This document shows positions 1-64,000 of a stretch of 64,000 bases of DNA, piece by piece. Position numbers and translations under genes: made by a program. The stretch comes from Bactericera cockerelli (lineage: Eukaryota > Arthropoda > Insecta > Hemiptera > Triozidae): contig CM044965.1 of assembly GCA_024516035.1 (NCBI GenBank), forward strand, positions 4,354,978 through 4,418,977. Direction: 5' to 3'. The notes below the pieces were generated by a model. That model saw only the letters and a list, made by a program, of their open reading frames with translations. It had not been told where the DNA came from and did not search any database. Position 1 is the stretch's first letter; every line of letters begins with the position of its first letter.

Positions 1-43
1 TAAACAGTCGGAATAAAAACTAATAGAATAAGAAATAATTGAC

Positions 44-165
44 CCGGAGGTTGCGGGTTCGAATTTCGGCTGGAGCGGAAAATTCTGACCGAGTTTTTAC
101 CCTTTCGGAATAGCATGGGTGTAAAGGTAAATTGTCGGGGTGGAATAGAATATAATAATATATTA
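44..165 (+). repeat. SINE family E fragment
   Basis: A tRNA T-arm-like motif (gggttcgaatttc) is followed by a body (aaaattctgaccgag, then ggtgtaaaggtaaa) that recurs at 3300-3475 and 3745-3885 on the other strand, at 60421-60470, and in the SINE split by the foldback element near 42150/45401. It is a dispersed Pol III-type retroposon fragment. Confidence 0.6.
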
Positions 166-300
166 TACCTTGTTTATACTGCCGAGGTAAGACTGAAAAA
201 TCCCTTTACTCCAGCAGTCAAACAGGTCTTATATATTTTATGGGATACATTTATGGGGTAATGCCAAAACCGTTCCGGGGTACAATTTTTATTGTTATCT

Positions 301-376
301 GACCTGGTAGCAGGGTTTTCAGTGAAACCCTTACAATTAACACTGCATGCGACCTAATTAGATCTATTGTGACCAG
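301..376 (+). repeat. Short dispersed repeat, inverted copy at 48746-48815
   Basis: The sequence from gacctggtagcaggg to agatctattgtgacc matches the reverse complement of 48746-48815 with scattered changes. It abuts a SINE C copy at 360-626. Nothing in it suggests coding. Confidence 0.5.
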
Positions 377-626
377 TTGTTTCTATTCGGTTTTAACGTC
401 CTGATTTGAGATAGTCAGGCCGGGGGTTTTACCCTCAATTCGCTGGGAATCGTCCCAAATACCCACATCATAACGTCACCCAGCCTGGGTAGGGCCGGAA
501 GTGCCAGCCTCACGTGTTTGAAAGGGACAGAATTTTTTTTTCAAAAAGTCTGCCCCAACCGGGAGTCGAACTCGAGACCTCTGGATTACGGGCAGTAGTC
601 ACAACCATTACGCCACGGAGGCTGGG
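360..626 (-). repeat. SINE family C, tRNA-derived head, minus strand
   Basis: Read on the minus strand it starts with a tRNA-like head (ccgtggcgtaatggttgtga and a gttcga B-box). It then runs through the shared core (cctacccaggctgggtga) and the ggtaaaaccc segment. The same unit occurs at 2139-2334, 12285-12645, 17993-18250, 48395-48620 and 60893-61215. An apparent 62-codon ORF on the plus strand here is only SINE sequence. Confidence 0.8.
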
Positions 627-818
627 GGGGTACAATTACATTGAAGAAAAAGCCGCCGGCGCGGCGTTTACACTGAAGGTTGAGAAACCCTGGATTCACT
701 AAGCCAATAAAAAATGTACTTTAGAAAATTGTCGCGAGCAGACAAATAATCCTCATAGATGTCAGCCAGCCTCGAGGGGAAGTAATGTTGTAGTTGTTAT
801 TGCGATGATTACTTGACG

Positions 819-1036
819 TGCACTGGTATAGTCAATTGGTTAACGCGCAAGTCTGGTAATCCAGGCAGCATAGGGATCCGTTGGTTCGAATCCCACCCAG
901 TGCATGCATTTTTCTTCATTAAACTGAGTTTGTGACCACGTAATAATAAAACTCTGTGGGTTATGTGGTAGAATTTTTTTAAAGCATTAACCTCGCCTTA
1001 TGGTTACCTGCCACTAAAGAGTTTTATTATTATTAT
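819..1036 (+). repeat. SINE family A, tRNA-derived
   Basis: The tRNA-like head (gcactggtatagtcaattgg, then ggttcgaatcccacccagtg) is followed by a tail containing gtgaccac, an aataataa run, ggtggtagaa and a terminal (tta)n. Related copies lie at 6209, 8325, 12111, 14112 and, inverted, 46838-47008. Confidence 0.85.
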
Positions 1037-1169
1037 GATGATGGCTATACTGATGTTGGTTATCAGAATAATGGTTGTAATAAGAGTGAAACATCAGCAA
1101 ATTTTAAATCCTCCACATTTTTCTTGGTTATTATTTGGAAATAACTTTTCTGCATTTCTCCATTTTTTT

Positions 1170-1371
1170 CTTGGCTCTTCTAATCGAATTCTTCTTGTTT
1201 CTCTTCTTTCTTTTATTTCTTTTTCTTTTTTGTTTCTCTTTCTCCTGCTCTTTTTCTTTTTCTGTTTTTTCCCCCCTTTTCTTTCTCTTTCTGTTTCTCT
1301 CTTGCTTTCTTGCTCTTTTCCTAGTTTTCATTCTCTTTCTTTTCTCTTTCCTATTTTTCCTTCTCTTTATT

Positions 1372-1404
<33 letters not shown>

Positions 1405-1674
1405 TGCTCTTTTTCTCTTTCTCTCTTTTCTTTTTTTATCTTTCTCTCTCGCAATTTTTCTCTATCTCTTTTATCATTATCTCTCTTCTTCCTCTTTTTC
1501 TCCTTTTGTCTCTCTCTGTCCCTCAACTGATTTAAAATACAACTCTCTCCTATTTGACAAATATATTCGGCTCTCTCTCTTTCTCTTTAACTTTAATGTA
1601 TTTTTTTATCTATCTCTCTCCATTTTATTGCCTGTTACATTATTTATTTTCTCTCTCCTCTCCTCTTGTTGAAG

Positions 1675-1711
<37 letters not shown>

Positions 1712-1800
1712 TCTTTCTCTCTCTTTCTCTCTCTCTCTTTTTCTCTCTCTCTCCCTTTCCCTCACTCTCTCTCTCTTTCTCTATCTCTCGCAACTTTGAG
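1170..1800. repeat. CT-rich polypyrimidine tract
   Basis: About 600 bp of nearly pure pyrimidine on the plus strand, with (ct)n cores near 1375-1400 and 1680-1705. Long frames translate only to Leu/Ser/Phe runs and are artefacts. Confidence 0.9.
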
Positions 1801-2106
1801 TTTAAATTAGAAAGCCGCTCAGATGTTTATGAAAGAAAGATAAAAAGTCCCATCGCAATTTCTTTCCACAAAATAATACAATTTGAATAAACTTAGAGTG
1901 CAAGAGCTCTCTCTGACCGAATCTGGAATTAGATTTGAAAAAGAACAGACCATATCACAGAGTTAAATAAAATTATAATCTTTCGCGCTAAATAGAAAGA
2001 CATGGAAAGAAAGGATTCATGGAAAAAATGCTGACCCCAAGTAGGTTTGGGAAAAGGCAAAGTGAAAGAAAGAAGAAGAAGATAACCTTTGGAATTTTTT
2101 TTTGGT

Positions 2107-2334
2107 CGCTTTCAACTGCATGGTCATATCACGACGGAGGTTTTACCCTCAATTCGCAATAAACTCACAAACCTGCTACCCACAATAACCTCACCCAGCC
2201 TGTGTAGGGCTGGAAATGCCAGCCTCACATGTACGGAGGGAACAGAATTGTCTGTGTGAAAAGTCTGCTCCCACCGAACTCAGGATCTTTAGACTACGGG
2301 CAGTAGTCACAACCGTTACGCCACGGAGGCTGGC
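2107..2334 (-). repeat. SINE family C copy, minus strand
   Basis: Same head and core as 360-626. The distal part (gtcgctttcaactgcatggtc) is the tail also attached to the 5S-derived SINE at 60655-60890. Confidence 0.75.
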
Positions 2335-3299
2335 TAATATTACTATTTTATAATTAAATACAAATAATTTTTTACTACTACTACTGCTACTAATCGGGCT
2401 GAACAAACAAGGCAATATTAATTATTTTATTTTATTAATTATTATATTTTAATATGAACATTGGTATTGTTGTTTCAATTTATTGTTCTATGAGTTTTTA
2501 AACAATGTTATGTTCTTAATAATAAAGAAAGTAAAAAAAAAATATTATGGTGACTTGTCTTACCTTTCTCTATTATAAACATTTTTATTTTGCCATTTTA
2601 CCTTTTCGCATCAATCGCGTTCCATCACTAGTATTATTCCCGTCGTAGAGTAAATACTATGCTCGAATGGAATAAATAAAAGTCACAAGACATTTCAGCG
2701 TTCATATTTCCAGCAAGAATTTGATGTGTATGCGAATATAAGGGGGTGAGCTTCCGTCAAAGAGTGTCGATTATAGATGTTGTTAAATAATAATAATAAT
2801 AATAATACTTTAATAATAATAATAAACACCCTATGAAAAGGGACCAAGCACCTGCATTTGAAGTAATGTTCTCCCAAACGGTTCCGAATGCAGGTGGAGA
2901 GGAAGGTTTTAGTAGGTAGGTGTGCACTGTTTCCGGCACAAATCCCACACTGTTGATCATGCTCTCACATGATGTTCGTCTTTTGAAGATTTCCCCCTCT
3001 CACAAAAAAAAAGGAATGTCGATGGTACCCACTAAAAAAATGTGACAAAATAATACAAAAAATATTTTATTTATTTACACTTTATTTTTTTTACATCAAG
3101 CTTTTTTTTACATAAGAAGTTCTCTCTTACCCGAAACATGATCATATTTTCTTAGTCCATAAACATAACGAACACACATATTCTGAAGCTTTTGAAGTTT
3201 ATACCGCAAGTCTTGACTCATATTACTGAGAACAATATATAACAACAATATATAACTAGCTCTTTGGCTTTATCTATCTTCTCATTTTTTATTTAAAAA

Positions 3300-3475
3300 A
3301 AGGCAATTGTGCCCCGGAACCGCTTTTGCATTACTTCAGGGGACTTTACCTTTACACCCATGCCATTCCGGAAACGAAAAAACTCGGTCAGAATTTTCAG
3401 CTCCGGCCAGGATTCGAAGCCACAACATCCGGTCACCACTGCTCTTAACCACTGAGCAAAGGAGTTCGGCATATC
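3300..3475 (-). repeat. SINE family E, minus strand
   Basis: On the minus strand the tRNA-like head (ctttgctcagtggttaagag, then ggcttcgaatcctgg) runs into the gaaaattctgaccgag body and the gggtgtaaaggtaaagt tail. It ends in an A-rich stretch. A second, shorter copy is at 3745-3885. Confidence 0.75.
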
Positions 3476-3494
3476 TACGTTATTGTTTTCATTA

Positions 3495-3615
3495 TTAAGT
3501 AATCTTTTTTAGTATTAAGTAATCTTTTTTTTTTATTATTAAGTAATCTTTTTTTTTATTATTAAGTAATCTTTTTTATAATTAAGTAATCATTAGTATT
3601 AAGTAATCTTTTTTA
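3495..3615. repeat. AT-rich minisatellite
   Basis: About five copies of a ~20-bp unit (attattaagtaatctttttt) with variable poly-T length. Confidence 0.85.
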
Positions 3616-3744
3616 GTAAAAGTTGGACTTTTTTAGTATCACCTAAGAAATGTCGATGGTACCCACTAAAAAAATGTGACAAAATAATGCAAACATAACT
3701 AGCTCTTTGGCTTTATCTATTTTCTCATTTTTTTTTTTAAAAAA

Positions 3745-3885
3745 AGGCAATTGTGCCCCGTACCGCTTTCACATTACTTCAGGGCACTGTACCTTTACAC
3801 CCATGCCATTCCGGAAACAAAAAACCTCGGTCAGAATTTTCCACTCCGGCCAGGATTAACCACTGAGCCAAGGAGTTCGGCATTT
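3745..3885 (-). repeat. SINE family E, minus strand, shortened
   Basis: Same body as 3300-3475, with part of the tRNA-like head missing (the gattcgaagcc segment is absent). The ~100 bp before it also resemble the sequence before the first copy, so this looks like a local duplication rather than an independent insertion. Confidence 0.7.
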
Positions 3886-4849
3886 GGCATTTTTTTTTTT
3901 TTTTTTTTTTTTTTCGTTTTTATTATTAAGTGATCTTTTTTAGTGAAAGTCAGACTTTTTTGACGGAACCCGTTAAAAGGAAACTAGGAGAACTGAATTT
4001 AATAAATACCAGGAAAAAAAGGAAGAGAGAAATGGAAATTGTTACCCCTCCTTCGCCTGCTATGCATGTAAAACAACAAGCTACAACATTTCCTTCAAAC
4101 GTATTCAATATATGAGGGATAAAAAATTCATGTACCTATTACATAACATAAATATGTACTACGTTGTAAATTATGTACTTGCATACATTAATATACAAAT
4201 ATGTACATATCCAGTAAAAACGCAGTGGTTGTGTTTTAAATCTGCTACAGTAATGTGTATTTTTTTACCTCTTTTTGTAAAATTAGGTTTAACGTAGCTT
4301 TCAACTGTATGGTCATATCGTTTACCTCTTTTTTACAAATTTTTGTAATGATAATTATGTTATCTATTTTTTTATAACAACCCAACCCTTAAAAATATTG
4401 AACGAAATATAATACATACAATTATTTTTTTTGTAATCCGGGGCAAAGTTAACGATTCAGGCATTCTCTGCCACTTAACCCTTTGGGGCCAGAGGAAACA
4501 CACACAAGAGAACACAGCCACCCTTCACACGAAATGACAAACGATGCAAACAACATTATTTGCCCCATTCAAACAGAATTATGAGGCGAATTCAGTTTAA
4601 ACAAAAGCTAATTGCCGCAAAACTCTCGAGTATGTATATTAGTGTCCCGATAAAAGGGATCTCCCCCCCCCTATACATAATAGAAGGTTTACCACCCCAG
4701 AAAGCCCCCCCCCCCATAAAAGGGTTAGTTTTCCGAGTTATCTCAATCCCATAGGTCCAAATTATGAGTCCCCGAAGATTCTATTAGCCTAATGTCCCCT
4801 GATGTTTGTTTAAAGGATGAGGCTGCTATATTTTTCCGCTCTCCCTCTG

Positions 4850-5570
4850 GCTCTCTTTCTGTCTCTTTCTCTCTCTCTCTCTCTCTCTTCTCTCTCTTCT
4901 CTCTACTTCCTTCCTTTTCTCCTTTCTTTCCTCCTTCTCTTTCCCTCATTCTCACTCTCGTTCTTCCTCTCTCTCTCTCTCCCCCTCTCTCTTACGTTCT
5001 CACTCTTTATCCCCCTCCCTTTCTCTCCCCTTCTCTCTCTCTACCTCTCTCTCTGTCTCCCTCTCTCTCTCTCCACTGTCTCTCTCTCCTCTCTCTTTCT
5101 CCTCTCTCTCTACCTCTCTATCCTCTGTCTCTCTCTCTCCCTCTTTTCCTCTTTTTTTCTTTATCTCTTTCTCCATGTTTCTTTCTCTCTCTCTTTACCC
5201 TTTTATCCCACTTAAATTATCTCCCTCCCACTCTTCTTCTCTCTCAATATTTACCTCTTTCTCATCCTTCCTTACTCTCTCTTCCTCACTATCTCTCACT
5301 CACTCTCATTATCTCTCTTTCTTTTTTTTTTTCGCCTTTCATTTTCTCTTTCTTCTTCACATTATTTATGCCTTTTTCCCCTTCCTTTCTTTCTCTCCCT
5401 CTCTCTCTGTCTCTCTCTCTCTACCTCTTTATTCATTTCTCTATCTCTCTCTCTTCATCTCTCTTTCTTTCTCTCACTTTTCTCTCTCTTCCTCTTTCTT
5501 AATTCTTCCCTTCCTTCTCTCTCTTCCTCTTTCCCTCTTTATTCTTTCTCTCTCCCTTTCTATTTTCGTC
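4850..5570. repeat. CT-rich polypyrimidine tract
   Basis: About 720 bp of interrupted (ct)n and (cttt)n on the plus strand. The 236-codon frame across it is low-complexity artefact. Confidence 0.9.
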
Positions 5571-5756
5571 CGTTTCATTTCTGGAAAAGAAAAGAACTTG
5601 GCAGGTGTTAAAGGTGATTAAATTCTATTCAACTGCTAACGAGTTGAAACAGATGGTTTTATTCAAGGGTGAGAGGTCACAAGAATAATACTCTTAGGTG
5701 GAAGGTATCCACTAGGCGAGGCTAAAGTCACACTTATAATAATACTCTTTAGTGGA

Positions 5757-5970
5757 AGGTATTATTATTATTAAATGCTTTATTAGATACAATAAAGACA
5801 TCTATATATGTACTATACAAATAATTAATATAAAAATAATGAAACAATGGAAGCAATGTAAACAATAAAATGGAGAAAAAAAAATAGATAAATACATACA
5901 TATGTATGTCCTAACTAAAAGGCGGGGTTATTTCCTCTGGCAATCTCTTCCGCCCAACCCTTATCCACCA
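5757..5970 (-). mobile_element. Non-LTR retrotransposon 3'-end fragment
   Basis: The segment from attaaatgctttatta to ggcaatctcttccgcccaac recurs at 41787-41990, 50020-50200 and 59817-59985, and inverted near 54515-54600. Read on the minus strand each copy is a short 3' region that runs to a taat-rich end. This looks like repeated 5'-truncated insertions of one LINE family. Confidence 0.55.
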
Positions 5971-6208
5971 GGCGAAATCTTTAGTGGAATGTAACCACCA
6001 GGCGAGGCTAATGCTCAAAGCATTTTTTACCATCTAAGAGTCGAATTATGAACCAGGGTTAGGATTAGATTTAATCTAGTTGTACACTATCAGCTGACTA
6101 TAGTGTGCTGTGATTGCTTGAAATTCTCGATTATATATTTTATTGACAAATTTAATGGTCTTGGCATATAATTATGAATGACCCGTCAGAAAAAAGAATT
6201 AAATTAAT

Positions 6209-6318
6209 GTGCACTGGTAGTCAATTGGTTAACTCTCTAGTCTGGTAATCCAGGTAGCGTAGGGATCAGTTGGTTCGAATCCCACCAAGTGCATGAATTT
6301 TCCTCAATAAATTGAGGA
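6209..6318 (+). repeat. SINE family A, truncated
   Basis: The tRNA-like head (gcactggtagtcaattggtt) with B-box (ggttcgaatcccacc) is present. The copy stops shortly after the gtgcatgaatttt junction. Confidence 0.8.
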
Positions 6319-6719
6319 AAATCCGTGCCGGAATAATGGGCAAACATATCAGGAATGTACAGAAAAAGAAAAAAGTCCTATAACTCTGCGATACCCAATT
6401 AATATGTGATATAATGTCACAAAGAAACCTTTATTATATTCAACAAGTACCTATCTCTACACTTAGTGTTTGGCCACAACGAGGACCCTGGCCTATACCC
6501 TAGGCCCTAGACCCCCCACCCCAGACCCTGGTACCTACAGCTAGATGTAAACGATTTTTTTGACAATTTTTTATTGAATGAATTCACGTGGTACTGGTTT
6601 TATCCCAGGGCATAACCCTCCGTTGTGTTCGAGCACTTTTATTTTAAACTTTAGTTGCAAATAAGTTGCCTTTTTATTCACAATATTTAGACAATATCCT
6701 TAAGTATAGACAAGACCCC

Positions 6720-6862
6720 CTCATCATTGAATGATGGGCACTGAGAGAAATTGTTCACACTTTTATTAGAGAGCAGAAATTGTTCTACCCAGCCGGGATT
6801 CGAACCCAGGTCACTGTGCACGTAAGCCTAGCGCGATACCCCACTCGACCCCGGTGACTACT
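6720..6862 (-). repeat. tRNA-derived SINE (family D-like), minus strand
   Basis: The minus strand shows a tRNA-like head (gtcaccggggtcgagtgggg) and B-box (gggttcgaatcccggct), followed by an A-rich body. Its head resembles family D copies at 45890-46000, 49410-49540 and 54085-54245. Confidence 0.6.
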
Positions 6863-7069
6863 AACGTGGAGAGGGCAGATTGAATAACTGGAGGGGAGGT
6901 TAAATGGGAGGTTATATGGTGGGGGGGGGGAGGGGGAGGGGGGTTCTTGAGGAGGTTGAAAGATGTAATAACCCTTACGACCCCCCCGGGAGTTTTTTTT
7001 AATAACCCTAATAAATAAAGTGAATGTTGTTCTCCCAAATGGTCTCACGTCGTTACTTGTAATGGGTGA

Positions 7070-7900
7070 AAATCCGAGAGAGAGAGACAGAGAGAGCAAG
7101 GGAAGAAAGAGAGAGAAGTAAAGAGAAGGAAAGAGGTAGAGAGATAAAGATAGATAGATAGAGAGAAAATGAGAAAAACATGAATAGAAAAAGATATAGA
7201 TAAAGAGTAAAGAGAAAGAGAGAGCAAGAGAAAGAAGAGAGAGAGAGAGAGAAAAATAGAAATAGAAAAACTGAAAGAAAAAAGATAAAGAGTAAAGAGA
7301 AAGAAAAATTAAAATAAAGATACAGATACAGTTAGAGTAAGAAAAAGAAATGGAATACTCTTTTTCTTTCTCGTTCTCTTTCTCTTTCTTTTTCTCTTTC
7401 TCTTTCTCTCTTACTAATACTCTTAGTCTATTTTTCATTTATCCTCTGTGTCTGTTTCAGTATCTATGTATTTACCTTTCTTCTTTCTGTTTACTCATTT
7501 CATCTATTTTGTTACCTCAAGTTCATCTATCTTTCCTTTCCCTGTTCCCTCTCTCTCATTCTCTCTCTTTTTCTGTCATTCTCTCTCTCTCTCCTTTTCT
7601 CTTTTTATCACTCATATTCTATTTTTTTCTCTTTCTTTTTCTTTCCCTCTTTCTATCACTCTTATTTTTTTCTCTTTCTCTTGCTCTTTCTAACACTCTT
7701 AGTCTATTTTTCATCATCCTCTGTGTCTGTTTCAATCTTTATTTACCTTTCTTCTTTCTGTTTACCTTTCTTTTTTTATTTTATCTATTTCGTTACTTCA
7801 AGGTCATCTATCTTTCCTTTCCCCTCTTCTCTCTCTCACTCTCTCTCTCTCTCTCTCATTCTCTCTTTTCCATATATCTTCCATCTCTGCTTTCTAATTT
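7070..7900. repeat. GA-rich tract followed by CT-rich tract
   Basis: About 260 bp of plus-strand purine (7070-7345) switches at about 7348 to about 550 bp of pyrimidine. The two halves could pair as an imperfect inverted repeat. The pyrimidine half contains a partial duplication: ctctgtgtctgtttca appears near 7445 and 7719. Frames here are artefacts. Confidence 0.85.
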
Positions 7901-8324
7901 GTCTTCATCTCCCCAGAGACGGCAGAACAAATAGTCACCATGTCTGCGACATCTTCTTTCCCAACGCTAATATGTTTTAAAGAAGAGATATTGTCTAGCA
8001 ACTCTAGGTATTGTGTTTTAGAGAAAAGATATTTTTTTCTCCAACTCTAAGGTGACTTAAAGAGAGTAACATTGTCGCATCCACCTGACATGACGCTACC
8101 AAAATGACAGACCTGGGAATTGAATCCAGTCATCTTCCTTTGGGGTCACCCTGCAGTGTTCTAAGAACGGTTCCAGGGTCAAGTGTTCTCAGGGAGAGAG
8201 GAGGATTTTAGTGGGTATTGTTCACAGTTGTCTGAACATCAGCCCCTTACTGAGCACCGTGGTCAGAAATGACTCTGGTGTTCGTCTTGAAGACATTATA
8301 AGATTTACCTACAAAAAAGGTGGT

Positions 8325-8531
8325 AGTCAAGTGGATAAGGCGCTAGTCTGGTAATCCAGGTAGCGTAGGGTTCTGTTGGTTCGATTCCCACCCAGTGCAT
8401 GAATTTTTCCTCATTAATTTGAGTCTGTGACCACATAATAATAAGACTCTGAGGGTTTGGTGGTAGAAAATGTTTTAAGCATTAACCTCGCCTTATGGTT
8501 ACCTTCCACTAATGAGTGTTATTATTATTAG
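8325..8531 (+). repeat. SINE family A
   Basis: Head (ggtagtcaagtggataaggc), B-box (ggttcgattcccaccc), a full tail with gtgaccacataataataag, and a terminal (tta)n. Confidence 0.85.
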
Positions 8532-8679
8532 GTGCTAGAGGCGATAATGATCGTCGAATTTATCTACGGAAACCACACACTCAGTCCTAAAATATTACGC
8601 TGGCTGTGATATTAAACGTGAGCAAATCGTCGATTGTAAAATTCAAGTACGCCAATCCTGACGGTATTTGTGCATATAA

Positions 8680-8751
8680 GGGGGTATAGCTCAGTGGTAG
8701 AGCATTCGACTGCAGATCGAGAGGTCCCCGGTTCAAATCCGGGTGCCCCCT
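8680..8751 (+). tRNA. tRNA-Cys (GCA)
   Basis: A 72-nt cloverleaf with a 7-bp acceptor stem (gggggta with tgccccc), an A-box (tagctcagtggtagagc), anticodon loop ctgcaga giving GCA, a T-arm (ccccggttcaaatccgggt) and a U discriminator as expected for cysteine. A run of seven T at 8753-8759 serves as the Pol III terminator. Unlike the tRNA-like SINE heads nearby it has no retroposon tail and all stems pair, so it is probably functional. It sits on the plus strand within an intron of the minus-strand host gene. Confidence 0.93.
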
Positions 8752-8865
8752 CTTTTTTTACCAACTGAACAACTCAGATATATATTTTATATCATTATTA
8801 TTGCCTCGGCAGAAAAGCACTCAATAATATAGCTGACCGTCGTTTCAGAAATGGCATGAATAAAA

Positions 8866-8930
8866 AGATGAGGTGCGGAGGTGCCCTAAAAAATGCGAAA
8901 GCAGTTTCGGGGCACAACTACCTTTTTTTT
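8866..8930 (+). repeat. SINE family E tail fragment
   Basis: Contains ggtgccctaaaaaatgcgaaagc and cggggcacaactacc, matching the family E tail; the head is missing. Confidence 0.5.
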
Positions 8931-9314
8931 TTCTTTCCTTTTAGGTAGTTTCGAGAAAGGAGACCCGAATATGCTAAAAATATGACAGTCACTAATGCAA
9001 AGAGCCCCTATGAGACAACCATTGTCTTTGAACTCCTACGAGAAAGCTATTGTCTCGCAAAAGCACATCAGACGTTTAATTAAGCCTTTTATCCAGTGGC
9101 ACGAAGGTCAAAGGGATCACCACACGACGGCGTCCCAAATACTTCGACAATCCCATACGCTTTCGACGATGAAATTCTCAGACTTAATCCCCAGCAGTAC
9201 ACGAACAAATTTTCCAGCTTACCCCTCCCGGTCCAATGATCCCACATGTTCCCCTTGCGCCATGTTACCCCACCCTACACTAGTTTCTACACGGTGTGTC
9301 GAATTTCCTTTGTC

Positions 9315-9470
9315 TGTCCCGGTAGCTCAGTGGTAATAATATAATTACGAGTCCGTCAGATAGGTTTTGATACCTAAGTCATGGTGGTGAGAGGATATGG
9401 ACGCCCAGATCCAATTTCTAGGCTCTAAATATACAGTTCTCTTATCCTCTTCCTTCCCAATGTGCATCTG
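9315..9470 (+). repeat. SINE family B head fragment
   Basis: Begins tcccggtagctcagtggtaa, like the copies at 10379 and 19851, but diverges after about 25 bp into sequence (ggacgcccagatccaat) shared with about 48370. A degraded or chimeric copy. Confidence 0.5.
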
Positions 9471-9824
9471 AATGCACATTTTTTTGGTAATGCTATCATA
9501 CCAAGACAAAATTGTCCCGCCTATAATAACGCACAGAGTTCTCCTTCCTTTGAAAAAACCTCTGTGGTAAACATCCGTTCATATTAAAGATTAAAATCAA
9601 CATGACTACCAGTGCACCAATTCGTATAATTTATATCTCATAGACTTTTACACCCTGTAAATCTGTATATCCCATAGATTTACTTATAGAGACCCTGTAT
9701 AATCTGCATATCCCATCGTATACACTCGATGCCCTCCGTACAATAAGACCCCAGGCTATGCTTAGGATTTTCAACACAAACCACTTTTCCATATAACTAC
9801 TTTAAATTTTCTTCACTGCACTCC

Positions 9825-10180
9825 CATAAAACCCCGCACCACCATAGCCCCCATAACTCCTACAACCACTTCACCTCCATAACCCCTTCACCCCCACAAC
9901 TCCTGCACCCCCACAAATACTTCACCCCCATAGCCCCCCTAATACTACTGTCTCCCACCTCCCAGGACTCACAACCCCATCTCTTGCCTTCCCAATACAC
10001 CCGTTCTCTCCTTACTTATTACTAGAACTCAGAACCCCCGCACACCCATAACCCTTTCACCCCCACAACCCCTGTACCCCCATAACCCCCCTAATACTAC
10101 TGTTTCCCACCTCCCAGGACTCACAACCCCATCGCTTGCCCTCCCAATACACCCGCTCCCTCCTTACTTATTACTAGAAA
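9825..10180. repeat. C-rich minisatellite with a ~138-bp duplication
   Basis: Repeated accccca/taaccccc units. A longer block (aatactactgt ... ttacttattactaga) occurs twice, at about 9940-10026 and 10078-10180. Confidence 0.8.
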
Positions 10181-10378
10181 TATATATTTCTATTTTCCAT
10201 CTGCAGTATAGTTAACCCCATTGTTAAACCTAATGCTCCGGATATCTTAACAAGGTTACTTCGTGTTTGCAGAAAAATAAAAGTCAGGTGGAATTTTGGT
10301 GGCTCGCGCTGTAAAACTTTACTGACGATGAATGCTTATTGCTGTCTTTTTGGAAAGCTACGTTTATAGAAAAAAATC

Positions 10379-10575
10379 TGTCCCGGTAGCTCAGTGGTAA
10401 AGGCGGCACTTTGTGAATCCAGAGGTCGCAAGTTCGAAACCCAGCCGGGACAAGACAAGTTATCCTCCCATTTGGTATTTTTACCATATAATAATACGTC
10501 TTGGGTTACTGCTGGAATAATGAGACTTAATAGTCCTAATCGGGCAGTATAAATAAGGCGATATTATTATTATCA
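10379..10575 (+). repeat. SINE family B, tRNA-derived
   Basis: The head (gtcccggtagctcagtggta, then agttcgaaacccagccggga) can form a 7-bp acceptor-like stem. The anticodon arm is poor and a retroposon tail follows (ttaccatataataatacgtc, gggcagtataaataaggcga, then (att)n). The same family is at 19851-20060. Confidence 0.8.
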
Positions 10576-10624
10576 TATATTTGTGTTCTTCACGATGTGA
10601 TATCACAGATACTCAAACTCGCTT

Positions 10625-10685
10625 CAAAAAATATTTGTTGAAATCGAGACTCGAACCACCGACTTGCCGATCAAGCAATTGAGGT
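10625..10685 (-). repeat. tRNA-like fragment
   Basis: The minus strand has a B-box-like stretch (ggttcgagtctcgattt) after cttgatcggcaagtcg. No convincing acceptor stem, so it is a SINE or tRNA relic. Confidence 0.35.
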
Positions 10686-10970
10686 CGGTTTATATGAAAG
10701 AGCAAGGAGAACAATAAGGGACTCTTTAAAAAGGACAAATTTATTCCATTACATAAAAAAAACTTGGTTTAGTGAATAGCAAAATATCCTGCCATGTAGG
10801 AAGAGTATTGTTATTTTCAATAGAATCCGTTCGAATCACGGGATATGTAAAGCTTATTTACAAAAAAAAAAAAAAAATAATATCTCCCCTACCTGTGTGA
10901 AATATGTAACACGAAAGAAGATTTTGAGAACCTTATTATGTGATTTAATATAATAATTTTACTACCCTTT

Positions 10971-11026
10971 TTACCCTACATTTACCGCTGTTGGGCGTCG
11001 GGCCAACAGCGGTAAATGTAGGGTAA
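10971..11026. repeat. Perfect 24-bp hairpin
   Basis: Arms 10971-10994 and 11003-11026 are exact reverse complements around an 8-nt loop (gcgtcggg). The surroundings are AT-rich unique sequence. Confidence 0.9.
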
Positions 11027-11103
11027 ATACACATAAATAAGTAAATAACTATGTACATAAGAAATACATAATTTTAATTACCCTGATGAACTTCTCTCTT
11101 TAC

Positions 11104-11135
11104 ATCATACTACATCATTAGGTATGTAGTATGAT
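11104..11135. repeat. 12-bp hairpin
   Basis: Arms atcatactacat (11104-11115) and atgtagtatgat (11124-11135) are perfectly complementary with an 8-nt loop. Confidence 0.85.
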
Positions 11136-11507
11136 CATATTGTATATTTTATGAAAAATACTTATGCGCATTAAAAAAAACTCTAACCAGAATTTTCTTT
11201 CACATGGAAAATAGCAGGAGGTCTTCAAAAAATTTTCAGTAAAAAGAAAAAGTAGGTCATATTTCGAAAACAAAAGGAATTTACCCACAAAAGTTATTTT
11301 TAGGTTATACATATCTCATTGTATTCCTAATTAAGTAATTAGTAATTTGGTTTCGTATAACATAACCTTTTTTTTGTACAATTTTAAATTTAAAACAGAG
11401 GTTTATTATACAATTATATGAATATATAAATGTATAATAAACATTAATTAATTTGTTAATGAAAGCAACATTAGCAAAGTGGGAGAAATAATTACAAAAT
11501 ATTTTTT

Positions 11508-11547
11508 TTAGTGTAAAGTAGGTGTTAACCTACTTTGCACTAAAAAC
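11508..11547. repeat. ~18-bp imperfect hairpin
   Basis: ttttagtgtaaagtaggt pairs with acctactttgcactaaaa with one mismatch. It is the third inverted repeat within 600 bp. Confidence 0.8.
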
Positions 11548-11918
11548 CAATTATTTTTTTGTTTGTTTTTTTTTTTTTTTTTTTTTTAACAATATACATA
11601 TTGTTCTTACAAGATATTATTATAATAACAAGAGAAATTCACGATTCATTTAGTTAAAGGTGTGTTAAAAAAACTCTTATAATGGACTAAGATAAAATGA
11701 CGATTTAAATAGACCTCAATAAATAATTTAAAGATAATATTCATTGAGGCCACATTAAAAAAAAAATTACTTGATTGTAGAAAAACTTGGCGTTTTACTT
11801 TACACATAATGTACTTTAGTGGAGATATCACTTCTTTTTGTATTTAAAGTCTTACATTGTGCTTATAACGGTTAAAGTACAATTACACCTTGCTTAAGGA
11901 AAAAATAGAAAAACTTAC

Positions 11919-12086
11919 CTTTTCCTCGTCGGCGATTGACAAATACTTTCGGTGCTGATCATTGGGCACATCGAAAGCTTTTTGGGCGTAAGAATAGAGC
12001 TCGTCTTGATAGTGTGAGAATTGACCGCTAGAGGCGCCGACCTTGTTAGTGATCGTGTAAAGGACTTCGATGTAAAGTGCCTCCAT
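11919..12086 (-). CDS. Exon of unc-13-4/BAIAP3-like gene (56 codons)
   Basis: The minus strand shows acceptor tttcatatttcag, a 168-nt open exon and donor gtaagt, phase 0 at both ends. The translation begins MEALYIEVLYTI and includes ELYSYAQKAF and a DEEK end. This matches my memory of the N-terminal region just before the first C2 domain of the BAIAP3/Munc13-4/unc-13-4 family, which works in tethering and priming of secretory vesicles. The exon's GC content and codon use stand out from the flanking AT-rich DNA. It joins in phase to the exon at 49022-49190, whose last residues (RIQPKE) precede the same LYxEVLY-type block in that family. The initial ATG follows a splice acceptor, so I treat it as an internal Met rather than the start. 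The alternative is another MUN-domain paralogue. Only this part of the gene is visible here. Confidence 0.75.
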
Positions 12087-12110
12087 CTGAAATATGAAAA
12101 GAAAAAAAAG

Positions 12111-12672
12111 TTGCACTGGTAGTCAAGTGGTTAACGCGCTAGTCTGGTAATTCAGGTAGCGTTAGGATCCGTTGGTTCGAATCCCAACCAGTGCATGAAT
12201 TTTTCCTCATTAATTTGAGTTTGTGACCACATAATAAGACTCTGAGGGTAAGGTGGTAGAAAATGATTTGAGCATTAACTTTCCACTTCTTCTTCTTCTT
12301 TTACTCTGTCTTATCCCGCTCAAACAGGGTCGACGTTGTTCAACCTCATGGTTGAGATTGGTTGGTTTTGGCACATTTTTTACGGCTGGATGCCCTTCCT
12401 AAGGCCAACGATTCTATTTGATTTATCATCCTAGATTAGGACGGGGGAATTACCCTCAATTCGCTTAAAATTGTACCACCTACGTACATTAACCTCACCT
12501 AGCCTGGGTAGGGCCGGAAATGCCAGCCTCACGTCTTTGGAGGGAACAGAATTTTCTGTGTGCAAAGTCTGCTCCGACCAGGGATCAAACTCAGTATCTC
12601 CGGACTACGGGCAGTAGTTACAACCGTTACGCCACGGAGGCTGGCAACCTTCCACTAAAGAGTTTTATTCTT
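12111..12672 (+). repeat. SINE family A interrupted by SINE C
   Basis: The head starts gcactggtagtcaagtggtt and the tail runs to about 12284 (gagcattaactttcca). It resumes at about 12646 (ccttccactaaagagtttta). The gap is filled by a full-length, opposite-strand SINE C. The nesting shows SINE C moved after this copy was in place. Confidence 0.8.
12285..12645 (-). repeat. SINE family C, full length with (gaa)n tail
   Basis: Read on the minus strand: tRNA-like head (gccacggaggctgg end), B-box, core cctacccaggctaggtga, then a 3' part containing ggaagggcatccagccgtaa and gccaaaaccaaccaat, ending in (gaa)n. The 3' part resembles tails of RTE-type LINEs known from other animals, which suggests borrowed LINE machinery. 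Confidence 0.75.
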
Positions 12673-13224
12673 ATTTTCTTGTTAGACCCTGTATGTCATC
12701 TTGGTTCAAAAATAATAGTATTAAAAAAAAAAATGCTTCCCATAACATGCTTAGTTATCGCAAGTATGGTGTCGTTTACAATCGCATACTGTCTCTACTT
12801 ATTTTAAACTCAAAACTGGCAACCATTTGAAGTTAATTGTTGAAAAATTTGATGTATGAGACCTCGAATGTTGTGGTTTGTTTTTAATGCCAGATCATTG
12901 TTGGCATTTCTTTATTTTCTTTAATAAATAAATAAATAGATACATAAAAATGAAAGCTGAATGTAATTTATCACTTCCTTCAGTAGAAAGCATCCAGCAG
13001 AGAAGGCAAAATCAGAGCTATACTGTGTTTCACGTTGGAAGAGAATAAACGAAGTTTCTCAAAAAGAAAGTTCAGCACTTAATATTGGTTACAGTCCATT
13101 CATTAATTTAAAGAACCTAATGGATTGAAAGAATTGAAATGTATGACTTTTTGAGTCCCTTGATATCAAAAAAAATTAAGGTAAAAAAATAACAATATTC
13201 CTACGGTGTTCAGCACCTAAAATA

Positions 13225-13490
13225 AGAGTGATTTGATATGGCGCACTAATAGTCTTAGATGAAAAAATCTCACACGCCCAAAATGGTAGGTATGAAACTG
13301 GGTGTGACAACAATCACAAATAATAATTTATTTAAACTTAAAATTTTATGTAGATTTTAAAAATGTCATAAAAAATAGGGAGTGCTATTTAAAATTCCGA
13401 AGTTGTTCTTGAAATAACCTTGAAGAGGTCATTTAAGAAACTTCTCAAGGACACCATGAAGTGTCCCTTTTAGAGCTATGAGAATGATTC
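13225..13490 (+). repeat. Dispersed repeat, second copy at 63385-63640
   Basis: Shared motifs in the same order and orientation: aaaaatctcacac, gtatgaaactgggtgtgaca, gggtgctatttaaaattcc and gaggtcatttaagaaac. Divergence is substantial and no ORF is conserved, so it is an old unidentified repeat. Confidence 0.65.
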
Positions 13491-13964
13491 TTTAATCGAT
13501 TTTTTCTATCGTCAGTGGTTCTCGAGATTTTTGAATGTATAAATAGTAATATTGTCAAGTAAAATACCTATCGGGTTAATATCGTGTGCAATTGTGTTTA
13601 AACAGTAATATCGGGTTAAGTGGCAGAGAATGCCTAAGGCATTAACTTCGCCAAGACAACTGTAAATTTAAATTTAATTATTTTTTGTCTTTCTATATTT
13701 TATTTTGTGAATATTAAGTTTTTTTTTGCTGTTAATAATTTATTGTTGATTGTTTTGTATAAAAAAATACAATGTGTAATTAATAAAGTGTAAATTAATA
13801 ATAATGTATTTTCTTCTTTCGTGAAACATTGTATAAAATTCGTAGAGAGAGGAAGGACTCAATAGAAATTTTGGGCCGCGCTCAAGAAACGCTTTTCATG
13901 CTTCACGAATTTCAAGGAAGAGAAACATAAATATGGGATGGATAGAGGAGAAGGAATAAAAGAA

Positions 13965-14100
13965 GGAGAGACGGAGAGAAGGAGAGAAAGCGAGAAGGAT
14001 AGAAGGAGAGAAGGAGAGAAGGAGAGAAGGAGAGAAGGAGAGAAAGAGAGAAGGAAAGAAGGAGAGAAGGAGAGGGAGAGGGAGAAGGAGAAGGAGATAA
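13965..14100. repeat. GAAGGA-rich purine tract
   Basis: Tandem agaagg/agagaagg units on the plus strand. ORFs in it are low-complexity. Confidence 0.9.
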
Positions 14101-14111
14101 ACATAAATATG

Positions 14112-14335
14112 TTTTATCGCCCTAATAGTCAAGCGGTTAAATCGCTAGTCTGGCAATCCAGGTAGGTAGGGTAGGGATCCGTTGGTTCCAATCCCACCCA
14201 ATGCATGATTTTTTCCTCATTAATTTCAGTTTGTGACCACATAATAATAAGACTCTCAGGGTTAGGTGGTAGAAAATGCTTTGAGCAGCTCGCCTGGTGG
14301 TTACCTTATACTAAAGAGTGTTATTATTAAGTATT
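14112..14335 (+). repeat. SINE family A
   Basis: Head (taatagtcaagcggttaaat), a 4-bp gtag duplication inside the head (ggtaggtagggtaggg), a full tail and a (tta)n end. Confidence 0.85.
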
Positions 14336-14467
14336 GGATAGAGAGGGATCAGAGAGGAGAAGAAAAAGAGAGTGACAGAAATAAGAGCTGGTCAGAACCA
14401 CAAATAAATATGGACTGTATGAAAATGTTTGTCGCAAGCGACGCCCCGCACCTGGGTTTCCCCTTAA

Positions 14468-14623
14468 CACGTTGATCGCCACGTCAGGTGAATTCACCTG
14501 ACACTAACCTTTCCCACCTGACATAATTATCTCGTACGGCCCCGTCAGGTGCATTCACTTGACATAGGAGTGTCATTTGAGCCCCTGAGGAAATGTAACT
14601 CTATAGCGTTGGCGGTCAACGTG
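14468..14623. mobile_element. TTAA-flanked MITE, possibly piggyBac-type
   Basis: A 156-bp segment between two ttaa tetramers (14464-14467 and 14624-14627). Its ends are inverted repeats, cacgttgatcgcca against tggcggtcaacgtg, with one mismatch. It contains internal caggtgaattcacctg palindromic repeats and no ORF. TTAA target choice is the piggyBac signature; the family is inferred from that alone. Confidence 0.65.
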
Positions 14624-14759
14624 TTAAAGCGGTAGTGACTGCATCATCACGGTAGCCACTTAGCCAGTCTTATCTGTCGTTATGTACACAGTTAGCTCAT
14701 CTCTCGTAGTCGCTATTCTGAACTGCCCATCCGTGAGTAGTGTACATGACTTCAGATTT

Positions 14760-15065
14760 ACGGAGAGAGAGAGAGAGAGAGAAAGGTAGAGAAAGAGGGG
14801 GGAGAAAGAGAGAAAGAGTGAGAGAGAGAGAGAGAGGGATAGAAAGAGTGATTGTGAGACGAAGAGAGAGAGAGAGAAAGAGTAAAGAGAGAAAGTGAGA
14901 AAGAGTAGAACACAGGAAAGGCTTCCTGCCCTCTGAGAAAGAAAAAGAGAGAGAAAGCGAAACAGAAAGGGAGAGAAAGAAGTAGGAGCGAGAGGGAGTG
15001 AGAGTAAAAGGAGAAGGGTAGAGAAAGGGAGTGAGAGCGAGAGGAAGAGAGAGAGAGAGTGGAAC
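14760..15065. repeat. GA-rich purine tract
   Basis: Interrupted (ga)n on the plus strand. A short segment after it (gaaattttgggcc ... tcaagaaac) duplicates 13866-13895, so the tract and its flank were copied as a unit. Confidence 0.85.
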
Positions 15066-15169
15066 ACAGGGAAGGGAGGAGGACTCCAGAGAAATTTTGG
15101 GCCACTCTCAAGAAACGTTTTTAATGCTTGACGAATTCCACCTTGAACCCGGAAAGCAAATAGCGAACA

Positions 15170-15320
15170 AATCTCAGAGCTGGAAGCAGAAGTGAAGGGA
15201 GAGAGAAAAGAAGAGGAGACCGAGTGAAAGTAATAGAAATACTGTAAAAGAAGAGGAACAGAGAGAAAGAGGAATAGAGAGAGAGAGAGAAAGAGAAAGA
15301 AAGAGAGAAAGAGAAAGAAA
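15170..15320. repeat. GA-rich purine tract
   Basis: agagaaag-type repeats, followed by aatgcttgccgaatctcc, which again resembles the flank after the tract at 15120. Confidence 0.8.
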
Positions 15321-15599
15321 TTTTAATGCTTGCCGAATCTCCTTGTTTTCAGGAAGGTACAGATGAGGATATCTCAGGAACAGAAAGAAATTGAAAACCC
15401 CTCGATAGAGAGAATAAATGAAGGGGAGGTAGAAAGAGAAATGGGAAGATTCCCAGAGAATGGAGGGTAAAACCCTCCATTCGCTGGGAATCCATGGGGT
15501 TCGGTGGAAGAGAAAGCCACAGGCTTTAACATAGCCTCTTGGTTGTATTCTTTTTTATTTCATGTCCTATGTACGTATCATGTGTTTTACCAATAGAGT

Positions 15600-15797
15600 G
15601 TTAAATAATAATAATAATTAAACCCCCGTCCTAAATCAGGACGATAAATCAAATAGAATCGTTGGCGTTAGGAAGGTCATTCAGACGTAAAAAATGTGCC
15701 AAAACCAACCAACCAACCTCAACCATGATGAGGTTGAACAATGTCGACCTTCCCTTGAGCGGGATAAGACAGAGATAAAAGAAGAAGAAGGTAGAGG
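15600..15797 (+). repeat. SINE family C 3' part, plus strand
   Basis: From aacccccgtcctaaatcagg through ggaaggtcattcagacgta and ccaaaaccaaccaaccaacc to gaagaagaag. The tRNA-like head is absent, so it is 5' truncated. Confidence 0.7.
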
Positions 15798-16220
15798 GAG
15801 AAAAGGAGAATGAGAGGGAGGGAAAGAGAAAGAGAGGGAGAGAGAGAGAAAAGAGGGGGAGGAGGGAAGGAAAGAGGGAAAGGGAGGGAGAGAGAGAAAA
15901 GGAGAAAGAGAGGGAGGGAAGGAGGGAAGGAAAGAGAGGAAAGAGAAGAGAAGGAGAAAGAGAGGGAGAGAGGAAAGAGAGGGAGAGAGAGAGAAAGAGA
16001 GGGGGAGGGAAGGAAAGAGAGGGAGAGAGAGAAAAGGAGGAAGAGAGGGGGAGGGAAGGAAAGAGAGGGAGAGAGAGAAAGAGAGGGGGAGGAAAGGAAA
16101 GAGAGAGAGGGAAAGAGGTGGGGAAGGTAGGAGAGAGAGAGAAAAGAAGGAAGAGAGGGGGAGGGAAGGAAAGAGAGGTAGCGAGAGAGAAAGAGGAAGA
16201 GAGGAAGACAGAGAGAGTTA
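15798..16220. repeat. GA-rich purine tract
   Basis: About 420 bp of gagagggagggaaggaaag-type repeats immediately after the (gaa)n tail of a SINE, which may have seeded it. Confidence 0.85.
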
Positions 16221-17289
16221 TAATGGAGAAAGCAGAGCTATGAAAATGTTTTGCCATGTAAGGAAATATTTATGTCCGGATGCAGAGGGTAGAGGGTAAT
16301 ATGTACTACAGAATATGTATACATGTAGGATAGAATAGGGCAATAAGTTCTATACATATAGATGTGGGGGAGATTAGGGTAATAAGTTCAGAGTGGAGAA
16401 GATATACTAGTGAGTACAGGAATTATGAGAATGGAAAAATTGGTTGCCAATAATTGTGAATAAGTCACACGACTTTCTCGTAAATGGAGCAGACGCGGAC
16501 AATATAAGAGTATCTTTCTTTTGGATTAAAATAAATTTCCAGGTTCGGTTTTTGCAATTTTTTCCATTTTATTCCAAATATTTCTAGTTTGGCTTCCCCA
16601 CTATTCGTGAAAGAAAAATGCGGACTTAACCTGTAAAAGAACTGGAAGCAAGAAAAAAGAAAGCCTATAAAAAATAAATATTTTGTCTAGTGATAAGGAA
16701 AGTTACGCGGTGTCACACCAGTTTTTTTATTTATTTTTAACAAATACTTTTGATATAGAATATTATATTTTCTCTGAATTAAATTCCTTTACATTCCTTT
16801 CTACAGGATAAGGAAATTAAAACAATAGGAAAGCCTGAAACTTTGAAACACGAATGAGTTTCTAATTTCAAGGAATCCCAACTTGTTAATTTTTTACAGG
16901 AATTATTTTATTTTTATTTTACAATGCTTCCCTAACTTTGAAAAACTCGGGAAAAAATGTGAAACGGGAAATTTGAAAAATGAAAAAGCGAGAGAAAAAA
17001 ACTAACGGAAAAATGATGTTCCCAGCTTTTGCTAATAACTTTTTATTTGTTCATTGTGATGGAACAAATGTAGCGTTTATTTTGTTATTATTTATTGGCT
17101 GATATTGAATTTTTTGCTGAAATTTTCTTCTAGGAAATAATAAATATTCAGATTTGCTCGTTCAGTACCCTATAGACTCCATAGAGTATAGACTGTGGAA
17201 GTGTGGATGCCAAATTTTGGATTTTCAGTAAAGGAACCAAAATTATCATCAAAAATATCTATTAGTTTTTTGTATCTGTTTATGCAAGG

Positions 17290-17570
17290 CGAATTGGAGG
17301 AGAAGGAGAAAAAGAAGAAGAAAGAGAAAGAGGAGAAGGATTAGAAGGAGGAGAAGGAGAGAAGGAGAGAAGGAGAAAAGGAGAAAAGGAGAAAAGGAGA
17401 AAAGGAGAGAAGGAGAAAAGGAGAGAAGGAGAAAAGGAGAAAAAGAGAAAAGGAGAAAAGGAAAAAAGGAGGAAAGGAGAAAAGAAGAAAAGGAGAAAAG
17501 GAGGAAAGGAGAAAAGGAGGAAGGGAGGAAAGGAGAAAAGGAAAAAAAGGAGAAAAGGAGAAGGAGAATG
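17290..17570. repeat. GGAGAAAA minisatellite
   Basis: About 30 tandem copies of ggagaaaa/ggagagaa variants on the plus strand. Confidence 0.9.
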
Positions 17571-17992
17571 TTGTGGAAATTTATTTATAAAACTGCAGAT
17601 AAAACGTTCCTTGCATTCGACGCTAAAGGTACTCGCTGTTGTCGCAAAGTTCAAACTGTTATCATTAGAACTATTTAAGTTATTGTAATTTTACCATCAT
17701 CACCATAGATAATAACTATTATCATCATAAGCACTATTATAAAAATCATAAATTACAATCAACAATACTGTTATCAGTCTACGTACACAATACAACGATA
17801 CCATTCTCATAAAAGGTAGTCACAACAAATTGACAAGACAAAGAAACAAGCTTATGGGCTCCTGTTTGAAATCAAGAAGCAGCAAAATCTGACGAGATAC
17901 CTAGCTGAAATGTATAAATAGTTTAATTTTTCATTGTATAAGGACCTAATAATAATGTTTTTAATTTTAAATATTAAATACTTTGATGCCAG

Positions 17993-18310
17993 ACCCCGTG
18001 GCGTAATGGTTGTGACTACTGTCCGTAGTTCAGAGATCCCGAGTTCGATTCCCGGTTGCAGCAGACTTTTCGTACAGAAAATTCTGTTCCCTCCGAACAC
18101 GTGAGGCTCGCGGTTCCGGCCCTACCCAGGCTGGGTGAGGTTAATGTGGGTCACTGGTACGATTCCCAGCGAATGGAGGGTAAAACCCCCGTCCTGTCTA
18201 CCTCAAGTCAGCACGTTGAAACCATACAGAATCAATGGACATGTCATGTCCATATAATCTTCTCACCACCGTATCTATCCCTATCTCACGGACACGGAAT
18301 TATGCACTAA
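17993..18310 (+). repeat. SINE family C, plus strand
   Basis: Head (ccgtggcgtaatggttgtga), B-box (gagttcgattcccggttg), core (ccctacccaggctgggtga) and gggtaaaacccccgtcctg, then a divergent 3' end (gaaaccatacagaatcaatg) similar to 48395-48430. Confidence 0.85.
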
Positions 18311-18519
18311 AGAGTATTACTCGTATTATTATTTACTTTACAAAAATAAAAAAATAGTCAATTTCGTTATTATTGTTAGTATTATTAAGAACATAGTCTA
18401 TACATCTATATGTACTATGGGTAGGTATTATGCATGGGAAGGTAAGGTAAGGTTGTCATGAAAGAATGCAGAACAGTATACGGTGACAAATGCTTATAAA
18501 TAACACTGCAATATTTATT

Positions 18520-19400
18520 ATTCCTTCCTCCACCTTTCTCTCTCCTTCTCCTCTCCTTTCCCCTCTTCTCTTATTTCTTTTCTTCCCTCTCCTTTCCCCT
18601 CTCCTCTTCTTCTCATTCTCCTTCTCTTTTCTTTACCTCCTCTCTTTCCCTCTCTCTTCTTCTCTCTCTTTCTTTCCTTCTCCCTCTTCTCATTCTCCTC
18701 TTTTCTCTTCTCCTCCTCTATTCCCCTCTCCTTTCCCTCTTTATTCTCCTCTTTTCCTTCTCCCCTCTCATTCCTCCTTACTTCTTCCTTCTCTCTCCTA
18801 CCTTCCTTCTCCCCTCTCATTCCCCTCTCCTCTTACTCCTCCTCTTCTCATTTTTCCTTCTTTTTTCTTTCTTCTCCACTCATTTTCTCTCTTATCTTAC
18901 TACTCCTCTTGTTGACACTTCCTTCTCCCCCTCTTCTCATTCTCCTTACCTTTTCCTTCTCCTCCTCTCTATTCTCCTCTCCTCTTACTCCTCCTCTTCT
19001 CATTCTCCTTCTCTTTTCCTTTAGTCCTCTCATTTTCTCTCTTATCTTACTACTCCTCTTGTTGACACTTCCTTCTCCCCCTCTTCTCATTCTCCTTACC
19101 TTTTCCTTCTCCTCCTCTCAATTCCCCTCTCTCTCTTACTCCTCCTCTTCTCATTTTCCTTCTCTTTTCCTTTCCTCCTCTCATTTTCTCTCTTCTCTTA
19201 CTTCTCCTCTTGTTGACACTTCCTTCTCCCCCTCTTCTCATTCTCCTTATCTTCTCCTCCTCTCAATTTCCCTATTTTCTTTCTCCTTCTCCCACCTCCC
19301 TCCCCCCTTTTTCTTTCCCTCTTCTTCTTTTCCCTTCTTCTTTCCCCCTCCTTCTTTCCCCCTTCTTCTTTCCCCCGAGAGGAGGTAAAGAAGAGGGTAA
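18520..19400. repeat. Pyrimidine tract with a ~150-bp tandem repeat
   Basis: Plus-strand polypyrimidine. A unit containing ctcctcttgttgacacttcc occurs at about 18904, 19053 and 19204, with a spacing near 150 bp. All ORFs in it are artefacts. Confidence 0.85.
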
Positions 19401-19850
19401 CTTCTTTTCCTACCTCTTCTTCTGCTTCTTGTTCTATTTTTAGCCACCTTTCTGTCTATTTTTAGAAAGTGGGGGAGATAAAGGCATGGAAATAGAACAG
19501 AAATATTAGTTGCAAGCATAGAAAATAGAGGAGGCGGCTTGTGAGGGATCGACCAAATATTTTCATGCATGAAACTATTTATTTATTTTTTTGCTGTCTA
19601 TTTAACAAGTAGGTCATTTGAGACGGGGGTTTTAACATTTATTCGCTATAATCTACATACATAGAGAAATGGGTTGAAGGACCCGATATTTCGTTTTCCA
19701 TGATCAATTATTATTTTTTGGCTCTGCAAAATGCACATTATTTTCATCGTTTTGAAAAAGACTTTTGGTTGGGATCGTCTTTATTTTATTTCCAATTCTC
19801 TTTATTTTGAATATTTGTGTTTCATAGAAAGAAAGAGATATGTTCGTCCC

Positions 19851-20060
19851 GGTAGCTTAGTGGTAAAGGCGGGACTCTGTGAATCCAGAGGTTCTAGATG
19901 TCACGTCGCGAATTCGAAACCCAGCCAGGACATGACAAGTTAACTTTCCATTTGGGATTTTTACCACATAATAATACCTACGTCTTGGGCTTACTTCTGG
20001 AATAATGGGACTTAAGTTCCTAATAGGGCAGTATAAATAAGGCGATATTATTATTTTTTA
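19851..20060 (+). repeat. SINE family B, tRNA-derived
   Basis: Head (tcccggtagcttagtggtaa), a ~20-bp insertion before the B-box (aattcgaaacccagccagga), tail with gggcagtataaataaggcga and (att)n. Confidence 0.8.
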
Positions 20061-20269
20061 TTGTACATACGAGTATACTATTATTACCTAAATACCAAAG
20101 TGAACTTTAAAATTAAAGCTTTTTCGCAGTTATTTTTAATTTTAATCTCTCTTTTTTTTCATTCAGAGTTTTCCTTTGAGCAAGCAATCGTACTGGGAAA
20201 AAAAGTTGAGATTAGAAATTCTCAACATGTGGGTATATTTTCAATCGGATTTCTGCACGTGATTTTTTT

Positions 20270-20281
20270 TTTCTCTCTCTC

Positions 20282-20320
<39 letters not shown>
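20270..20320. repeat. (CT)n microsatellite
   Basis: About 50 bp of nearly pure tctctctc. Confidence 0.9.
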
Positions 20321-20322
<2 letters not shown>

Positions 20323-20471
20323 GTTTTATTTCTCTGAAGCTCTTTGACTTCTGTTGGTTTCAAACCAATTCCGAGATGTATAGATAAAATTTAAGCTAGA
20401 TTGTCTGTTATTTGAATGAAAGAGAGATGAAATGGAGGAGAAGGAGAAGGAGAAGAAATAGATGGGGGAAA

Positions 20472-21656
20472 ATTTATTTATTTATTTATTTATTTATTTA
20501 ATAAGTTAACGGGAGATACCCAGTTTTACAATGTGACCCTAGTCTTAATACTAATATTAATATAAAAAGAATTTCAAAGGAAAATACAGATGAAGAAGTT
20601 AAATAAAATGACATGAAAAGTTGGTACATATTAGTTTAAATTAATAATTGTTTAAACTAAATGAAAATGTTGATCAATGTCAAATAGATGTCATATTTTA
20701 TATCATGAAAATTGTCACTGAATAAAATAGTCAAATTGTACATACATAAAAAGCTATGACAGTCATTGAATAAGATAATAAAATAGTCAGTAAATAAAAT
20801 AAAAGTGTGACTGTCGTTGAATAAGATAATAAAAAAGTCAATAGATAAAATAAAAGTGTGACTGTTATTGAATAAGATAATAAAATAGTCAATAAATAAA
20901 ATAAAAGTGTGAATAAGATAATACAATAGTCAATTAATAAAATAAAAGTGTGACTGTCATTGAAATTTTTTAATAGTTAATCGATATACTAAAAATATAA
21001 CCGCCATTGAATAAAATAATAAAATGATTAATAGATAAAATAAAATATGACTGACATGATTTATAATAATAAATAGTAAATACTCTAGCGATAAATTACT
21101 ACATAGTACTGTCGATTTTTAAGGTAATAATTGATATAAAGTTCTACCTTTGGATGGATTTTAGGGCTATCAGTTTTGATTTTAGCAAACAGATAGAATC
21201 ATGAAATATGTCAATGGAAGGATCTTGCTGAATAGCATGATTTGTCAATCTTTTCATCCTCGTGATTACTGAGTTCATTGCGATATTTGTCCTGCAGAAA
21301 TTTTCCTCTAGTATGTCAGAGTTCCTGGTGTTTCTGCCTCTCACCCGGATGTCGATCTTTTCCAGAATGTCAGGCGCATCAATCATGTTTTTAAGCAGTT
21401 TGGCCAGGAAGATGATGTCTTGTACGTCTCGACGATGTTGAAGGGTCAAAATATCATTGTCATTTAAGATGTTGGTGTAGTTGTGGTTTTCAATGGTCTT
21501 ATATTGTCTGTATGCTAATTGTCTCAAAAATTTATGTTGTACGGATTCTAATTGTTTTATATGAATGTCATAATAATATGAAAATGATAAATTAAACATG
21601 AAAAATGGCGATACAAAAAAGATATACATAAGGTCAATAAAAAAATACAACGACAA
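20472..21656 (-). mobile_element. Non-LTR retrotransposon 3' part (5' truncated)
   Basis: The minus strand carries a 170-codon frame at 21144-21656. From about residue 35 it reads LESVQHKFLRQLAYR, then LQHRRDVQDIIFLAKLLKN and a GRNTRN stretch, typical of the extreme C-terminus of Jockey/CR1-like reverse transcriptases. It is followed by a 3' untranslated region of ~60-bp tandem units (20680-21060, aaataaaagtgtgactgtc) and ends in a (taaa)n-type tail at about 20472-20502. The first ~30 residues of the frame are unlike RT, so the copy is probably truncated near 21580. Not functional. Confidence 0.65.
20680..21060. repeat. ~60-bp tandem repeat in retrotransposon 3' UTR
   Basis: Six or so imperfect copies of a unit with aataagataataaaatagtc and aaataaaagtgtgactgtc. 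Confidence 0.8.
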
Positions 21657-21837
21657 AAAAGTTTGCTATGAAACGTCCGATTTCAATAAATTGAAATCGA
21701 AGCAAAAAAAATTATCATTTTTTACAAGAACGCACACAATACTTCCGATTTCTAATTTTAGAAATTTCGCGGAAGTAATAGTATTTTAAACAACACTACA
21801 AGGGACATGGAAGGCGCCCATTGCTTCTGAGGGGGCC

Positions 21838-21883
21838 ATTGATGGGGGTATTAACGTCCAGGGGGGTTAATACCCCCATCAAT
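21838..21883. repeat. Perfect 18-bp hairpin
   Basis: Arms attgatgggggtattaac (21838-21855) and its exact complement (21866-21883) flank a 10-nt loop. Confidence 0.9.
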
Positions 21884-22009
21884 CCTTCCACCACCACTTG
21901 TTCCTCATGGACACGGAAGGTAAAGTAAGTCGTAGGAGTGGAAGAGATGAAAAGGTCTCTTCCGGTTCCCAGGGATAAGAAGCATTCAGGATGAAAAGGA
22001 TGGCGGGAG

Positions 22010-22091
22010 AGGGAGGGAGGTAGAGAGGGAGAGAGAGAAGGAGAGAGAGAGAGGGAGAGAAAGATAAAGAGAGAGAGAAAGAGAGAGAGAG

Positions 22092-22128
<37 letters not shown>

Positions 22129-22170
22129 AAAGAGAGAGAGAGAGAGAAAGAGAGGTAGAGAGAGAAAGGT
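22010..22170. repeat. GA-rich purine tract
   Basis: (ga)n with gagaga/aaagag interruptions. Confidence 0.9.
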
Positions 22171-22300
22171 AGAAGGATATAATATTGAAAAAATGAAGGG
22201 TTAAGATAGAAAATAAACATTAGAGAGAGATAGAGGCTATTGTAGAAAGAGATAAAGATACAAGAGTAAAAAGGAATAGGATTCAGAGAGAGAGAGAGAG
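22165..22300 (+). repeat. Empty-site paralogue of the Polinton target
   Basis: aaggtagaaggatata, then atgaagggttaagatag and cattagagagagatagagg, run continuously here. The same sequence is split by the Polinton, with its left half at about 22427-22464 and right half at 40766-40870. The target hexamer gttaag occupies 22200-22205. A local duplication therefore preceded the insertion and left an unoccupied copy. Confidence 0.85.
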
Positions 22301-22302
22301 AG

Positions 22303-22390
22303 AATTGAATTGAATTGAATAAAATAGTTCTTTTTATTTGTACAATAATAATATTTCTTAATATTATCTCCTAAGCTTATGCAAACTTCT
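22303..22390 (-). mobile_element. Non-LTR retrotransposon 3' tail fragment
   Basis: The reverse complement runs from cataagcttaggagata to (attca)n and parallels the 3' end at 62960-63037 (gcttaggagatgtacaat ... aattcaattcaattc). It sits within a GA tract. Confidence 0.6.
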
Positions 22391-22458
22391 GAGGAGAGAG
22401 AGAGAAAGAGAGAAAGAGAGAGAGAGAGAAAGGTAGAAGGATATATTGAAAATGAAGG

Positions 22459-22464
22459 GTTAAG
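22459..22464 (+). repeat. Polinton target-site duplication, left
   Basis: gttaag, repeated exactly at 40766-40771. Six base pairs is the usual size for Polinton integrases. Confidence 0.92.
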
Positions 22465-23724
22465 AGTAGTGTATAAAGGAAGGGTCTAGCAGGATAAGCA
22501 AGATTTTGCTCTAGCGTCGCAATGAAAGGTCGTAGGTTCGATTGTGGGTAGTCAAAAGATGCGTATTGAGCTCCAAAATCTTTTGATATAACGTTTAGCT
22601 TTCTACTCCCCCCCCCTAGCCCCCCCCCCTAGATCAAATTTAGGTGGTCCATTTTTTAATTTCTATATTTTGCGGTTCCTACGATATGGTTATTTTTTTT
22701 TTGTAGTTGTTAGGGTGTCGTTTATATATTTTATCAATAAATACATTTTTTTTGACAATATAATAGATGAAAAATTTCGAGTGAGCCCTGGATTCGTACG
22801 TACAGAGACATTGTGTGTTCAATTCTAACCAAGGTGCATGTAGGTAATTTGTTATCAGTTCGTTGCAATGTGTGTTGCCTCGCTCATATAGTTGAGTAAT
22901 TAAAAACTCTTGAAATCGAGGCAAAGTCACGAAACCAATTTTAGATTTAAAAAACTAATTTGGGCTAGACCAATTCCAGTTGGAGATTTAATGTTTCAAT
23001 TTAAAAACTTATTATTTTAGATAACGGAAGCATTGTGTGTTCGTTGTTTTTATTATTATTTTTTGTGCTATAATTCTAATACCTGGTAATTTTATTGTTA
23101 TTACAAAATATAATTTTCAGGGGACCAGTATTAACCTTACGAGCACGGGTAATGGGTATGTAGCACATGATTGCGCATTGCATAACAATTAAGATACCGG
23201 GCGTGCATAATTCGTACGAACAGAGACATTGTGTGTTCAATTCTAACCAAGGTGCATGTAGGCAATTTGTTATCGTTGCAATGCAGTGGCTCATATAGTA
23301 ATTAAAAACTATTGAAAAGTCACGAAACCAATTTTAGATTTTAAAACTAATTAGACCAATTTCAGTTGAAGATTTAATGTTTCAATTTAAAAAACTAATT
23401 ATTTCAGTTTGAGTAATTAAAAACTATTGAATATTGAGGCAAAGTCACGAAACCAATTTTAGATTTAAAAACTAATTAGCAGGCTAGACCAATTTCAGTT
23501 GGAGATTTAATGTTTCAATTTAAAAAGTTTGAGTAATTAAAAACTATTGAATATTGAGGCAAAGTCACGAAACCAATTTTAGATTTAGAAAACTAATTAT
23601 TTGAAGCAGGCTGCTAGACCGTTAAACATATTTTTTTTTTTTAACAAGCAAAACTTGGTATAGGCTCGACGTGTATGGTCAAATATACAAGGTGTGTTGT
23701 CATAAAATATTACAAACATTTATT
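22465..23724 (+). repeat. Polinton left terminal inverted repeat
   Basis: About 1.26 kb, matching the reverse complement of 39457-40765 with few mismatches by eye plus a 64-bp gap near 23073. It contains a C-rich stretch (22609-22632), two copies of a ~50-bp unit (acagagacattgtgtgttca, at 22802 and 23220), and four copies of a unit with cgaaaccaattttagat (about 22930, 23323, 23448, 23568). The 83- and 72-codon ORFs present in both arms only restate these repeats and are not called as genes. Confidence 0.93.
22482..22553 (+). promoter_or_regulatory. tRNA-like module (A/B-box-like) in TIR end
   Basis: tagcaggataag resembles an A box. ggttcgattgt, about 40 nt further on, matches 9 of 11 positions of the Pol III B-box consensus. 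The same module is inverted at the right end (about 40677-40748). No good cloverleaf forms, so promoter activity is a guess. Confidence 0.3.
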
Positions 23725-24111
23725 TTATTTCATTTTTTTTCTTACGTTAATTAAAACAATGGATAGGATACTAAATACTATTAATGAAAAAATCCAATAC
23801 ATACATGTGTTAGATGTAGGAGCCGGTTTGATGGTTTCACATAGTGAATTCAAAGCAGACAAAAAGTTCACAGCGTATTCATTCAACATTGTGGAATTTT
23901 TGCAATTGAATATATTGGAAGATGTAATTTCAGAACATTCATCGTAGGTTAAATTTAATTTTCTTGCTTTTGAATCCCAGCCATGTACATCATAACTATC
24001 CAGGAAAGATTGGTTTTGGTAAATCAAACACATTCTAATCAAGTACATTGCATATTCGCGAGCACCGAGCAATAATTGGGTAGCATTATCACTGTTCTCA
24101 TGTTGAATCAT
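23725..24111 (-). CDS. Polinton protein of unknown function, C-terminal membrane anchor
   Basis: 128 codons, ATG at 24111, stop just inside the left TIR boundary. The N-terminal two thirds is soluble-looking with cysteines (DECSE, FNCKN, SLCETI). Residues about 102-122 (MYWIFSLIVFSILSIVLIN) form one hydrophobic helix followed by a short basic tail (VRKKMK), the pattern of a tail-anchored or type I membrane protein without a clear signal peptide. Transcription would be driven from the divergent region shared with the gene at 24297; a TATAAATA-like box lies about 40 nt upstream on the minus strand (24147-24156). I do not recognise a family. In a virus-like element a membrane protein could act in entry or egress, but that is speculation. 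Confidence 0.65.
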   Translation of the reverse strand: MIQHENSDNATQLLLGAREYAMYLIRMCLIYQNQSFLDSYDVHGWDSKARKLNLTYDECSEITSSNIFNCKNSTMLNEYAVNFLSALNSLCETIKPAPTSNTCMYWIFSLIVFSILSIVLINVRKKMK

Positions 24112-24146
24112 GTTTGCGTTATGAAGGAGTATGCGCTTAGAATATT

Positions 24147-24156
24147 GGTATTTATA
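24147..24156 (-). promoter_or_regulatory. Possible TATA box for the 23725-24111 gene
   Basis: The minus strand reads tataaatacc about 40 nt upstream of the ATG at 24111. A similar TATA-to-ATG spacing is seen for the PLA2-like gene (37487-37495). Confidence 0.4.
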
Positions 24157-24296
24157 GATGAACCTCTCAGTATTATAACCGCTACGTGAGATTGAGAATA
24201 TTTGAGAACAAGCAAATCAGTTCCATTTCTTCTCTTGTGGTGTTCGTATCGTGTTTTAATACGTGCATTAAAAAAAAAAAAAAAAAATATATAATA

Positions 24297-24638
24297 ATGG
24301 TTTGTAAAATTGAGGGTTGTCAGTGTCAAAAACAAGAAATACCTATTCACCTAATGTACTGGCTTACACATCATGGCATTGATATTCGTCCTCTCTTCCA
24401 AAAGCCTTATATTAGTAAGAAAAAGAAACCAGTCGCTGTTTCAAATGAAGGCAATATCGTCACTGAAGCGACCTACAACTTTGTACCGGTAGAACATAAT
24501 GGAGGAAATGTTTTGGAAGAATTTTTGTTTGAAATGCCAAACTTGGAACAGGAAACAAGCAATGCTCAACCAAACAATAGCAGTAACGTCAAAAGAAGTA
24601 TTCCCTACAAAGTTCCACCCACAAGAAGAAGGATATAA
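24297..24638 (+). CDS. Polinton protein of unknown function, 113 aa
   Basis: I place the start at the ATG at 24297 rather than an upstream ATG at 24186, because the upstream extension passes through a poly-A run (seven lysines) and is unlike the rest. A TATA-like atatataata lies directly before the chosen ATG. The N-terminus has a CxxxCxC cysteine group (CKIEGCQC) and a following His/Trp-rich stretch (HLMYWLTHHG) that could bind metal. The C-terminus is basic (PPTRRRI). It is the first gene of the left rightward cluster, 32 nt before the coiled-coil gene and upstream of the integrase. No family recognised. Confidence 0.65.
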   Translation: MVCKIEGCQCQKQEIPIHLMYWLTHHGIDIRPLFQKPYISKKKKPVAVSNEGNIVTEATYNFVPVEHNGGNVLEEFLFEMPNLEQETSNAQPNNSSNVKRSIPYKVPPTRRRI

Positions 24639-24670
24639 ATAGTTTTCAAATCGGAAACAAACAGTTAGTT

Positions 24671-25954
24671 ATGAAGAATCATTCGGTAAACTATTTTGGT
24701 GAGAGTGAACTTCACCACGCCTTAAGACGAGCATTGAAAAGACATCACAAAGAAGAACAACCTGAACAGAAAAATAAAAATGAAATTGAAAGTCAAACTG
24801 AAAAAGAAGTCAAAAAATTCATGAAAGAATTCCCTCGCCAGTCGCATGTTCAAAAGTTACTGTCCTACTTTGTAGAAAGAAGAACGTTTGATAATTTATC
24901 AAATCACATCAGCAAAAATAATTTTGTACCAACACGTGTGGCTAATAGCACTTATTTGGAGCAAAAATCTTTTACTGAATACAAAGCAAACAATGAAAAA
25001 AATGTGAACGATGTGAAATTATCAATAGACGAATTGAAACACAATAGAAAACAGGATAATGAGATTTATAATTCTAAATTTATGTTGAAAAAAGCGTTTG
25101 ATGACTACATTGTTGAGGCTGGAGAAAAAGAACAAAAAATCACCGAGGACTTGAACAAAGTGAAAGAAGATCTTTCCAACAGGATACATGAATTGGACAA
25201 TAAGTTCACACCTCTTTTAGAAATAAAAAATACAGTAGATCAACACTATAAACAACATGTGCATGCAACCACAGCTTTAAGAAAAGATATCGCTGCTTTG
25301 GACAAAAAAGCTCTCTATGGAACAACATTTTACAATTATAAAAAAAATCACGAGTCTGATTTCAAGGAGATTGTTACTGAAAAAGAGAAAAAATTGAAAA
25401 CCGAAGTAACAAATATGTTAACTTCATTGCTGTCAACTCATGAGACTGATTTCAAAAGAAAAGTTGAGGAAGAAAAAATAAAAATTCGAAGTGATCTGTC
25501 AAGAATGTTTACTCAAAATTTAAATAATTTTCTTCTTGAAGAGTCCAACAAAAAGAAATTCTTACAACAATTGCGTTCTAATTTACTCGTCAGAATAAAT
25601 ACTGACAAGATACTGTCAGCATTTCTATCGTGTTGGAGTGAAGGTGAAATTACGGATGACGTTTTAGAAAAAGTTGTAACTCAACTTAGCAAAGAAATAA
25701 TGGAGAAATTGGATGTGGAAATAATCACTATAAAAGAACAAATTAATATCTCTAATGAAACAATTGAAAACTATATCAAGTTGAATGTAGTCGATGAGTT
25801 GAAAACTGATATAAGTTTAAAAATTAGGAATCTGATATTTGAACCTCTCTTGTATGAAAAATTGGAGCCTCTTGTAAAATCTAAATCATCAAAGAAAACC
25901 ACCATCGGAGAAGTTGAAGAACGAGCAACCCGACTTCCCGTTCCAATAGAATAA
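24671..25954 (+). CDS. Polinton coiled-coil protein, 427 aa
   Basis: ATG at 24671, stop TAA at 25952-25954. The protein is very rich in Lys, Glu, Asn and Leu, with long heptad-like stretches from about residue 100 to 330, so an elongated coiled coil is the likely fold. The N-terminus (HHALRRALKRHHKEEQ) is basic and histidine-rich. It lacks membrane segments. Its stop overlaps the integrase start by one base (TAATG), so the two may be translated from one mRNA by termination-reinitiation. Function unknown: a structural or fibre-like virion component or an integrase partner would both fit. The codon pattern and AT content match the other genes of the element. Confidence 0.8.
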   Translation: MKNHSVNYFGESELHHALRRALKRHHKEEQPEQKNKNEIESQTEKEVKKFMKEFPRQSHVQKLLSYFVERRTFDNLSNHISKNNFVPTRVANSTYLEQKSFTEYKANNEKNVNDVKLSIDELKHNRKQDNEIYNSKFMLKKAFDDYIVEAGEKEQKITEDLNKVKEDLSNRIHELDNKFTPLLEIKNTVDQHYKQHVHATTALRKDIAALDKKALYGTTFYNYKKNHESDFKEIVTEKEKKLKTEVTNMLTSLLSTHETDFKRKVEEEKIKIRSDLSRMFTQNLNNFLLEESNKKKFLQQLRSNLLVRINTDKILSAFLSCWSEGEITDDVLEKVVTQLSKEIMEKLDVEIITIKEQINISNETIENYIKLNVVDELKTDISLKIRNLIFEPLLYEKLEPLVKSKSSKKTTIGEVEERATRLPVPIE

Positions 25955-26892
25955 TGTCAAAGCGTGATTTGGTTTTGGAGCTACATCGTCCTGCTAGAAA
26001 ATTATTTCCCCACCGGAGAACTCTACTTCGCAATGTTCATGATCTTTTCCAAGCTGATCTAGTGGAAATGATTCCATATGCCAATGAAAATGATGGTTAT
26101 AAATACATACTTACCTGCATCAACTGCTTCTCCAAGTTTTCTTACTGTGCGCCGTTGAAAAACAAAACGAGTGCTGAAGTTGCCAAGCAGATGGAAAAAT
26201 ATGTTCTAGAAAAGTTGAAACCTACCATGATCCCAACCCACTTGCAAACGGATGCTGGCAAAGAGTTTTTTGGCCAACCATTCCGCAAACTAATGCAAAA
26301 ATATAACATTACCCATTACAGTACATTTTCTCCCATGAAAGCTGCTATTGTAGAGCGGTTTAATCGAACTTTGAAAAGTAAAATGTGGATTGAATTTAAT
26401 TTACTTGGTTCGTACAGATGGTTGGATATTTTACCAAATCTTGTGTCTACCTACAATGCCAGCAAACATCGCTCTATTGGTATGGCACCCAAAGATGTAA
26501 ACTCTAAAAATCAAAGTCTTGTAGCTCTTCGTTTGAACAAACCCAAGCAAGTCCTAGATAGAACTGGTAAATTTAAACTAGGTGATCTTGTACGAATTTC
26601 CAAAGTTAAACATTTGTTTCAAAAAGGTTATGAGGCCAACTGGAGTTATGAAGTTTTTCGAGTGGTTAAGGTAGGTCATACTTTTCCTAGGGTATTTCAC
26701 TTAGAAGATTTAAACGGGAAACCAATCCATGGTTGTTTCTACGAGCAAGAGTTACTCAAGACCTCATATCCAGATGTCTATCTCGTAGAAAAGATACTCC
26801 AACGTAAAGGTGATAAGGTTTTAGTAAAATATTTAGGTTTTGGACCTGAAGAAAACCAATGGGTCCCTATTTCTTCCCTAATTGAGAAATAG
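25954..26892 (+). CDS. Polinton retroviral-like DDE integrase with chromodomain
   Basis: 312 codons. It catalyses insertion of the linear element and creates the 6-bp target duplication. The RNase H-fold core shows the acidic triad: D35 (QADLVEM), D100 (LQTDAGKEF) and E134 (AIVERFNRTLK), with 33 residues between the second D and the E. A WIEF/YNASKHRSIG block follows, as in rve-type integrases. The C-terminus (about residues 277-311, VEKILQRKGDKVLVKYLGF and ENQWVP) is a chromodomain, common in Polinton integrases and thought to guide targeting to chromatin. There is no obvious N-terminal HHCC zinc finger. The first ~30 residues are basic. The start overlaps the upstream stop by one base. AATAAA signals follow at about 26918 and 26958. 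Intact. Confidence 0.95.
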   Translation: MSKRDLVLELHRPARKLFPHRRTLLRNVHDLFQADLVEMIPYANENDGYKYILTCINCFSKFSYCAPLKNKTSAEVAKQMEKYVLEKLKPTMIPTHLQTDAGKEFFGQPFRKLMQKYNITHYSTFSPMKAAIVERFNRTLKSKMWIEFNLLGSYRWLDILPNLVSTYNASKHRSIGMAPKDVNSKNQSLVALRLNKPKQVLDRTGKFKLGDLVRISKVKHLFQKGYEANWSYEVFRVVKVGHTFPRVFHLEDLNGKPIHGCFYEQELLKTSYPDVYLVEKILQRKGDKVLVKYLGFGPEENQWVPISSLIEK

Positions 26893-27391
26893 AAAATGAA
26901 AACAAGTAGATGTAAGAATAAAATGCATGATTTTTCTCTTATATATTTTAAATTGTAATAAAATACATAGTGAAATACTTAATAAAATCAAAATACTTTA
27001 TTGTTCTTATTTAAAAAAATCAATTTAGGATACTTTAAAACTGTACTATACAAAAAAAAAAAAAAAAAAATGAAATAGTGGATATAAATTATCTTGGAGT
27101 AAAGAAATAATTACTTAAAACTATCAATGTGAACAACTTAGGGTAAGCATAATTTCACTTAGCTAGCATTGTGAAAAATAAATTAAAAAAAAAAAACATT
27201 GTGTACTATAAAAATATAATTAAAAAAATATGAAAATCAAATCTTGGAATATACATATTAGTGCAAACATATTTAACAATAGTAACTTTTAAAATATTAT
27301 TTCAAAGTAAGTGGGTTCTGTACAAAATACCAACTCTAAGTTTATAATCCGTGAACTTTTCGTGAAAAATCATTTTTTTTTTTTTTATCTT
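26893..27391. other. Convergent intergenic region of the Polinton
   Basis: AT-rich, with poly-A runs at 27052 and 27190. It separates the 3' end of the rightward integrase cluster from the 3' end of the leftward block. AATAAA motifs on the plus strand fit poly-A sites for the integrase transcript. No ORF of note. Confidence 0.7.
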
Positions 27392-28090
27392 TTACTCTAC
27401 GGTATCATATCCACTGTCAGTACTAAGAGAATTCTTAAAGTATGGGTTCTGTACAATATGTGGAGGCAAAAGATAAGATATACTATTTAGAAAATCAATA
27501 TCAAAAGCATAAAGAAGAAAATTTACAGGTAAAAAGTATAGGTCTCTGGGTTTCAATGAGAAAAAATCATTGGTTTCATTAAAGATGCCAATCGCTTCGT
27601 TGGTTAAGATTAAACTACTTTTCATTAGCTCACACAACCATTGTTTCATAACAATTACATTTAAACTTGAAACCGGAGAAATAGAATTTTGTGGACACAA
27701 TTTCAATTTTAAAGACTTAAAGTTAGGACAGTTTAAATTTTCAATATTGTAACATGTTTTAATAGGTAAAATAGAATTTAAAAACTTTTCCTTTTCTAAT
27801 CCTTTTACAATTATTTCGCTTGCTTTAGAGAGACACGATCGAATGATTTGCACTGCTTGATCGTACTCAACAAAGCCATCATCCCAATCCAAGTGATGAT
27901 AATTTAATGTAACGATAGCAGCTTCTCGTCGACGGAGTAAATTTAATTTTTGAAAATCATAGGGTGGTTTGAATACAAAATGTTGCACAAAGTTATCGTC
28001 AAAAAGTTTCGAGAATGAGAAACTTTTTAAAATTATTTGTTTTTCATTGTCGCGAAAAAATTGAATATCTGCTACAAAAGTATTTTCCAT
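27392..28090 (-). CDS. Conserved-looking Polinton-associated protein, 232 aa
   Basis: ATG at 28090. The N-terminus (VADIQFFRDNEKQIILKSF) followed by FKPPYDF, NYHHLDWDDG and a VKGLEKEKFL stretch resembles a protein type that I recall from insect Polintons and related elements. The alternation of strand-like segments with Asp residues (AD..., DWDDG) could suggest an RNase H-like nuclease fold, but I cannot confirm active-site residues. It is the last gene of the leftward block, 117 bp downstream of PolB. No membrane segment. The C-terminal tail is Ser/Asp-rich (STDSGYD). Function unassigned. Confidence 0.75.
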   Translation of the reverse strand: MENTFVADIQFFRDNEKQIILKSFSFSKLFDDNFVQHFVFKPPYDFQKLNLLRRREAAIVTLNYHHLDWDDGFVEYDQAVQIIRSCLSKASEIIVKGLEKEKFLNSILPIKTCYNIENLNCPNFKSLKLKLCPQNSISPVSSLNVIVMKQWLCELMKSSLILTNEAIGIFNETNDFFSLKPRDLYFLPVNFLLYAFDIDFLNSISYLLPPHIVQNPYFKNSLSTDSGYDTVE

Positions 28091-28207
28091 TTTAAGATAA
28101 CAGTTAACACTTGTTTCAAGAGACAGATAAACAAGTACTGACCATAAGGACTACATGCTAGTTGAATTTATACTTTTTTTTATAAACACAATCAAAAAAT
28201 CGAAAAC

Positions 28208-31200
28208 CTATTCCAAATCCATTTCTGAAGACTCATTTTTTAACTTGTAGTGACCGAATGGCAGGGTGTTGATTTTATCGGTCATGAGAACTCGTTTGTC
28301 ATCAAAGTTGTTCAGAACAAGTTTGTTTTGTTTCACAGTCGTCAAACAATGATTTTTAGAGACGATGTTGTGAAAAGATTTGTAAAGTTCAATATTTTCA
28401 CGCATACATCTTTCAAAATCTTCAAACTTGATCTGTCGTTCTGTAACATGTTTCTTAACACCCTTAGCCTTCTTTACTATTTTACCCTCATGCTCTTGAT
28501 ATGAATAAAGTTTACTCGCAATGCCCACAAATTTTTTCAAAATTTTACCATCCAACTCATCTTTGAACTTTCCAAGTACCTTTTTATTTTGAAGAGAGAA
28601 TAATTCGTGATTCTTCGGGTATGCACTTGTATCCAAGTGTTCCAAAAGGTTCGAAAAGTCTCGGTATAAGTCAGTGGTAAAAATTTGATAAAAAAATGAA
28701 TCTGTGTCCATATAGAGTAACCTAACATTTTCAGGACCAAACTTTGGTTGCACAATATCATAGTGAAATTGATACATCAAAGTTTTACTGAGGTCGAGAA
28801 CACAAACGCCTGCAAAAATGGCTTTGTTGAATTGAATTTTAGTTTTCTTCATAGTAAAGAGCACGAGATTTTCTTTGAATATTTTGAAGTCTTCGAAAAA
28901 TGGACTAGAAATACGTTTTCTAGCTAATTTCCAATTTGTTTCTAACTGTACATTAACCCTTTTACGCACACCTTCAATGAGCTTACCATACAAACTGTTA
29001 TTGACTTGTTTAAAGAAAGCCTTTGCAAAATCATTGGTTGCATTTTTCCTGTGCTCAGTATTAAGATTAATGTACGGAGCTAGATAATTGCTTTGGATGA
29101 ATTTTATTCCTCTATGAATTTTTACAAGTCTGAGTCCATGTTCAAGAGCTTGTTTTAGCGTTAGACAATGTACAATATATTTATGTTTGTTTTCCAATGT
29201 GGTCATAAGTTTTTGAGCGTTAGACAATGGAGATTTCTTTCTCTCACAGAGGAAGGGTAAATTCGAATGTAAATCGTGTAATTCCTTGGGATATTCCACG
29301 TCTACCTCGAAAAAATATCCAACATCATCTTGTGGAGTCAGATCTAAAACAGAAATACTGTTGATTTCTTCTTCGCTCAACCACTTGAAATCTTTCAAAG
29401 GAACTCTCTGAACCATGCTGTAACCGTAAAGATTATTAGCATCTAGATAAGTAAGATAGGAGGATTTTTCAGATGAAATAAAATCGCTTCCCATGTGTTT
29501 ATTATTTGCCTCTGCGTACTTTTGAATACATTGGCAAATACCTCCCCTAACTGCTTGCTCAAAAAAGAGGTACATGTCATATTCTAACAAAAGTTCTATT
29601 TCAACTTTTGTTTTCTTAAGCATAGCATCCAGGGTAAGACCCGGCAAAGAGTAGTACCATACAGGATCTAAGCTGTATATACTTAGGGAGAGGTTTCGGA
29701 AGGATTCGAAAATATCTGCCAACAATAGAACGTCAGTTTTCAGATAAATTTCCGAATATTCTTTCAAGTTTTGACACTTGAAATGTGTCCACACTTTTTG
29801 AGCGTGAACATAATCTTCCTGAGTAACTGAACTATTTGTTAAAGAGGAATAAAATTCATCAAGAGGTGGCAGATTAGTATCGAACAATTTACTATAACTA
29901 TCAAGGTATTCGTAACAAAAAATTCCTTTTCTAGTCAGTAATTCAAAATCAATATCGGACTGAATATGTTTCCTAGTATGATAAAATTTTTCTTTTGGCA
30001 ATGTTTTGCTCAATTTATCAAGGCTGCTTGACAAAAACCTGAATGAATCTATAAAACGAACACTCAGGTTGTCGGTAACCTTTTTTGAAAAGGAAACATA
30101 TTTTTCTGTTGAATTTGGAATTATTTCTATTTTTTTATCATCATAATTCAAACCTTTAATAATCAAATGACTGTCGTAGCCTGAAAAATTATGTGCTACA
30201 ACAGGAACAAATTTTTCTTTTTTAAATTTTAAATTGCATCTATTGCAAAGTACCCTTCGAAGGCTTCCATCACCATAATGATAATGATCCCTCACTTTTT
30301 TTAGAATGTTTGAAAAAGGTAATTTACAATGCTCACACTCTTTAGTTTCATGAAAACGTTTCCAATCATCGGGTGAAAGGTCGAGTGGAACTTGTTTCTT
30401 ATAAAATTCATCTATTTTTTTCACGTCATCAATTAACATTTTAAAAAATATCTCAACAACATCTTCATTCTCATTTTTAGCCGTATATGTAATCAACTTG
30501 TTTGTGTTGGGGCCAACCACATAGTAAGAAAAAGAAAAAGGAACATGTTGTTGAGTGGTCAAAGTGTACGAGTCAAGTGCTGATGGTTCACAAGAGCTGA
30601 CTTTTTTCAATATGGATTCGAAATCAGTGAAAATTACAAAAGGAATTTTTTGTTCAAATTGAAAATGCTCAAACTTTAAAATATTTTTACCTGGTTCCGG
30701 CATAATGGCAACACAAGGATTTTGTTTACCGCATAGTTCTTTATGTTTGAACAACCTTGTCTCATCTTCAAATGCAGTAAAACACATTTTGCAGAAAAAC
30801 CGGCTAATGTATTTTTTTTTGCTTTTATAATAAAATCTTGTTATGAATCTATTGAAATTTTTAATGAGAGAATAATGGTATAATCCTTTATCGTTACTTG
30901 TTAAAAGTAAATCAATATGAAATGGCTTTTCTTCTTTACAAACTTTAAGAATATAAACACTCTTATTCTTTTCCTCTTCTACCGCGCCAAGTACATTGAT
31001 GGATATGTTAGAATTATTCTTCTCAAAACAAGTTACTTGTTTTAAACACGTGTTCTCATGTATATCGTTAAAATTAAAAGTTTGAACATTTTCATTAGCA
31101 AACTCAATACATTTTTTAAAACTACCAAGTCCATGCTCAAAGGTATGTAAATATTTACTCTTCCTTAGAAATGATGGGACACTATAGAGGGTGAAAGTTA

Positions 31201-32260
31201 ACTTTTCCGGGGTCTCTCTATCACAATGGTGCTCGTGAAAATGTTTTTCAACGATAAACACAGACAGACAGATTTTACAAACATTGAATTTTATAGTAGA
31301 CTTTTGCAATGATGCTGGGAGTCTATGACGCATTAATTCATTAAAATTATTTATATATACAAAGTGTGAAACGTTACCATTTCTAAGCAAAAGTAAATCA
31401 TTCGAGCTCTGCACGTTATCAATTCGGGAAATGCGGAACGGTTGGATCAGGTTGTTTCTTTCCACGATGTAAACATTTACTGCTACACCCGGATTGTTAC
31501 TTTCGAAAATGTCTAGCTCGTCAATTTTAACTGGCCATGACAATCCCGACCAATTGTATTTGCTTTCGAGATCACTATAGTTTTTCTTAAAATTGCGTTT
31601 TTTCCAATCGGAAATAAACTTTACCAACATTGAATATTTGAAGCAATAGTTGTCATTGATTTTGACATTAAATACAGTTAGTCTTTTTTTCTCAAGAAAA
31701 TCCGGAGTCTTAATAAAAGTACCACACCGAATTGGTTGATATTTTAGAAAGGAGAGTTGAACTCCTCCGATAGACTTCATTGTCCAACCGCTTCCTTTTA
31801 ATTCAAAATCAAGCATCTCCGATTGTAAACTCTCTACAGCTTCCTGCCACACATTAAGAAAGTCAACACTTTCACACACTGTAAAATTTTTGGTTTTAAA
31901 AGATGCTAGTTTGATGTCTTCTTCTTTGGTGAGTTGTTTGAAAAAAACAAATAATCGAGCTGACAGTTTGAAACTCTGATAGTTTATCAAAATTTCTTCC
32001 TTCAACTCCATCACTTTATCCTTTACATACTCCTGAAGAAATGTTTCTATGTTTTTATAATTTTTATTTTTTATGAAATACGTTCTTATTTTATTTTTAA
32101 AGGCAGACTCTAGTAATGTGACATTATCAGGATAGCTGTTGAAGAGATTTCTTTGATGTTGTGCAGAGTTAAAATGTTCATTTTTTTGAGCATCACTTGT
32201 AAAACTATAATGTTCATTGCATATATTACATAGTGCTATTCTTACTCTGGGGATATCCAT
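28208..32260 (-). CDS. Protein-primed DNA polymerase B (Polinton pPolB)
   Basis: 1350 codons, ATG at 32260. It replicates the linear element by protein priming. The 3'-5' exonuclease motifs are present: Exo I TDFES (about residue 546), Exo II NFSGYD (about 690) and Exo III YLKTDVLLLAD (about 843). Polymerase motifs: A DANNLYG (about 940), B NNSLYGK (about 1086), C YMDTDS (about 1184). The long N-terminus carries cysteine/histidine pairs like zinc fingers (CNICNEHYSF near residue 11; CKICLSVF with HEHHC near 330; CKMCFTAF near 490). A CEHCKLPF...CNRC group sits between Exo I and Exo II, resembling the endonuclease VII-like zinc site seen in this family. All catalytic residues are retained and no stop or frameshift is seen. 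Poly-Lys tracts are absent and length is within the usual 1000-1400 range. Confidence 0.96.
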   Translation of the reverse strand: MDIPRVRIALCNICNEHYSFTSDAQKNEHFNSAQHQRNLFNSYPDNVTLLESAFKNKIRTYFIKNKNYKNIETFLQEYVKDKVMELKEEILINYQSFKLSARLFVFFKQLTKEEDIKLASFKTKNFTVCESVDFLNVWQEAVESLQSEMLDFELKGSGWTMKSIGGVQLSFLKYQPIRCGTFIKTPDFLEKKRLTVFNVKINDNYCFKYSMLVKFISDWKKRNFKKNYSDLESKYNWSGLSWPVKIDELDIFESNNPGVAVNVYIVERNNLIQPFRISRIDNVQSSNDLLLLRNGNVSHFVYINNFNELMRHRLPASLQKSTIKFNVCKICLSVFIVEKHFHEHHCDRETPEKLTFTLYSVPSFLRKSKYLHTFEHGLGSFKKCIEFANENVQTFNFNDIHENTCLKQVTCFEKNNSNISINVLGAVEEEKNKSVYILKVCKEEKPFHIDLLLTSNDKGLYHYSLIKNFNRFITRFYYKSKKKYISRFFCKMCFTAFEDETRLFKHKELCGKQNPCVAIMPEPGKNILKFEHFQFEQKIPFVIFTDFESILKKVSSCEPSALDSYTLTTQQHVPFSFSYYVVGPNTNKLITYTAKNENEDVVEIFFKMLIDDVKKIDEFYKKQVPLDLSPDDWKRFHETKECEHCKLPFSNILKKVRDHYHYGDGSLRRVLCNRCNLKFKKEKFVPVVAHNFSGYDSHLIIKGLNYDDKKIEIIPNSTEKYVSFSKKVTDNLSVRFIDSFRFLSSSLDKLSKTLPKEKFYHTRKHIQSDIDFELLTRKGIFCYEYLDSYSKLFDTNLPPLDEFYSSLTNSSVTQEDYVHAQKVWTHFKCQNLKEYSEIYLKTDVLLLADIFESFRNLSLSIYSLDPVWYYSLPGLTLDAMLKKTKVEIELLLEYDMYLFFEQAVRGGICQCIQKYAEANNKHMGSDFISSEKSSYLTYLDANNLYGYSMVQRVPLKDFKWLSEEEINSISVLDLTPQDDVGYFFEVDVEYPKELHDLHSNLPFLCERKKSPLSNAQKLMTTLENKHKYIVHCLTLKQALEHGLRLVKIHRGIKFIQSNYLAPYINLNTEHRKNATNDFAKAFFKQVNNSLYGKLIEGVRKRVNVQLETNWKLARKRISSPFFEDFKIFKENLVLFTMKKTKIQFNKAIFAGVCVLDLSKTLMYQFHYDIVQPKFGPENVRLLYMDTDSFFYQIFTTDLYRDFSNLLEHLDTSAYPKNHELFSLQNKKVLGKFKDELDGKILKKFVGIASKLYSYQEHEGKIVKKAKGVKKHVTERQIKFEDFERCMRENIELYKSFHNIVSKNHCLTTVKQNKLVLNNFDDKRVLMTDKINTLPFGHYKLKNESSEMDLE

Positions 32261-32368
32261 GATGCCTTCACAAGAAAAAATAAATAAAATAAAAATTAAT
32301 CAACTTATAATTGTATATTCACTTATTCTATAAAAATAATTGCCATGATTATGGATGGAACATAAGGA

Positions 32369-32836
32369 CTAATCGAACAATTCCCACACAGACTTTTCAG
32401 GATACCGATAGTAACGACATCGGTCTACACGGTGACTGGGTATTTCATCTTTCCATAATTTAATAAATAAATTGAAATTTGTGAAAGTATCTTTTATGGT
32501 AGAGAGAAATTTTATTCTTATATTTTCATGGTAACAGTCCTTATGCTCATGTTCCACATACTTATAATTATTACATCTACAATTACGATATAAGTTATTT
32601 GAATACCCTTGTAATCTAATTAAATATAGTAAATCTTCAAAACGATGAAGAAAACAATGAGTAGTGAACGGTGGTAGACCTAGTTTAACTACTTGAGGTT
32701 TAATGTAACAAAAGAAGAAATAGGCAGGTAAACGATCAGTATAAGAGTTTTCGAAAAAATTTACAATTTCATCAACATGTCTGTTGGAAAAATCATATAC
32801 TGCTTGTCTGAATGCCAAGTCTTCTAATGTTTGCAT
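32369..32836 (-). CDS. Polinton protein of unknown function, 155 aa
   Basis: I start at the ATG at 32836; the open frame extends three codons further only through a TTG. It has a Cys/His-rich middle (NCRCNNY ... HEHKDCYHEN) that may bind zinc, aromatic-rich helices, and ends WELFD. It lies between the 166-aa gene (14 nt upstream) and PolB (108 bp downstream), in the same direction, so one transcript is plausible. No family recognised. Confidence 0.65.
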   Translation of the reverse strand: MQTLEDLAFRQAVYDFSNRHVDEIVNFFENSYTDRLPAYFFFCYIKPQVVKLGLPPFTTHCFLHRFEDLLYLIRLQGYSNNLYRNCRCNNYKYVEHEHKDCYHENIRIKFLSTIKDTFTNFNLFIKLWKDEIPSHRVDRCRYYRYPEKSVWELFD

Positions 32837-32850
32837 AGTTTTCAAATAAC

Positions 32851-33351
32851 TTAGATCGCAACTATTTCTTCTGACATACGTGTATACATATCCAACAAGA
32901 TATCAGAACATAAATCATCAAATTTTTTGGATATAACAAAATCATCACAAATATAATTAAAAAATGAGATATCCTCTATCATAATGGCTATAATGTGACA
33001 CACAAAAGAATAAATGTCAACATGTGCACATTCGCCATATTCTGGCAGACAGTATTGGTTATTTTCTAGAGTAAGGTGCATCACAGTACCCTCAAAGTCC
33101 AATATATTACTATAAAATTTTTGAAAAAGATCTTCTTGGATATGTTTTGGTAAATTTTCCTGAGCAATTGTTGCTAGTATTTTATTTTTATATCCCCTAT
33201 CAAATAAAATTATCTCTGCTATACCTTGAAAACGTGGTTCTAAATGTTTTTCCTGTATCTCTTCTGCAATTAAATAAAAAAGGCCTGAATATTCTTGAAA
33301 AAGTAAATGGCAATTATTAATTAAAGAAATAGAGTATAAGGAAGGAGACAT
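32851..33351 (-). CDS. Polinton protein of unknown function, 166 aa
   Basis: ATG at 33351, TAA at 32851. It is acidic and helix-rich, with a hydrophobic stretch about residues 110-130 (YSFVCHIIAIMIEDISFFNY) that could be a buried helix or a weak membrane segment. The C-terminus is DLCSDILLDMYTRMSEEIVAI. Only 14 nt separate it from the next gene. I do not recognise it. Its order next to PolB may be useful for matching to unknown proteins of other insect Polintons. Confidence 0.65.
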   Translation of the reverse strand: MSPSLYSISLINNCHLLFQEYSGLFYLIAEEIQEKHLEPRFQGIAEIILFDRGYKNKILATIAQENLPKHIQEDLFQKFYSNILDFEGTVMHLTLENNQYCLPEYGECAHVDIYSFVCHIIAIMIEDISFFNYICDDFVISKKFDDLCSDILLDMYTRMSEEIVAI

Positions 33352-33417
33352 TACATACCAATTTTAAATAATAAAATTTATAGCAGGTTTCACTTCTTCA
33401 GAAGGTCGCTCTTAGCT

Positions 33418-33419
33418 CT

Positions 33420-33450
<31 letters not shown>
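33418..33450. repeat. (CGT)n microsatellite inside Polinton
   Basis: About ten cgt units in the 3' flank of the 94-aa gene, in otherwise AT-rich DNA. Confidence 0.9.
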
Positions 33451-33451
<1 letters not shown>

Positions 33452-33483
33452 TTGTTCTCCAATGAGCTGAATTGCTACTGAGT

Positions 33484-33768
33484 TCAGGACATCTTCCTTC
33501 TCTTCTCCAGAAGACTATTTAATTCTTCTTCTTCTTCTTCTTTTAGCTTTGGCCACAAAATACGTTCAATTTCAAAATCACCTTCCAATTCTTCTAATTT
33601 TTCTTGGACTTTTTTTGGTCCAATTCTATATTTTAATTTAATGATAATTATATTATTTTCTTTATAGTCAATATCTTTACCATCTATGTTAAAGTTTTTC
33701 TTTATTAAAAGTTCAAAAATTCTTCTGTCCTCCTTCTTTTTAATTCTTAGTGCAACAACTGAAGACAT
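33484..33768 (-). CDS. Small charged Polinton protein, 94 aa
   Basis: ATG at 33768. It begins MSSVVALRIKKKEDRRIFEL and ends with a strongly acidic, helix-prone tail (EEEEEELNSLLEKRRK). The middle (KENNIIIIKLKYRIG) is strand-like. The size, charge and position first in the replication-side leftward group suggest a small DNA- or protein-binding factor, for example a terminal-protein or regulatory candidate, but I have no motif to support a function. A TATTTAAAG-like element lies about 360 bp upstream on the minus strand (34122-34133). Confidence 0.55.
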   Translation of the reverse strand: MSSVVALRIKKKEDRRIFELLIKKNFNIDGKDIDYKENNIIIIKLKYRIGPKKVQEKLEELEGDFEIERILWPKLKEEEEEELNSLLEKRRKMS

Positions 33769-34239
33769 AATAATTATGACAATAAAATTGGTTTTTTTAA
33801 GTTCACAATATCTTGAGTTAAATAATAAAAATTAATAGTAAATTATAAATTAAACTGTTCACGAATAAAGGAAACACCTTTTTTTATTTTATTAGGTAAA
33901 TAATCAAAAAACTGTTCACAAATAAATTACACAAAATGCAAAAAAAAGTAAATAGACAACAACAACAAAAAAAATTCACGATTAAATCTGACAAATTTTT
34001 CACGTAAAGTTCACGGGTTATAAACTTAGAGTTGGTATTATAACAGAACAACACACTTATTCGCTTCAAGTTATAGTATACTGTTCTAGTGCTGGAATGA
34101 GTATGACTATGTCCCGCTCTCGCTTTAAATACAACTACTTATCTCCTTTTAGCCCAGGTAACCGTTTCTCATTCTCAACTGTCGTTCTTTCTAATTAAAA
34201 GAAAATAATTAGAAGTTTGAGCGAGTATTCTTTTATCGT
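33769..34239. other. Polinton intergenic region with possible promoter
   Basis: AT-rich, between the capsid gene's stop and the 94-aa gene. The minus strand has gtatttaaagcgagagcggg at about 34118-34133, a TATA-like box followed by a GC-richer stretch. This could start a transcript for the replication genes. Confidence 0.4.
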
Positions 34240-35466
34240 CTACATTATTTTTTGTAATGTATTTGTCAACGGGTACAGTCTTACAAGGGCATCATGTATT
34301 ATTAGAGCATACAAAGTTGTTTTGTCTGGAACATTTTCAGCTAGTTCGTATTCGATACGAATGTCTACTGTAGAACTATGTTTCCATAGCTCGGACTGTT
34401 TTGAGCAATCAATCACTATAATAGGAGCTTTCGCTAAATATTCTTTATAGCTAAGGTAAGGTTCACCAACTTTTCCATAATAACTCTCTTGGAAATCACA
34501 ATACATAAGGTAAAGTGGAATATATTTTTTTTGTTCAAAGTCAATATTTAAAGACTCATAGGGGAAACAAACCGAGTTGAGATATATTTTTATATTCTTG
34601 AGTTTCACATGATCAAACTGAGATGGATTCTTTGTCAAACTGTTGTCACGGTCTGTTTGGAAGCCCAAAATCAAATAACGCGGAGACTCAGTTTGGGTAC
34701 TTGTCTTAACTGTCCAGTTTATCTCCTTACTTGAAGGTAAATTTGGATAGTAATTCAAATTCCATTTTCTAAAACTCATATCAATCGGAACATTTCTTTT
34801 ATATTGTGAGAGCAACTCTAAACGAATAGGATCACTGACTTGAACATGTGGTACCTTCCATATTACTTTTGTCAGTTGAACTTTTGCATCAGTTACAGCC
34901 GTGGTACCCGTAGACAAAAGAGCATCCTTGGAACTCTTGGATCTCATTAAAATCAAATCAAGACGTTGATTGAGGAGTATTTTATCATAATTCTCAGCGA
35001 AACCCAACAGATATTTCAGTTTTAAATATCCACAAAATGTATAACTTGATGTAATCTCAATTGCTTGACCTGTTGTCTCATATTTTTTCAGTTCGTCACT
35101 CGAGTAAGATGGAAGAGATTTAAGTAAACTTGTAACGCCAACGTTTTTAATGCAATCGATTTCAACACTATTCATTTCCAAGCGAATTTCATCAAACAGG
35201 AAGCATAGTCCATTGTTTACGAACTGAATGCTTTTATTGGCATCCAGATTGCTTCCATCCTCTTTCACAATTTTCCCTTCAATGTAGATTCCCGATTCAC
35301 TTACAAGTAGGTATGAACTTTCCTGGTTGATACTGATGATAATGTTGTCCGTAGAATCCAAACTGATACTTGTGTACGGTCCGTATGAATGTGTTTCGTA
35401 ACGAATTATATTTTCGTCATAGGTTACACGATTGTTTACATTCAAAATACTGTCTTCTTTGTTCAT
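34240..35466 (-). CDS. Polinton major capsid protein (double jelly-roll type)
   Basis: 408 codons; the start ATG at 35466 overlaps the stop of the preceding small ORF as ATGA. The sequence is rich in beta-strand-like segments and Ser/Thr/Asn loops, with no membrane helix. The C-terminal part (IIVIDCSKQSE, then STVDIRIEYELAENVP and YALIIHDALVRLYPLTN) is the recognisable signature of insect Polinton capsid proteins, which are predicted double jelly-roll proteins forming hexagonal capsomers. The middle RKWNLNYYPNLPSSKEINW and PRYLILGFQT are also typical. Length is slightly below the usual 450-600. It is the last of a tightly packed morphogenesis group (penton, small basic, capsid). Intact. Homology is by recall; a structure comparison was not run. 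Confidence 0.9.
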   Translation of the reverse strand: MNKEDSILNVNNRVTYDENIIRYETHSYGPYTSISLDSTDNIIISINQESSYLLVSESGIYIEGKIVKEDGSNLDANKSIQFVNNGLCFLFDEIRLEMNSVEIDCIKNVGVTSLLKSLPSYSSDELKKYETTGQAIEITSSYTFCGYLKLKYLLGFAENYDKILLNQRLDLILMRSKSSKDALLSTGTTAVTDAKVQLTKVIWKVPHVQVSDPIRLELLSQYKRNVPIDMSFRKWNLNYYPNLPSSKEINWTVKTSTQTESPRYLILGFQTDRDNSLTKNPSQFDHVKLKNIKIYLNSVCFPYESLNIDFEQKKYIPLYLMYCDFQESYYGKVGEPYLSYKEYLAKAPIIVIDCSKQSELWKHSSTVDIRIEYELAENVPDKTTLYALIIHDALVRLYPLTNTLQKIM

Positions 35467-35645
35467 TTTTGGACCACCTGATAGCCTAAACTTTGCAATA
35501 TTTTTACACTTTTTATAGTTAGTTTCTTTAATTTTCTTTTTTTCTTTTTCTTAATACTTTTCACTTGTATGTCACTTGTTGGAATGATCTTAAGGTAGGC
35601 GAGTGCTCTCTTTTTATTGCTTTTCATCCGTTTCATCACAATCAT
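35463..35645 (-). CDS. Small basic protein between penton and capsid genes, 60 aa
   Basis: The ATG at 35645 overlaps the penton stop (ATGA, 35642-35645) and its TGA overlaps the capsid start (ATGA, 35463-35466). About one third of residues are Lys or Arg, including KSIKKKKKRKLKKLTIKS, so it is a strong nucleic-acid-binding or nuclear/nucleolar-targeting candidate. Both overlaps having the same 4-nt form argues that it is a true gene translated by reinitiation, and not chance. It has no other recognisable motif. By analogy, small basic core proteins condense DNA in adenovirus virions; that is only a parallel. It could also be a translational relay that controls capsid dosage. Confidence 0.6.
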   Translation of the reverse strand: MIVMKRMKSNKKRALAYLKIIPTSDIQVKSIKKKKKRKLKKLTIKSVKILQSLGYQVVQK

Positions 35646-36325
35646 GTTTTCAAATGTAATTCCAAAGATATTTCTTCACCTCGAAAATTTATTAAATTAT
35701 GTCTTTCGTCAACAAGCTTCACAATCAATCTGTCGATCTCGTCCGTATTGAGTGGTAAATATATAACATTGTTAGGAATTTCTGTGATTCGAAAACCAGG
35801 TGGTACATTCAGGAAACATTTGTACAAACAATTACTGGGCACACCATCTTGGTAGGATCCACTAACTATGTTTATATCGACTTGTATAGAATTTATTTTG
35901 GAAATTTCCAAATTTTTTGTTGAAGTCAACATAGTATAGGCAGCGTAATTTTCTTTTGGTAGACCAAGCATATCAGCAAGTGAACGCTCCTCCTTGAAAT
36001 CAACATTATACTTGCACCAAAAAGTACATTTCAAAGTGTTTACATTAGGTTTAATGGATATTGCGTTTTCGCCCAACTTGGATTTTAAATAGTTTTCAAT
36101 ATCAAGTAATTCATACGTTCCTTCGTCTATTTCAATTTCAGTCCACTCTTTATTTTCATCCTGATATTTAAAAATATTGTTTGACTGATCAATGTTTGGG
36201 ATACTATTGTAAGTTTGAAACTGTGTCAAACCAATCACAGCATCTGGGGAAACTTTTAAAGGAGGAAATATTGAACACACAATTTCAGATTTTCTAGAAG
36301 TTATATGAAAAATTCTGCTCGACAT
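35642..36325 (-). CDS. Polinton penton-like minor capsid protein (single jelly-roll type)
   Basis: 227 codons, ATG at 36325, stop TGA overlapping the next ATG. The N-terminus (SSRIFHITSRKSEIVCSIFPP), VIGLTQFQTYNSIPNI, NTLKCTFWCKY and the C-terminal FRGEEISLELHLKT follow the pattern of the short capsid protein encoded next to the major capsid gene in animal Polintons. It is predicted to form the pentameric vertices. It is beta-rich with no membrane segment. Position between protease and capsid genes agrees with that role. It lies 23 nt downstream of the protease stop and is co-directional. Assignment is by recalled family pattern and synteny. Confidence 0.85.
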   Translation of the reverse strand: MSSRIFHITSRKSEIVCSIFPPLKVSPDAVIGLTQFQTYNSIPNIDQSNNIFKYQDENKEWTEIEIDEGTYELLDIENYLKSKLGENAISIKPNVNTLKCTFWCKYNVDFKEERSLADMLGLPKENYAAYTMLTSTKNLEISKINSIQVDINIVSGSYQDGVPSNCLYKCFLNVPPGFRITEIPNNVIYLPLNTDEIDRLIVKLVDERHNLINFRGEEISLELHLKT

Positions 36326-36348
36326 TTTTTATTTTTATTTTTTTCTTG

Positions 36349-36728
36349 TTATTTGTTAAACAATTCAATACTTTTTTGTACAATATACTTCAAACACAAG
36401 TGACCACAATTAACTGATCTGTATTGTTGATCTCGTTCATAATTATATAAAATTTTACAACCTGCAAGATAATCTCTTATTTCTACAGGTGGACGCAAGT
36501 TGCCAAAACTATCATAATAAAATGCAGAATTTTTTTTCTTCAATACAGCTGTCCAATGGCTCCCAGGTCCACTTGAAATATCGAGATTAACAATAATCAC
36601 TTCATTTCTTCTTGGTTTAGACGGTAAAACATCCAAACTGTATACGCCTCGAAAATGTGGAACATTGATTTCACGAACCTTTTTTAAAATATCAAAGTTT
36701 GTCAATGCTCTTCGAGGCAAATCATTTA
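36349..36728 (-). CDS. Adenain-like cysteine protease, in -1 frame without an ATG
   Basis: The frame has no methionine codon anywhere; the first near-cognate codon is TTG at 36718-36720. The sequence PHFRGVYSLDVLP, IVNLDISSGPGSHWTAV, YYDSFG and NCGHLCLKY is the Polinton/adenovirus-type protease. Counting from that TTG, the catalytic set is H55, D70, Q98/Q99 and C105. It would cleave capsid precursors during maturation. The frame is open back to about 36789, overlapping the end of the PLA2-like gene in -1 register. That gene's slippery heptamer (36735-36729) leads directly into this frame, so I infer it is made as a frameshifted extension. Coordinates begin at the first post-shift base block. 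Length (~126 residues) is normal for the domain. Confidence 0.88.
36646..36718 (-). promoter_or_regulatory. Possible frameshift-stimulating stem
   Basis: On the transcript, gcctcgaa (36718-36711), 10 nt after the slippery site, pairs perfectly with ttcgaggc (36653-36646) across 57 nt. The 8-bp GC-rich stem could be part of a pseudoknot. It is coding sequence of the protease. Confidence 0.4.
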
Positions 36729-37454
36729 GTTTTTTGACAAAACGTTGAAATAGTTTGAGTAGGGCTTTATGTACAATCCTTGTCCAGTCTTAATGGGAGT
36801 GACAGCACCCGAAGCACTAGCAGCTTTGAAATCTGCAATTGCTTTTGCGATACCACTTACACCACCAACAATTGATCCGAGAGCACTTAAACCAGCAAGT
36901 AACGGAATAGCAGCCGGCAAGAATCCACCCGATATTGTCTTGGGTACTCTAAGTGTTCTCGGTATTTTCTTGTTTATTTTCTTTCCGCGCATAGCTTTAC
37001 GTGCAGCCATCAGAGCATGTTTACTAATCAATTTGAGATTATCACTTTCGCCAGCAGACTTCATTCCTTCTGTAGCAGCTTTAGATAGTTTTCGAAAAGT
37101 AATTGTTGTCTTTTTTTTGCGACGAAGACCTGCACCCATTTTTCTTTTCACTTTCATAGCGTTCGTGACTAACCAGGCAGCAGCTCTTTCGGGTAACTTT
37201 GTATCTTTAGCTTTGAATCTCTGCCAGGCTTTGTTTTCCAACTCCCAATCGGCTTGTTTGCGATCAGCGTTTTTGATGGCGTACTTGAGATCGTGTTCTT
37301 TGCAGGCTGAATCCAATGGATTGATACCCTTCTGATCAATTCTCTGATCTAATTTTGTTCCTGGTCCACAGAATCTATAGGTCGGAATGTGTACTTCGAA
37401 AGGTAATTTATCAATCAAAGTATTTAGGAGACCTTTTCCACGTCTGCTTAACAT
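36726..37454 (-). CDS. PLA2-like minor virion protein of Polinton, 242 aa
   Basis: I use the ATG at 37454; the open frame extends six codons upstream only through a GTG. Residues 28-33 (FCGPGT) form a calcium loop and 50-58 (ACKEHDLKY) carry the His-Asp dyad of a phospholipase A2 domain, as in parvovirus VP1-unique regions. A basic middle follows (GLRRKKKTTITFRK, ARKAMRGKK), then a Gly/Ala-rich hydrophobic stretch at about 176-206 (GGFLPAAIPLLAGLSALGSI), reminiscent of membrane-active minor capsid proteins such as adenovirus pVI. The end has GQGLYIKPYS, a motif typical of insect Polinton minor capsid proteins. It probably helps the particle cross membranes. It is first in the leftward morphogenesis block and shares a 44-bp divergent region with the ATPase. 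It ends on the slippery heptamer leading to the protease. Confidence 0.85.
   Translation of the reverse strand: MLSRRGKGLLNTLIDKLPFEVHIPTYRFCGPGTKLDQRIDQKGINPLDSACKEHDLKYAIKNADRKQADWELENKAWQRFKAKDTKLPERAAAWLVTNAMKVKRKMGAGLRRKKKTTITFRKLSKAATEGMKSAGESDNLKLISKHALMAARKAMRGKKINKKIPRTLRVPKTISGGFLPAAIPLLAGLSALGSIVGGVSGIAKAIADFKAASASGAVTPIKTGQGLYIKPYSNYFNVLSKN
36729..36735 (-). promoter_or_regulatory. -1 ribosomal frameshift slippery heptamer
   Basis: The minus strand reads tcA AAA AAC TAA in the frame of the PLA2-like gene. A_AAA_AAC is a canonical X_XXY_YYZ site, directly followed by the zero-frame stop. A -1 slip continues into the protease frame with no intervening stop. Confidence 0.7.
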
Positions 37455-37498
37455 TAATAATAAAGTGATCACTATGAAAACATCGCTTTATATAGAAA
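37455..37498. promoter_or_regulatory. 44-bp divergent promoter region
   Basis: This is the only space between the ATGs of the PLA2-like gene (minus) and the ATPase (plus). It holds a TATA-like tatataaag on the minus strand (37487-37495) and a 10-bp palindrome agtgatcact (37464-37473). 5' UTRs must be very short, or transcripts start inside the opposite gene. Confidence 0.5.
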
Positions 37499-38191
37499 AT
37501 GAAAACAATTAATTTTAAACAAAAATTGAATGTTGAAAACTTTGATTTTGTCAGCAACGTGAGTGTACATTCAAAATTTAAGAGGCATGGAAACTTTTTT
37601 CCAAACAGTGTACGAGCTTTAATTGTTGGTCCAAGCGGATCGGGCAAAACAAACCTCCTGCTGGCTCTCTTGTTACATCCCAACGGATTACGTTTTGAAA
37701 ATGTTTACATTTACTCAAAATCAATTCACCAACCCAAATACAAATTTCTGGAGAATGTGCTGAAAGGAATTAAAGAAGTTGAATACAAAGTGTTTACAAA
37801 CAATGAAGAAGTGAATCCACCATGCGAAACAAAGACAAATAGTGTTTTTGTAATGGATGATATTGCGTTCGAGAAACAAAATAATATCAAACAATATTTT
37901 TCTCAAGGGCGACATTTTCTCATCGATACTATTCTTTTGGCACAAACCTACTCAGCTATTGGTAAACAATTGATTCGGGACAATGCAAACTTCCTTTGTA
38001 TCTTTCAACAAGATCCACTCAACTTGAAACATATCTATTCCGATCATGTGTCTGATATATCTTTTGAAAAGTTCAAACAAATGTGTCAGTATTGTTGGAA
38101 AAAAAAACATGGATTTCTTGTGTTGGACAAAGAATCAGTTCAATCTGGGCGCTTTCGTTGTGGTTTAGATACATATTTTGTGGATATATAA
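37499..38191 (+). CDS. A32-like genome-packaging ATPase (FtsK/HerA type)
   Basis: 230 codons, ATG at 37499. Walker A GPSGSGKT at about residues 44-51 and Walker B VFVMDD at about 116-121 are intact. A downstream TILLAQTYSAIGKQLIRDNANF stretch matches the sensor/arginine region of Polinton and NCLDV packaging ATPases. It would pump element DNA into preformed capsids. Size is typical (200-260). It reads rightward with the 389-aa gene, whose start lies 32 nt beyond its stop. Intact. Confidence 0.93.
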   Translation: MKTINFKQKLNVENFDFVSNVSVHSKFKRHGNFFPNSVRALIVGPSGSGKTNLLLALLLHPNGLRFENVYIYSKSIHQPKYKFLENVLKGIKEVEYKVFTNNEEVNPPCETKTNSVFVMDDIAFEKQNNIKQYFSQGRHFLIDTILLAQTYSAIGKQLIRDNANFLCIFQQDPLNLKHIYSDHVSDISFEKFKQMCQYCWKKKHGFLVLDKESVQSGRFRCGLDTYFVDI

Positions 38192-38223
38192 GACATTACT
38201 TGCCAGGTTTAGCTTATTTAGAC

Positions 38224-39393
38224 ATGAGTCTTTCAAAAGAACTTAGTGATGCTAAAATTGTCGCGAAAAAAATTAGTGACGCACAGAAAGATATACGAGC
38301 AAAAACATTATCCCTTAAAATCGGACAGGACGAGCAAACAAGCAGTATCCGCAATTTATTAAAACCAGTAGCAGAACCGTTGACGAAAATTGTTCAACTG
38401 AAAGAAAAAAAAGTTAATTTCCTGAAAAAGTTGAGAGAAAAACAACCCGTTTCCATTAAAAGAGAACCAACAGCTTCTCTGCGACTTTTACCTTCACTTT
38501 TGAAAAAATTTGAGAGTCCGTCTGGAAGATCTGCTGGAACACCTGAAACAGAATATGCAAGTCCACTAGAAAACTGGAATTTTGAATCAACTGTTCAATC
38601 GCCAGAATCAATTTATCCAAATACTTCGTATCAGAATAGTCCTATTCAATATGATAGAAATTTATTGCAGAAACAATACAACCAGACAGTCTTTCATAGC
38701 CCGAGTGACTCTTCTCCTTTAAGAGAAAGTTCTCAACATAAACGTCACAGTATTTCAATGCCCAATTCACCACAACCTTCAACTGAAGCTTTGCAAAAAA
38801 TAAAATTCTTAGAACGTAAGATACCAATGTCACCACCACCACCTATTGCAACGAGTGAATGGAATGAAGAAAATATACAAACTATGAAACCTGCGAGCGT
38901 GAATAAAACCTCTTTAATTGATCATTTTCTAAAACAACAACAAACCAATGCAATTGAAATTGACAAAGTAACAGGAGTAAAATCAAAGAATGGAAAATAT
39001 TACGTGGGGAAAAAAGAGATTCACTTTTCTAAAACACCCACCGAACAATTTCATATTGATGGTAAAGTTTATCCAGTAACGCGTGGTCTTATGGAACTTT
39101 TGTTTCTCAAACAACCCAATCATTCAAATCTTAGCACATTAGATGAAAGAAACTATAAATATATCATAGAGAGTACAAGTCTGGACCCTATAACAACAAA
39201 AGTAATCCAATATGGAAAAGGAATGATGTTGGAGAGCAATCGAGACAAGGAGTTTGTTTATTTTGACAACCCAAATGAACTAGTCGAAAGGCTTTTATTA
39301 CTCAAGAGATCACAATCTGCAGGCAATCTTGCTCATAATAATGAAATATTATCCATCGAAAGTGAACTCAAAGAATTGAATTTGATTTATTAG
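38224..39393 (+). CDS. Polinton protein of unknown function, 389 aa
   Basis: I choose the ATG at 38224 (MSLSKELSDAK) over an upstream in-frame ATG at 38083 that lies inside the ATPase gene. The N-terminal ~80 residues are Lys/Ala/Ser-rich helices. Residues about 90-220 are Pro/Ser/Thr-rich and probably disordered (SPSGRSAGTPETEYASP, SPIQYDRN, MPNSPQPSTE). The C-terminal part (SKNGKYYVGKKEIHF, then HIDGKVYPVTRGLMELLFL and a NYKYIIESTS stretch) recalls a conserved but unnamed protein of insect Polintons, possibly the one called PY. AATAAA motifs follow at about 39401-39412. No catalytic motif. A scaffold or structural role is only a guess. Confidence 0.8.
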   Translation: MSLSKELSDAKIVAKKISDAQKDIRAKTLSLKIGQDEQTSSIRNLLKPVAEPLTKIVQLKEKKVNFLKKLREKQPVSIKREPTASLRLLPSLLKKFESPSGRSAGTPETEYASPLENWNFESTVQSPESIYPNTSYQNSPIQYDRNLLQKQYNQTVFHSPSDSSPLRESSQHKRHSISMPNSPQPSTEALQKIKFLERKIPMSPPPPIATSEWNEENIQTMKPASVNKTSLIDHFLKQQQTNAIEIDKVTGVKSKNGKYYVGKKEIHFSKTPTEQFHIDGKVYPVTRGLMELLFLKQPNHSNLSTLDERNYKYIIESTSLDPITTKVIQYGKGMMLESNRDKEFVYFDNPNELVERLLLLKRSQSAGNLAHNNEILSIESELKELNLIY

Positions 39394-39456
39394 AAGAATA
39401 ATAAATAAATAAAAATCAAGAACATTATTCAAATAAATAAATTATTTTGAAAATAT

Positions 39457-40765
39457 AAATGTTTGTAATATGACAACACACCTTGTATATTTGACCATAC
39501 ACGTCGAGCCTATACCAAGTTTTGCTTATTAAAAAAAAAAATATGTTTAACGGTCTAGCAGCCTGCTTCAAATAATTAGTTTTTAAATCTAAAATTGGTT
39601 TCATGACTTTGCCTCAATATTCAATAGTTTTTAATTACTCAAACTTTTTAAATTGAAACATTAAATCTCCAACTGAAATTGGTCTAGCCTGCTAATTAGT
39701 TTTTAAATCTAAAATTGGTTTCGTGACTTTGCCTCAATATTCAATAGTTTTTAATTACTCAAACTGAAATAATTAGTTTTTTAAATTGAAACATTAAATC
39801 TTCAACTGAAATTGGTCTACTTAGTTTTAAAATCTAAAATTGGTTTCGTGACTTTTCAAGAGTTTTTAATTACTATATGAGCCACTGCATTGCAACGATA
39901 ACAAATTGCCTACATGCACCTTGGTTAGAATTGAACACACAATGTCTCTGTTCGTACGAATTATGCACGCCCGGTATCTTAATTGTTATGCAATGCGCAA
40001 TCATGTGCTACATACCCGTTACCCGTGCTCGTAAGGTTAATACTTGTCCCCTGAAAATTATATTTTGTAATAACAATTAAATTACCAGGTATTAGAATCT
40101 ACCTCTCCTAACGGTACTCTGTTAGAACAAACAAATTTCTTCTTTGTACTTTTAAAATTAATTATAGCACAAAAAATAATAATAAAAACAACGAACACAC
40201 AATGCTTCCGTTATCTAAAATAATAAGTTTTTAAATTGAAACATTAAATCTCCAACTGGAATTGGTCTAGCCCAAATTAGTTTTTTAAATCTAAAATTGG
40301 TTTCGTGACTTTGCCTCGATTTCAAGAGTTTTTAATTACTCAACTATATGAGCGAGGCAACACACATTGCAACGAACTGATAACAAATTACCTACATGCA
40401 CCTTGGTTAGAATTGAACACACAATGTCTCTGTACGTACGAATCCAGGGCTCACTCGAAATTTTTCATCTATTATATTGTCAAAAAAAATGTATTTATTG
40501 ATAAAATATATAAACGACACCCTAACAACTACAAAAAAAAAATAACCATATCGTAGGAACCGCAAAATATAGAAATTAAAAAATGGACCACCTAAATTTG
40601 ATCTAGGGGGGGCTAGGGGGGGAGTAGAAAGCTAAACGTTATATCAAAAGATTTTGGAGCTCAATACGCATCTTTTGACTACCCACAATCGAACCTACGA
40701 CCTTTCATTGCGACGCTAGAGCAAAATCTTGCTTATCCTGGTAGACCCTTCCTTTATACACTACT
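39457..40765 (-). repeat. Polinton right terminal inverted repeat
   Basis: About 1.31 kb, the reverse complement of 22465-23724. It has an extra 64 bp (40099-40162) absent from the left arm and a shorter poly-G stretch (40607-40621). Otherwise only scattered single-base differences were seen by eye. Confidence 0.93.
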
Positions 40766-40771
40766 GTTAAG
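40766..40771 (+). repeat. Polinton target-site duplication, right
   Basis: gttaag, identical to 22459-22464. Confidence 0.92.
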
Positions 40772-40857
40772 ATAGATAAGAAACATTAGAGAGAGATAGA
40801 GGCTATTGTAGAAAGAGATGAAGATACAAGAGTGTATTTTATAAAAGGAATAGGATT

Positions 40858-41090
40858 CAGAGAGAGAGAGAGAAAAAAAAAGAAAGAGAGAAAGAAAAGG
40901 GTTATCCGGGAGAGATAAAAAAAGAGAGGGAGAAAAGGTTGAAGAGAGGGAATGTGTAAAAGGAAGAACTAATGATAGAAAGTGAGAGGGAGAGAAAGAG
41001 AGAGAGAGAGAGGGATGTGAAAGTTTACAGATGATTGAGCATGTTAGTGTATTCCTTTTTTTTTCTCTCTCTCTTAACTCTCTCTCTCTA

Positions 41091-41125
<35 letters not shown>

Positions 41126-41290
41126 AAACTATCTCTCCACTGTCTCTTATTTCTCTCTCTACTCTCTCTCTCTCCTTTTTTCATCTCTCTCTATCTTTCT
41201 CTACTCTCCTCTCCCTGTTTCTTTCTTTTTCCTTCCCTCGTCCAGTTTTACTCTTTCTTTATATCTTTTTTTTCGACCCTTTTTCCATTT
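40858..41290. repeat. GA tract then CT tract
   Basis: Purine-rich 40858-41015, then pyrimidine-rich 41057-41290 on the plus strand, another strand-switching pair. Frames are low-complexity. Confidence 0.85.
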
Positions 41291-41632
41291 CTTTCAATGA
41301 ACTCCCAGAACAATATCCCAGTCTTTCGTGTCGTTCTAGTAGATCGTATCTATAAGTAGTATTTTTTTAAATAAATACTAGCGGGTAACACCCGCCGGCG
41401 CCGTTTCGCCAGCCCATCAAACACACCCAACGCACACACAATGCACACACATCACACCATACACACTCACACCCACACACCTAGAAAAAATCCCTGAACC
41501 AAACAGACCTATGTGCAAATTTCAGGACATCTTGGTCAAACGGTGTGGTGTTGATTTGTATAAAGAACATACATATACAATTATACATAATATACAGCTT
41601 CAGTCCTTGCCCCAGTATTTTTATTTTTTAAT

Positions 41633-41770
41633 AACGTCGCTTTACACTGCATGGTCATATCACAACGGGGGTGTTATCCTCATTCGTAGGAAACTCACAA
41701 ACCTTCTACCCACATTTACCTCACCCAGCCTGGGTTCGCCCGGAATGCCAGTATCACGAAGTCTTCACCT
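41633..41770 (-). repeat. Fragment of 5S/SINE C-type tail
   Basis: gtcgctttacactgcatggtc, ccacatttacctcacccagcc and cttcacctcgctggtt match parts of the 5S-headed SINE at 60655-60890, with the 5S part mostly lost. Confidence 0.6.
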
Positions 41771-41786
41771 CGCTGGTTACTCAATA

Positions 41787-41990
41787 TTATTAAATGCTCT
41801 ATTAGATACAAAGACACACATAATTATGTATACAAATAATTATTTTTATTTTTTAGAAAAATGGAAGCAATTTAAACAATAAAATGAAAAAAAAATATAA
41901 AAAAAAAAAAAATAGATGAAGGCATAATTATGTCCTAACTAACGGGCCTGGGTTATTGCCTATGGCAATCTCTTCCGCCCAACCCTCTTA
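41787..41990 (-). mobile_element. Non-LTR retrotransposon 3'-end fragment
   Basis: Same unit as 5757-5970 (attaaatgctctatta ... ggcaatctcttccgcccaac). Confidence 0.55.
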
Positions 41991-42065
41991 GCTTCGGTAA
42001 TCCTACGAGAACATACCATCCACGCTGCCGTAATATATGTTTAATTTATGTCTCTATCTTTGTAT

Positions 42066-42150
42066 AGTGGGTTCTTCACACCTCGGCCGAGGTGTTTGAT
42101 AAGTATGGCTACCTGGGTTCAAATCCCGACCGGAGCAGAAAATTCTGACG
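42066..42150 (+). repeat. SINE family E, 5' half
   Basis: The head (ggtgtttgataag, ggttcaaatcccgaccgga) ends in gcagaaaattctgacgg, where the foldback element is inserted. The other half resumes at 45401. Confidence 0.7.
42142..42150 (+). repeat. Target duplication of foldback element, left
   Basis: attctgacg (attctgacgg if 10 bp), repeated at 45401-45409. Confidence 0.7.
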
Positions 42151-45100
42151 GGACATCCTAATTTAACGGTTACAAAAAAAAGCTCCGGTCACCGGCCTGG
42201 TAATGATATCTTTAACGGTCAAACTGCTATCATGTAGAGCTAGTTAATGTCCATCTTTTCATCGAAAAATATTTTCGATTTTCCTTTTCTAAGACCGGAA
42301 TTTTCCGGGAAAACCCGTTATTTTCAACTAAATATGTCCGGTCATGTAAGTGGTAGAGATATTTTTAACGGTCAAACTGCTATCATGTAGAGCTTCTTAA
42401 TGTCCATCTTTTCATAGAAAAACATTTTCAATTTTCCTTTTCTAAGACCGGAATTTTCCGGGAAAACCCGTTATTTTCAACTAAATATGTCCGGTCATGG
42501 AAGTGGTTGAGAAATTTTTAACGGTCAAACTGCTATCATGTAGAGCTACCTAATGTCCAACTTTTCATCGAAAAACATTTTCGATTTTCCTTTTCTAAGA
42601 CCGGAATTTTCCGGGAAAACCCGTTATTTTCAACTAAATGTGTCCGGTCATGGAAGTAGTAGAGAAATTTTTAACGGTCAAACTGCTATCATGTTGAGCT
42701 ACCTAATGTCCATCTTTTCATCGAAAATCATTTTCGATTTTCCTTTTCTAAGACCGGAATTTTCCGGGAAAACCCGTTATTTTCAACTAAATGTGTCCGG
42801 TCATGGAAGTAGTAGAGAAATTTTTAACGGTCATCATGCTAATATGTAGAGCTACCTAATGTCCATCTTTTCATCGAAAAATATTTTCGATTTTCCTTTT
42901 CTAAGGCAGGAATTTTCCGGGAAAACCCGTTATTTTCAACTAAATGTGTCCGGTCATGGAAGTAGTATAGACATTTTTAACGGTCAAACTGCTATCATGT
43001 ATTGTCCATCTTTTCATACTTAATGTCCATCTTTTCATCGAAAAACATTTTCGATTTTCCTTTTCTAAGACAGGAATTTTCCGGGAAAACCCGTTATTTT
43101 CAACTAAATGCGTCCGGTCATGGAAGTGGTAGAGAAATTTTTAACGGTCAAACTGCTATCATGTAGAGCTACCTAATGTCCAACTTTTCATCGAAAAACA
43201 TTTTCGATTTTCCTTTTCTAAGACCAGAATTTTCCGGGAAAACCCGTTATTTTCAACTAAATGCGTCCGGTCATGGAAGTGGTAGAGAAATTTTTAACGG
43301 TCAAACTGCTATCATGAAAGAGCTACCTAATGTCCAACTTTTCATCGAAAAACATTTTCGATTTTCCTTTTCTAAGACCAGAATTTTCCGGGAAAACCCG
43401 TTATTTTCAACTAAATGCGTCCGGTCATGGAAGTGGTAGAGAAATTTTTAACGGTCATCATGCTAATATGTAGAGCTACCTAATGTCCATCTTTTCATCG
43501 AAAAACATTTTCGATTTTCCTTTTCTAAGACCGGAATTTTCCGGGAAAACCCGTTATTTTCAACTAAATGTGTCGGGTCATGGAAGTAGTAGAGAAATTT
43601 TTAACGGTCAAACTGCTATTATGTAGAGCTACCTAATGTCCATCTTTTCATCGAAAAACATTTTCGATTTTCCTTTTCTAAGACCGGAATTTTCCGGGAA
43701 AACCCGTTATTTTCAACCATTTATGAGTTATAACATTTTTTGTTGGTTTTTGACGTTCGCCGACCTCTCTTCACGTAATCACATGAATCGCTTTATTCTA
43801 TCGGCTTTATTCTATCGAGCTGAAACTTTCAGGACATATTCCTGAGTTTTAGCAGATGATTCTTTTTCAGAATCGCCATCTTCGAAAAGGAAAATCGAAA
43901 ATGTTTTTCAATGAAAAGATGGACATTAAGAAGCTCTACATGATAGCAGTTTGACCGTTAAAAATATCTCTACCACTTCCATGACCGGACATATTTAGTT
44001 GAAAATAACGGGTTTTCCCGGAAAATTCCGGTCTTAGAAAAGGAAAATCGAAAATGTTTTTCGATGAAAAGTTGGACATTAGGTAGCTCTACATGATAGC
44101 AGTTTGACCGTTAAAAATTTCTCTACCACTTCCATGACCGGACATATTTAGTTGAAAATAACGGGTTTTCCCGGAAAATTCCGGTCTTAGAAAAGGAAAA
44201 CCGAAAATGATTTTCGATGAAAAGTTGGACATTAGGTAGCTCTACATGATAGCAGTTTGACCGTTAAAAATATCTCTACCACTTCCATGACCGGACATAT
44301 TTAGTTGAAAATAACGGGTTTTCCCGGAAAATTCCGGTCTTAGAAATGGAAAATCGAAAATGTTTTTCGATGAAAAGTTGGACATTAGGTAGCTCTACAT
44401 GATAGCAGTTTGACCGTTAAAAATTTCTCTACCACTTCCATGACCGGACATATTTAGTTGAAAATAACGGGTTTTCCCGGAAAATTCCGGTCTTAGAAAA
44501 GGAAAATCGAAAATGTTTTTCGATGAAAAGTTGGACATTAGGTAGCTCTACATGATAGCAGTTTGACCGTTAAAAATTTCTCAACCACTTCCATGACCGG
44601 ACATATTTAGTTGAAAATAACGGGTTTTCCCGGAAAATTCCGGTCTTAGAAAAGGAAAATTGAAAATGTTTTTCTATGAAAAGATGGACATTAAGAAGCT
44701 CTACATGATAGCAGTTTGACCGTTAAAAATATCTCTACCACTTACATGACCGGACATATTTAGTTGAAAATAACGGGTTTTCCCGGAAAATTCCGGTCTT
44801 AGAAAAGGAAAATCGAAAATGTTTTTTGATGAAAAGATGGACATTAAGAAGCTCTACATGATAGCAGTTTGACCGTTAAAAATTTCTCTACCACTTCCAT
44901 GACCGGACATATTTAGTTGAAAATAACGGGTTTTCCCGGAAAATTCCGGTCTTAGAAAAGGAAAATCGAAAATGTTTTTCGATGAAAAGTTGGACATTAG
45001 GTAGCTCTACATGATAGCAGTTTGACCGTTAAAAATTTCTCAACCACTTCCATGACCGGACATATTTAGTTGAAAATAACGGGTTTTCCCGGAAAATTCC

Positions 45101-45400
45101 GGTCTTAGAAAAGGAAAATTGAAAATGTTTTTCTATGAAAAGATGGACATTAAGAAGCTCTACATGATAGCAGTTTGACCGTTAAAAATATCTCTACCAC
45201 TTACATGACCGGACATATTTAGTTGAAAATAACGGGTTTTCCCGGAAAATTCCGGTCTTAGAAAAGGAAAATCGAAAATGTTTTTTGATGAAAAGATGGA
45301 CATTAAGAAGCTCTACATGATAGCAGTTTGACCGTTAAAGATATCTTTACCAGGCCGGTGACCGGAGCTTTTTTTTGTAACCGTTAAATTAGACAGTGCC
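42151..45400. mobile_element. Foldback-type element with arms of ~153-bp tandem repeats
   Basis: The left arm (about 42151-43718) is about ten head-to-tail copies of a ~153-bp unit. The start of ggtcaaactg falls at 42218, 42370, 42523, 42676, 42829, 42982, 43146, 43299, 43453 and 43606. The right arm (about 43873-45400) is the same array inverted. The outermost parts (taatttaacggttac, gctccggtcaccggcctgg) are also mirrored. A ~155-bp non-repeated centre (43719-43873) has no ORF. Insertion in a SINE with a 9-10-bp duplication fits a Mutator/FB-like mechanism. Short ORFs (98, 87, 69 aa) merely translate the unit. Non-autonomous. Confidence 0.85.
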
Positions 45401-45510
45401 ATTCTGACGGAGTTTTCTGTTTCCGGAATGGCACGGGTGTAAAGGTAAAGTACCCTGAAGTAATGCAAAAGTGGTTCCGGGGCACAATTACCTTCTTTTT
45501 TACATTCTTT
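45401..45510 (+). repeat. SINE family E, 3' half
   Basis: attctgacggagttttctg, cggaatggcacgggtgtaaa, ccctgaagtaatgcaaaag and cggggcacaattacc complete the SINE interrupted at 42150. Confidence 0.75.
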
Positions 45511-45889
45511 TTTAAGGTATTACATGTAATACCTTAAAAAATTTACTCAATAATAGTTGCCACCTATTAGAGGTCGTTGGTTCCGGTCCCAATTTTGACA
45601 AAAATTTAGCAGCTTGAGTTTGAATAGTTGTGATATAACGAAAGTGACAAATTAAAATATTTTTTTATCTCCTTGAGAGAATCAGGCAAAGTAGGCCAAT
45701 GACAGGTGTAAAACTTGTATGTACAAATAAAGCACTAATCTTGTTTAAAAAAGAGTAATAAAAGTGAATGATAGTCCCTAGAAATAATAAATGTGTATTC
45801 TTTGTATTATCATCTCACAAGTATAGTGGGTAGCGCAAAATTATAACAGACATATAACAGGACTTTTTTTTAATTCTTTTGAGTGGACC

Positions 45890-46000
45890 CCGAACATCCA
45901 AGTACAAAGTCGAAAAATTCTAAGCCCGCTGGGGATCGAACCCAAGTCACCATGTGTGCAGTGTGCAATGCCTAACTCACTCGGCCACGGTGACTATTGC
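45890..46000 (-). repeat. SINE family D, minus strand
   Basis: The minus strand head gtcaccgtggccgagtgagt, B-box gggttcgatccccagcgg and tail acttggatgttcggggtcca. Copies at 49410 and 54085. Confidence 0.75.
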
Positions 46001-46144
46001 CAGAATAAAATATCTAGCTAACAAAAAGACAAGGAAGGTTCAGATTATCATAATCTTCTTATAGCATCCTACTGTCTAGTCTAGTCTTTAGCTGCTTATT
46101 CTAGAGTTAGATCCTGCATTGTCCTTTTCATATTACTGTTTCTC

Positions 46145-46640
46145 TCATGATTTGGCCTCTCTCTTGATACCTCCCTCTCTCTCTCTTTCTCTCTCCTTTC
46201 TCTCTCTCTCCCTGTCTCTCGTTCTATCTCCCTCTCTCTCTTTCTCTCTCATTTCTCTCTCTCTTTCTTGCTCTCTCTCCCTCTTTCTCTCTCTCCCTCC
46301 CTCTCTTCCTCTCTCCTTGTTGCTCTCTCTCTCTTTTTCTCTTTCTCCCTCTCTCTCTCTCTTTCTCATTTTCTCTCTCACTCCCATTGTTCATCTCATA
46401 TTACTTTCTCTTTCTGTCTCTCAAAGTGATATTTACTCATGTTACATAATAATAAGCCACCCTTTATTCTTCTTCGCCTCTCTTTCCATCTCTGTCTCTC
46501 TATGTCTCTCTCTCTCTCTCTCTCTCACTCTCCCCCTCTTTCTCTCTCTCTCTCTCTCACTCTCCCCCTCTTTCTCTCTCTCTCTCTCTCCATCTCTCTC
46601 TCTGTTTCTCTCTCTCTCTATGTCCTTATATCCCTGATAC
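46145..46640. repeat. CT-rich polypyrimidine tract
   Basis: (ct)n-rich, with a tandem block ctctccccctctttctctc repeated near 46546 and 46560. Frames are artefacts. Confidence 0.9.
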
Positions 46641-46837
46641 ATTTTCCTCGATCTAATCTCTTCAACATCTAAATCTAATATTTGCTCATATTACATAACA
46701 TAATCCTTCTCTCTTTAGCTTTATCTAAATCTGCCTTTTTTATCAGCACTCTCCCTTTCTTCTGCGTATTCCTTAATTTAAAATAAACCAAGGCATGGCC
46801 GTAAGGCTGTCATTTCCAGCCCGACCCACGATGGTAG

Positions 46838-47008
46838 CAAATGCTCAAAGCATTTTCTACCACCTAACCCTCAGAGTTTTATTATTATGTGGTCACAAAC
46901 TCAAATTTACGAGGAAAAATGCATGCACTGTGTGGGATTCAAACCAACGGATCCCTACGCTACCTGGATTACCAGACTAGCGCGTTAAACACTTGACTAC
47001 CAGTGCAC
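46838..47008 (-). repeat. SINE family A, minus strand
   Basis: The minus strand reads from gcactggtagtcaagtg through ggtttgaatcccacacagtg to the gtgaccacataataataa tail. Confidence 0.8.
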
Positions 47009-47588
47009 CTTATATTATTGCCTATCGCAATCTCTTCCAACCAACCCGTGTTATATGTACTATCATCATTTTACTGTGAAACTCTGCATTCTCTGCAAGT
47101 TCAACTTTGGAAAGTCCGAAGTGGGACACGAGTGACATTGTCCTTGGCAGGATACCATTTCTTCCTCCCATAATTCAACGTTCAATATTCAATTTATGTA
47201 TTCTAAATATTCACTAGCCCCGCGCGCTCGCTTACAAAATATTTCACAATGCTCGAAAGCTATAAAAAATAATCTACTGAAAACTAGAAAAGAGAAACTT
47301 GGGAAAAACTAATAAGACAAATAGAAAACTTAGGAAAGCGAGCTTCGGAAAAGTTGGAAACAAAGGAATGAGCCAAGATGACTTGGTTCTAATTCTGGGA
47401 AACGATAGCAGCACGCGAAAGCGTTGAACTGACTAAATCACAGAAATACGAAAGCTTAGCATCTAGGAACTACAGCAGAAACTTTGGAAACTATAAATAT
47501 TTAAATGAGACGGTTGAGGATAGTAATGATACTAATGTTCAAGATTTAATAATAATAAGTACATGTTTCTATTTATGTACTTATTATT

Positions 47589-47660
47589 GTATGCACTGTT
47601 AGTCAAGTAGCGTAGTTTGTGTTTGTGACCACATAATAATAAGACTCTGAGGGTTAGACG
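47589..47660 (+). repeat. SINE family A, internally deleted
   Basis: gcactgttagtcaagt is joined to gtagcgtagtttgtgtttgt, then the gaccacataataataagac tail. Most of the tRNA-like head is missing. Confidence 0.65.
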
Positions 47661-47727
47661 GGGATCAAACTCAGTATCTCTGGACTCCGGGCAGTAGTCA
47701 CAACCGTTACGCCACGGAGGCTGGCCT
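47659..47727 (-). repeat. SINE family C head fragment
   Basis: The minus strand gcctccgtggcgtaacggtt and gatcccc match the family head. It abuts the SINE A fragment directly. Confidence 0.65.
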
Positions 47728-48394
47728 ACTTTACTAAATTTACTAAAAAAGAAAAATAGAAGTATTAAAACACATAGAAGTATTGTACACTCGTATTGAT
47801 GATTATGCTGACAAAAGTTAGGCAGCATCGTTTTTGTTTACTTGACTTGGGAAATCGAACCACGGACCTCCGATTACAAGTTTGCCGATAAATCGAAATA
47901 ATGTTTCAGCTGTACTCTCCATAACTCGGAAATTAATAATAAGTAAAAAAAAAAATCATTACTTATACTCGTGTCCTTATAAAACAAAGTTCAATTCTTA
48001 TAATTCATTTTTTTTTTTTTTTTTCTTATAAAAAAACTTTATACAGCATGTAAATCAATTGGAAAATAAATGTTTTAAGTAGCTCTGGTAGATTTGTTGA
48101 CCTGGAAATGTCAAAGTGAATCAGAAAGACAACTACTAATAAATCTTTTCTTTTCAGACTCTTTTTGTTTCAAATAAGTCTTTCTACTTATTTCTGAAAA
48201 AATTAGAACATAAAATGAAGCGACATTATTATTATTAAACTTTGTGTTAAAAGTCGCTTTCAACTGTGATGTAGTTACTTTCAACTGCATTACGTTATAA
48301 TAATAATAATAATTCCGTGTCCGTGAGATAGGTATTGATTTCTATTTTATAGTGTTATAGCGATTACATGGACGCCCAAATCCAATGTCTAGGC

Positions 48395-48620
48395 TCCTTT
48401 CATGTCCATTGATCATTGATTCTATTTGGTTTCAACGTCCTAACTTGAGGTAGACAGGACGGGGGTTTTACCCTGCATTCGCTGGGCATCGTACCAGCTA
48501 CCCACATTAACCTCACCCAGCCTGGGTAGGGCCGGAATAGCCAGTCTCACATGTTCGGAGGGAACAGAATTTTCTGTGCGAAAAGTCTGCTCCAACCGGG
48601 AATCGAACTAAGGATTACGT
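48395..48620 (-). repeat. SINE family C, minus strand
   Basis: Core and partial head (gttcgattcccggttggagc on the minus strand). The 3' end includes cattgattctatttggtttc as in 17993-18310. Confidence 0.8.
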
Positions 48621-48825
48621 TATATATTGTACATATGTACTTTATACATAGAGAGAAAAAGAATAGAAGGGTTATCCACCTCTTTGGGTATAGGCACAGA
48701 ACTGGGAAATAGGATGAGAGATTTTCTACCTGGTCACAATAGATCTTACTAGGTCGCAGTGTATTTCAGGTGTTTCAGCTGAAACCCTGCAACCAGGTTT
48801 TATAATAATAATAATCATCATCATA

Positions 48826-48985
48826 GGGTGGCGTCATCGTGAACGATGGTAGCCAGACAGTGGAGGAATGACTCAGCACTTCTACCACTGTCTTTACAAG
48901 GAGGCTAATAATTGACAAGGGCCCCCAGAACCAAGCCAATGCTGGTCTACTCCCTGTTTATAGTCCCCCAGCTGGACTAGTTATT
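48826..48985 (+). repeat. Dispersed repeat R (gccagacagtggaggaatga)
   Basis: The block gtggcgtcatcgtgaacgat, ccagacagtggaggaatgac, gggcccccagaaccaagcc and ctccctgtttatagtccccc recurs at 49600-49870 (plus) and 63662-63795 (minus), with a fragment at 63186-63235. Unknown class, possibly a SINE or a LINE tail. Confidence 0.7.
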
Positions 48986-49021
48986 ATTATTATAAAGAAA
49001 AAGAATAGAAGGGTCACCCAC

Positions 49022-49190
49022 CTCTTTGGGCTGGATGCGGAAGGGCGGGGGCAGCTTGACGCCCACACTGAGTTCGGTGGGCGGGGCCTCGTCCTCCGCC
49101 ACCTCGTGGATAGCCATCAGACGGCGGTTCTCCAGCTTCCAGGAGAGCGCCGAGTAGCTTTCGAAGAAGGAGCCGTCCGTTTCTTGGACC
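49022..49190 (-). CDS. Exon of unc-13-4/BAIAP3-like gene (56 codons)
   Basis: The minus strand shows acceptor tctctctgttgcag, a 169-nt exon and donor gtgggt. One base completes a codon from an upstream exon, then 56 codons follow, including DGSFFESYSALSWKLENRR and ending PPPFRIQPKE at phase 0. GC content is far above the surroundings. BAIAP3/unc-13-4 proteins have, as I recall them, an acidic FFxxF-type segment followed by a PxE-LYxEVLY block. This exon plus the one at 11919-12086 would give that order. A different frame gives a 60-codon ORF that has no splice logic and is rejected. The family assignment rests mainly on the partner exon. Confidence 0.7.
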
Positions 49191-49409
49191 CTGCAACAGA
49201 GAGATGCGAGCGATAGGAAATTAAGAATAATAATAATTATTAATTAGAAATTGCAATGCTGCGCTACCCACAAAAATTGTGAAGAGGTCTTGTGTTTCAC
49301 CACAAATAAAATCATACATACATACAATAATAATTAATACATACATACAATAATAATTAATTTTTTTTAAAAGTAATATTACTTCCTAAAATTTCTAATA
49401 TTAGAAATT

Positions 49410-49540
49410 AATAAAGTCAACGTGGCAGAATGAGTTAGGCATTGCACGCATGGTGACCTGGATTCAATATCCTGTGGGGCAGGAATTTTTCTGATCTGTA
49501 CTTGGATGTTTGAGGTCCATTCATACCTCGTGAGGAAAAA
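49410..49540 (+). repeat. SINE family D
   Basis: Head gtcaacgtggcagaatgagt, ggcattgcacgcatggtgac and tail acttggatgtttgaggtcca. The B-box is degraded (gattcaatatcc). Confidence 0.7.
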
Positions 49541-49599
49541 TTAGTAGTTACTTGTATGAGTAACGACCAGTGGCGGCATTATATAATATATACAGGGTG

Positions 49600-49870
49600 G
49601 CGTCGTCGTGAACGAAGGTAGCCAGACAGTGGAGGAATGACTCAGCACTTCTACCACTGTCTTTACAAGGAGGCTAATAATTGACAAAGGCCCCCAGAAC
49701 CAAGCCAATGCTGGTCTACTCCCTGTTTATAGTCCTGCAGCCAGACTGCTGGTCTACTCCCTATTTATAGTCCCCCAGCCAGACTGCTGGTCTACTCCCT
49801 GTTTATAGTCCCCCAGCCAGACTGCTGGTCTACTCCCTGTTTATAGTCCCCCAGCCCGACTGTGGCGACA
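49600..49870 (+). repeat. Dispersed repeat R with a ~38-bp tandem amplification
   Basis: Same unit as 48826-48985. Its 3' part (tgctggtctactccctgttt, atagtcccccagccagac) is repeated four times in tandem. Confidence 0.8.
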
Positions 49871-50019
49871 TTACCAGAGTAAAAAGAAATCAATGTAATA
49901 AAATAATTTGAAAATGTGAAGGAGGCTCTTAGTAGTGCTGCGCTACCCACAAAAATTGTGAAGAGGTCTTGTGTTTCACCACAAGTAAAACCATACATAC
50001 ATACTTTCTATACCTTATT

Positions 50020-50205
50020 ATTATTATATTATAGTATGCTTTATCAGATAGGAAAAAAAAATTCAGTAAAAATACAATGAAATTATAAAGAAAAAATAAA
50101 TACATTTTCTTACAAAGAAAGAAGAACAAAAAAGAGAATAAAGCTAATGTACTATCTAAAGGACGGGTCATTGCCTGTGGCAATCTCTTCCACCCAACCT
50201 TTGTT
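50020..50205 (-). mobile_element. Non-LTR retrotransposon 3'-end fragment
   Basis: tatgctttatcagatagg ... tgcctgtggcaatctcttcc, matching 59817-59985 and 5757-5970. Confidence 0.55.
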
Positions 50206-50299
50206 TCAGGTAACTGTTACCGTTGACTCATCAGTGACGGTGATAAGGTTTTTCAGTTACTTTGTCTATTTCAATTATCCTTACATCATAGCTTGTCTC

Positions 50300-50772
50300 A
50301 CACTTTTTTTTTTTCTCTCTCTCTCTTTTATTTATTTATACTTTCTTTTTTATACACAACAATAAATTATTATCAAGGAATCTCTCTCACTTTGTCCCTT
50401 TCTCAATCTCTTTTTCTCTATCTTTCACTCTCTCTCTCTCTCTCCTTCTCTATCTTGCACTCTTTTATTCCTCTCTCTCACTCTCTCCCTTTCTCTCTCT
50501 CACTCTCACTCTCTCTATCTCTCTCTCTTTCCTTCTCTATCTTGCACTCATTTTTTCCCTCTCTCATTCCCTTTCTCTCTCACTCTATCCTTCTCTCTCT
50601 CCCTTTCTCTCTCACTCTCTCTCTCTCTCTTTAGCTCTCTCTCCTTCTCTATCTTGCACTCTTTCTTTACCTCTCTCACCTCTCTCTTCCATTATTCAAT
50701 TGACTCCCACTTTCTCTCTGTCTATCTTTATCTCTCTCTCAGTACCTCTCTCTTTCTATTATTCAATTGAGT

Positions 50773-50836
<64 letters not shown>

Positions 50837-50870
50837 GTCTCTCTCTCTCACTTTCTCCTTCTTTCAAAAC
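50300..50870. repeat. CT-rich polypyrimidine tract
   Basis: (ct)n with a repeated block (ccttctctatcttgcact occurs three times, near 50443, 50531 and 50643) and a duplicated ttattcaattga.gtcccac. Confidence 0.85.
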
Positions 50871-51124
50871 TTTATTATTTTTATAATTGAATTTTAAAGT
50901 TATTTTTCACTTTTCCTCTTCTCTTGTTTCCTCACTCTTCCCTGTTGTACTCATTTTTCCTCATTCTCCTCACTTTTCCTCATTCTCGTTGAGAAAACTC
51001 TGAAAGTCTTTCGCTCCTTTACGTCCGAGATTAATGTTCCCAAGAGGGCATTTAGATATTTCTTCCTATACATTATCCTTATAAGATGAATTCGACATTG
51101 TCTCACAGAACTTTATAAATGAAA

Positions 51125-51200
51125 ACCACTGTGGTTCACTGGTTGTAGCTTCTCCTCTTGGTTTCAAGATCGTAAGTTCGAACTCCAGGTTAGGCAATTA
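51125..51200 (+). repeat. tRNA-like SINE head
   Basis: gtggttcactggttgtagct and cgtaagttcgaactccagg resemble A and B boxes, followed by an A run. Degraded. Confidence 0.4.
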
Positions 51201-51664
51201 AAAAAAAAAAAAATCTGTTACCTCCCAAACAAATAACACGTGAGATTGCCATTTCTGGTCGTGAGATGTAGGAAGCTGGCACATTTCCAGTCCCATTCTG
51301 ATTAACTCAAATCAGGATGTTGAAACCGAAATACAGTCGAAGCCAAAATTAATATAAGAGAACAATGTCCAGGTCCTTGAGTTCTCTTATATCCAATACT
51401 AGCCGTTTGCCCGTGCTTTGCAACGGGACTAAATTTCAAATTTACTAAGGCATGTCCGTACTGCTGGACAGCAATGCCTTTTTGAACTTTTTATAATTTT
51501 TCTGGACAAAGCGATAATGGTTTTGGGGGGGTCAATTCTGAGACATTTTTCGCTATCTCTTACCGTTTTGGCTAAACAACTTCGGACAAACAAACATAGG
51601 TAGGTAGGTAGTCCTTTTTTCTGTTTTATATATAGAGATATCTTATATAAAATCATTGGACATT

Positions 51665-51880
51665 GGACACTGATTAAGTTAGCTTATTAGTAAGGTACTC
51701 GCTTGCCTTGCAAAAGGTCCCGGGTTCGATTCCAACAAAAAACTTGTATTCTAAATTTGGGTACAGTGTTGTTTGTATGGTATCCATTCCGCTGCGCCCC
51801 TGTTATGTCACTTATCTTCCATCAGATGGAAGACACACTACAAGGTGGGCAAATTACATCACAGACCAAGAACAACCAAA
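51665..51880 (+). repeat. tRNA-derived SINE (family F)
   Basis: A-box-like gttagcttattagtaagg and a strong B-box (cccgggttcgattccaac), then an A run and a body ending in A-rich sequence. A single copy in this window. Confidence 0.55.
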
Positions 51881-51954
51881 AAAAAAGAATATCATTTCAA
51901 TGCTAAAAATATCACATTAAATTGTATTGTGCTACAGTGCTACTTGACATTCAT

Positions 51955-52240
51955 TGGAAAGAGAGAGAGAGGAAGAGAGAGAGGAAGAAGAGAGAGAGGA
52001 AAAGAGATTGAGAGAGAGTGAGAGAGAGAAATAGAAAAAGAGAGAAAGCAAAAGGAAGAGAGAGAGTGAGAGAAAGAAATAGAGAAAGAGAGAGAAGGAG
52101 AGAGAGAGAGATAAAAGAAAGTGAAAGAGAGAGAGAGAAAGAGCGATAGAAAGAAAGAGAGAGAGTGGTAAAAGGGAGAAATAAAGAGAAAGAGAGAGAG
52201 AGAGACAGAGATAATGAAAGTAAGAAGAACGTAAAACGTA
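51955..52240. repeat. GA-rich purine tract
   Basis: Interrupted (ga)n on the plus strand. A 20-nt G run follows at about 52349-52367. Confidence 0.9.
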
Positions 52241-52559
52241 GTTTCAAAAGAATTGCTTCCTGGAAGTTGTAATGGGAAAAATAAATATTGAGAATTAAGA
52301 GGGGAAATCTTACTAACAAGAATTTCCAGGAAATAAAGTTGTTGATAGGGGGGGGGGGGGGGGGGGAGAGAAGAGAAATGAGGCCATGAGTAGGTTAGTT
52401 CGAACCCCCAGAGCTGACGAAAAAATGTATTCAATTGAGTTTCGGACTACCTAATAATAAGAATTATCTGAGGTCTAGGTGGTAAAAAAAACGCCTTTTG
52501 TAACAAAACTTTAATACCGATAAAAATATACAATATTATTACTAGTACTACTGTTAAAA

Positions 52560-52630
52560 AAAAGCTTTGAGCATTAACCTCGCATGATGCTGGTGGTGGT
52601 TATCTTCCACTAGAGTATTACAAATTATTA
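52560..52630 (+). repeat. SINE family A tail fragment
   Basis: gctttgagcattaacctcgc and ggttatcttccactagagta only. Confidence 0.55.
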
Positions 52631-52711
52631 TTCAAAATTTTGTTACAATTATTTGTAAGGCATACCTTCCGGTGCGCTCGTGTTGAAACAGCACTTCAAT
52701 GGGAAGTACTA

Positions 52712-53997
52712 CATGGGTCATTAAGTTGTCGAACTAGGTAATAGAGCGCGCCACTAGCACGCTGATTGTTTTGAAAACTTTTAGTACTAACGGTCATCAG
52801 TCATGTGTTGTGATTTTGTGCCTTGAAAATTATTTTTCTCTTAGCTATTACAAATTTAGTGAAGCTTCTATTGTTTACTTTTAAAATATGGATAAAAACG
52901 AGTTTCGCGTCTTGATCAAACACTGTTTTTTGATGGGTAAAAATACTGTGGAAGCTCAAAAATGGTTAATAAAGTGTTATCCAAATGATTCTCCATCAAA
53001 AGGAACAATTTGTTGGTGGTATAGAGAATTTAAAAGTGGTAGAACATCCACCGAAGACAAAGACCGCTCAGGACGTCCTATTGAGGTGGCTACACCAGAA
53101 AACACTCAAAAAGTGCTGAAAATCGTGAGAGCTGATCGCAAAGTTAAGTTACAAGAGATAGCTGACACTCTACAGATTTCAAAAGGTACTGTATTTAAAA
53201 ATTTACATGAAGAATTGGGTATGCAGAAGCTTTTGTCCAAGTGGGTGCCGCGTTTACTGACAGTTGACCAAAAACAACAACGTATTGATGATTCTGAGCA
53301 TTGTTTGGAGCTGTTTAACAGAGACAGAAAGGATTTTTTCAGCCGATATATAACGATGGATGAGACGTGGATACACCACAATACTCCGGAATCGAAAAAA
53401 GCGTCAGCCGAATGGACAGGAGAGGGCGATACCCGACCACAGCGTCCAAAGACACAAGAATCAGCTGGGAAGGTTATGGCTTCTATATTTTGGGACACAA
53501 ATGGACTTTTGCTGATTGACTTTCTCCCAAAAGGTCAGAAGATAAATAATGACTATTACATTGCCTTATTGGATCGGTTGAATGACGCTATCAAACAGAA
53601 AAGGCCCCACATGGCAAAGAAAAAACCACTCTTTCACCAAGACAACGCTCCAATCCACAAGTCAATGAAAACGATGGCAAAATTGAAGGATTTGCGATTT
53701 GAATTGCTTCCACATCCCCCTTATTCACCAGACCTGGCTCCATCTGACTACCACCTGTTCTCAGACCTGAAAAAAGAGCTCTAGGGGAAAAAAAATTGAT
53801 CCGATGATGAGGTCATAGTCGCCACTGAAGCCTATTTTGAGGCAAAAGACAAAATCTTCTACAAAATAGGAATCGAAAATTTGAAAAGCGCTGGAATAAT
53901 TGTATTACCCTAAATGGAGACTATGTTGATGACTAAGGTAAAATTTTGCCAAAAAAACCTTCCTTTCACATTTAGTTCGACGACTTATTGACCCATG
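52712..53997 (+). mobile_element. mariner element (DD34D), 1.29 kb
   Basis: The inverted ends catgggtcattaagttgtcg and its right counterpart (cgacttattgacccatg on the plus strand) are about 27 bp with two or three mismatches. A TA precedes the left end; the right TA is not adjacent, so that flank has decayed or the end is off by a few bases. Confidence 0.88.
52888..53913 (+). pseudogene. mariner transposase with two in-frame stops
   Basis: The frame runs 341 codons from the ATG at 52888 to a TAA at 53911-53913, interrupted by TAG at 53782 and TGA at 53797. The N-terminal paired-like helix-turn-helix region is present (EFRVLIKHCFLMGKN ... SGRP; WVPRLLT at about 128). The catalytic aspartates are at 158 (MDETW), 252 (HQDNAP) and 287 (SPDLAPSDYHLF), the last two 34 residues apart as in mariner. 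Only point stops damage the copy, so it is fairly young. The lost C-terminal ~40 residues usually abolish activity. Confidence 0.9.
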
Positions 53998-54084
53998 GTT
54001 ATTGTGTCACTTCTCACCCATACCGCGGTACAGGTTATAACAAAACCACAAGAGCATAATAATATAGCTACTTGCTGCTATTTG

Positions 54085-54245
54085 TAGTCACCGTGGCAGA
54101 GTGAGTTAGCGCGCTAGGCATTGCAAGCATGGTGACCTGGGTTCGATCCCCAGCGGAACAGGAATTTTTCTGCTATGAACTTGGATGTTCGGGGTCCAAT
54201 CATACCTTGTGAGAAAAAATGAGTAACTTGTATGTGTTTCAATAA
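54085..54245 (+). repeat. SINE family D, full
   Basis: Head gtcaccgtggcagagtgagt, cgcgctaggcattgcaagc, B-box gggttcgatccccagcgg, tail acttggatgttcggggtcca and ataccttgtgag. Confidence 0.8.
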
Positions 54246-54514
54246 AATAGAAAAATCGTTTTCAATTTTCACCAAAACGGCCCTAATTCGCCCAAACTCT
54301 ATAGGTGAAATTCTAGGATTTAAATAAACATGTTACAAAATTTCATCTATTTTGAAGAATCCGTTCGAGAGTTATCGCGGAATAGACAGACAAAAAGACA
54401 AACGAAAGCCAAATCGTCCAGTATGCAAGTTAAAACAGCACCTCACTTAGTGAGTTCGCTTCGCTCCCTCACTGTGTTCGGTTAGTTAAAAAAATTTGAA
54501 TGAAAGAGGTTGTC

Positions 54515-54610
54515 GCAGGTCGCAGCCAATAACCCCGCCCTTTAGGTACTACATTATTAGCTTTATTTTCTATTTGATATTTTGTTCAATCTATTTTTTT
54601 TCAATGTTAT
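54515..54610 (+). mobile_element. Non-LTR retrotransposon 3'-end fragment
   Basis: caataaccccgccctttagg and tagctttattttcta are the opposite-strand version of the 50020-50205 and 59817-59985 copies. Confidence 0.45.
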
Positions 54611-55014
54611 TTATTATTTATTGTTTTTTTGCCTATACCTTCTCGCAAAGCTGTGAAAAACTTATCTTGAAAAAAAATCTTCCTCTACCATGACAATGAG
54701 ACATTTATTTCTTAATATTAATTTAACAATTCATAAGTTTACAATTCATAAGTTTACATAATTCATAATATTTTTAACTGAACTTATGCTAGTTTCTTTT
54801 GGCTGTCGTTATCCCACATTAAGGGCCACACACCTATGAAGTATGGTCCTTGTGTCGCGGAGTCAAGAAAAGTATACATGAAATTTTATTTATAATTTTA
54901 CTTTTCTAAGATATTATTTTTCCCACGAATACTAACCGATGATTATTATTTCTGCGCCCCTCATAAATTTAATACCAAGTGATGATAAAGAAATGTTACG
55001 AAGAGAAAAAAAAC

Positions 55015-55300
55015 TTGGAAGTTGTAGAAAGAGAGGGAGATGTAGAAAGAGATATAAAGAGAGAAAAAGAGAAAAAAAGAGAAAGACAGAGAGAGAAAAA
55101 AGCAAAAGTAAAAAGCAGATAAATTAAAGGTAAGTTAAGAAAAATGAAATAAAACAGGTAAACCAAGAAATTAAGGAATGTGACGTCTTTCTAAAGATTT
55201 ATTTCAAGAGTCATCAAAAAATCAGAGGAAGAGAGAGAGAGAGAGAGGGAGTGAGAGAGAGAGAGAGTGAGAGAGAAGCAGGGAGAGAGAGAGAAAAAGA
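55015..55300. repeat. GA-rich purine tracts
   Basis: Two purine blocks (55015-55125 and 55225-55300). Another short one lies at 55500-55620. Confidence 0.8.
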
Positions 55301-55995
55301 GAGAGGGGAAATAGGAACTTGTGATAGAATAACAGGGAGAAGAATTTTTCTACTGAAAAATGAACCAACGAGAATATTTTAATATAAAATCTCGCAAAAT
55401 TATAAATAATATTATCTTTAAGATAGTAATCATCATTTGGAATGCGAGAGAAACGAGAATAAGCGGAAAAAGAAAGAGATTGGAACTCTCGAGCAAATAA
55501 AAATGAAAGAATGAAAGAAAAGAAGGAGGGATAGAAAGTGAGAGAGAGAGAAAGAAAGAGACAGTAAGGGAAGGAAATTGAGACAAAAAGAAATACGAAG
55601 AAGCGAATAAGAAGAGAGGTAAATAAAAATAATGAAAAGGAATTAGAGACGAGAAATATTAAAGAAAGAGAAAATGAAATATAGAATAGAATACAGGGTC
55701 TTCATAAAGTCTCACCCAGGCCTAGGTTTCTCAAAAACGACTCAGAATATCAAAAAACGCAAAAACCCGTATTCCTTTATATTTAGGGGGATTGATTTTC
55801 AGCCAAAAAATTTTTGCCTACACGGCCCCAGTCAGGCTGGGCATGGACCAACTTTAAAATCTTAAATAGAATGGTATGTCTTGTGGCATATTGTTTTAAA
55901 GGTCTTATGGAGAGAAGTTCATTACAATAAATTTCAGTGCGCTACGAGTTACCGTTCTTGAGATACAGGGTCGGACGTCCTGCGTAATATCCATA

Positions 55996-56276
55996 TATTT
56001 TGACCTATAACTCGATAACCGTAAATTATGGAGAAACTTTTTCTTGTTCATAATAACTCCTTATAGCAAGAACTTTCGAACAAGTTTAAATTTGATGTGT
56101 TTTTTCGTTAAATTTTTTCGACTGTTCGTCCGGCTGGTTGACGAAACCGACCAGAAACCAACATCAACAGAGTATGTCGAGTTATAACTTGTTCGAAAAG
56201 TCTCATCATAAGGAGTTATTATTAACAAGAAAAATTTTCTCCATAATTTACAGATATCGAGTTATAGGTCAAAATA
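55996..56276. repeat. Inner 281-bp palindrome
   Basis: The left part tattttgacctataactcg and right part cgagttataggtcaaaata are mirrored through ggagaaac/gttctcc-like and cttgttcataataactcctta segments, centred near 56136. Either the core of the outer element or a separate MITE. Confidence 0.8.
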
Positions 56277-57180
56277 CAGGGTGGCGCATAAGTAATGACA
56301 ACATTTGAAAATCCTTTAACTTTTTTTCTAAATAATTTTTTCTTGTAATTTTTTCATAACCTTGAAATAAACTATATGCAAGGTCATTATGCAAAAGTAC
56401 ACAACCTTACAACTAACCAAAATTGTACAATTTTATTTCGAAAATGGACGTTCAATTACACAAACTCAGTTAGCGTACAAGCGATATTTCCAAGTTCGAA
56501 AGGCCCCGATTTACAGAACAATTATGAAAATAATTGAATGTTTTCAAGAACAAGGTGCAGTCAGAGACCTTCCGAGACCAGGAAGACAACGTTCAGTCGT
56601 CTCTGAAGCAAATCGACAGCGTGTTTCTGACAATATTGAAAGCAGCCCAGGCACTTCAACACGACGGCGCTCAACCCAATTGGGAATGTCCCAGCTATTG
56701 AAAATCACCCACAGATATGGTTTCAGCAAGATGGAGCCACACCACACACAGCAGGCACAACAATGGCACTTCTACGGGAATTTTTTGAAAATCGCATAAT
56801 CTCCCGAAATAGCGACTTCCCATGGCCCCCATGCTCACCTGAATTATCCGCCCCAGACTTCTTCCTGTGGGCATATCTGAAGGAAAGGGTGTACGTGAAC
56901 AAACCTCGGACCATTCAACAACTAAAGAACAACATTACACAAGAAATTCAAGCGTTAGGAGCAAACGTTCTCCGATCGGTAATGGAAAATGTCCTGGAAA
57001 GAGGCCGACTTTGCGAAGCTGGATATGGCCAACACTTACGTGACGTAATATTCCATGTGTAGTATGGAACAAATTCGCCAAGCCTCTAGAATCGACCAAT
57101 AAAACTTTTTTTTCGATTGAACAAATAATAAAAAAAAATATCACACAAAAACTTGTTGTCATTACTTATGCGCCACCCTG
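56277..57180 (+). mobile_element. Internally deleted mariner/IS630-type element
   Basis: A 904-bp element between TA dinucleotides, with ends cagggtggcgcataagtaat and the exact inverse (over 25 bp). It interrupts the outer palindrome. Confidence 0.88.
56389..57062 (+). pseudogene. Deleted transposase remnant (two frames)
   Basis: The first frame (56389-56799) encodes a helix-turn-helix region (LTKIVQFYFENGRS ... PRPGRQRSVVSEANRQRV) as in insect mariner-like transposases whose proteins start with a long HTH pair. It then crosses a deletion into another frame. The second frame, open from before 56720 to 57062, gives QQDGATPHT, then FPWPPCSPELSAPDFFLWAYLKERV, the second and third catalytic blocks. 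The first catalytic block is missing, so about 100-150 codons were lost near 56690. Mobilised only in trans. Confidence 0.8.
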
Positions 57181-57488
57181 TATATGGATATTACGGAGGA
57201 CGTCCGACCCTGTATCTGGAGAACGGTAACTCGTAGCGCACTGAAGTTTATTGTAATGAACTTCTTTCAATAAGACCTTTAAAACAATATGCCACAAGAC
57301 ATACCATTCTATTTAAGATTTTAAAGTTGGTCCATGCCCAGCCTGACTGGGGCCGTGTAAGCAAAAATTTTTTGGCTGAAAATCAATCCCCCTAAATATA
57401 AAGGAATACGGGTTTTTGCGTTTTTTGATATTCTGAGTCGTTTTCGAGAAACCTAGGCCTGGGTGAGACTTTATGAAGACCCTGTATA

Positions 57489-58715
57489 CAGTATGTCTCA
57501 GAAGTCCTGGCAATGGCCTCATAACTTTTGAATGGGTACGAATTTTTGGATTCTGTTTGTTTCTAAGGATAGGAAGTGCCCTATGGCCGATTCACTGGTG
57601 ATTTCAAAATCCAGGTTCGAACCCCGGAAGTGGCACTTTTTTGATAAAAATGGCCATTTCTTGAGAAATTTAAATGAGAAGGTATTTTTTTAATTTCATA
57701 TTATTAATTCACAGGTAAAAATACTGTATTCCTCAAAAAATAACTTTTCTATCACTATCAGTGGCGGAGCTATGGTGGTTTCAAACTTAAAAATCTGGTT
57801 TTTTGAGACACCCTGTAGCTTTGGTACCGCGGGACTCAATACAGTCCTGAATGATTTTAAATGACGAAAAAAGTGTCTTGAAAGTACTGAAATGGATAAA
57901 ACTCCGATATTTCACCTCCATCAGTGCCGGAGAGCAAAGTGTTTAAAGTCAATAATACTTGTAAGATCACATTTTACCTATTATGTACCTAGGCTTCAAT
58001 TATCCACCATACAAACACACAACCTTCACCAAATCGCAACTTTAGTGGGTATCACAGCATTACAAGAATAGCAATCAGTGGTGGCATTACAAGTTAAATG
58101 AAATTCGAAAGAATGAGGGATACTTACTTATACTAGACTTGTAATGCTGTGATACCCACTAAAGTTGCGATTTGGTGAAGGTTGTGTGTTTGTATGGTGG
58201 ATAATTGAAGCCTAGGTACACAATAGGTAAAATGTTATCTTACAAGTATTATTGACTTTAAACACTTTGCTCTCCGGCACTGATGGAGGTGAAATATCGG
58301 AGTTTTATCCATTTCAGTACTTCCAAGACACTTTTTTCGTCATTTTAAATCATTGAGGACTGTATTGAGTCCCGCGGTACCTAAGCTACAGGGTGTCTCA
58401 AAAAACCAGATTTTTAAGTTTGAAACCACCATAGCTCCGCCACTGATAGTGATAGAAAATTTATTTTTTGAGGAATACAGTATTTTTACCTGTGAATTAA
58501 TAATATGAAATTAAAAAAATACCTTCTCATTTAAATTTCTCAAGAAATGGCCATTTTTATCGAAAAAGTGCCACTTCCGGTATTCGAACCTGGATTTTGA
58601 CATCACCAGTGAATCGGCCATAGGGCACTTCCTATCCTTAGAAACAAACAGAATCCAAAAATTCGTACCCATTCAAAAGTTATGAGGCCATTGCCAGGAC
58701 TTCTGAGACATACTG
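57489..58715. mobile_element. 1.23-kb near-perfect palindromic element
   Basis: TA-flanked. The left arm 57489-58066 and right arm about 58138-58715 are inverted copies (cagtatgtctcagaagtcc ... tagtgggtatcacagcatta) around a ~70-bp centre. No ORF. It starts two bases after the previous element. A ggttcgaaccccggaagtgg tRNA-like stretch in each arm is probably incidental. Confidence 0.88.
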
Positions 58716-58826
58716 TATATGTCAAATAAATAAAGAAACTGTTGGCATAATGGGACTACCTGTCTTGCGCTGACAGTCTAAATAAAGCACTACTCATACT
58801 TAACCTTATATGAGTGAATGATATAC

Positions 58827-58860
58827 CTATTGAGAGAAGAGCTCTCTCTTCTCTCAATAG
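58827..58860. repeat. 15-bp perfect hairpin
   Basis: ctattgagagaagag and its complement around a ctct loop. Confidence 0.85.
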
Positions 58861-58965
58861 CCAAAAAGACAAAGAATTTTTTTTTATAGCGGAAAAAAAG
58901 GAGAAGAAGAAAAAATAGAATTGGAGGCACCATAAAAGTTATCATATTTGTGTTAAGCACTGGAA

Positions 58966-59146
58966 ACTCACAAATCAGGTAGTCAAGTTAACATCACCTA
59001 GCCTAAGTGGGACCGGGAACAGCCAGCATCACGGGTATTCAAATTTGAATGGTCATCCATCCAATTCCTAACATCGCTGCACGTTGCTTAACTTTCGTAA
59101 CAAAAAGAGAACTGGTGTATTCAACGTGCCAGCAACATTGGCTCCA
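58966..59146 (-). repeat. 5S rRNA-derived SINE, minus strand
   Basis: The minus strand shows a 5S-like head (gttgaatacaccagttctc, gaaagttaagcaacgtgcag, ggatggatgaccattca) followed by the shared core (cttaggctaggtgatgtt). More diverged than 60655-60890. Confidence 0.75.
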
Positions 59147-59816
59147 AATATTTTAGCATACAAATAACAACATGGACACTTCGAGAACAGAAGATTCTGA
59201 ATGGCTCTGTATAATACTTTGTATTTATTACAAAAATAAGAACACGCTCCATAACGGACAACTGTTACCGAGATACTGGAATGAAATATATGACTCCCGA
59301 CTGCGGATGAATCAGTGCCGTAGTGTGCTTTCAGAAGAGGGAACTCTCTAGTATGCACTGAACTGTGGATAGATCAATCATTATCACAAAGAAGCCTCAT
59401 TTATTTTGTTACACTTTATTAATAGGACATATTATATACAATACAAATAATTACAAATTAAAGTAAAGTTATTTTTGTATGCGCGCCGTGAGTTGTCTTA
59501 ACTTTTTAGTATAAAATAAATTGCGCACATAAATAAGCTATTCCTACTCACTTGTATAAATTGATCTATCGGCAGCTGTGGTACAGTTAATTTTGTATGC
59601 GCACCGTAATTGTCTTAATTATGCAATGTGAAATAATTGAATAATTATTATTATTTATCTTAATTTTTACTTAATCAAACACCTTAGGCGAGGTGTGAAG
59701 AACGCCGATACAAAGAAAGAGACAGCGCGGCAGAGTGTAACATATTTCCGGTTATGAGTCCATTGCCTTATTGATCAAGCTATTATTATTATTTTGAGGT
59801 AGATACAATAAATATT

Positions 59817-59990
59817 ATTATTATTATAGTATGCTTTATTAAGAGGACAGAGTACAATGTTAATATATAAAATTAAAAAAAAAACAACAAAAAAATGACA
59901 CATTAAATAAGTAAGAAGAAATAACACTAATGACCTACCTAAAGGGCGGGGTTATTGCCTGTGGCAATCTCTTCCACCCAAACCAAGCTA
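59817..59990 (-). mobile_element. Non-LTR retrotransposon 3'-end fragment
   Basis: tatgctttattaagagga ... aaagggcggggttattgcct, same family as 50020-50205. Confidence 0.55.
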
Positions 59991-60219
59991 CTGAGATCGC
60001 CTCTCCTCTAGCGCAGCAAAAGAGACTTATATATTCTATTCCCTGCACCATCTGTTGCTCCTGATATCCTACTCTTCTGCATATCCTGGCGTACAAAATC
60101 CAATCAATTGAGAGCAGGCATCAAAGGAAAATAAATCGGCCTGTGTTAAGGTTTAGTACAAAGAGCGGGCAGAATAAAGAGATAAGGAATTAGACGTAAA
60201 GATACGATGAGATGAAGAG

Positions 60220-60302
60220 TTAGGGAGATATAGAGAGGGAGAGAGGGAGAGAGAGAGAAAGAGAGGGAGAGGGAGAGGGAGAGAGATAGAGAGAGAGAGA
60301 AA

Positions 60303-60336
<34 letters not shown>

Positions 60337-60420
60337 AAGGGAGAGAGAGAGCGAGGGAGAGAGAGAAAGAGAGAGAGGGAGAGAGAGAGAGAGAAAGAGG
60401 TAGGAAGTAGAGAGGGAAAA
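60220..60420. repeat. GA-rich purine tract
   Basis: (ga)n with ggag interruptions, followed by a SINE E tail fragment (gtaaagtggcctgaagtaat). Confidence 0.9.
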
Positions 60421-60654
60421 GTAAGGTAAAGTGGCCTGAAGTAATGTGAAAGCGGTTACGAAGTATAAATACCTTTGAAATACATTATTTTCCTTATTGT
60501 AGGATAAGAAAGTAAAAAGGAAGGTTCAGACAAGGCCAGAAAATTATTAATAACGTACATAATATGTATATCTATTTTAGTTTTTTTTTTACAATTTTGG
60601 GGCTCTCTCTCTAAGGAATCTTCTTCTTTTTTTTTTTTAAGTGGGGTTTAACGT

Positions 60655-60890
60655 CGCTTTCAACTGCCATGGTCATATCACGACGGGGGTTTTACCCTCC
60701 ATTCGCAGGAAACTCACAAACCTGCTACTCACATTGACCTCACCCAGCCTGAGTGGGGCCGGGAAAAGCCAGCGTCACGAGGATTAGAATTTGAATGGTC
60801 ACCCATCCAAGTCTTAACCTCGCTGGATGTCGCTTAACTTCGGTGTTCTGAAGGGAACCGGTGTATTCAACATGCCATCGACGCTGGCTA
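60655..60890 (-). repeat. 5S rRNA-derived SINE, minus strand
   Basis: Read on the minus strand: gccagcgtcgatggcatgtt, gaatacaccggttccc, accgaagttaagcgacatcc, gaggttaagacttggatggg and tgaccattcaaat. This is 5S rRNA in order, including the internal A-box/C-box region. Next come the core ccccactcaggctgggtgag and gggtaaaacccccgtcgtga, then a tail (ggcagttgaaagcgacgtta). Confidence 0.85.
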
Positions 60891-60892
60891 AT

Positions 60893-61215
60893 CTTCTTCT
60901 TAAACTTTGCCTTTTCCCAAACTACTTGCGGTCGGCATTGTTCAACCTCATGGTTGAGGTTTATTGGTTGTGGCACAATTTATTTACGACTGGATGCCCT
61001 TCCTAACACCAATTGGGACGAGGGTTTTACCCTCCATTTGCTGGGAATCGTACCAGCTACCCACATTGACCTCACCCAGTCTGGGTAGGGCCGGCAATGC
61101 CAGCCTCACGTGTCCAACGGAATTTTTGTGTAAAAAGTCTGCTCCGACCGGGGATCGAACTCAAGATCTCTGAACTACAGGCAGTAGTCACAGCCATTGC
61201 GCCTTGGAGGCTGGC
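60893..61215 (-). repeat. SINE family C, full length, minus strand
   Basis: tRNA-like head (gccagcctccaaggcgcaat), B-box gagttcgatccccggtcgg, core ccctacccagactgggtga, ggtaaaaccctcgtccc, ggaagggcatccagtcgtaa and an aagaagaagat end. It abuts the 5S SINE head-to-tail. Confidence 0.85.
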
Positions 61216-61317
61216 CAGAGACGAGGCCAGAGAGTAAAACAGATAAATAGAGAGACAGAAAGAGAAAGGCAAAAATGGGGAGAAGAAGATGTTGACAGAA
61301 AAGTATGGTGATGAATT

Positions 61318-61625
61318 AGAGAGAGAGAGATAAGGCCAAACAAAGAGCGAAACAGATAGATGGGTAGAGACTGAGAGAAATCAAAGAGAGAGATAAAATA
61401 TAAGTAGAGAGAGATAGAAGGAGGATGTAAAGAGAAAGTAGGAACGAGAAAGGAGCGAGAGAGAAAGAGAAAGGAGGGGACGAGAAAGTAGGTAGAGAGA
61501 AAGAGGGAGAGAAAAAGAGGTATTTAGATAGGGAGGGCTAGGGCGAGACACAGAGAGATAGAGAAAGAAGTTGTCTCACTCTCATGAAGAGGGAGATAAA
61601 GAGAGCGAGAGAGAGAACTGAATGA
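61318..61625. repeat. GA-rich purine tract
   Basis: Interrupted (ga)n; followed at 61700-61755 by a short CT tract. Confidence 0.85.
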
Positions 61626-61755
61626 AACTAAGTTGAAGTTTTCGAAATTGGAAAAAATAGTAGAAGCAAACTTCATCGGTTTCTTTAATCTATTTCTCCC
61701 TCTCACTCCCCCTATCACTCTCTCTCTGTCACTCTCTCTCTCTCAGTCTCTCAGT

Positions 61756-62605
61756 ATGCCATCAAACCCCTTCTTTCTCAGCAGAAAAAAAATCGTAAAA
61801 TTCCTATTCAAGAACATTAATATTGAATACATGAAGCCTGACCAACTATGTAAGTTCATTCTTCTTATGAACAACTTTAAAGAAGAAAAATATCGCCAGA
61901 GGACGGAGCAGCCGTACGAACTCCGAGTCCAGAGGTTCCGCCGCCCTCACGTCTACACCATCCAGTACGGAGACCGCAGGCTGGAATACATTATTCCTGC
62001 TCTACTGGATTACTACTGCAGAGATTTTATTCATGATGATAACAAGATTGTCATTAAGAATAAGATCAAGAAAAGTATCCTTAAAATCAAATAAGCATCT
62101 AGTGATGTTGATATTACTACTGTTCATTTTCATCACGTTCACAGTTCTTTTTCTATTGATATTGGTTTTTAAAATTTAGTTTAGTTTTCAAATTCAGTCA
62201 CTCAGGTAGATCTCAAACAATGTTTGTACAAATAATTTTGTATTGCTGTTGTAATATTATTGTAAAAATTTACAATATTTTTTTTTGTTGTAATATTATT
62301 GTAAAAAGAGTCTGCAAATGTTAAAAACATATTGGGTTAAACTTAGTTTTCAAATTCAGTCACTCAGGTAGATCTCAAACAATGTTTGTACAAATAATTT
62401 TGTATTGCTGTTGTAATATTACTGTAAAAATTTACAATATTTTTTTTTTTTTTTTGCAATATTATTGTAAAAAGAGTTTGCAAATGTTAAAAACATACTG
62501 GGTTAAACTTAGTTTTCAAATTCAGTCACTCAGGTAGATCTCAAACAATGTTTGTACAAATAATTTTGTATTATTGTTGTAATATTATTGTAAAAATTTA
62601 CAATA

Positions 62606-62637
<32 letters not shown>

Positions 62638-63037
62638 TATTGTAAAAAGAGAAGAAAGCAAATGTTAAAAACATATTGGGTTAAACTTAGTTTTCAAATT
62701 CAGTCACTCAGGTGGTAGATCTCAAACAATGTTTGTACAAATAATTTTGTATTATTGTTGTAATATTATTGTAAAAATTTACAATATTTTTTTGTAATAT
62801 TATTGTAAAAAGAAAAGAAAGCAAATGTGAAAAACATATTGGGTTAAACTTAGTTAATTATATAAAAAATAAAGACTTTATAATTTAGCTTTATTGTAAA
62901 AAATGTATCAACCTAGAATAAATTTAAGATGGTTAAAACCCATCTCCCTAAAAGTTAGCCTTAGCTTAGGAGATGTACAATTTATGTAAATTTATTTTGA
63001 AATCAATAAAGTATCAATTCAATTCAATTCAATTCAC
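61756..63037 (+). mobile_element. Non-LTR retrotransposon 3' part (5' truncated)
   Basis: From 61756 a 112-codon stretch to the stop at 62092-62094 resembles the C-terminus of a LINE reverse transcriptase (RVQRFRRPHVYTIQYGDRR, LEYIIPALLDYYCRDF, KIKKSILKIK). A 3' UTR follows with four tandem ~160-180-bp units, a possible AATAAA (63004-63009), and a (attca)n end at about 63016-63037. The frame upstream of 61756 is pyrimidine tract. Not functional. Confidence 0.7.
62181..62855 (+). repeat. ~165-bp tandem array in retrotransposon 3' UTR
   Basis: The start ttagttttcaaattcagtca occurs at 62181, 62343, 62509 and 62687, with a partial unit near 62845. Unit length varies with an internal poly-T. Each unit contains two gtaatattattgtaaaaa blocks able to pair with flanking tttacaatatt. 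Confidence 0.88.
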
Positions 63038-63039
63038 TC

Positions 63040-63170
63040 TCTCTCACTCTCACTCTCTCTCTCTCACTCTCCCTATCACTCTCTCTCTCTCTCTCACTCT
63101 CTGTCTCTCTCCCTCTCTTTTTCTCTCTCTCTCTCTCTTTTACTCTTCAAACATCTTTCTTTATATGTCT
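63040..63170. repeat. CT-rich tract
   Basis: (ct)n directly after the (attca)n tail of the retrotransposon fragment. Confidence 0.85.
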
Positions 63171-63185
63171 CTTTTACCCTTTCTA

Positions 63186-63300
63186 TGGTAGCCAGACAGT
63201 GAAGGAATGACTCAGCACTTCTACCACTGTCTGTACATAAAATAATGTATTTTTATAAATGTATGAAATATGAATAAAATAAATAAATTATTATGGTATA
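63186..63300 (+). repeat. Fragment of dispersed repeat R
   Basis: ggtagccagacagtgaaggaatgactcag as in 48826, then AT-rich sequence with aataaaataaataa. Confidence 0.6.
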
Positions 63301-63384
63301 TTATTATGTTTCTCAAAACTTCTCTATCAGTTAGGACCTAACTTTTTGGGTCCCCTACTATATTAATATCATAATCAATACCTA

Positions 63385-63640
63385 AAACTAGACTGATTAG
63401 ATATGCCGCACTCATTGTTGAAAATGGAAAAATCTCACACTCCCAAAAGGGTGTGAAACTGAGTGTGACAAAAATTACAATTAAGAATTCGTTTGAACTT
63501 GAAAATTTGTGTGGATTTGAAAATTTAAATAAAAAATAGAGGGTGCTATTTAAAATTCCAAATTTGACCTTAAAAAGGACTTTGAATTGGTCATCTAAGA
63601 AACTTTTTAAGGTCACCATGTCCCCTTGAATTTTTTTTCT
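63385..63640 (+). repeat. Dispersed repeat, partner of 13225-13490
   Basis: Shared order of blocks: aaaaatctcacac, tgtgaaactgagtgtgaca, gggtgctatttaaaattcc and ggtcatctaagaaac. Confidence 0.65.
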
Positions 63641-63661
63641 ATTACTTCTCGAACTATAAAC

Positions 63662-63795
63662 AGGGAGTAGATCAGCATTGGCTTGGTTTTGGGGGCCCTT
63701 GTCAATTATTAGCCTCTTCGTAAAGACAGTGGTAGAAGTGCTGACTCATTCCTCTAGTGTCTGGTTACTATCGTTCACGATGACACCACCCTATA
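63662..63795 (-). repeat. Dispersed repeat R, minus strand
   Basis: The reverse complement contains gtggtgtcatcgtgaacgat, ccagacactagaggaatgag and the ggcccccaaaaccaagccaa block of 48826-48985. Confidence 0.7.
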
Positions 63796-63949
63796 ATAAA
63801 AAATATAATGATTACTTCTCGTTATATTCGAATGTCTCAATTATGACGAGACACTCTGTATGTGTATTTTTCCTAACCCCACAGTACAGCCAAGGTTTTT
63901 TACTAATGTTTTCATTAAAAAATCCTACAACAAAATTCGGTTACAGTTG

Positions 63950-64000
63950 TTTGTAATAATAAAATCGGGTAGTATAAACCTTATTCATACTGCCCGATTA
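63950..64000. repeat. SINE B tail-like inverted pair
   Basis: atcgggtagtataaa and ttcatactgcccgat are mirror copies of the SINE B tail motif (atcgggcagtataaataagg). The window ends inside it. Confidence 0.5.

Follow-up and report, generated by a model that had tools for sequence, protein, structure and literature searches.

The DNA analysed here, referred to as the window, is a 64,000-nucleotide stretch that carries an intact-looking Polinton of 18.3 kb at positions 22465-40765. The element has the termini AGTAGTG...CACTACT and is flanked by a 6-bp target site duplication, GTTAAG (left copy at 22459-22464, right copy at 40766-40771). Its inverted repeats are about 1.3 kb long, and two aligned pieces of them are 97.7 and 98.9% identical. 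The hallmarks of Polintons/Mavericks found are an RVE integrase, a packaging ATPase, a double-jelly-roll (DJR) capsid protein, an adenain-like protease, inverted repeats and the 6-bp duplication. Since its genes are uninterrupted and its ends near-identical, the insertion is probably young and decay of its protease is unlikely. The features considered are the following:

22459-22464, no strand: target site duplication GTTAAG, left copy (right copy at 40766-40771)
22465-40765, no strand: Polinton, delimited by the target duplication and the inverted-repeat ends
25954-26892, plus strand: RVE integrase (PF00665, E 2.2e-11) with a chromodomain-like end (PF00385, E 0.0038, below the cut-off)
28208-32260, minus strand: large ORF of 1350 aa, putative protein-primed PolB, which by its length and by recognition we take it to be
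34240-35466, minus strand: double-jelly-roll major capsid protein (PF21738, E 2.6e-89)
35642-36325, minus strand: putative penton/minor capsid gene, next after the protease, proposed from its position and a by-eye likeness to the end of protein P0243; no Pfam match was found for its product
36349-36789, minus strand: adenain-like protease frame, -1 relative to the PLA2 gene, with no ATG (frame, profile and fold matches)
36646-36718, minus strand: candidate stimulatory hairpin of 8 bp + 9 bp with a 6-nt bulge (folding)
36719-36728, minus strand: 10-nt spacer, including the PLA2 stop TAA at 36728-36726
36729-36735, minus strand: A_AAA_AAC slippery heptamer
36726-37454, minus strand: PLA2-like/pX-like gene, 242 aa (PF08398, a weak PF05829 match and a capsid profile match)
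37499-38191, plus strand: A32-like packaging ATPase, divergent from the PLA2 gene (PF04665, E 4.5e-11)

The terminal repeats (22465-23726 and 39452-40765) hold internal repeat units about 120 bp apart.

The PLA2 gene is read on the minus strand from an ATG at 37454 and ends TCA AAA AAC TAA, with the heptamer A_AAA_AAC in its zero frame, as the original prediction had read it. The protease frame lies at -1 to the PLA2 gene and is open from 36789 to its stop at 36349 with no Met in 146 codons, which agrees with the earlier description of a Met-free frame open back to about 36789. The junction combines two of the elements by which -1 frameshift sites are recognized, an X_XXY_YYZ heptamer in the zero frame and an open ORF at -1. 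Among 15 ORFs (4634 codons), 51 in-frame sites of the X_XXY_YYZ type were counted, and A_AAA_AAC was found in frame only at this junction; its expectation from codon usage is 0.0006 per site, or 0.012 per 20 codons, which is approximately the length of the overlap. The absence of Met is not rare in itself (P = 0.12 from the Met frequency of seven element proteins), and 26 of the 120 protease homologues compared (the best 120 of 151) have no Met after residue 1.

Both proteins were assigned from profile and structure comparisons. The PLA2 protein has a match to PF08398 (E 9.3e-10) and a weak one, below the cut-off, to Adeno_PX (PF05829, E 0.0023), and its profile matches capsid proteins in the PDB (E 7e-4), which we take to be parvovirus VP1. 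Two short strands are predicted in its tail just before the junction, at residues 239-242 and 246-250 in the numbering of the stop-to-stop translation. The protease profile matches the adenoviral proteinase 1avp (E 3.6e-5), and the best Foldseek match of its model (pLDDT 94.9) is the adenovirus proteinase 1nln, at a moderate TMq of 0.62, with other Ulp1-like proteases matching as well. Residues H78, D93, Q121 and C128, presumably the catalytic His, acid, Gln and Cys of an adenain-type protease, are conserved in the alignment. Judged from model and alignment, the protease looks intact and of the adenain type, and because fold and catalytic residues are kept while its frame holds no Met, it is an intact-looking enzyme without an AUG start of its own. 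The motif ISGG-F, which precedes the pX-like stretch of the window PLA2 protein, was compared with the adenain cleavage consensus and dropped as a defined cleavage site, as P4 is Lys in 94 of the 114 relatives with the motif.

One way to translate such a frame would be splicing, which could remove the PLA2 stop or supply the protease frame with an AUG from a leader. Adenoviruses splice, and a consensus donor, GTAAGT at 36860, is the only one found by pattern in 36760-37487. Nevertheless, among the nine AGs in 36840-36655 only those at 36817 and 36679 would bring the GTAAGT exon into the protease frame; the former then meets the upstream stop of that frame, and the latter, with its weak tract, would cost the protease LPRRALTNFDILKK. 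Splicing from this donor was rejected as a candidate, since no acceptor combination keeps the conserved protease N-terminus; nor does splicing predict the Lys-Asn (KN) signature described below, and we consider it very unlikely. Joining the donor to the AG at 36789 would close a 72-nt stretch with the PLA2 frame kept, a splice that would drop 24 residues.

The 8-bp stem that had been proposed 10 nt past the heptamer exists at that distance, with 36718-36711 pairing to 36653-36646, and it is extended across a 6-nt bulge by an inner helix of 9 bp (36710-36702 with 36668-36660). The 121-nt junction folds with a minimum free energy of -27.5 kcal/mol (z -2.17), a value as low being reached in 7 of 200 shuffles, and of the 4013 segments of 75 nt on the minus strand of 33400-37487, the most stable starts at 36718 (-23.9 kcal/mol), followed at -22.0 kcal/mol by the next distinct segment. 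The hairpin arms fall in codons for the conserved motifs LPRR and FRG, and the stem may be a by-product of these protein motifs. A spacer of 10 nt is also a little long for a frameshift stimulator. The stem is thus a good one but short of overwhelming, given a z of only -2.17, arms in conserved codons and a longish spacer.

Conservation was examined through related proteins, with reliance placed on PLA2 rather than on the protease. Homology searches gave 625 PLA2 and 151 protease homologues, of which the best 120 of each were used; the PLA2 set (n = 121) consists of the window protein and the best 120 of 625, the records being database clusters at 90% identity. The named PLA2 relatives are from insects (Cacopsylla, Exocentrus, Rhodnius, Diorhabda, Diabrotica and Leptopilina). 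Codons of the relatives were deduced from amino acids, so that AAA and AAG, or AAC and AAT, are indistinguishable. Lys-Asn followed by zero to two residues forms the C-terminus of 82 of the 121 PLA2 proteins (KN 33, KN+1 28, KN+2 21), and no KN was found at offsets 3-6 from the end in any of the 121. The residue before the terminal KN varies (S 35, P 15, Q 12, T 8, K 7, A 3, L 1 and N 1); nevertheless, only one of the 82, the N, has no codon ending in A, compared with 21.9% of tail residues (binomial P 4e-8; about 3e-4 on the assumption that the 44 clusters at 70% identity likewise include at most one such case). Where KN is internal, the preceding residue lacks an xxA codon in 47 of 226 cases (Fisher test against terminal KN, 4e-6). 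On a PLA2 tree built without the last 25 residues, the pre-KN residue changed at least 35 times among the 80 KN rows, once to a residue without an xxA codon, whereas each of the nine positions upstream showed 3-20 changes to such residues. Similarly, the codon after KN starts with T (stop, F, Y, C or W) with certainty in 73 of 82 proteins and possibly in 76. Within the last four residues, the conservative swaps RN, KD, KS and KH, which selection on the protein alone would permit, were not found, and KT, KQ and KK occurred 2, 2 and 15 times, respectively. The presence of KN required 10 changes on a tree of 116 rows (three Exocentrus models and two rows of at most 200 aa being omitted from the 121), compared with a shuffled mean of 30.9. 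Were KN kept for the protein alone, the codons beside it should be unconstrained; because the amino acids around KN vary while the bases persist, xxA AAR AAY T is read as conserved as a nucleotide signal. As deduced from protein sequences, then, the slippery signature in relatives is under nucleotide-level conservation, which lends support to the PLA2-protease fusion by -1 slippage put forward in the original prediction.

The same signature bears on transcriptional slippage, in which the polymerase rather than the ribosome would slip on the A-run. The run has six As, and longer K-runs occur in another clade; six As are, however, short for polymerase slippage, which moreover requires neither the A_AAA_AAC phase nor the T after it, and we regard this as the least probable of the explanations weighed. 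Constraint on the protease protein was also weighed. Read in the protease frame, the slippery string gives KK followed by Leu or Phe, and KKL precedes LPxRAL in 14 of the 21 protease rows that reach far enough, the window included (among the 74 rows that have at least 16 residues before FRG, pattern matching set aside 53 as too short or without the motif, although one of these, P0024, has KKL). The value of KKL as an independent proof of slippage is weakened by one subgroup that has it after an upstream Met (M[FY]...KKL), where, since KKL lies within the N-terminus, its conservation is possibly at the protein level. Such a constraint could, on its own, account for part of the xxA-K-N-T pattern. 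Even then the heptamer would have to be read in the -1 frame, and with no AUG in the window copy such reading needs a slip or another unusual start.

An unusual start of that kind could be non-AUG initiation at a near-cognate codon in the window copy or, in other lineages, termination-reinitiation at an ATG that overlaps the PLA2 stop. The LPRRAL motif of the window has a TTG codon at its start (36720) and another within it (36705), both with G at -3, and initiation at either is the alternative hardest to dismiss for the window copy alone. Among the 120 protease records, 73 start at least 16 residues before FRG, many of them at the junction, a place where the PLA2 stop and a protease ATG may share bases; many homologues begin there with MKLP or MLP, and the protease may be made by reinitiation in those lineages. 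The other 47 begin within the conserved N-terminus or past it. A lack of upstream ATGs would lead to this pattern, which contig ends or the choice of the gene caller can also produce. The window protease frame, however, offers no AUG, and initiation of this kind leaves the conserved A before KN and the T after it unexplained, so that we hold it to be unlikely.

The signature is not universal. The 39 PLA2 proteins without a terminal KN, which include two fused gene models and two of the 11 best-scoring relatives (P0129, ending SKI, and P0131, ending SKK), mostly have K-rich tails or end in KI or QD. In the K-rich clade without terminal KN (records P0168, P0156, P0043, P0010 and P0018), a KKKTS-like stretch was common to some PLA2 tails and protease N-termini, and the protease may be expressed in frame, by readthrough or by a slip on the A-run. 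The endings KI or QD characterize a second clade (P0163, P0202, P0235, P0241, P0174 and P0189, together with Rhodnius records), which may use yet another arrangement.

A search for in-frame PLA2-protease fusions of 213-679 aa returned only four proteins, all of them gene models of the beetle Exocentrus adspersus (P0153, P0186, P0243 and P0244); its sensitivity is indicated by the 118 of 121 protease rows that share at least two five-residue words with the query. A fifth fusion, the contig protein P0043, is below the length range of that search. From these fusions it would seem that the elements tolerate a fused protein and keep the two genes side by side, and also that frameshifting is not universal among relatives. 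They further bear on whether the two genes are truly one frame in the window, separated by an assembly error in the A-run, or whether the protease of this copy is simply unexpressed. In-frame fusions do exist in the Exocentrus models and in P0043, yet 82 of 121 separate records stop just after the same KN, the search within its length range found fusions in the models of a single beetle only, and the window Polinton has long uninterrupted genes and near-identical ends; either possibility is thus highly improbable. In two divergent lineages, models P0153 and P0244 continue without a break from the PLA2 tail into the protease by way of HPKKLPIKLP, a stretch that P0186 is without, as if the gene predictor had put an intron there. 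Pairing of PLA2 and protease records on the same contig by equal lengths of their longest contigs (3168, 4022, 8035 and 13802) was suggestive only and was left unused.

We put the probability that -1 ribosomal frameshifting at A_AAA_AAC yields a PLA2/pX-protease fusion at roughly 0.8. The anatomy of the junction, a protease frame without AUG and, through proteins, a conserved signature are its observed basis. The protease would be expressed mainly as the C-terminal part of the fusion: some ribosomes would slip back one base at the heptamer, with both tRNAs re-pairing on AAA AAA, and after Lys-Asn the slipped ribosome would bypass the adjacent TAA and go on with CTA, a Leu codon of the protease frame. 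Ribosomes that do not slip would terminate and give the PLA2 protein alone. The hairpin that begins 10 nt further on is a probable stimulator of the slip. The fusion would be of low abundance and its PLA2-like part presumably a minor capsid protein, as the original prediction had worded it.

Retroviruses, including MMTV, make their gag-pro fusion by -1 frameshifting at A_AAA_AAC. The junction resembles that system in the position of the heptamer near the end of a structural gene, in the protease at -1 and in the proposed status of the fusion as a minor product; it differs in that the Polinton is a dsDNA transposon or virus, its protease a cysteine (adenain) and not an aspartic protease, and the upstream protein PLA2/pX-like and not Gag. 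By analogy, then, the junction would work like retroviral gag-pro without being a member of it, as there is no homologous Gag or aspartic protease. The purpose of the fusion, on the same analogy, could be to load a small number of protease copies into the particle as it assembles, beside the core-protein substrate. In adenovirus, a peptide of pVI is the activating cofactor of adenain, and the PLA2 tail may act, at a guess, as an activating strand in cis for the protease. Adenovirus adenain with pVI/pX shares the protease fold, and the window partner protein has the weak pX-like stretch; unlike the window protease, adenovirus adenain has its own start codon and its cofactor peptide acts in trans after cleavage.

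A broader reading, to which we would give about even odds, is that of a clade-wide gag-pro-like system in insect-related Polintons/adintoviruses, in which a conserved slip at A_AAA_AAC would fuse a membrane-active core protein to the maturation protease, with delivery at a fixed low ratio, activation in cis by the attached tail and repeated shifts between frameshifting, stop-start overlap and in-frame fusion.

Slippage in this group of viruses has already been suggested. In the sections available of a 2024 preprint (PMC11071296), KnotInFrame is the basis for proposing that adintovirus Penton has a -1 slip close to its 3' end, with a similar relationship suggested for Hexon and Adenain, fused as "Hexain". 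That proposal likewise concerns the adintovirus/Polinton group and a slip joining a capsid protein to Adenain; its partner, however, is Hexon or Penton, and those sections mention neither a PLA2-like partner nor nucleotide-level conservation. Spodoptera (Sf) Mavericks carry a parvovirus-VP1-like PLA2 gene, CAP, and an adenain-like PRO (PMC5803895), and in this they resemble the window element as insect Mavericks with both genes; in the portions accessible, however, the two are handled as separate ORFs, with no frameshifting of them mentioned. The accessible portions of PMC4028283 and PMC3671162 describe the genes typical of Polintons and the occurrence of PLA2 in elements related to them, and a PLA2-protease frameshift falls outside the subject of what was available of PMC8363768, PMC12567637, PMC10675110, PMC10120064 and PMC9683012. 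Within the open-licence literature, neither a report of a PLA2-protease frameshift nor work on how Polintons dose and package their protease was found, and according to the excerpt available of PMC8097293 (2021), Maverick viral particles had not yet been observed at that time. A recoded protease fusion is thus of a known kind, in a virus group where slippage had already been floated, and the novelty seems to lie in the partner gene and in the site with its conservation.

Conservation of a recoding site would argue strongly that virion assembly is under selection, and such a site could help to correct records in which the protease begins at an internal Met. If the proposed frameshifting is true, the gag-pro solution would have been reached separately in a dsDNA lineage.

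More distant sequences were also scanned. Viral contigs yielded one distant PLA2 locus (IMG/VR, positions 2890-3336 of L001), which codes for a short protein like PLA2 (YCGPGTNL) on a contig with further ORFs, and tblastn of the PLA2 protein P0166 in plasmids and phages found nothing. Genome contigs yielded a single Polinton-like contig (L002, 1-6107) in a MAG labelled Balneolales, which is probably eukaryotic contamination; in this distant relative the protease starts at an ATG of its own, and inspection by eye showed no PLA2 gene beside or upstream of it. Outside the Polinton, 153-bp satellite arrays in both orientations occupy 42083-45402, beyond its right end, and a tRNA-Cys(GCA) gene is predicted in the host flank at 8680-8752.
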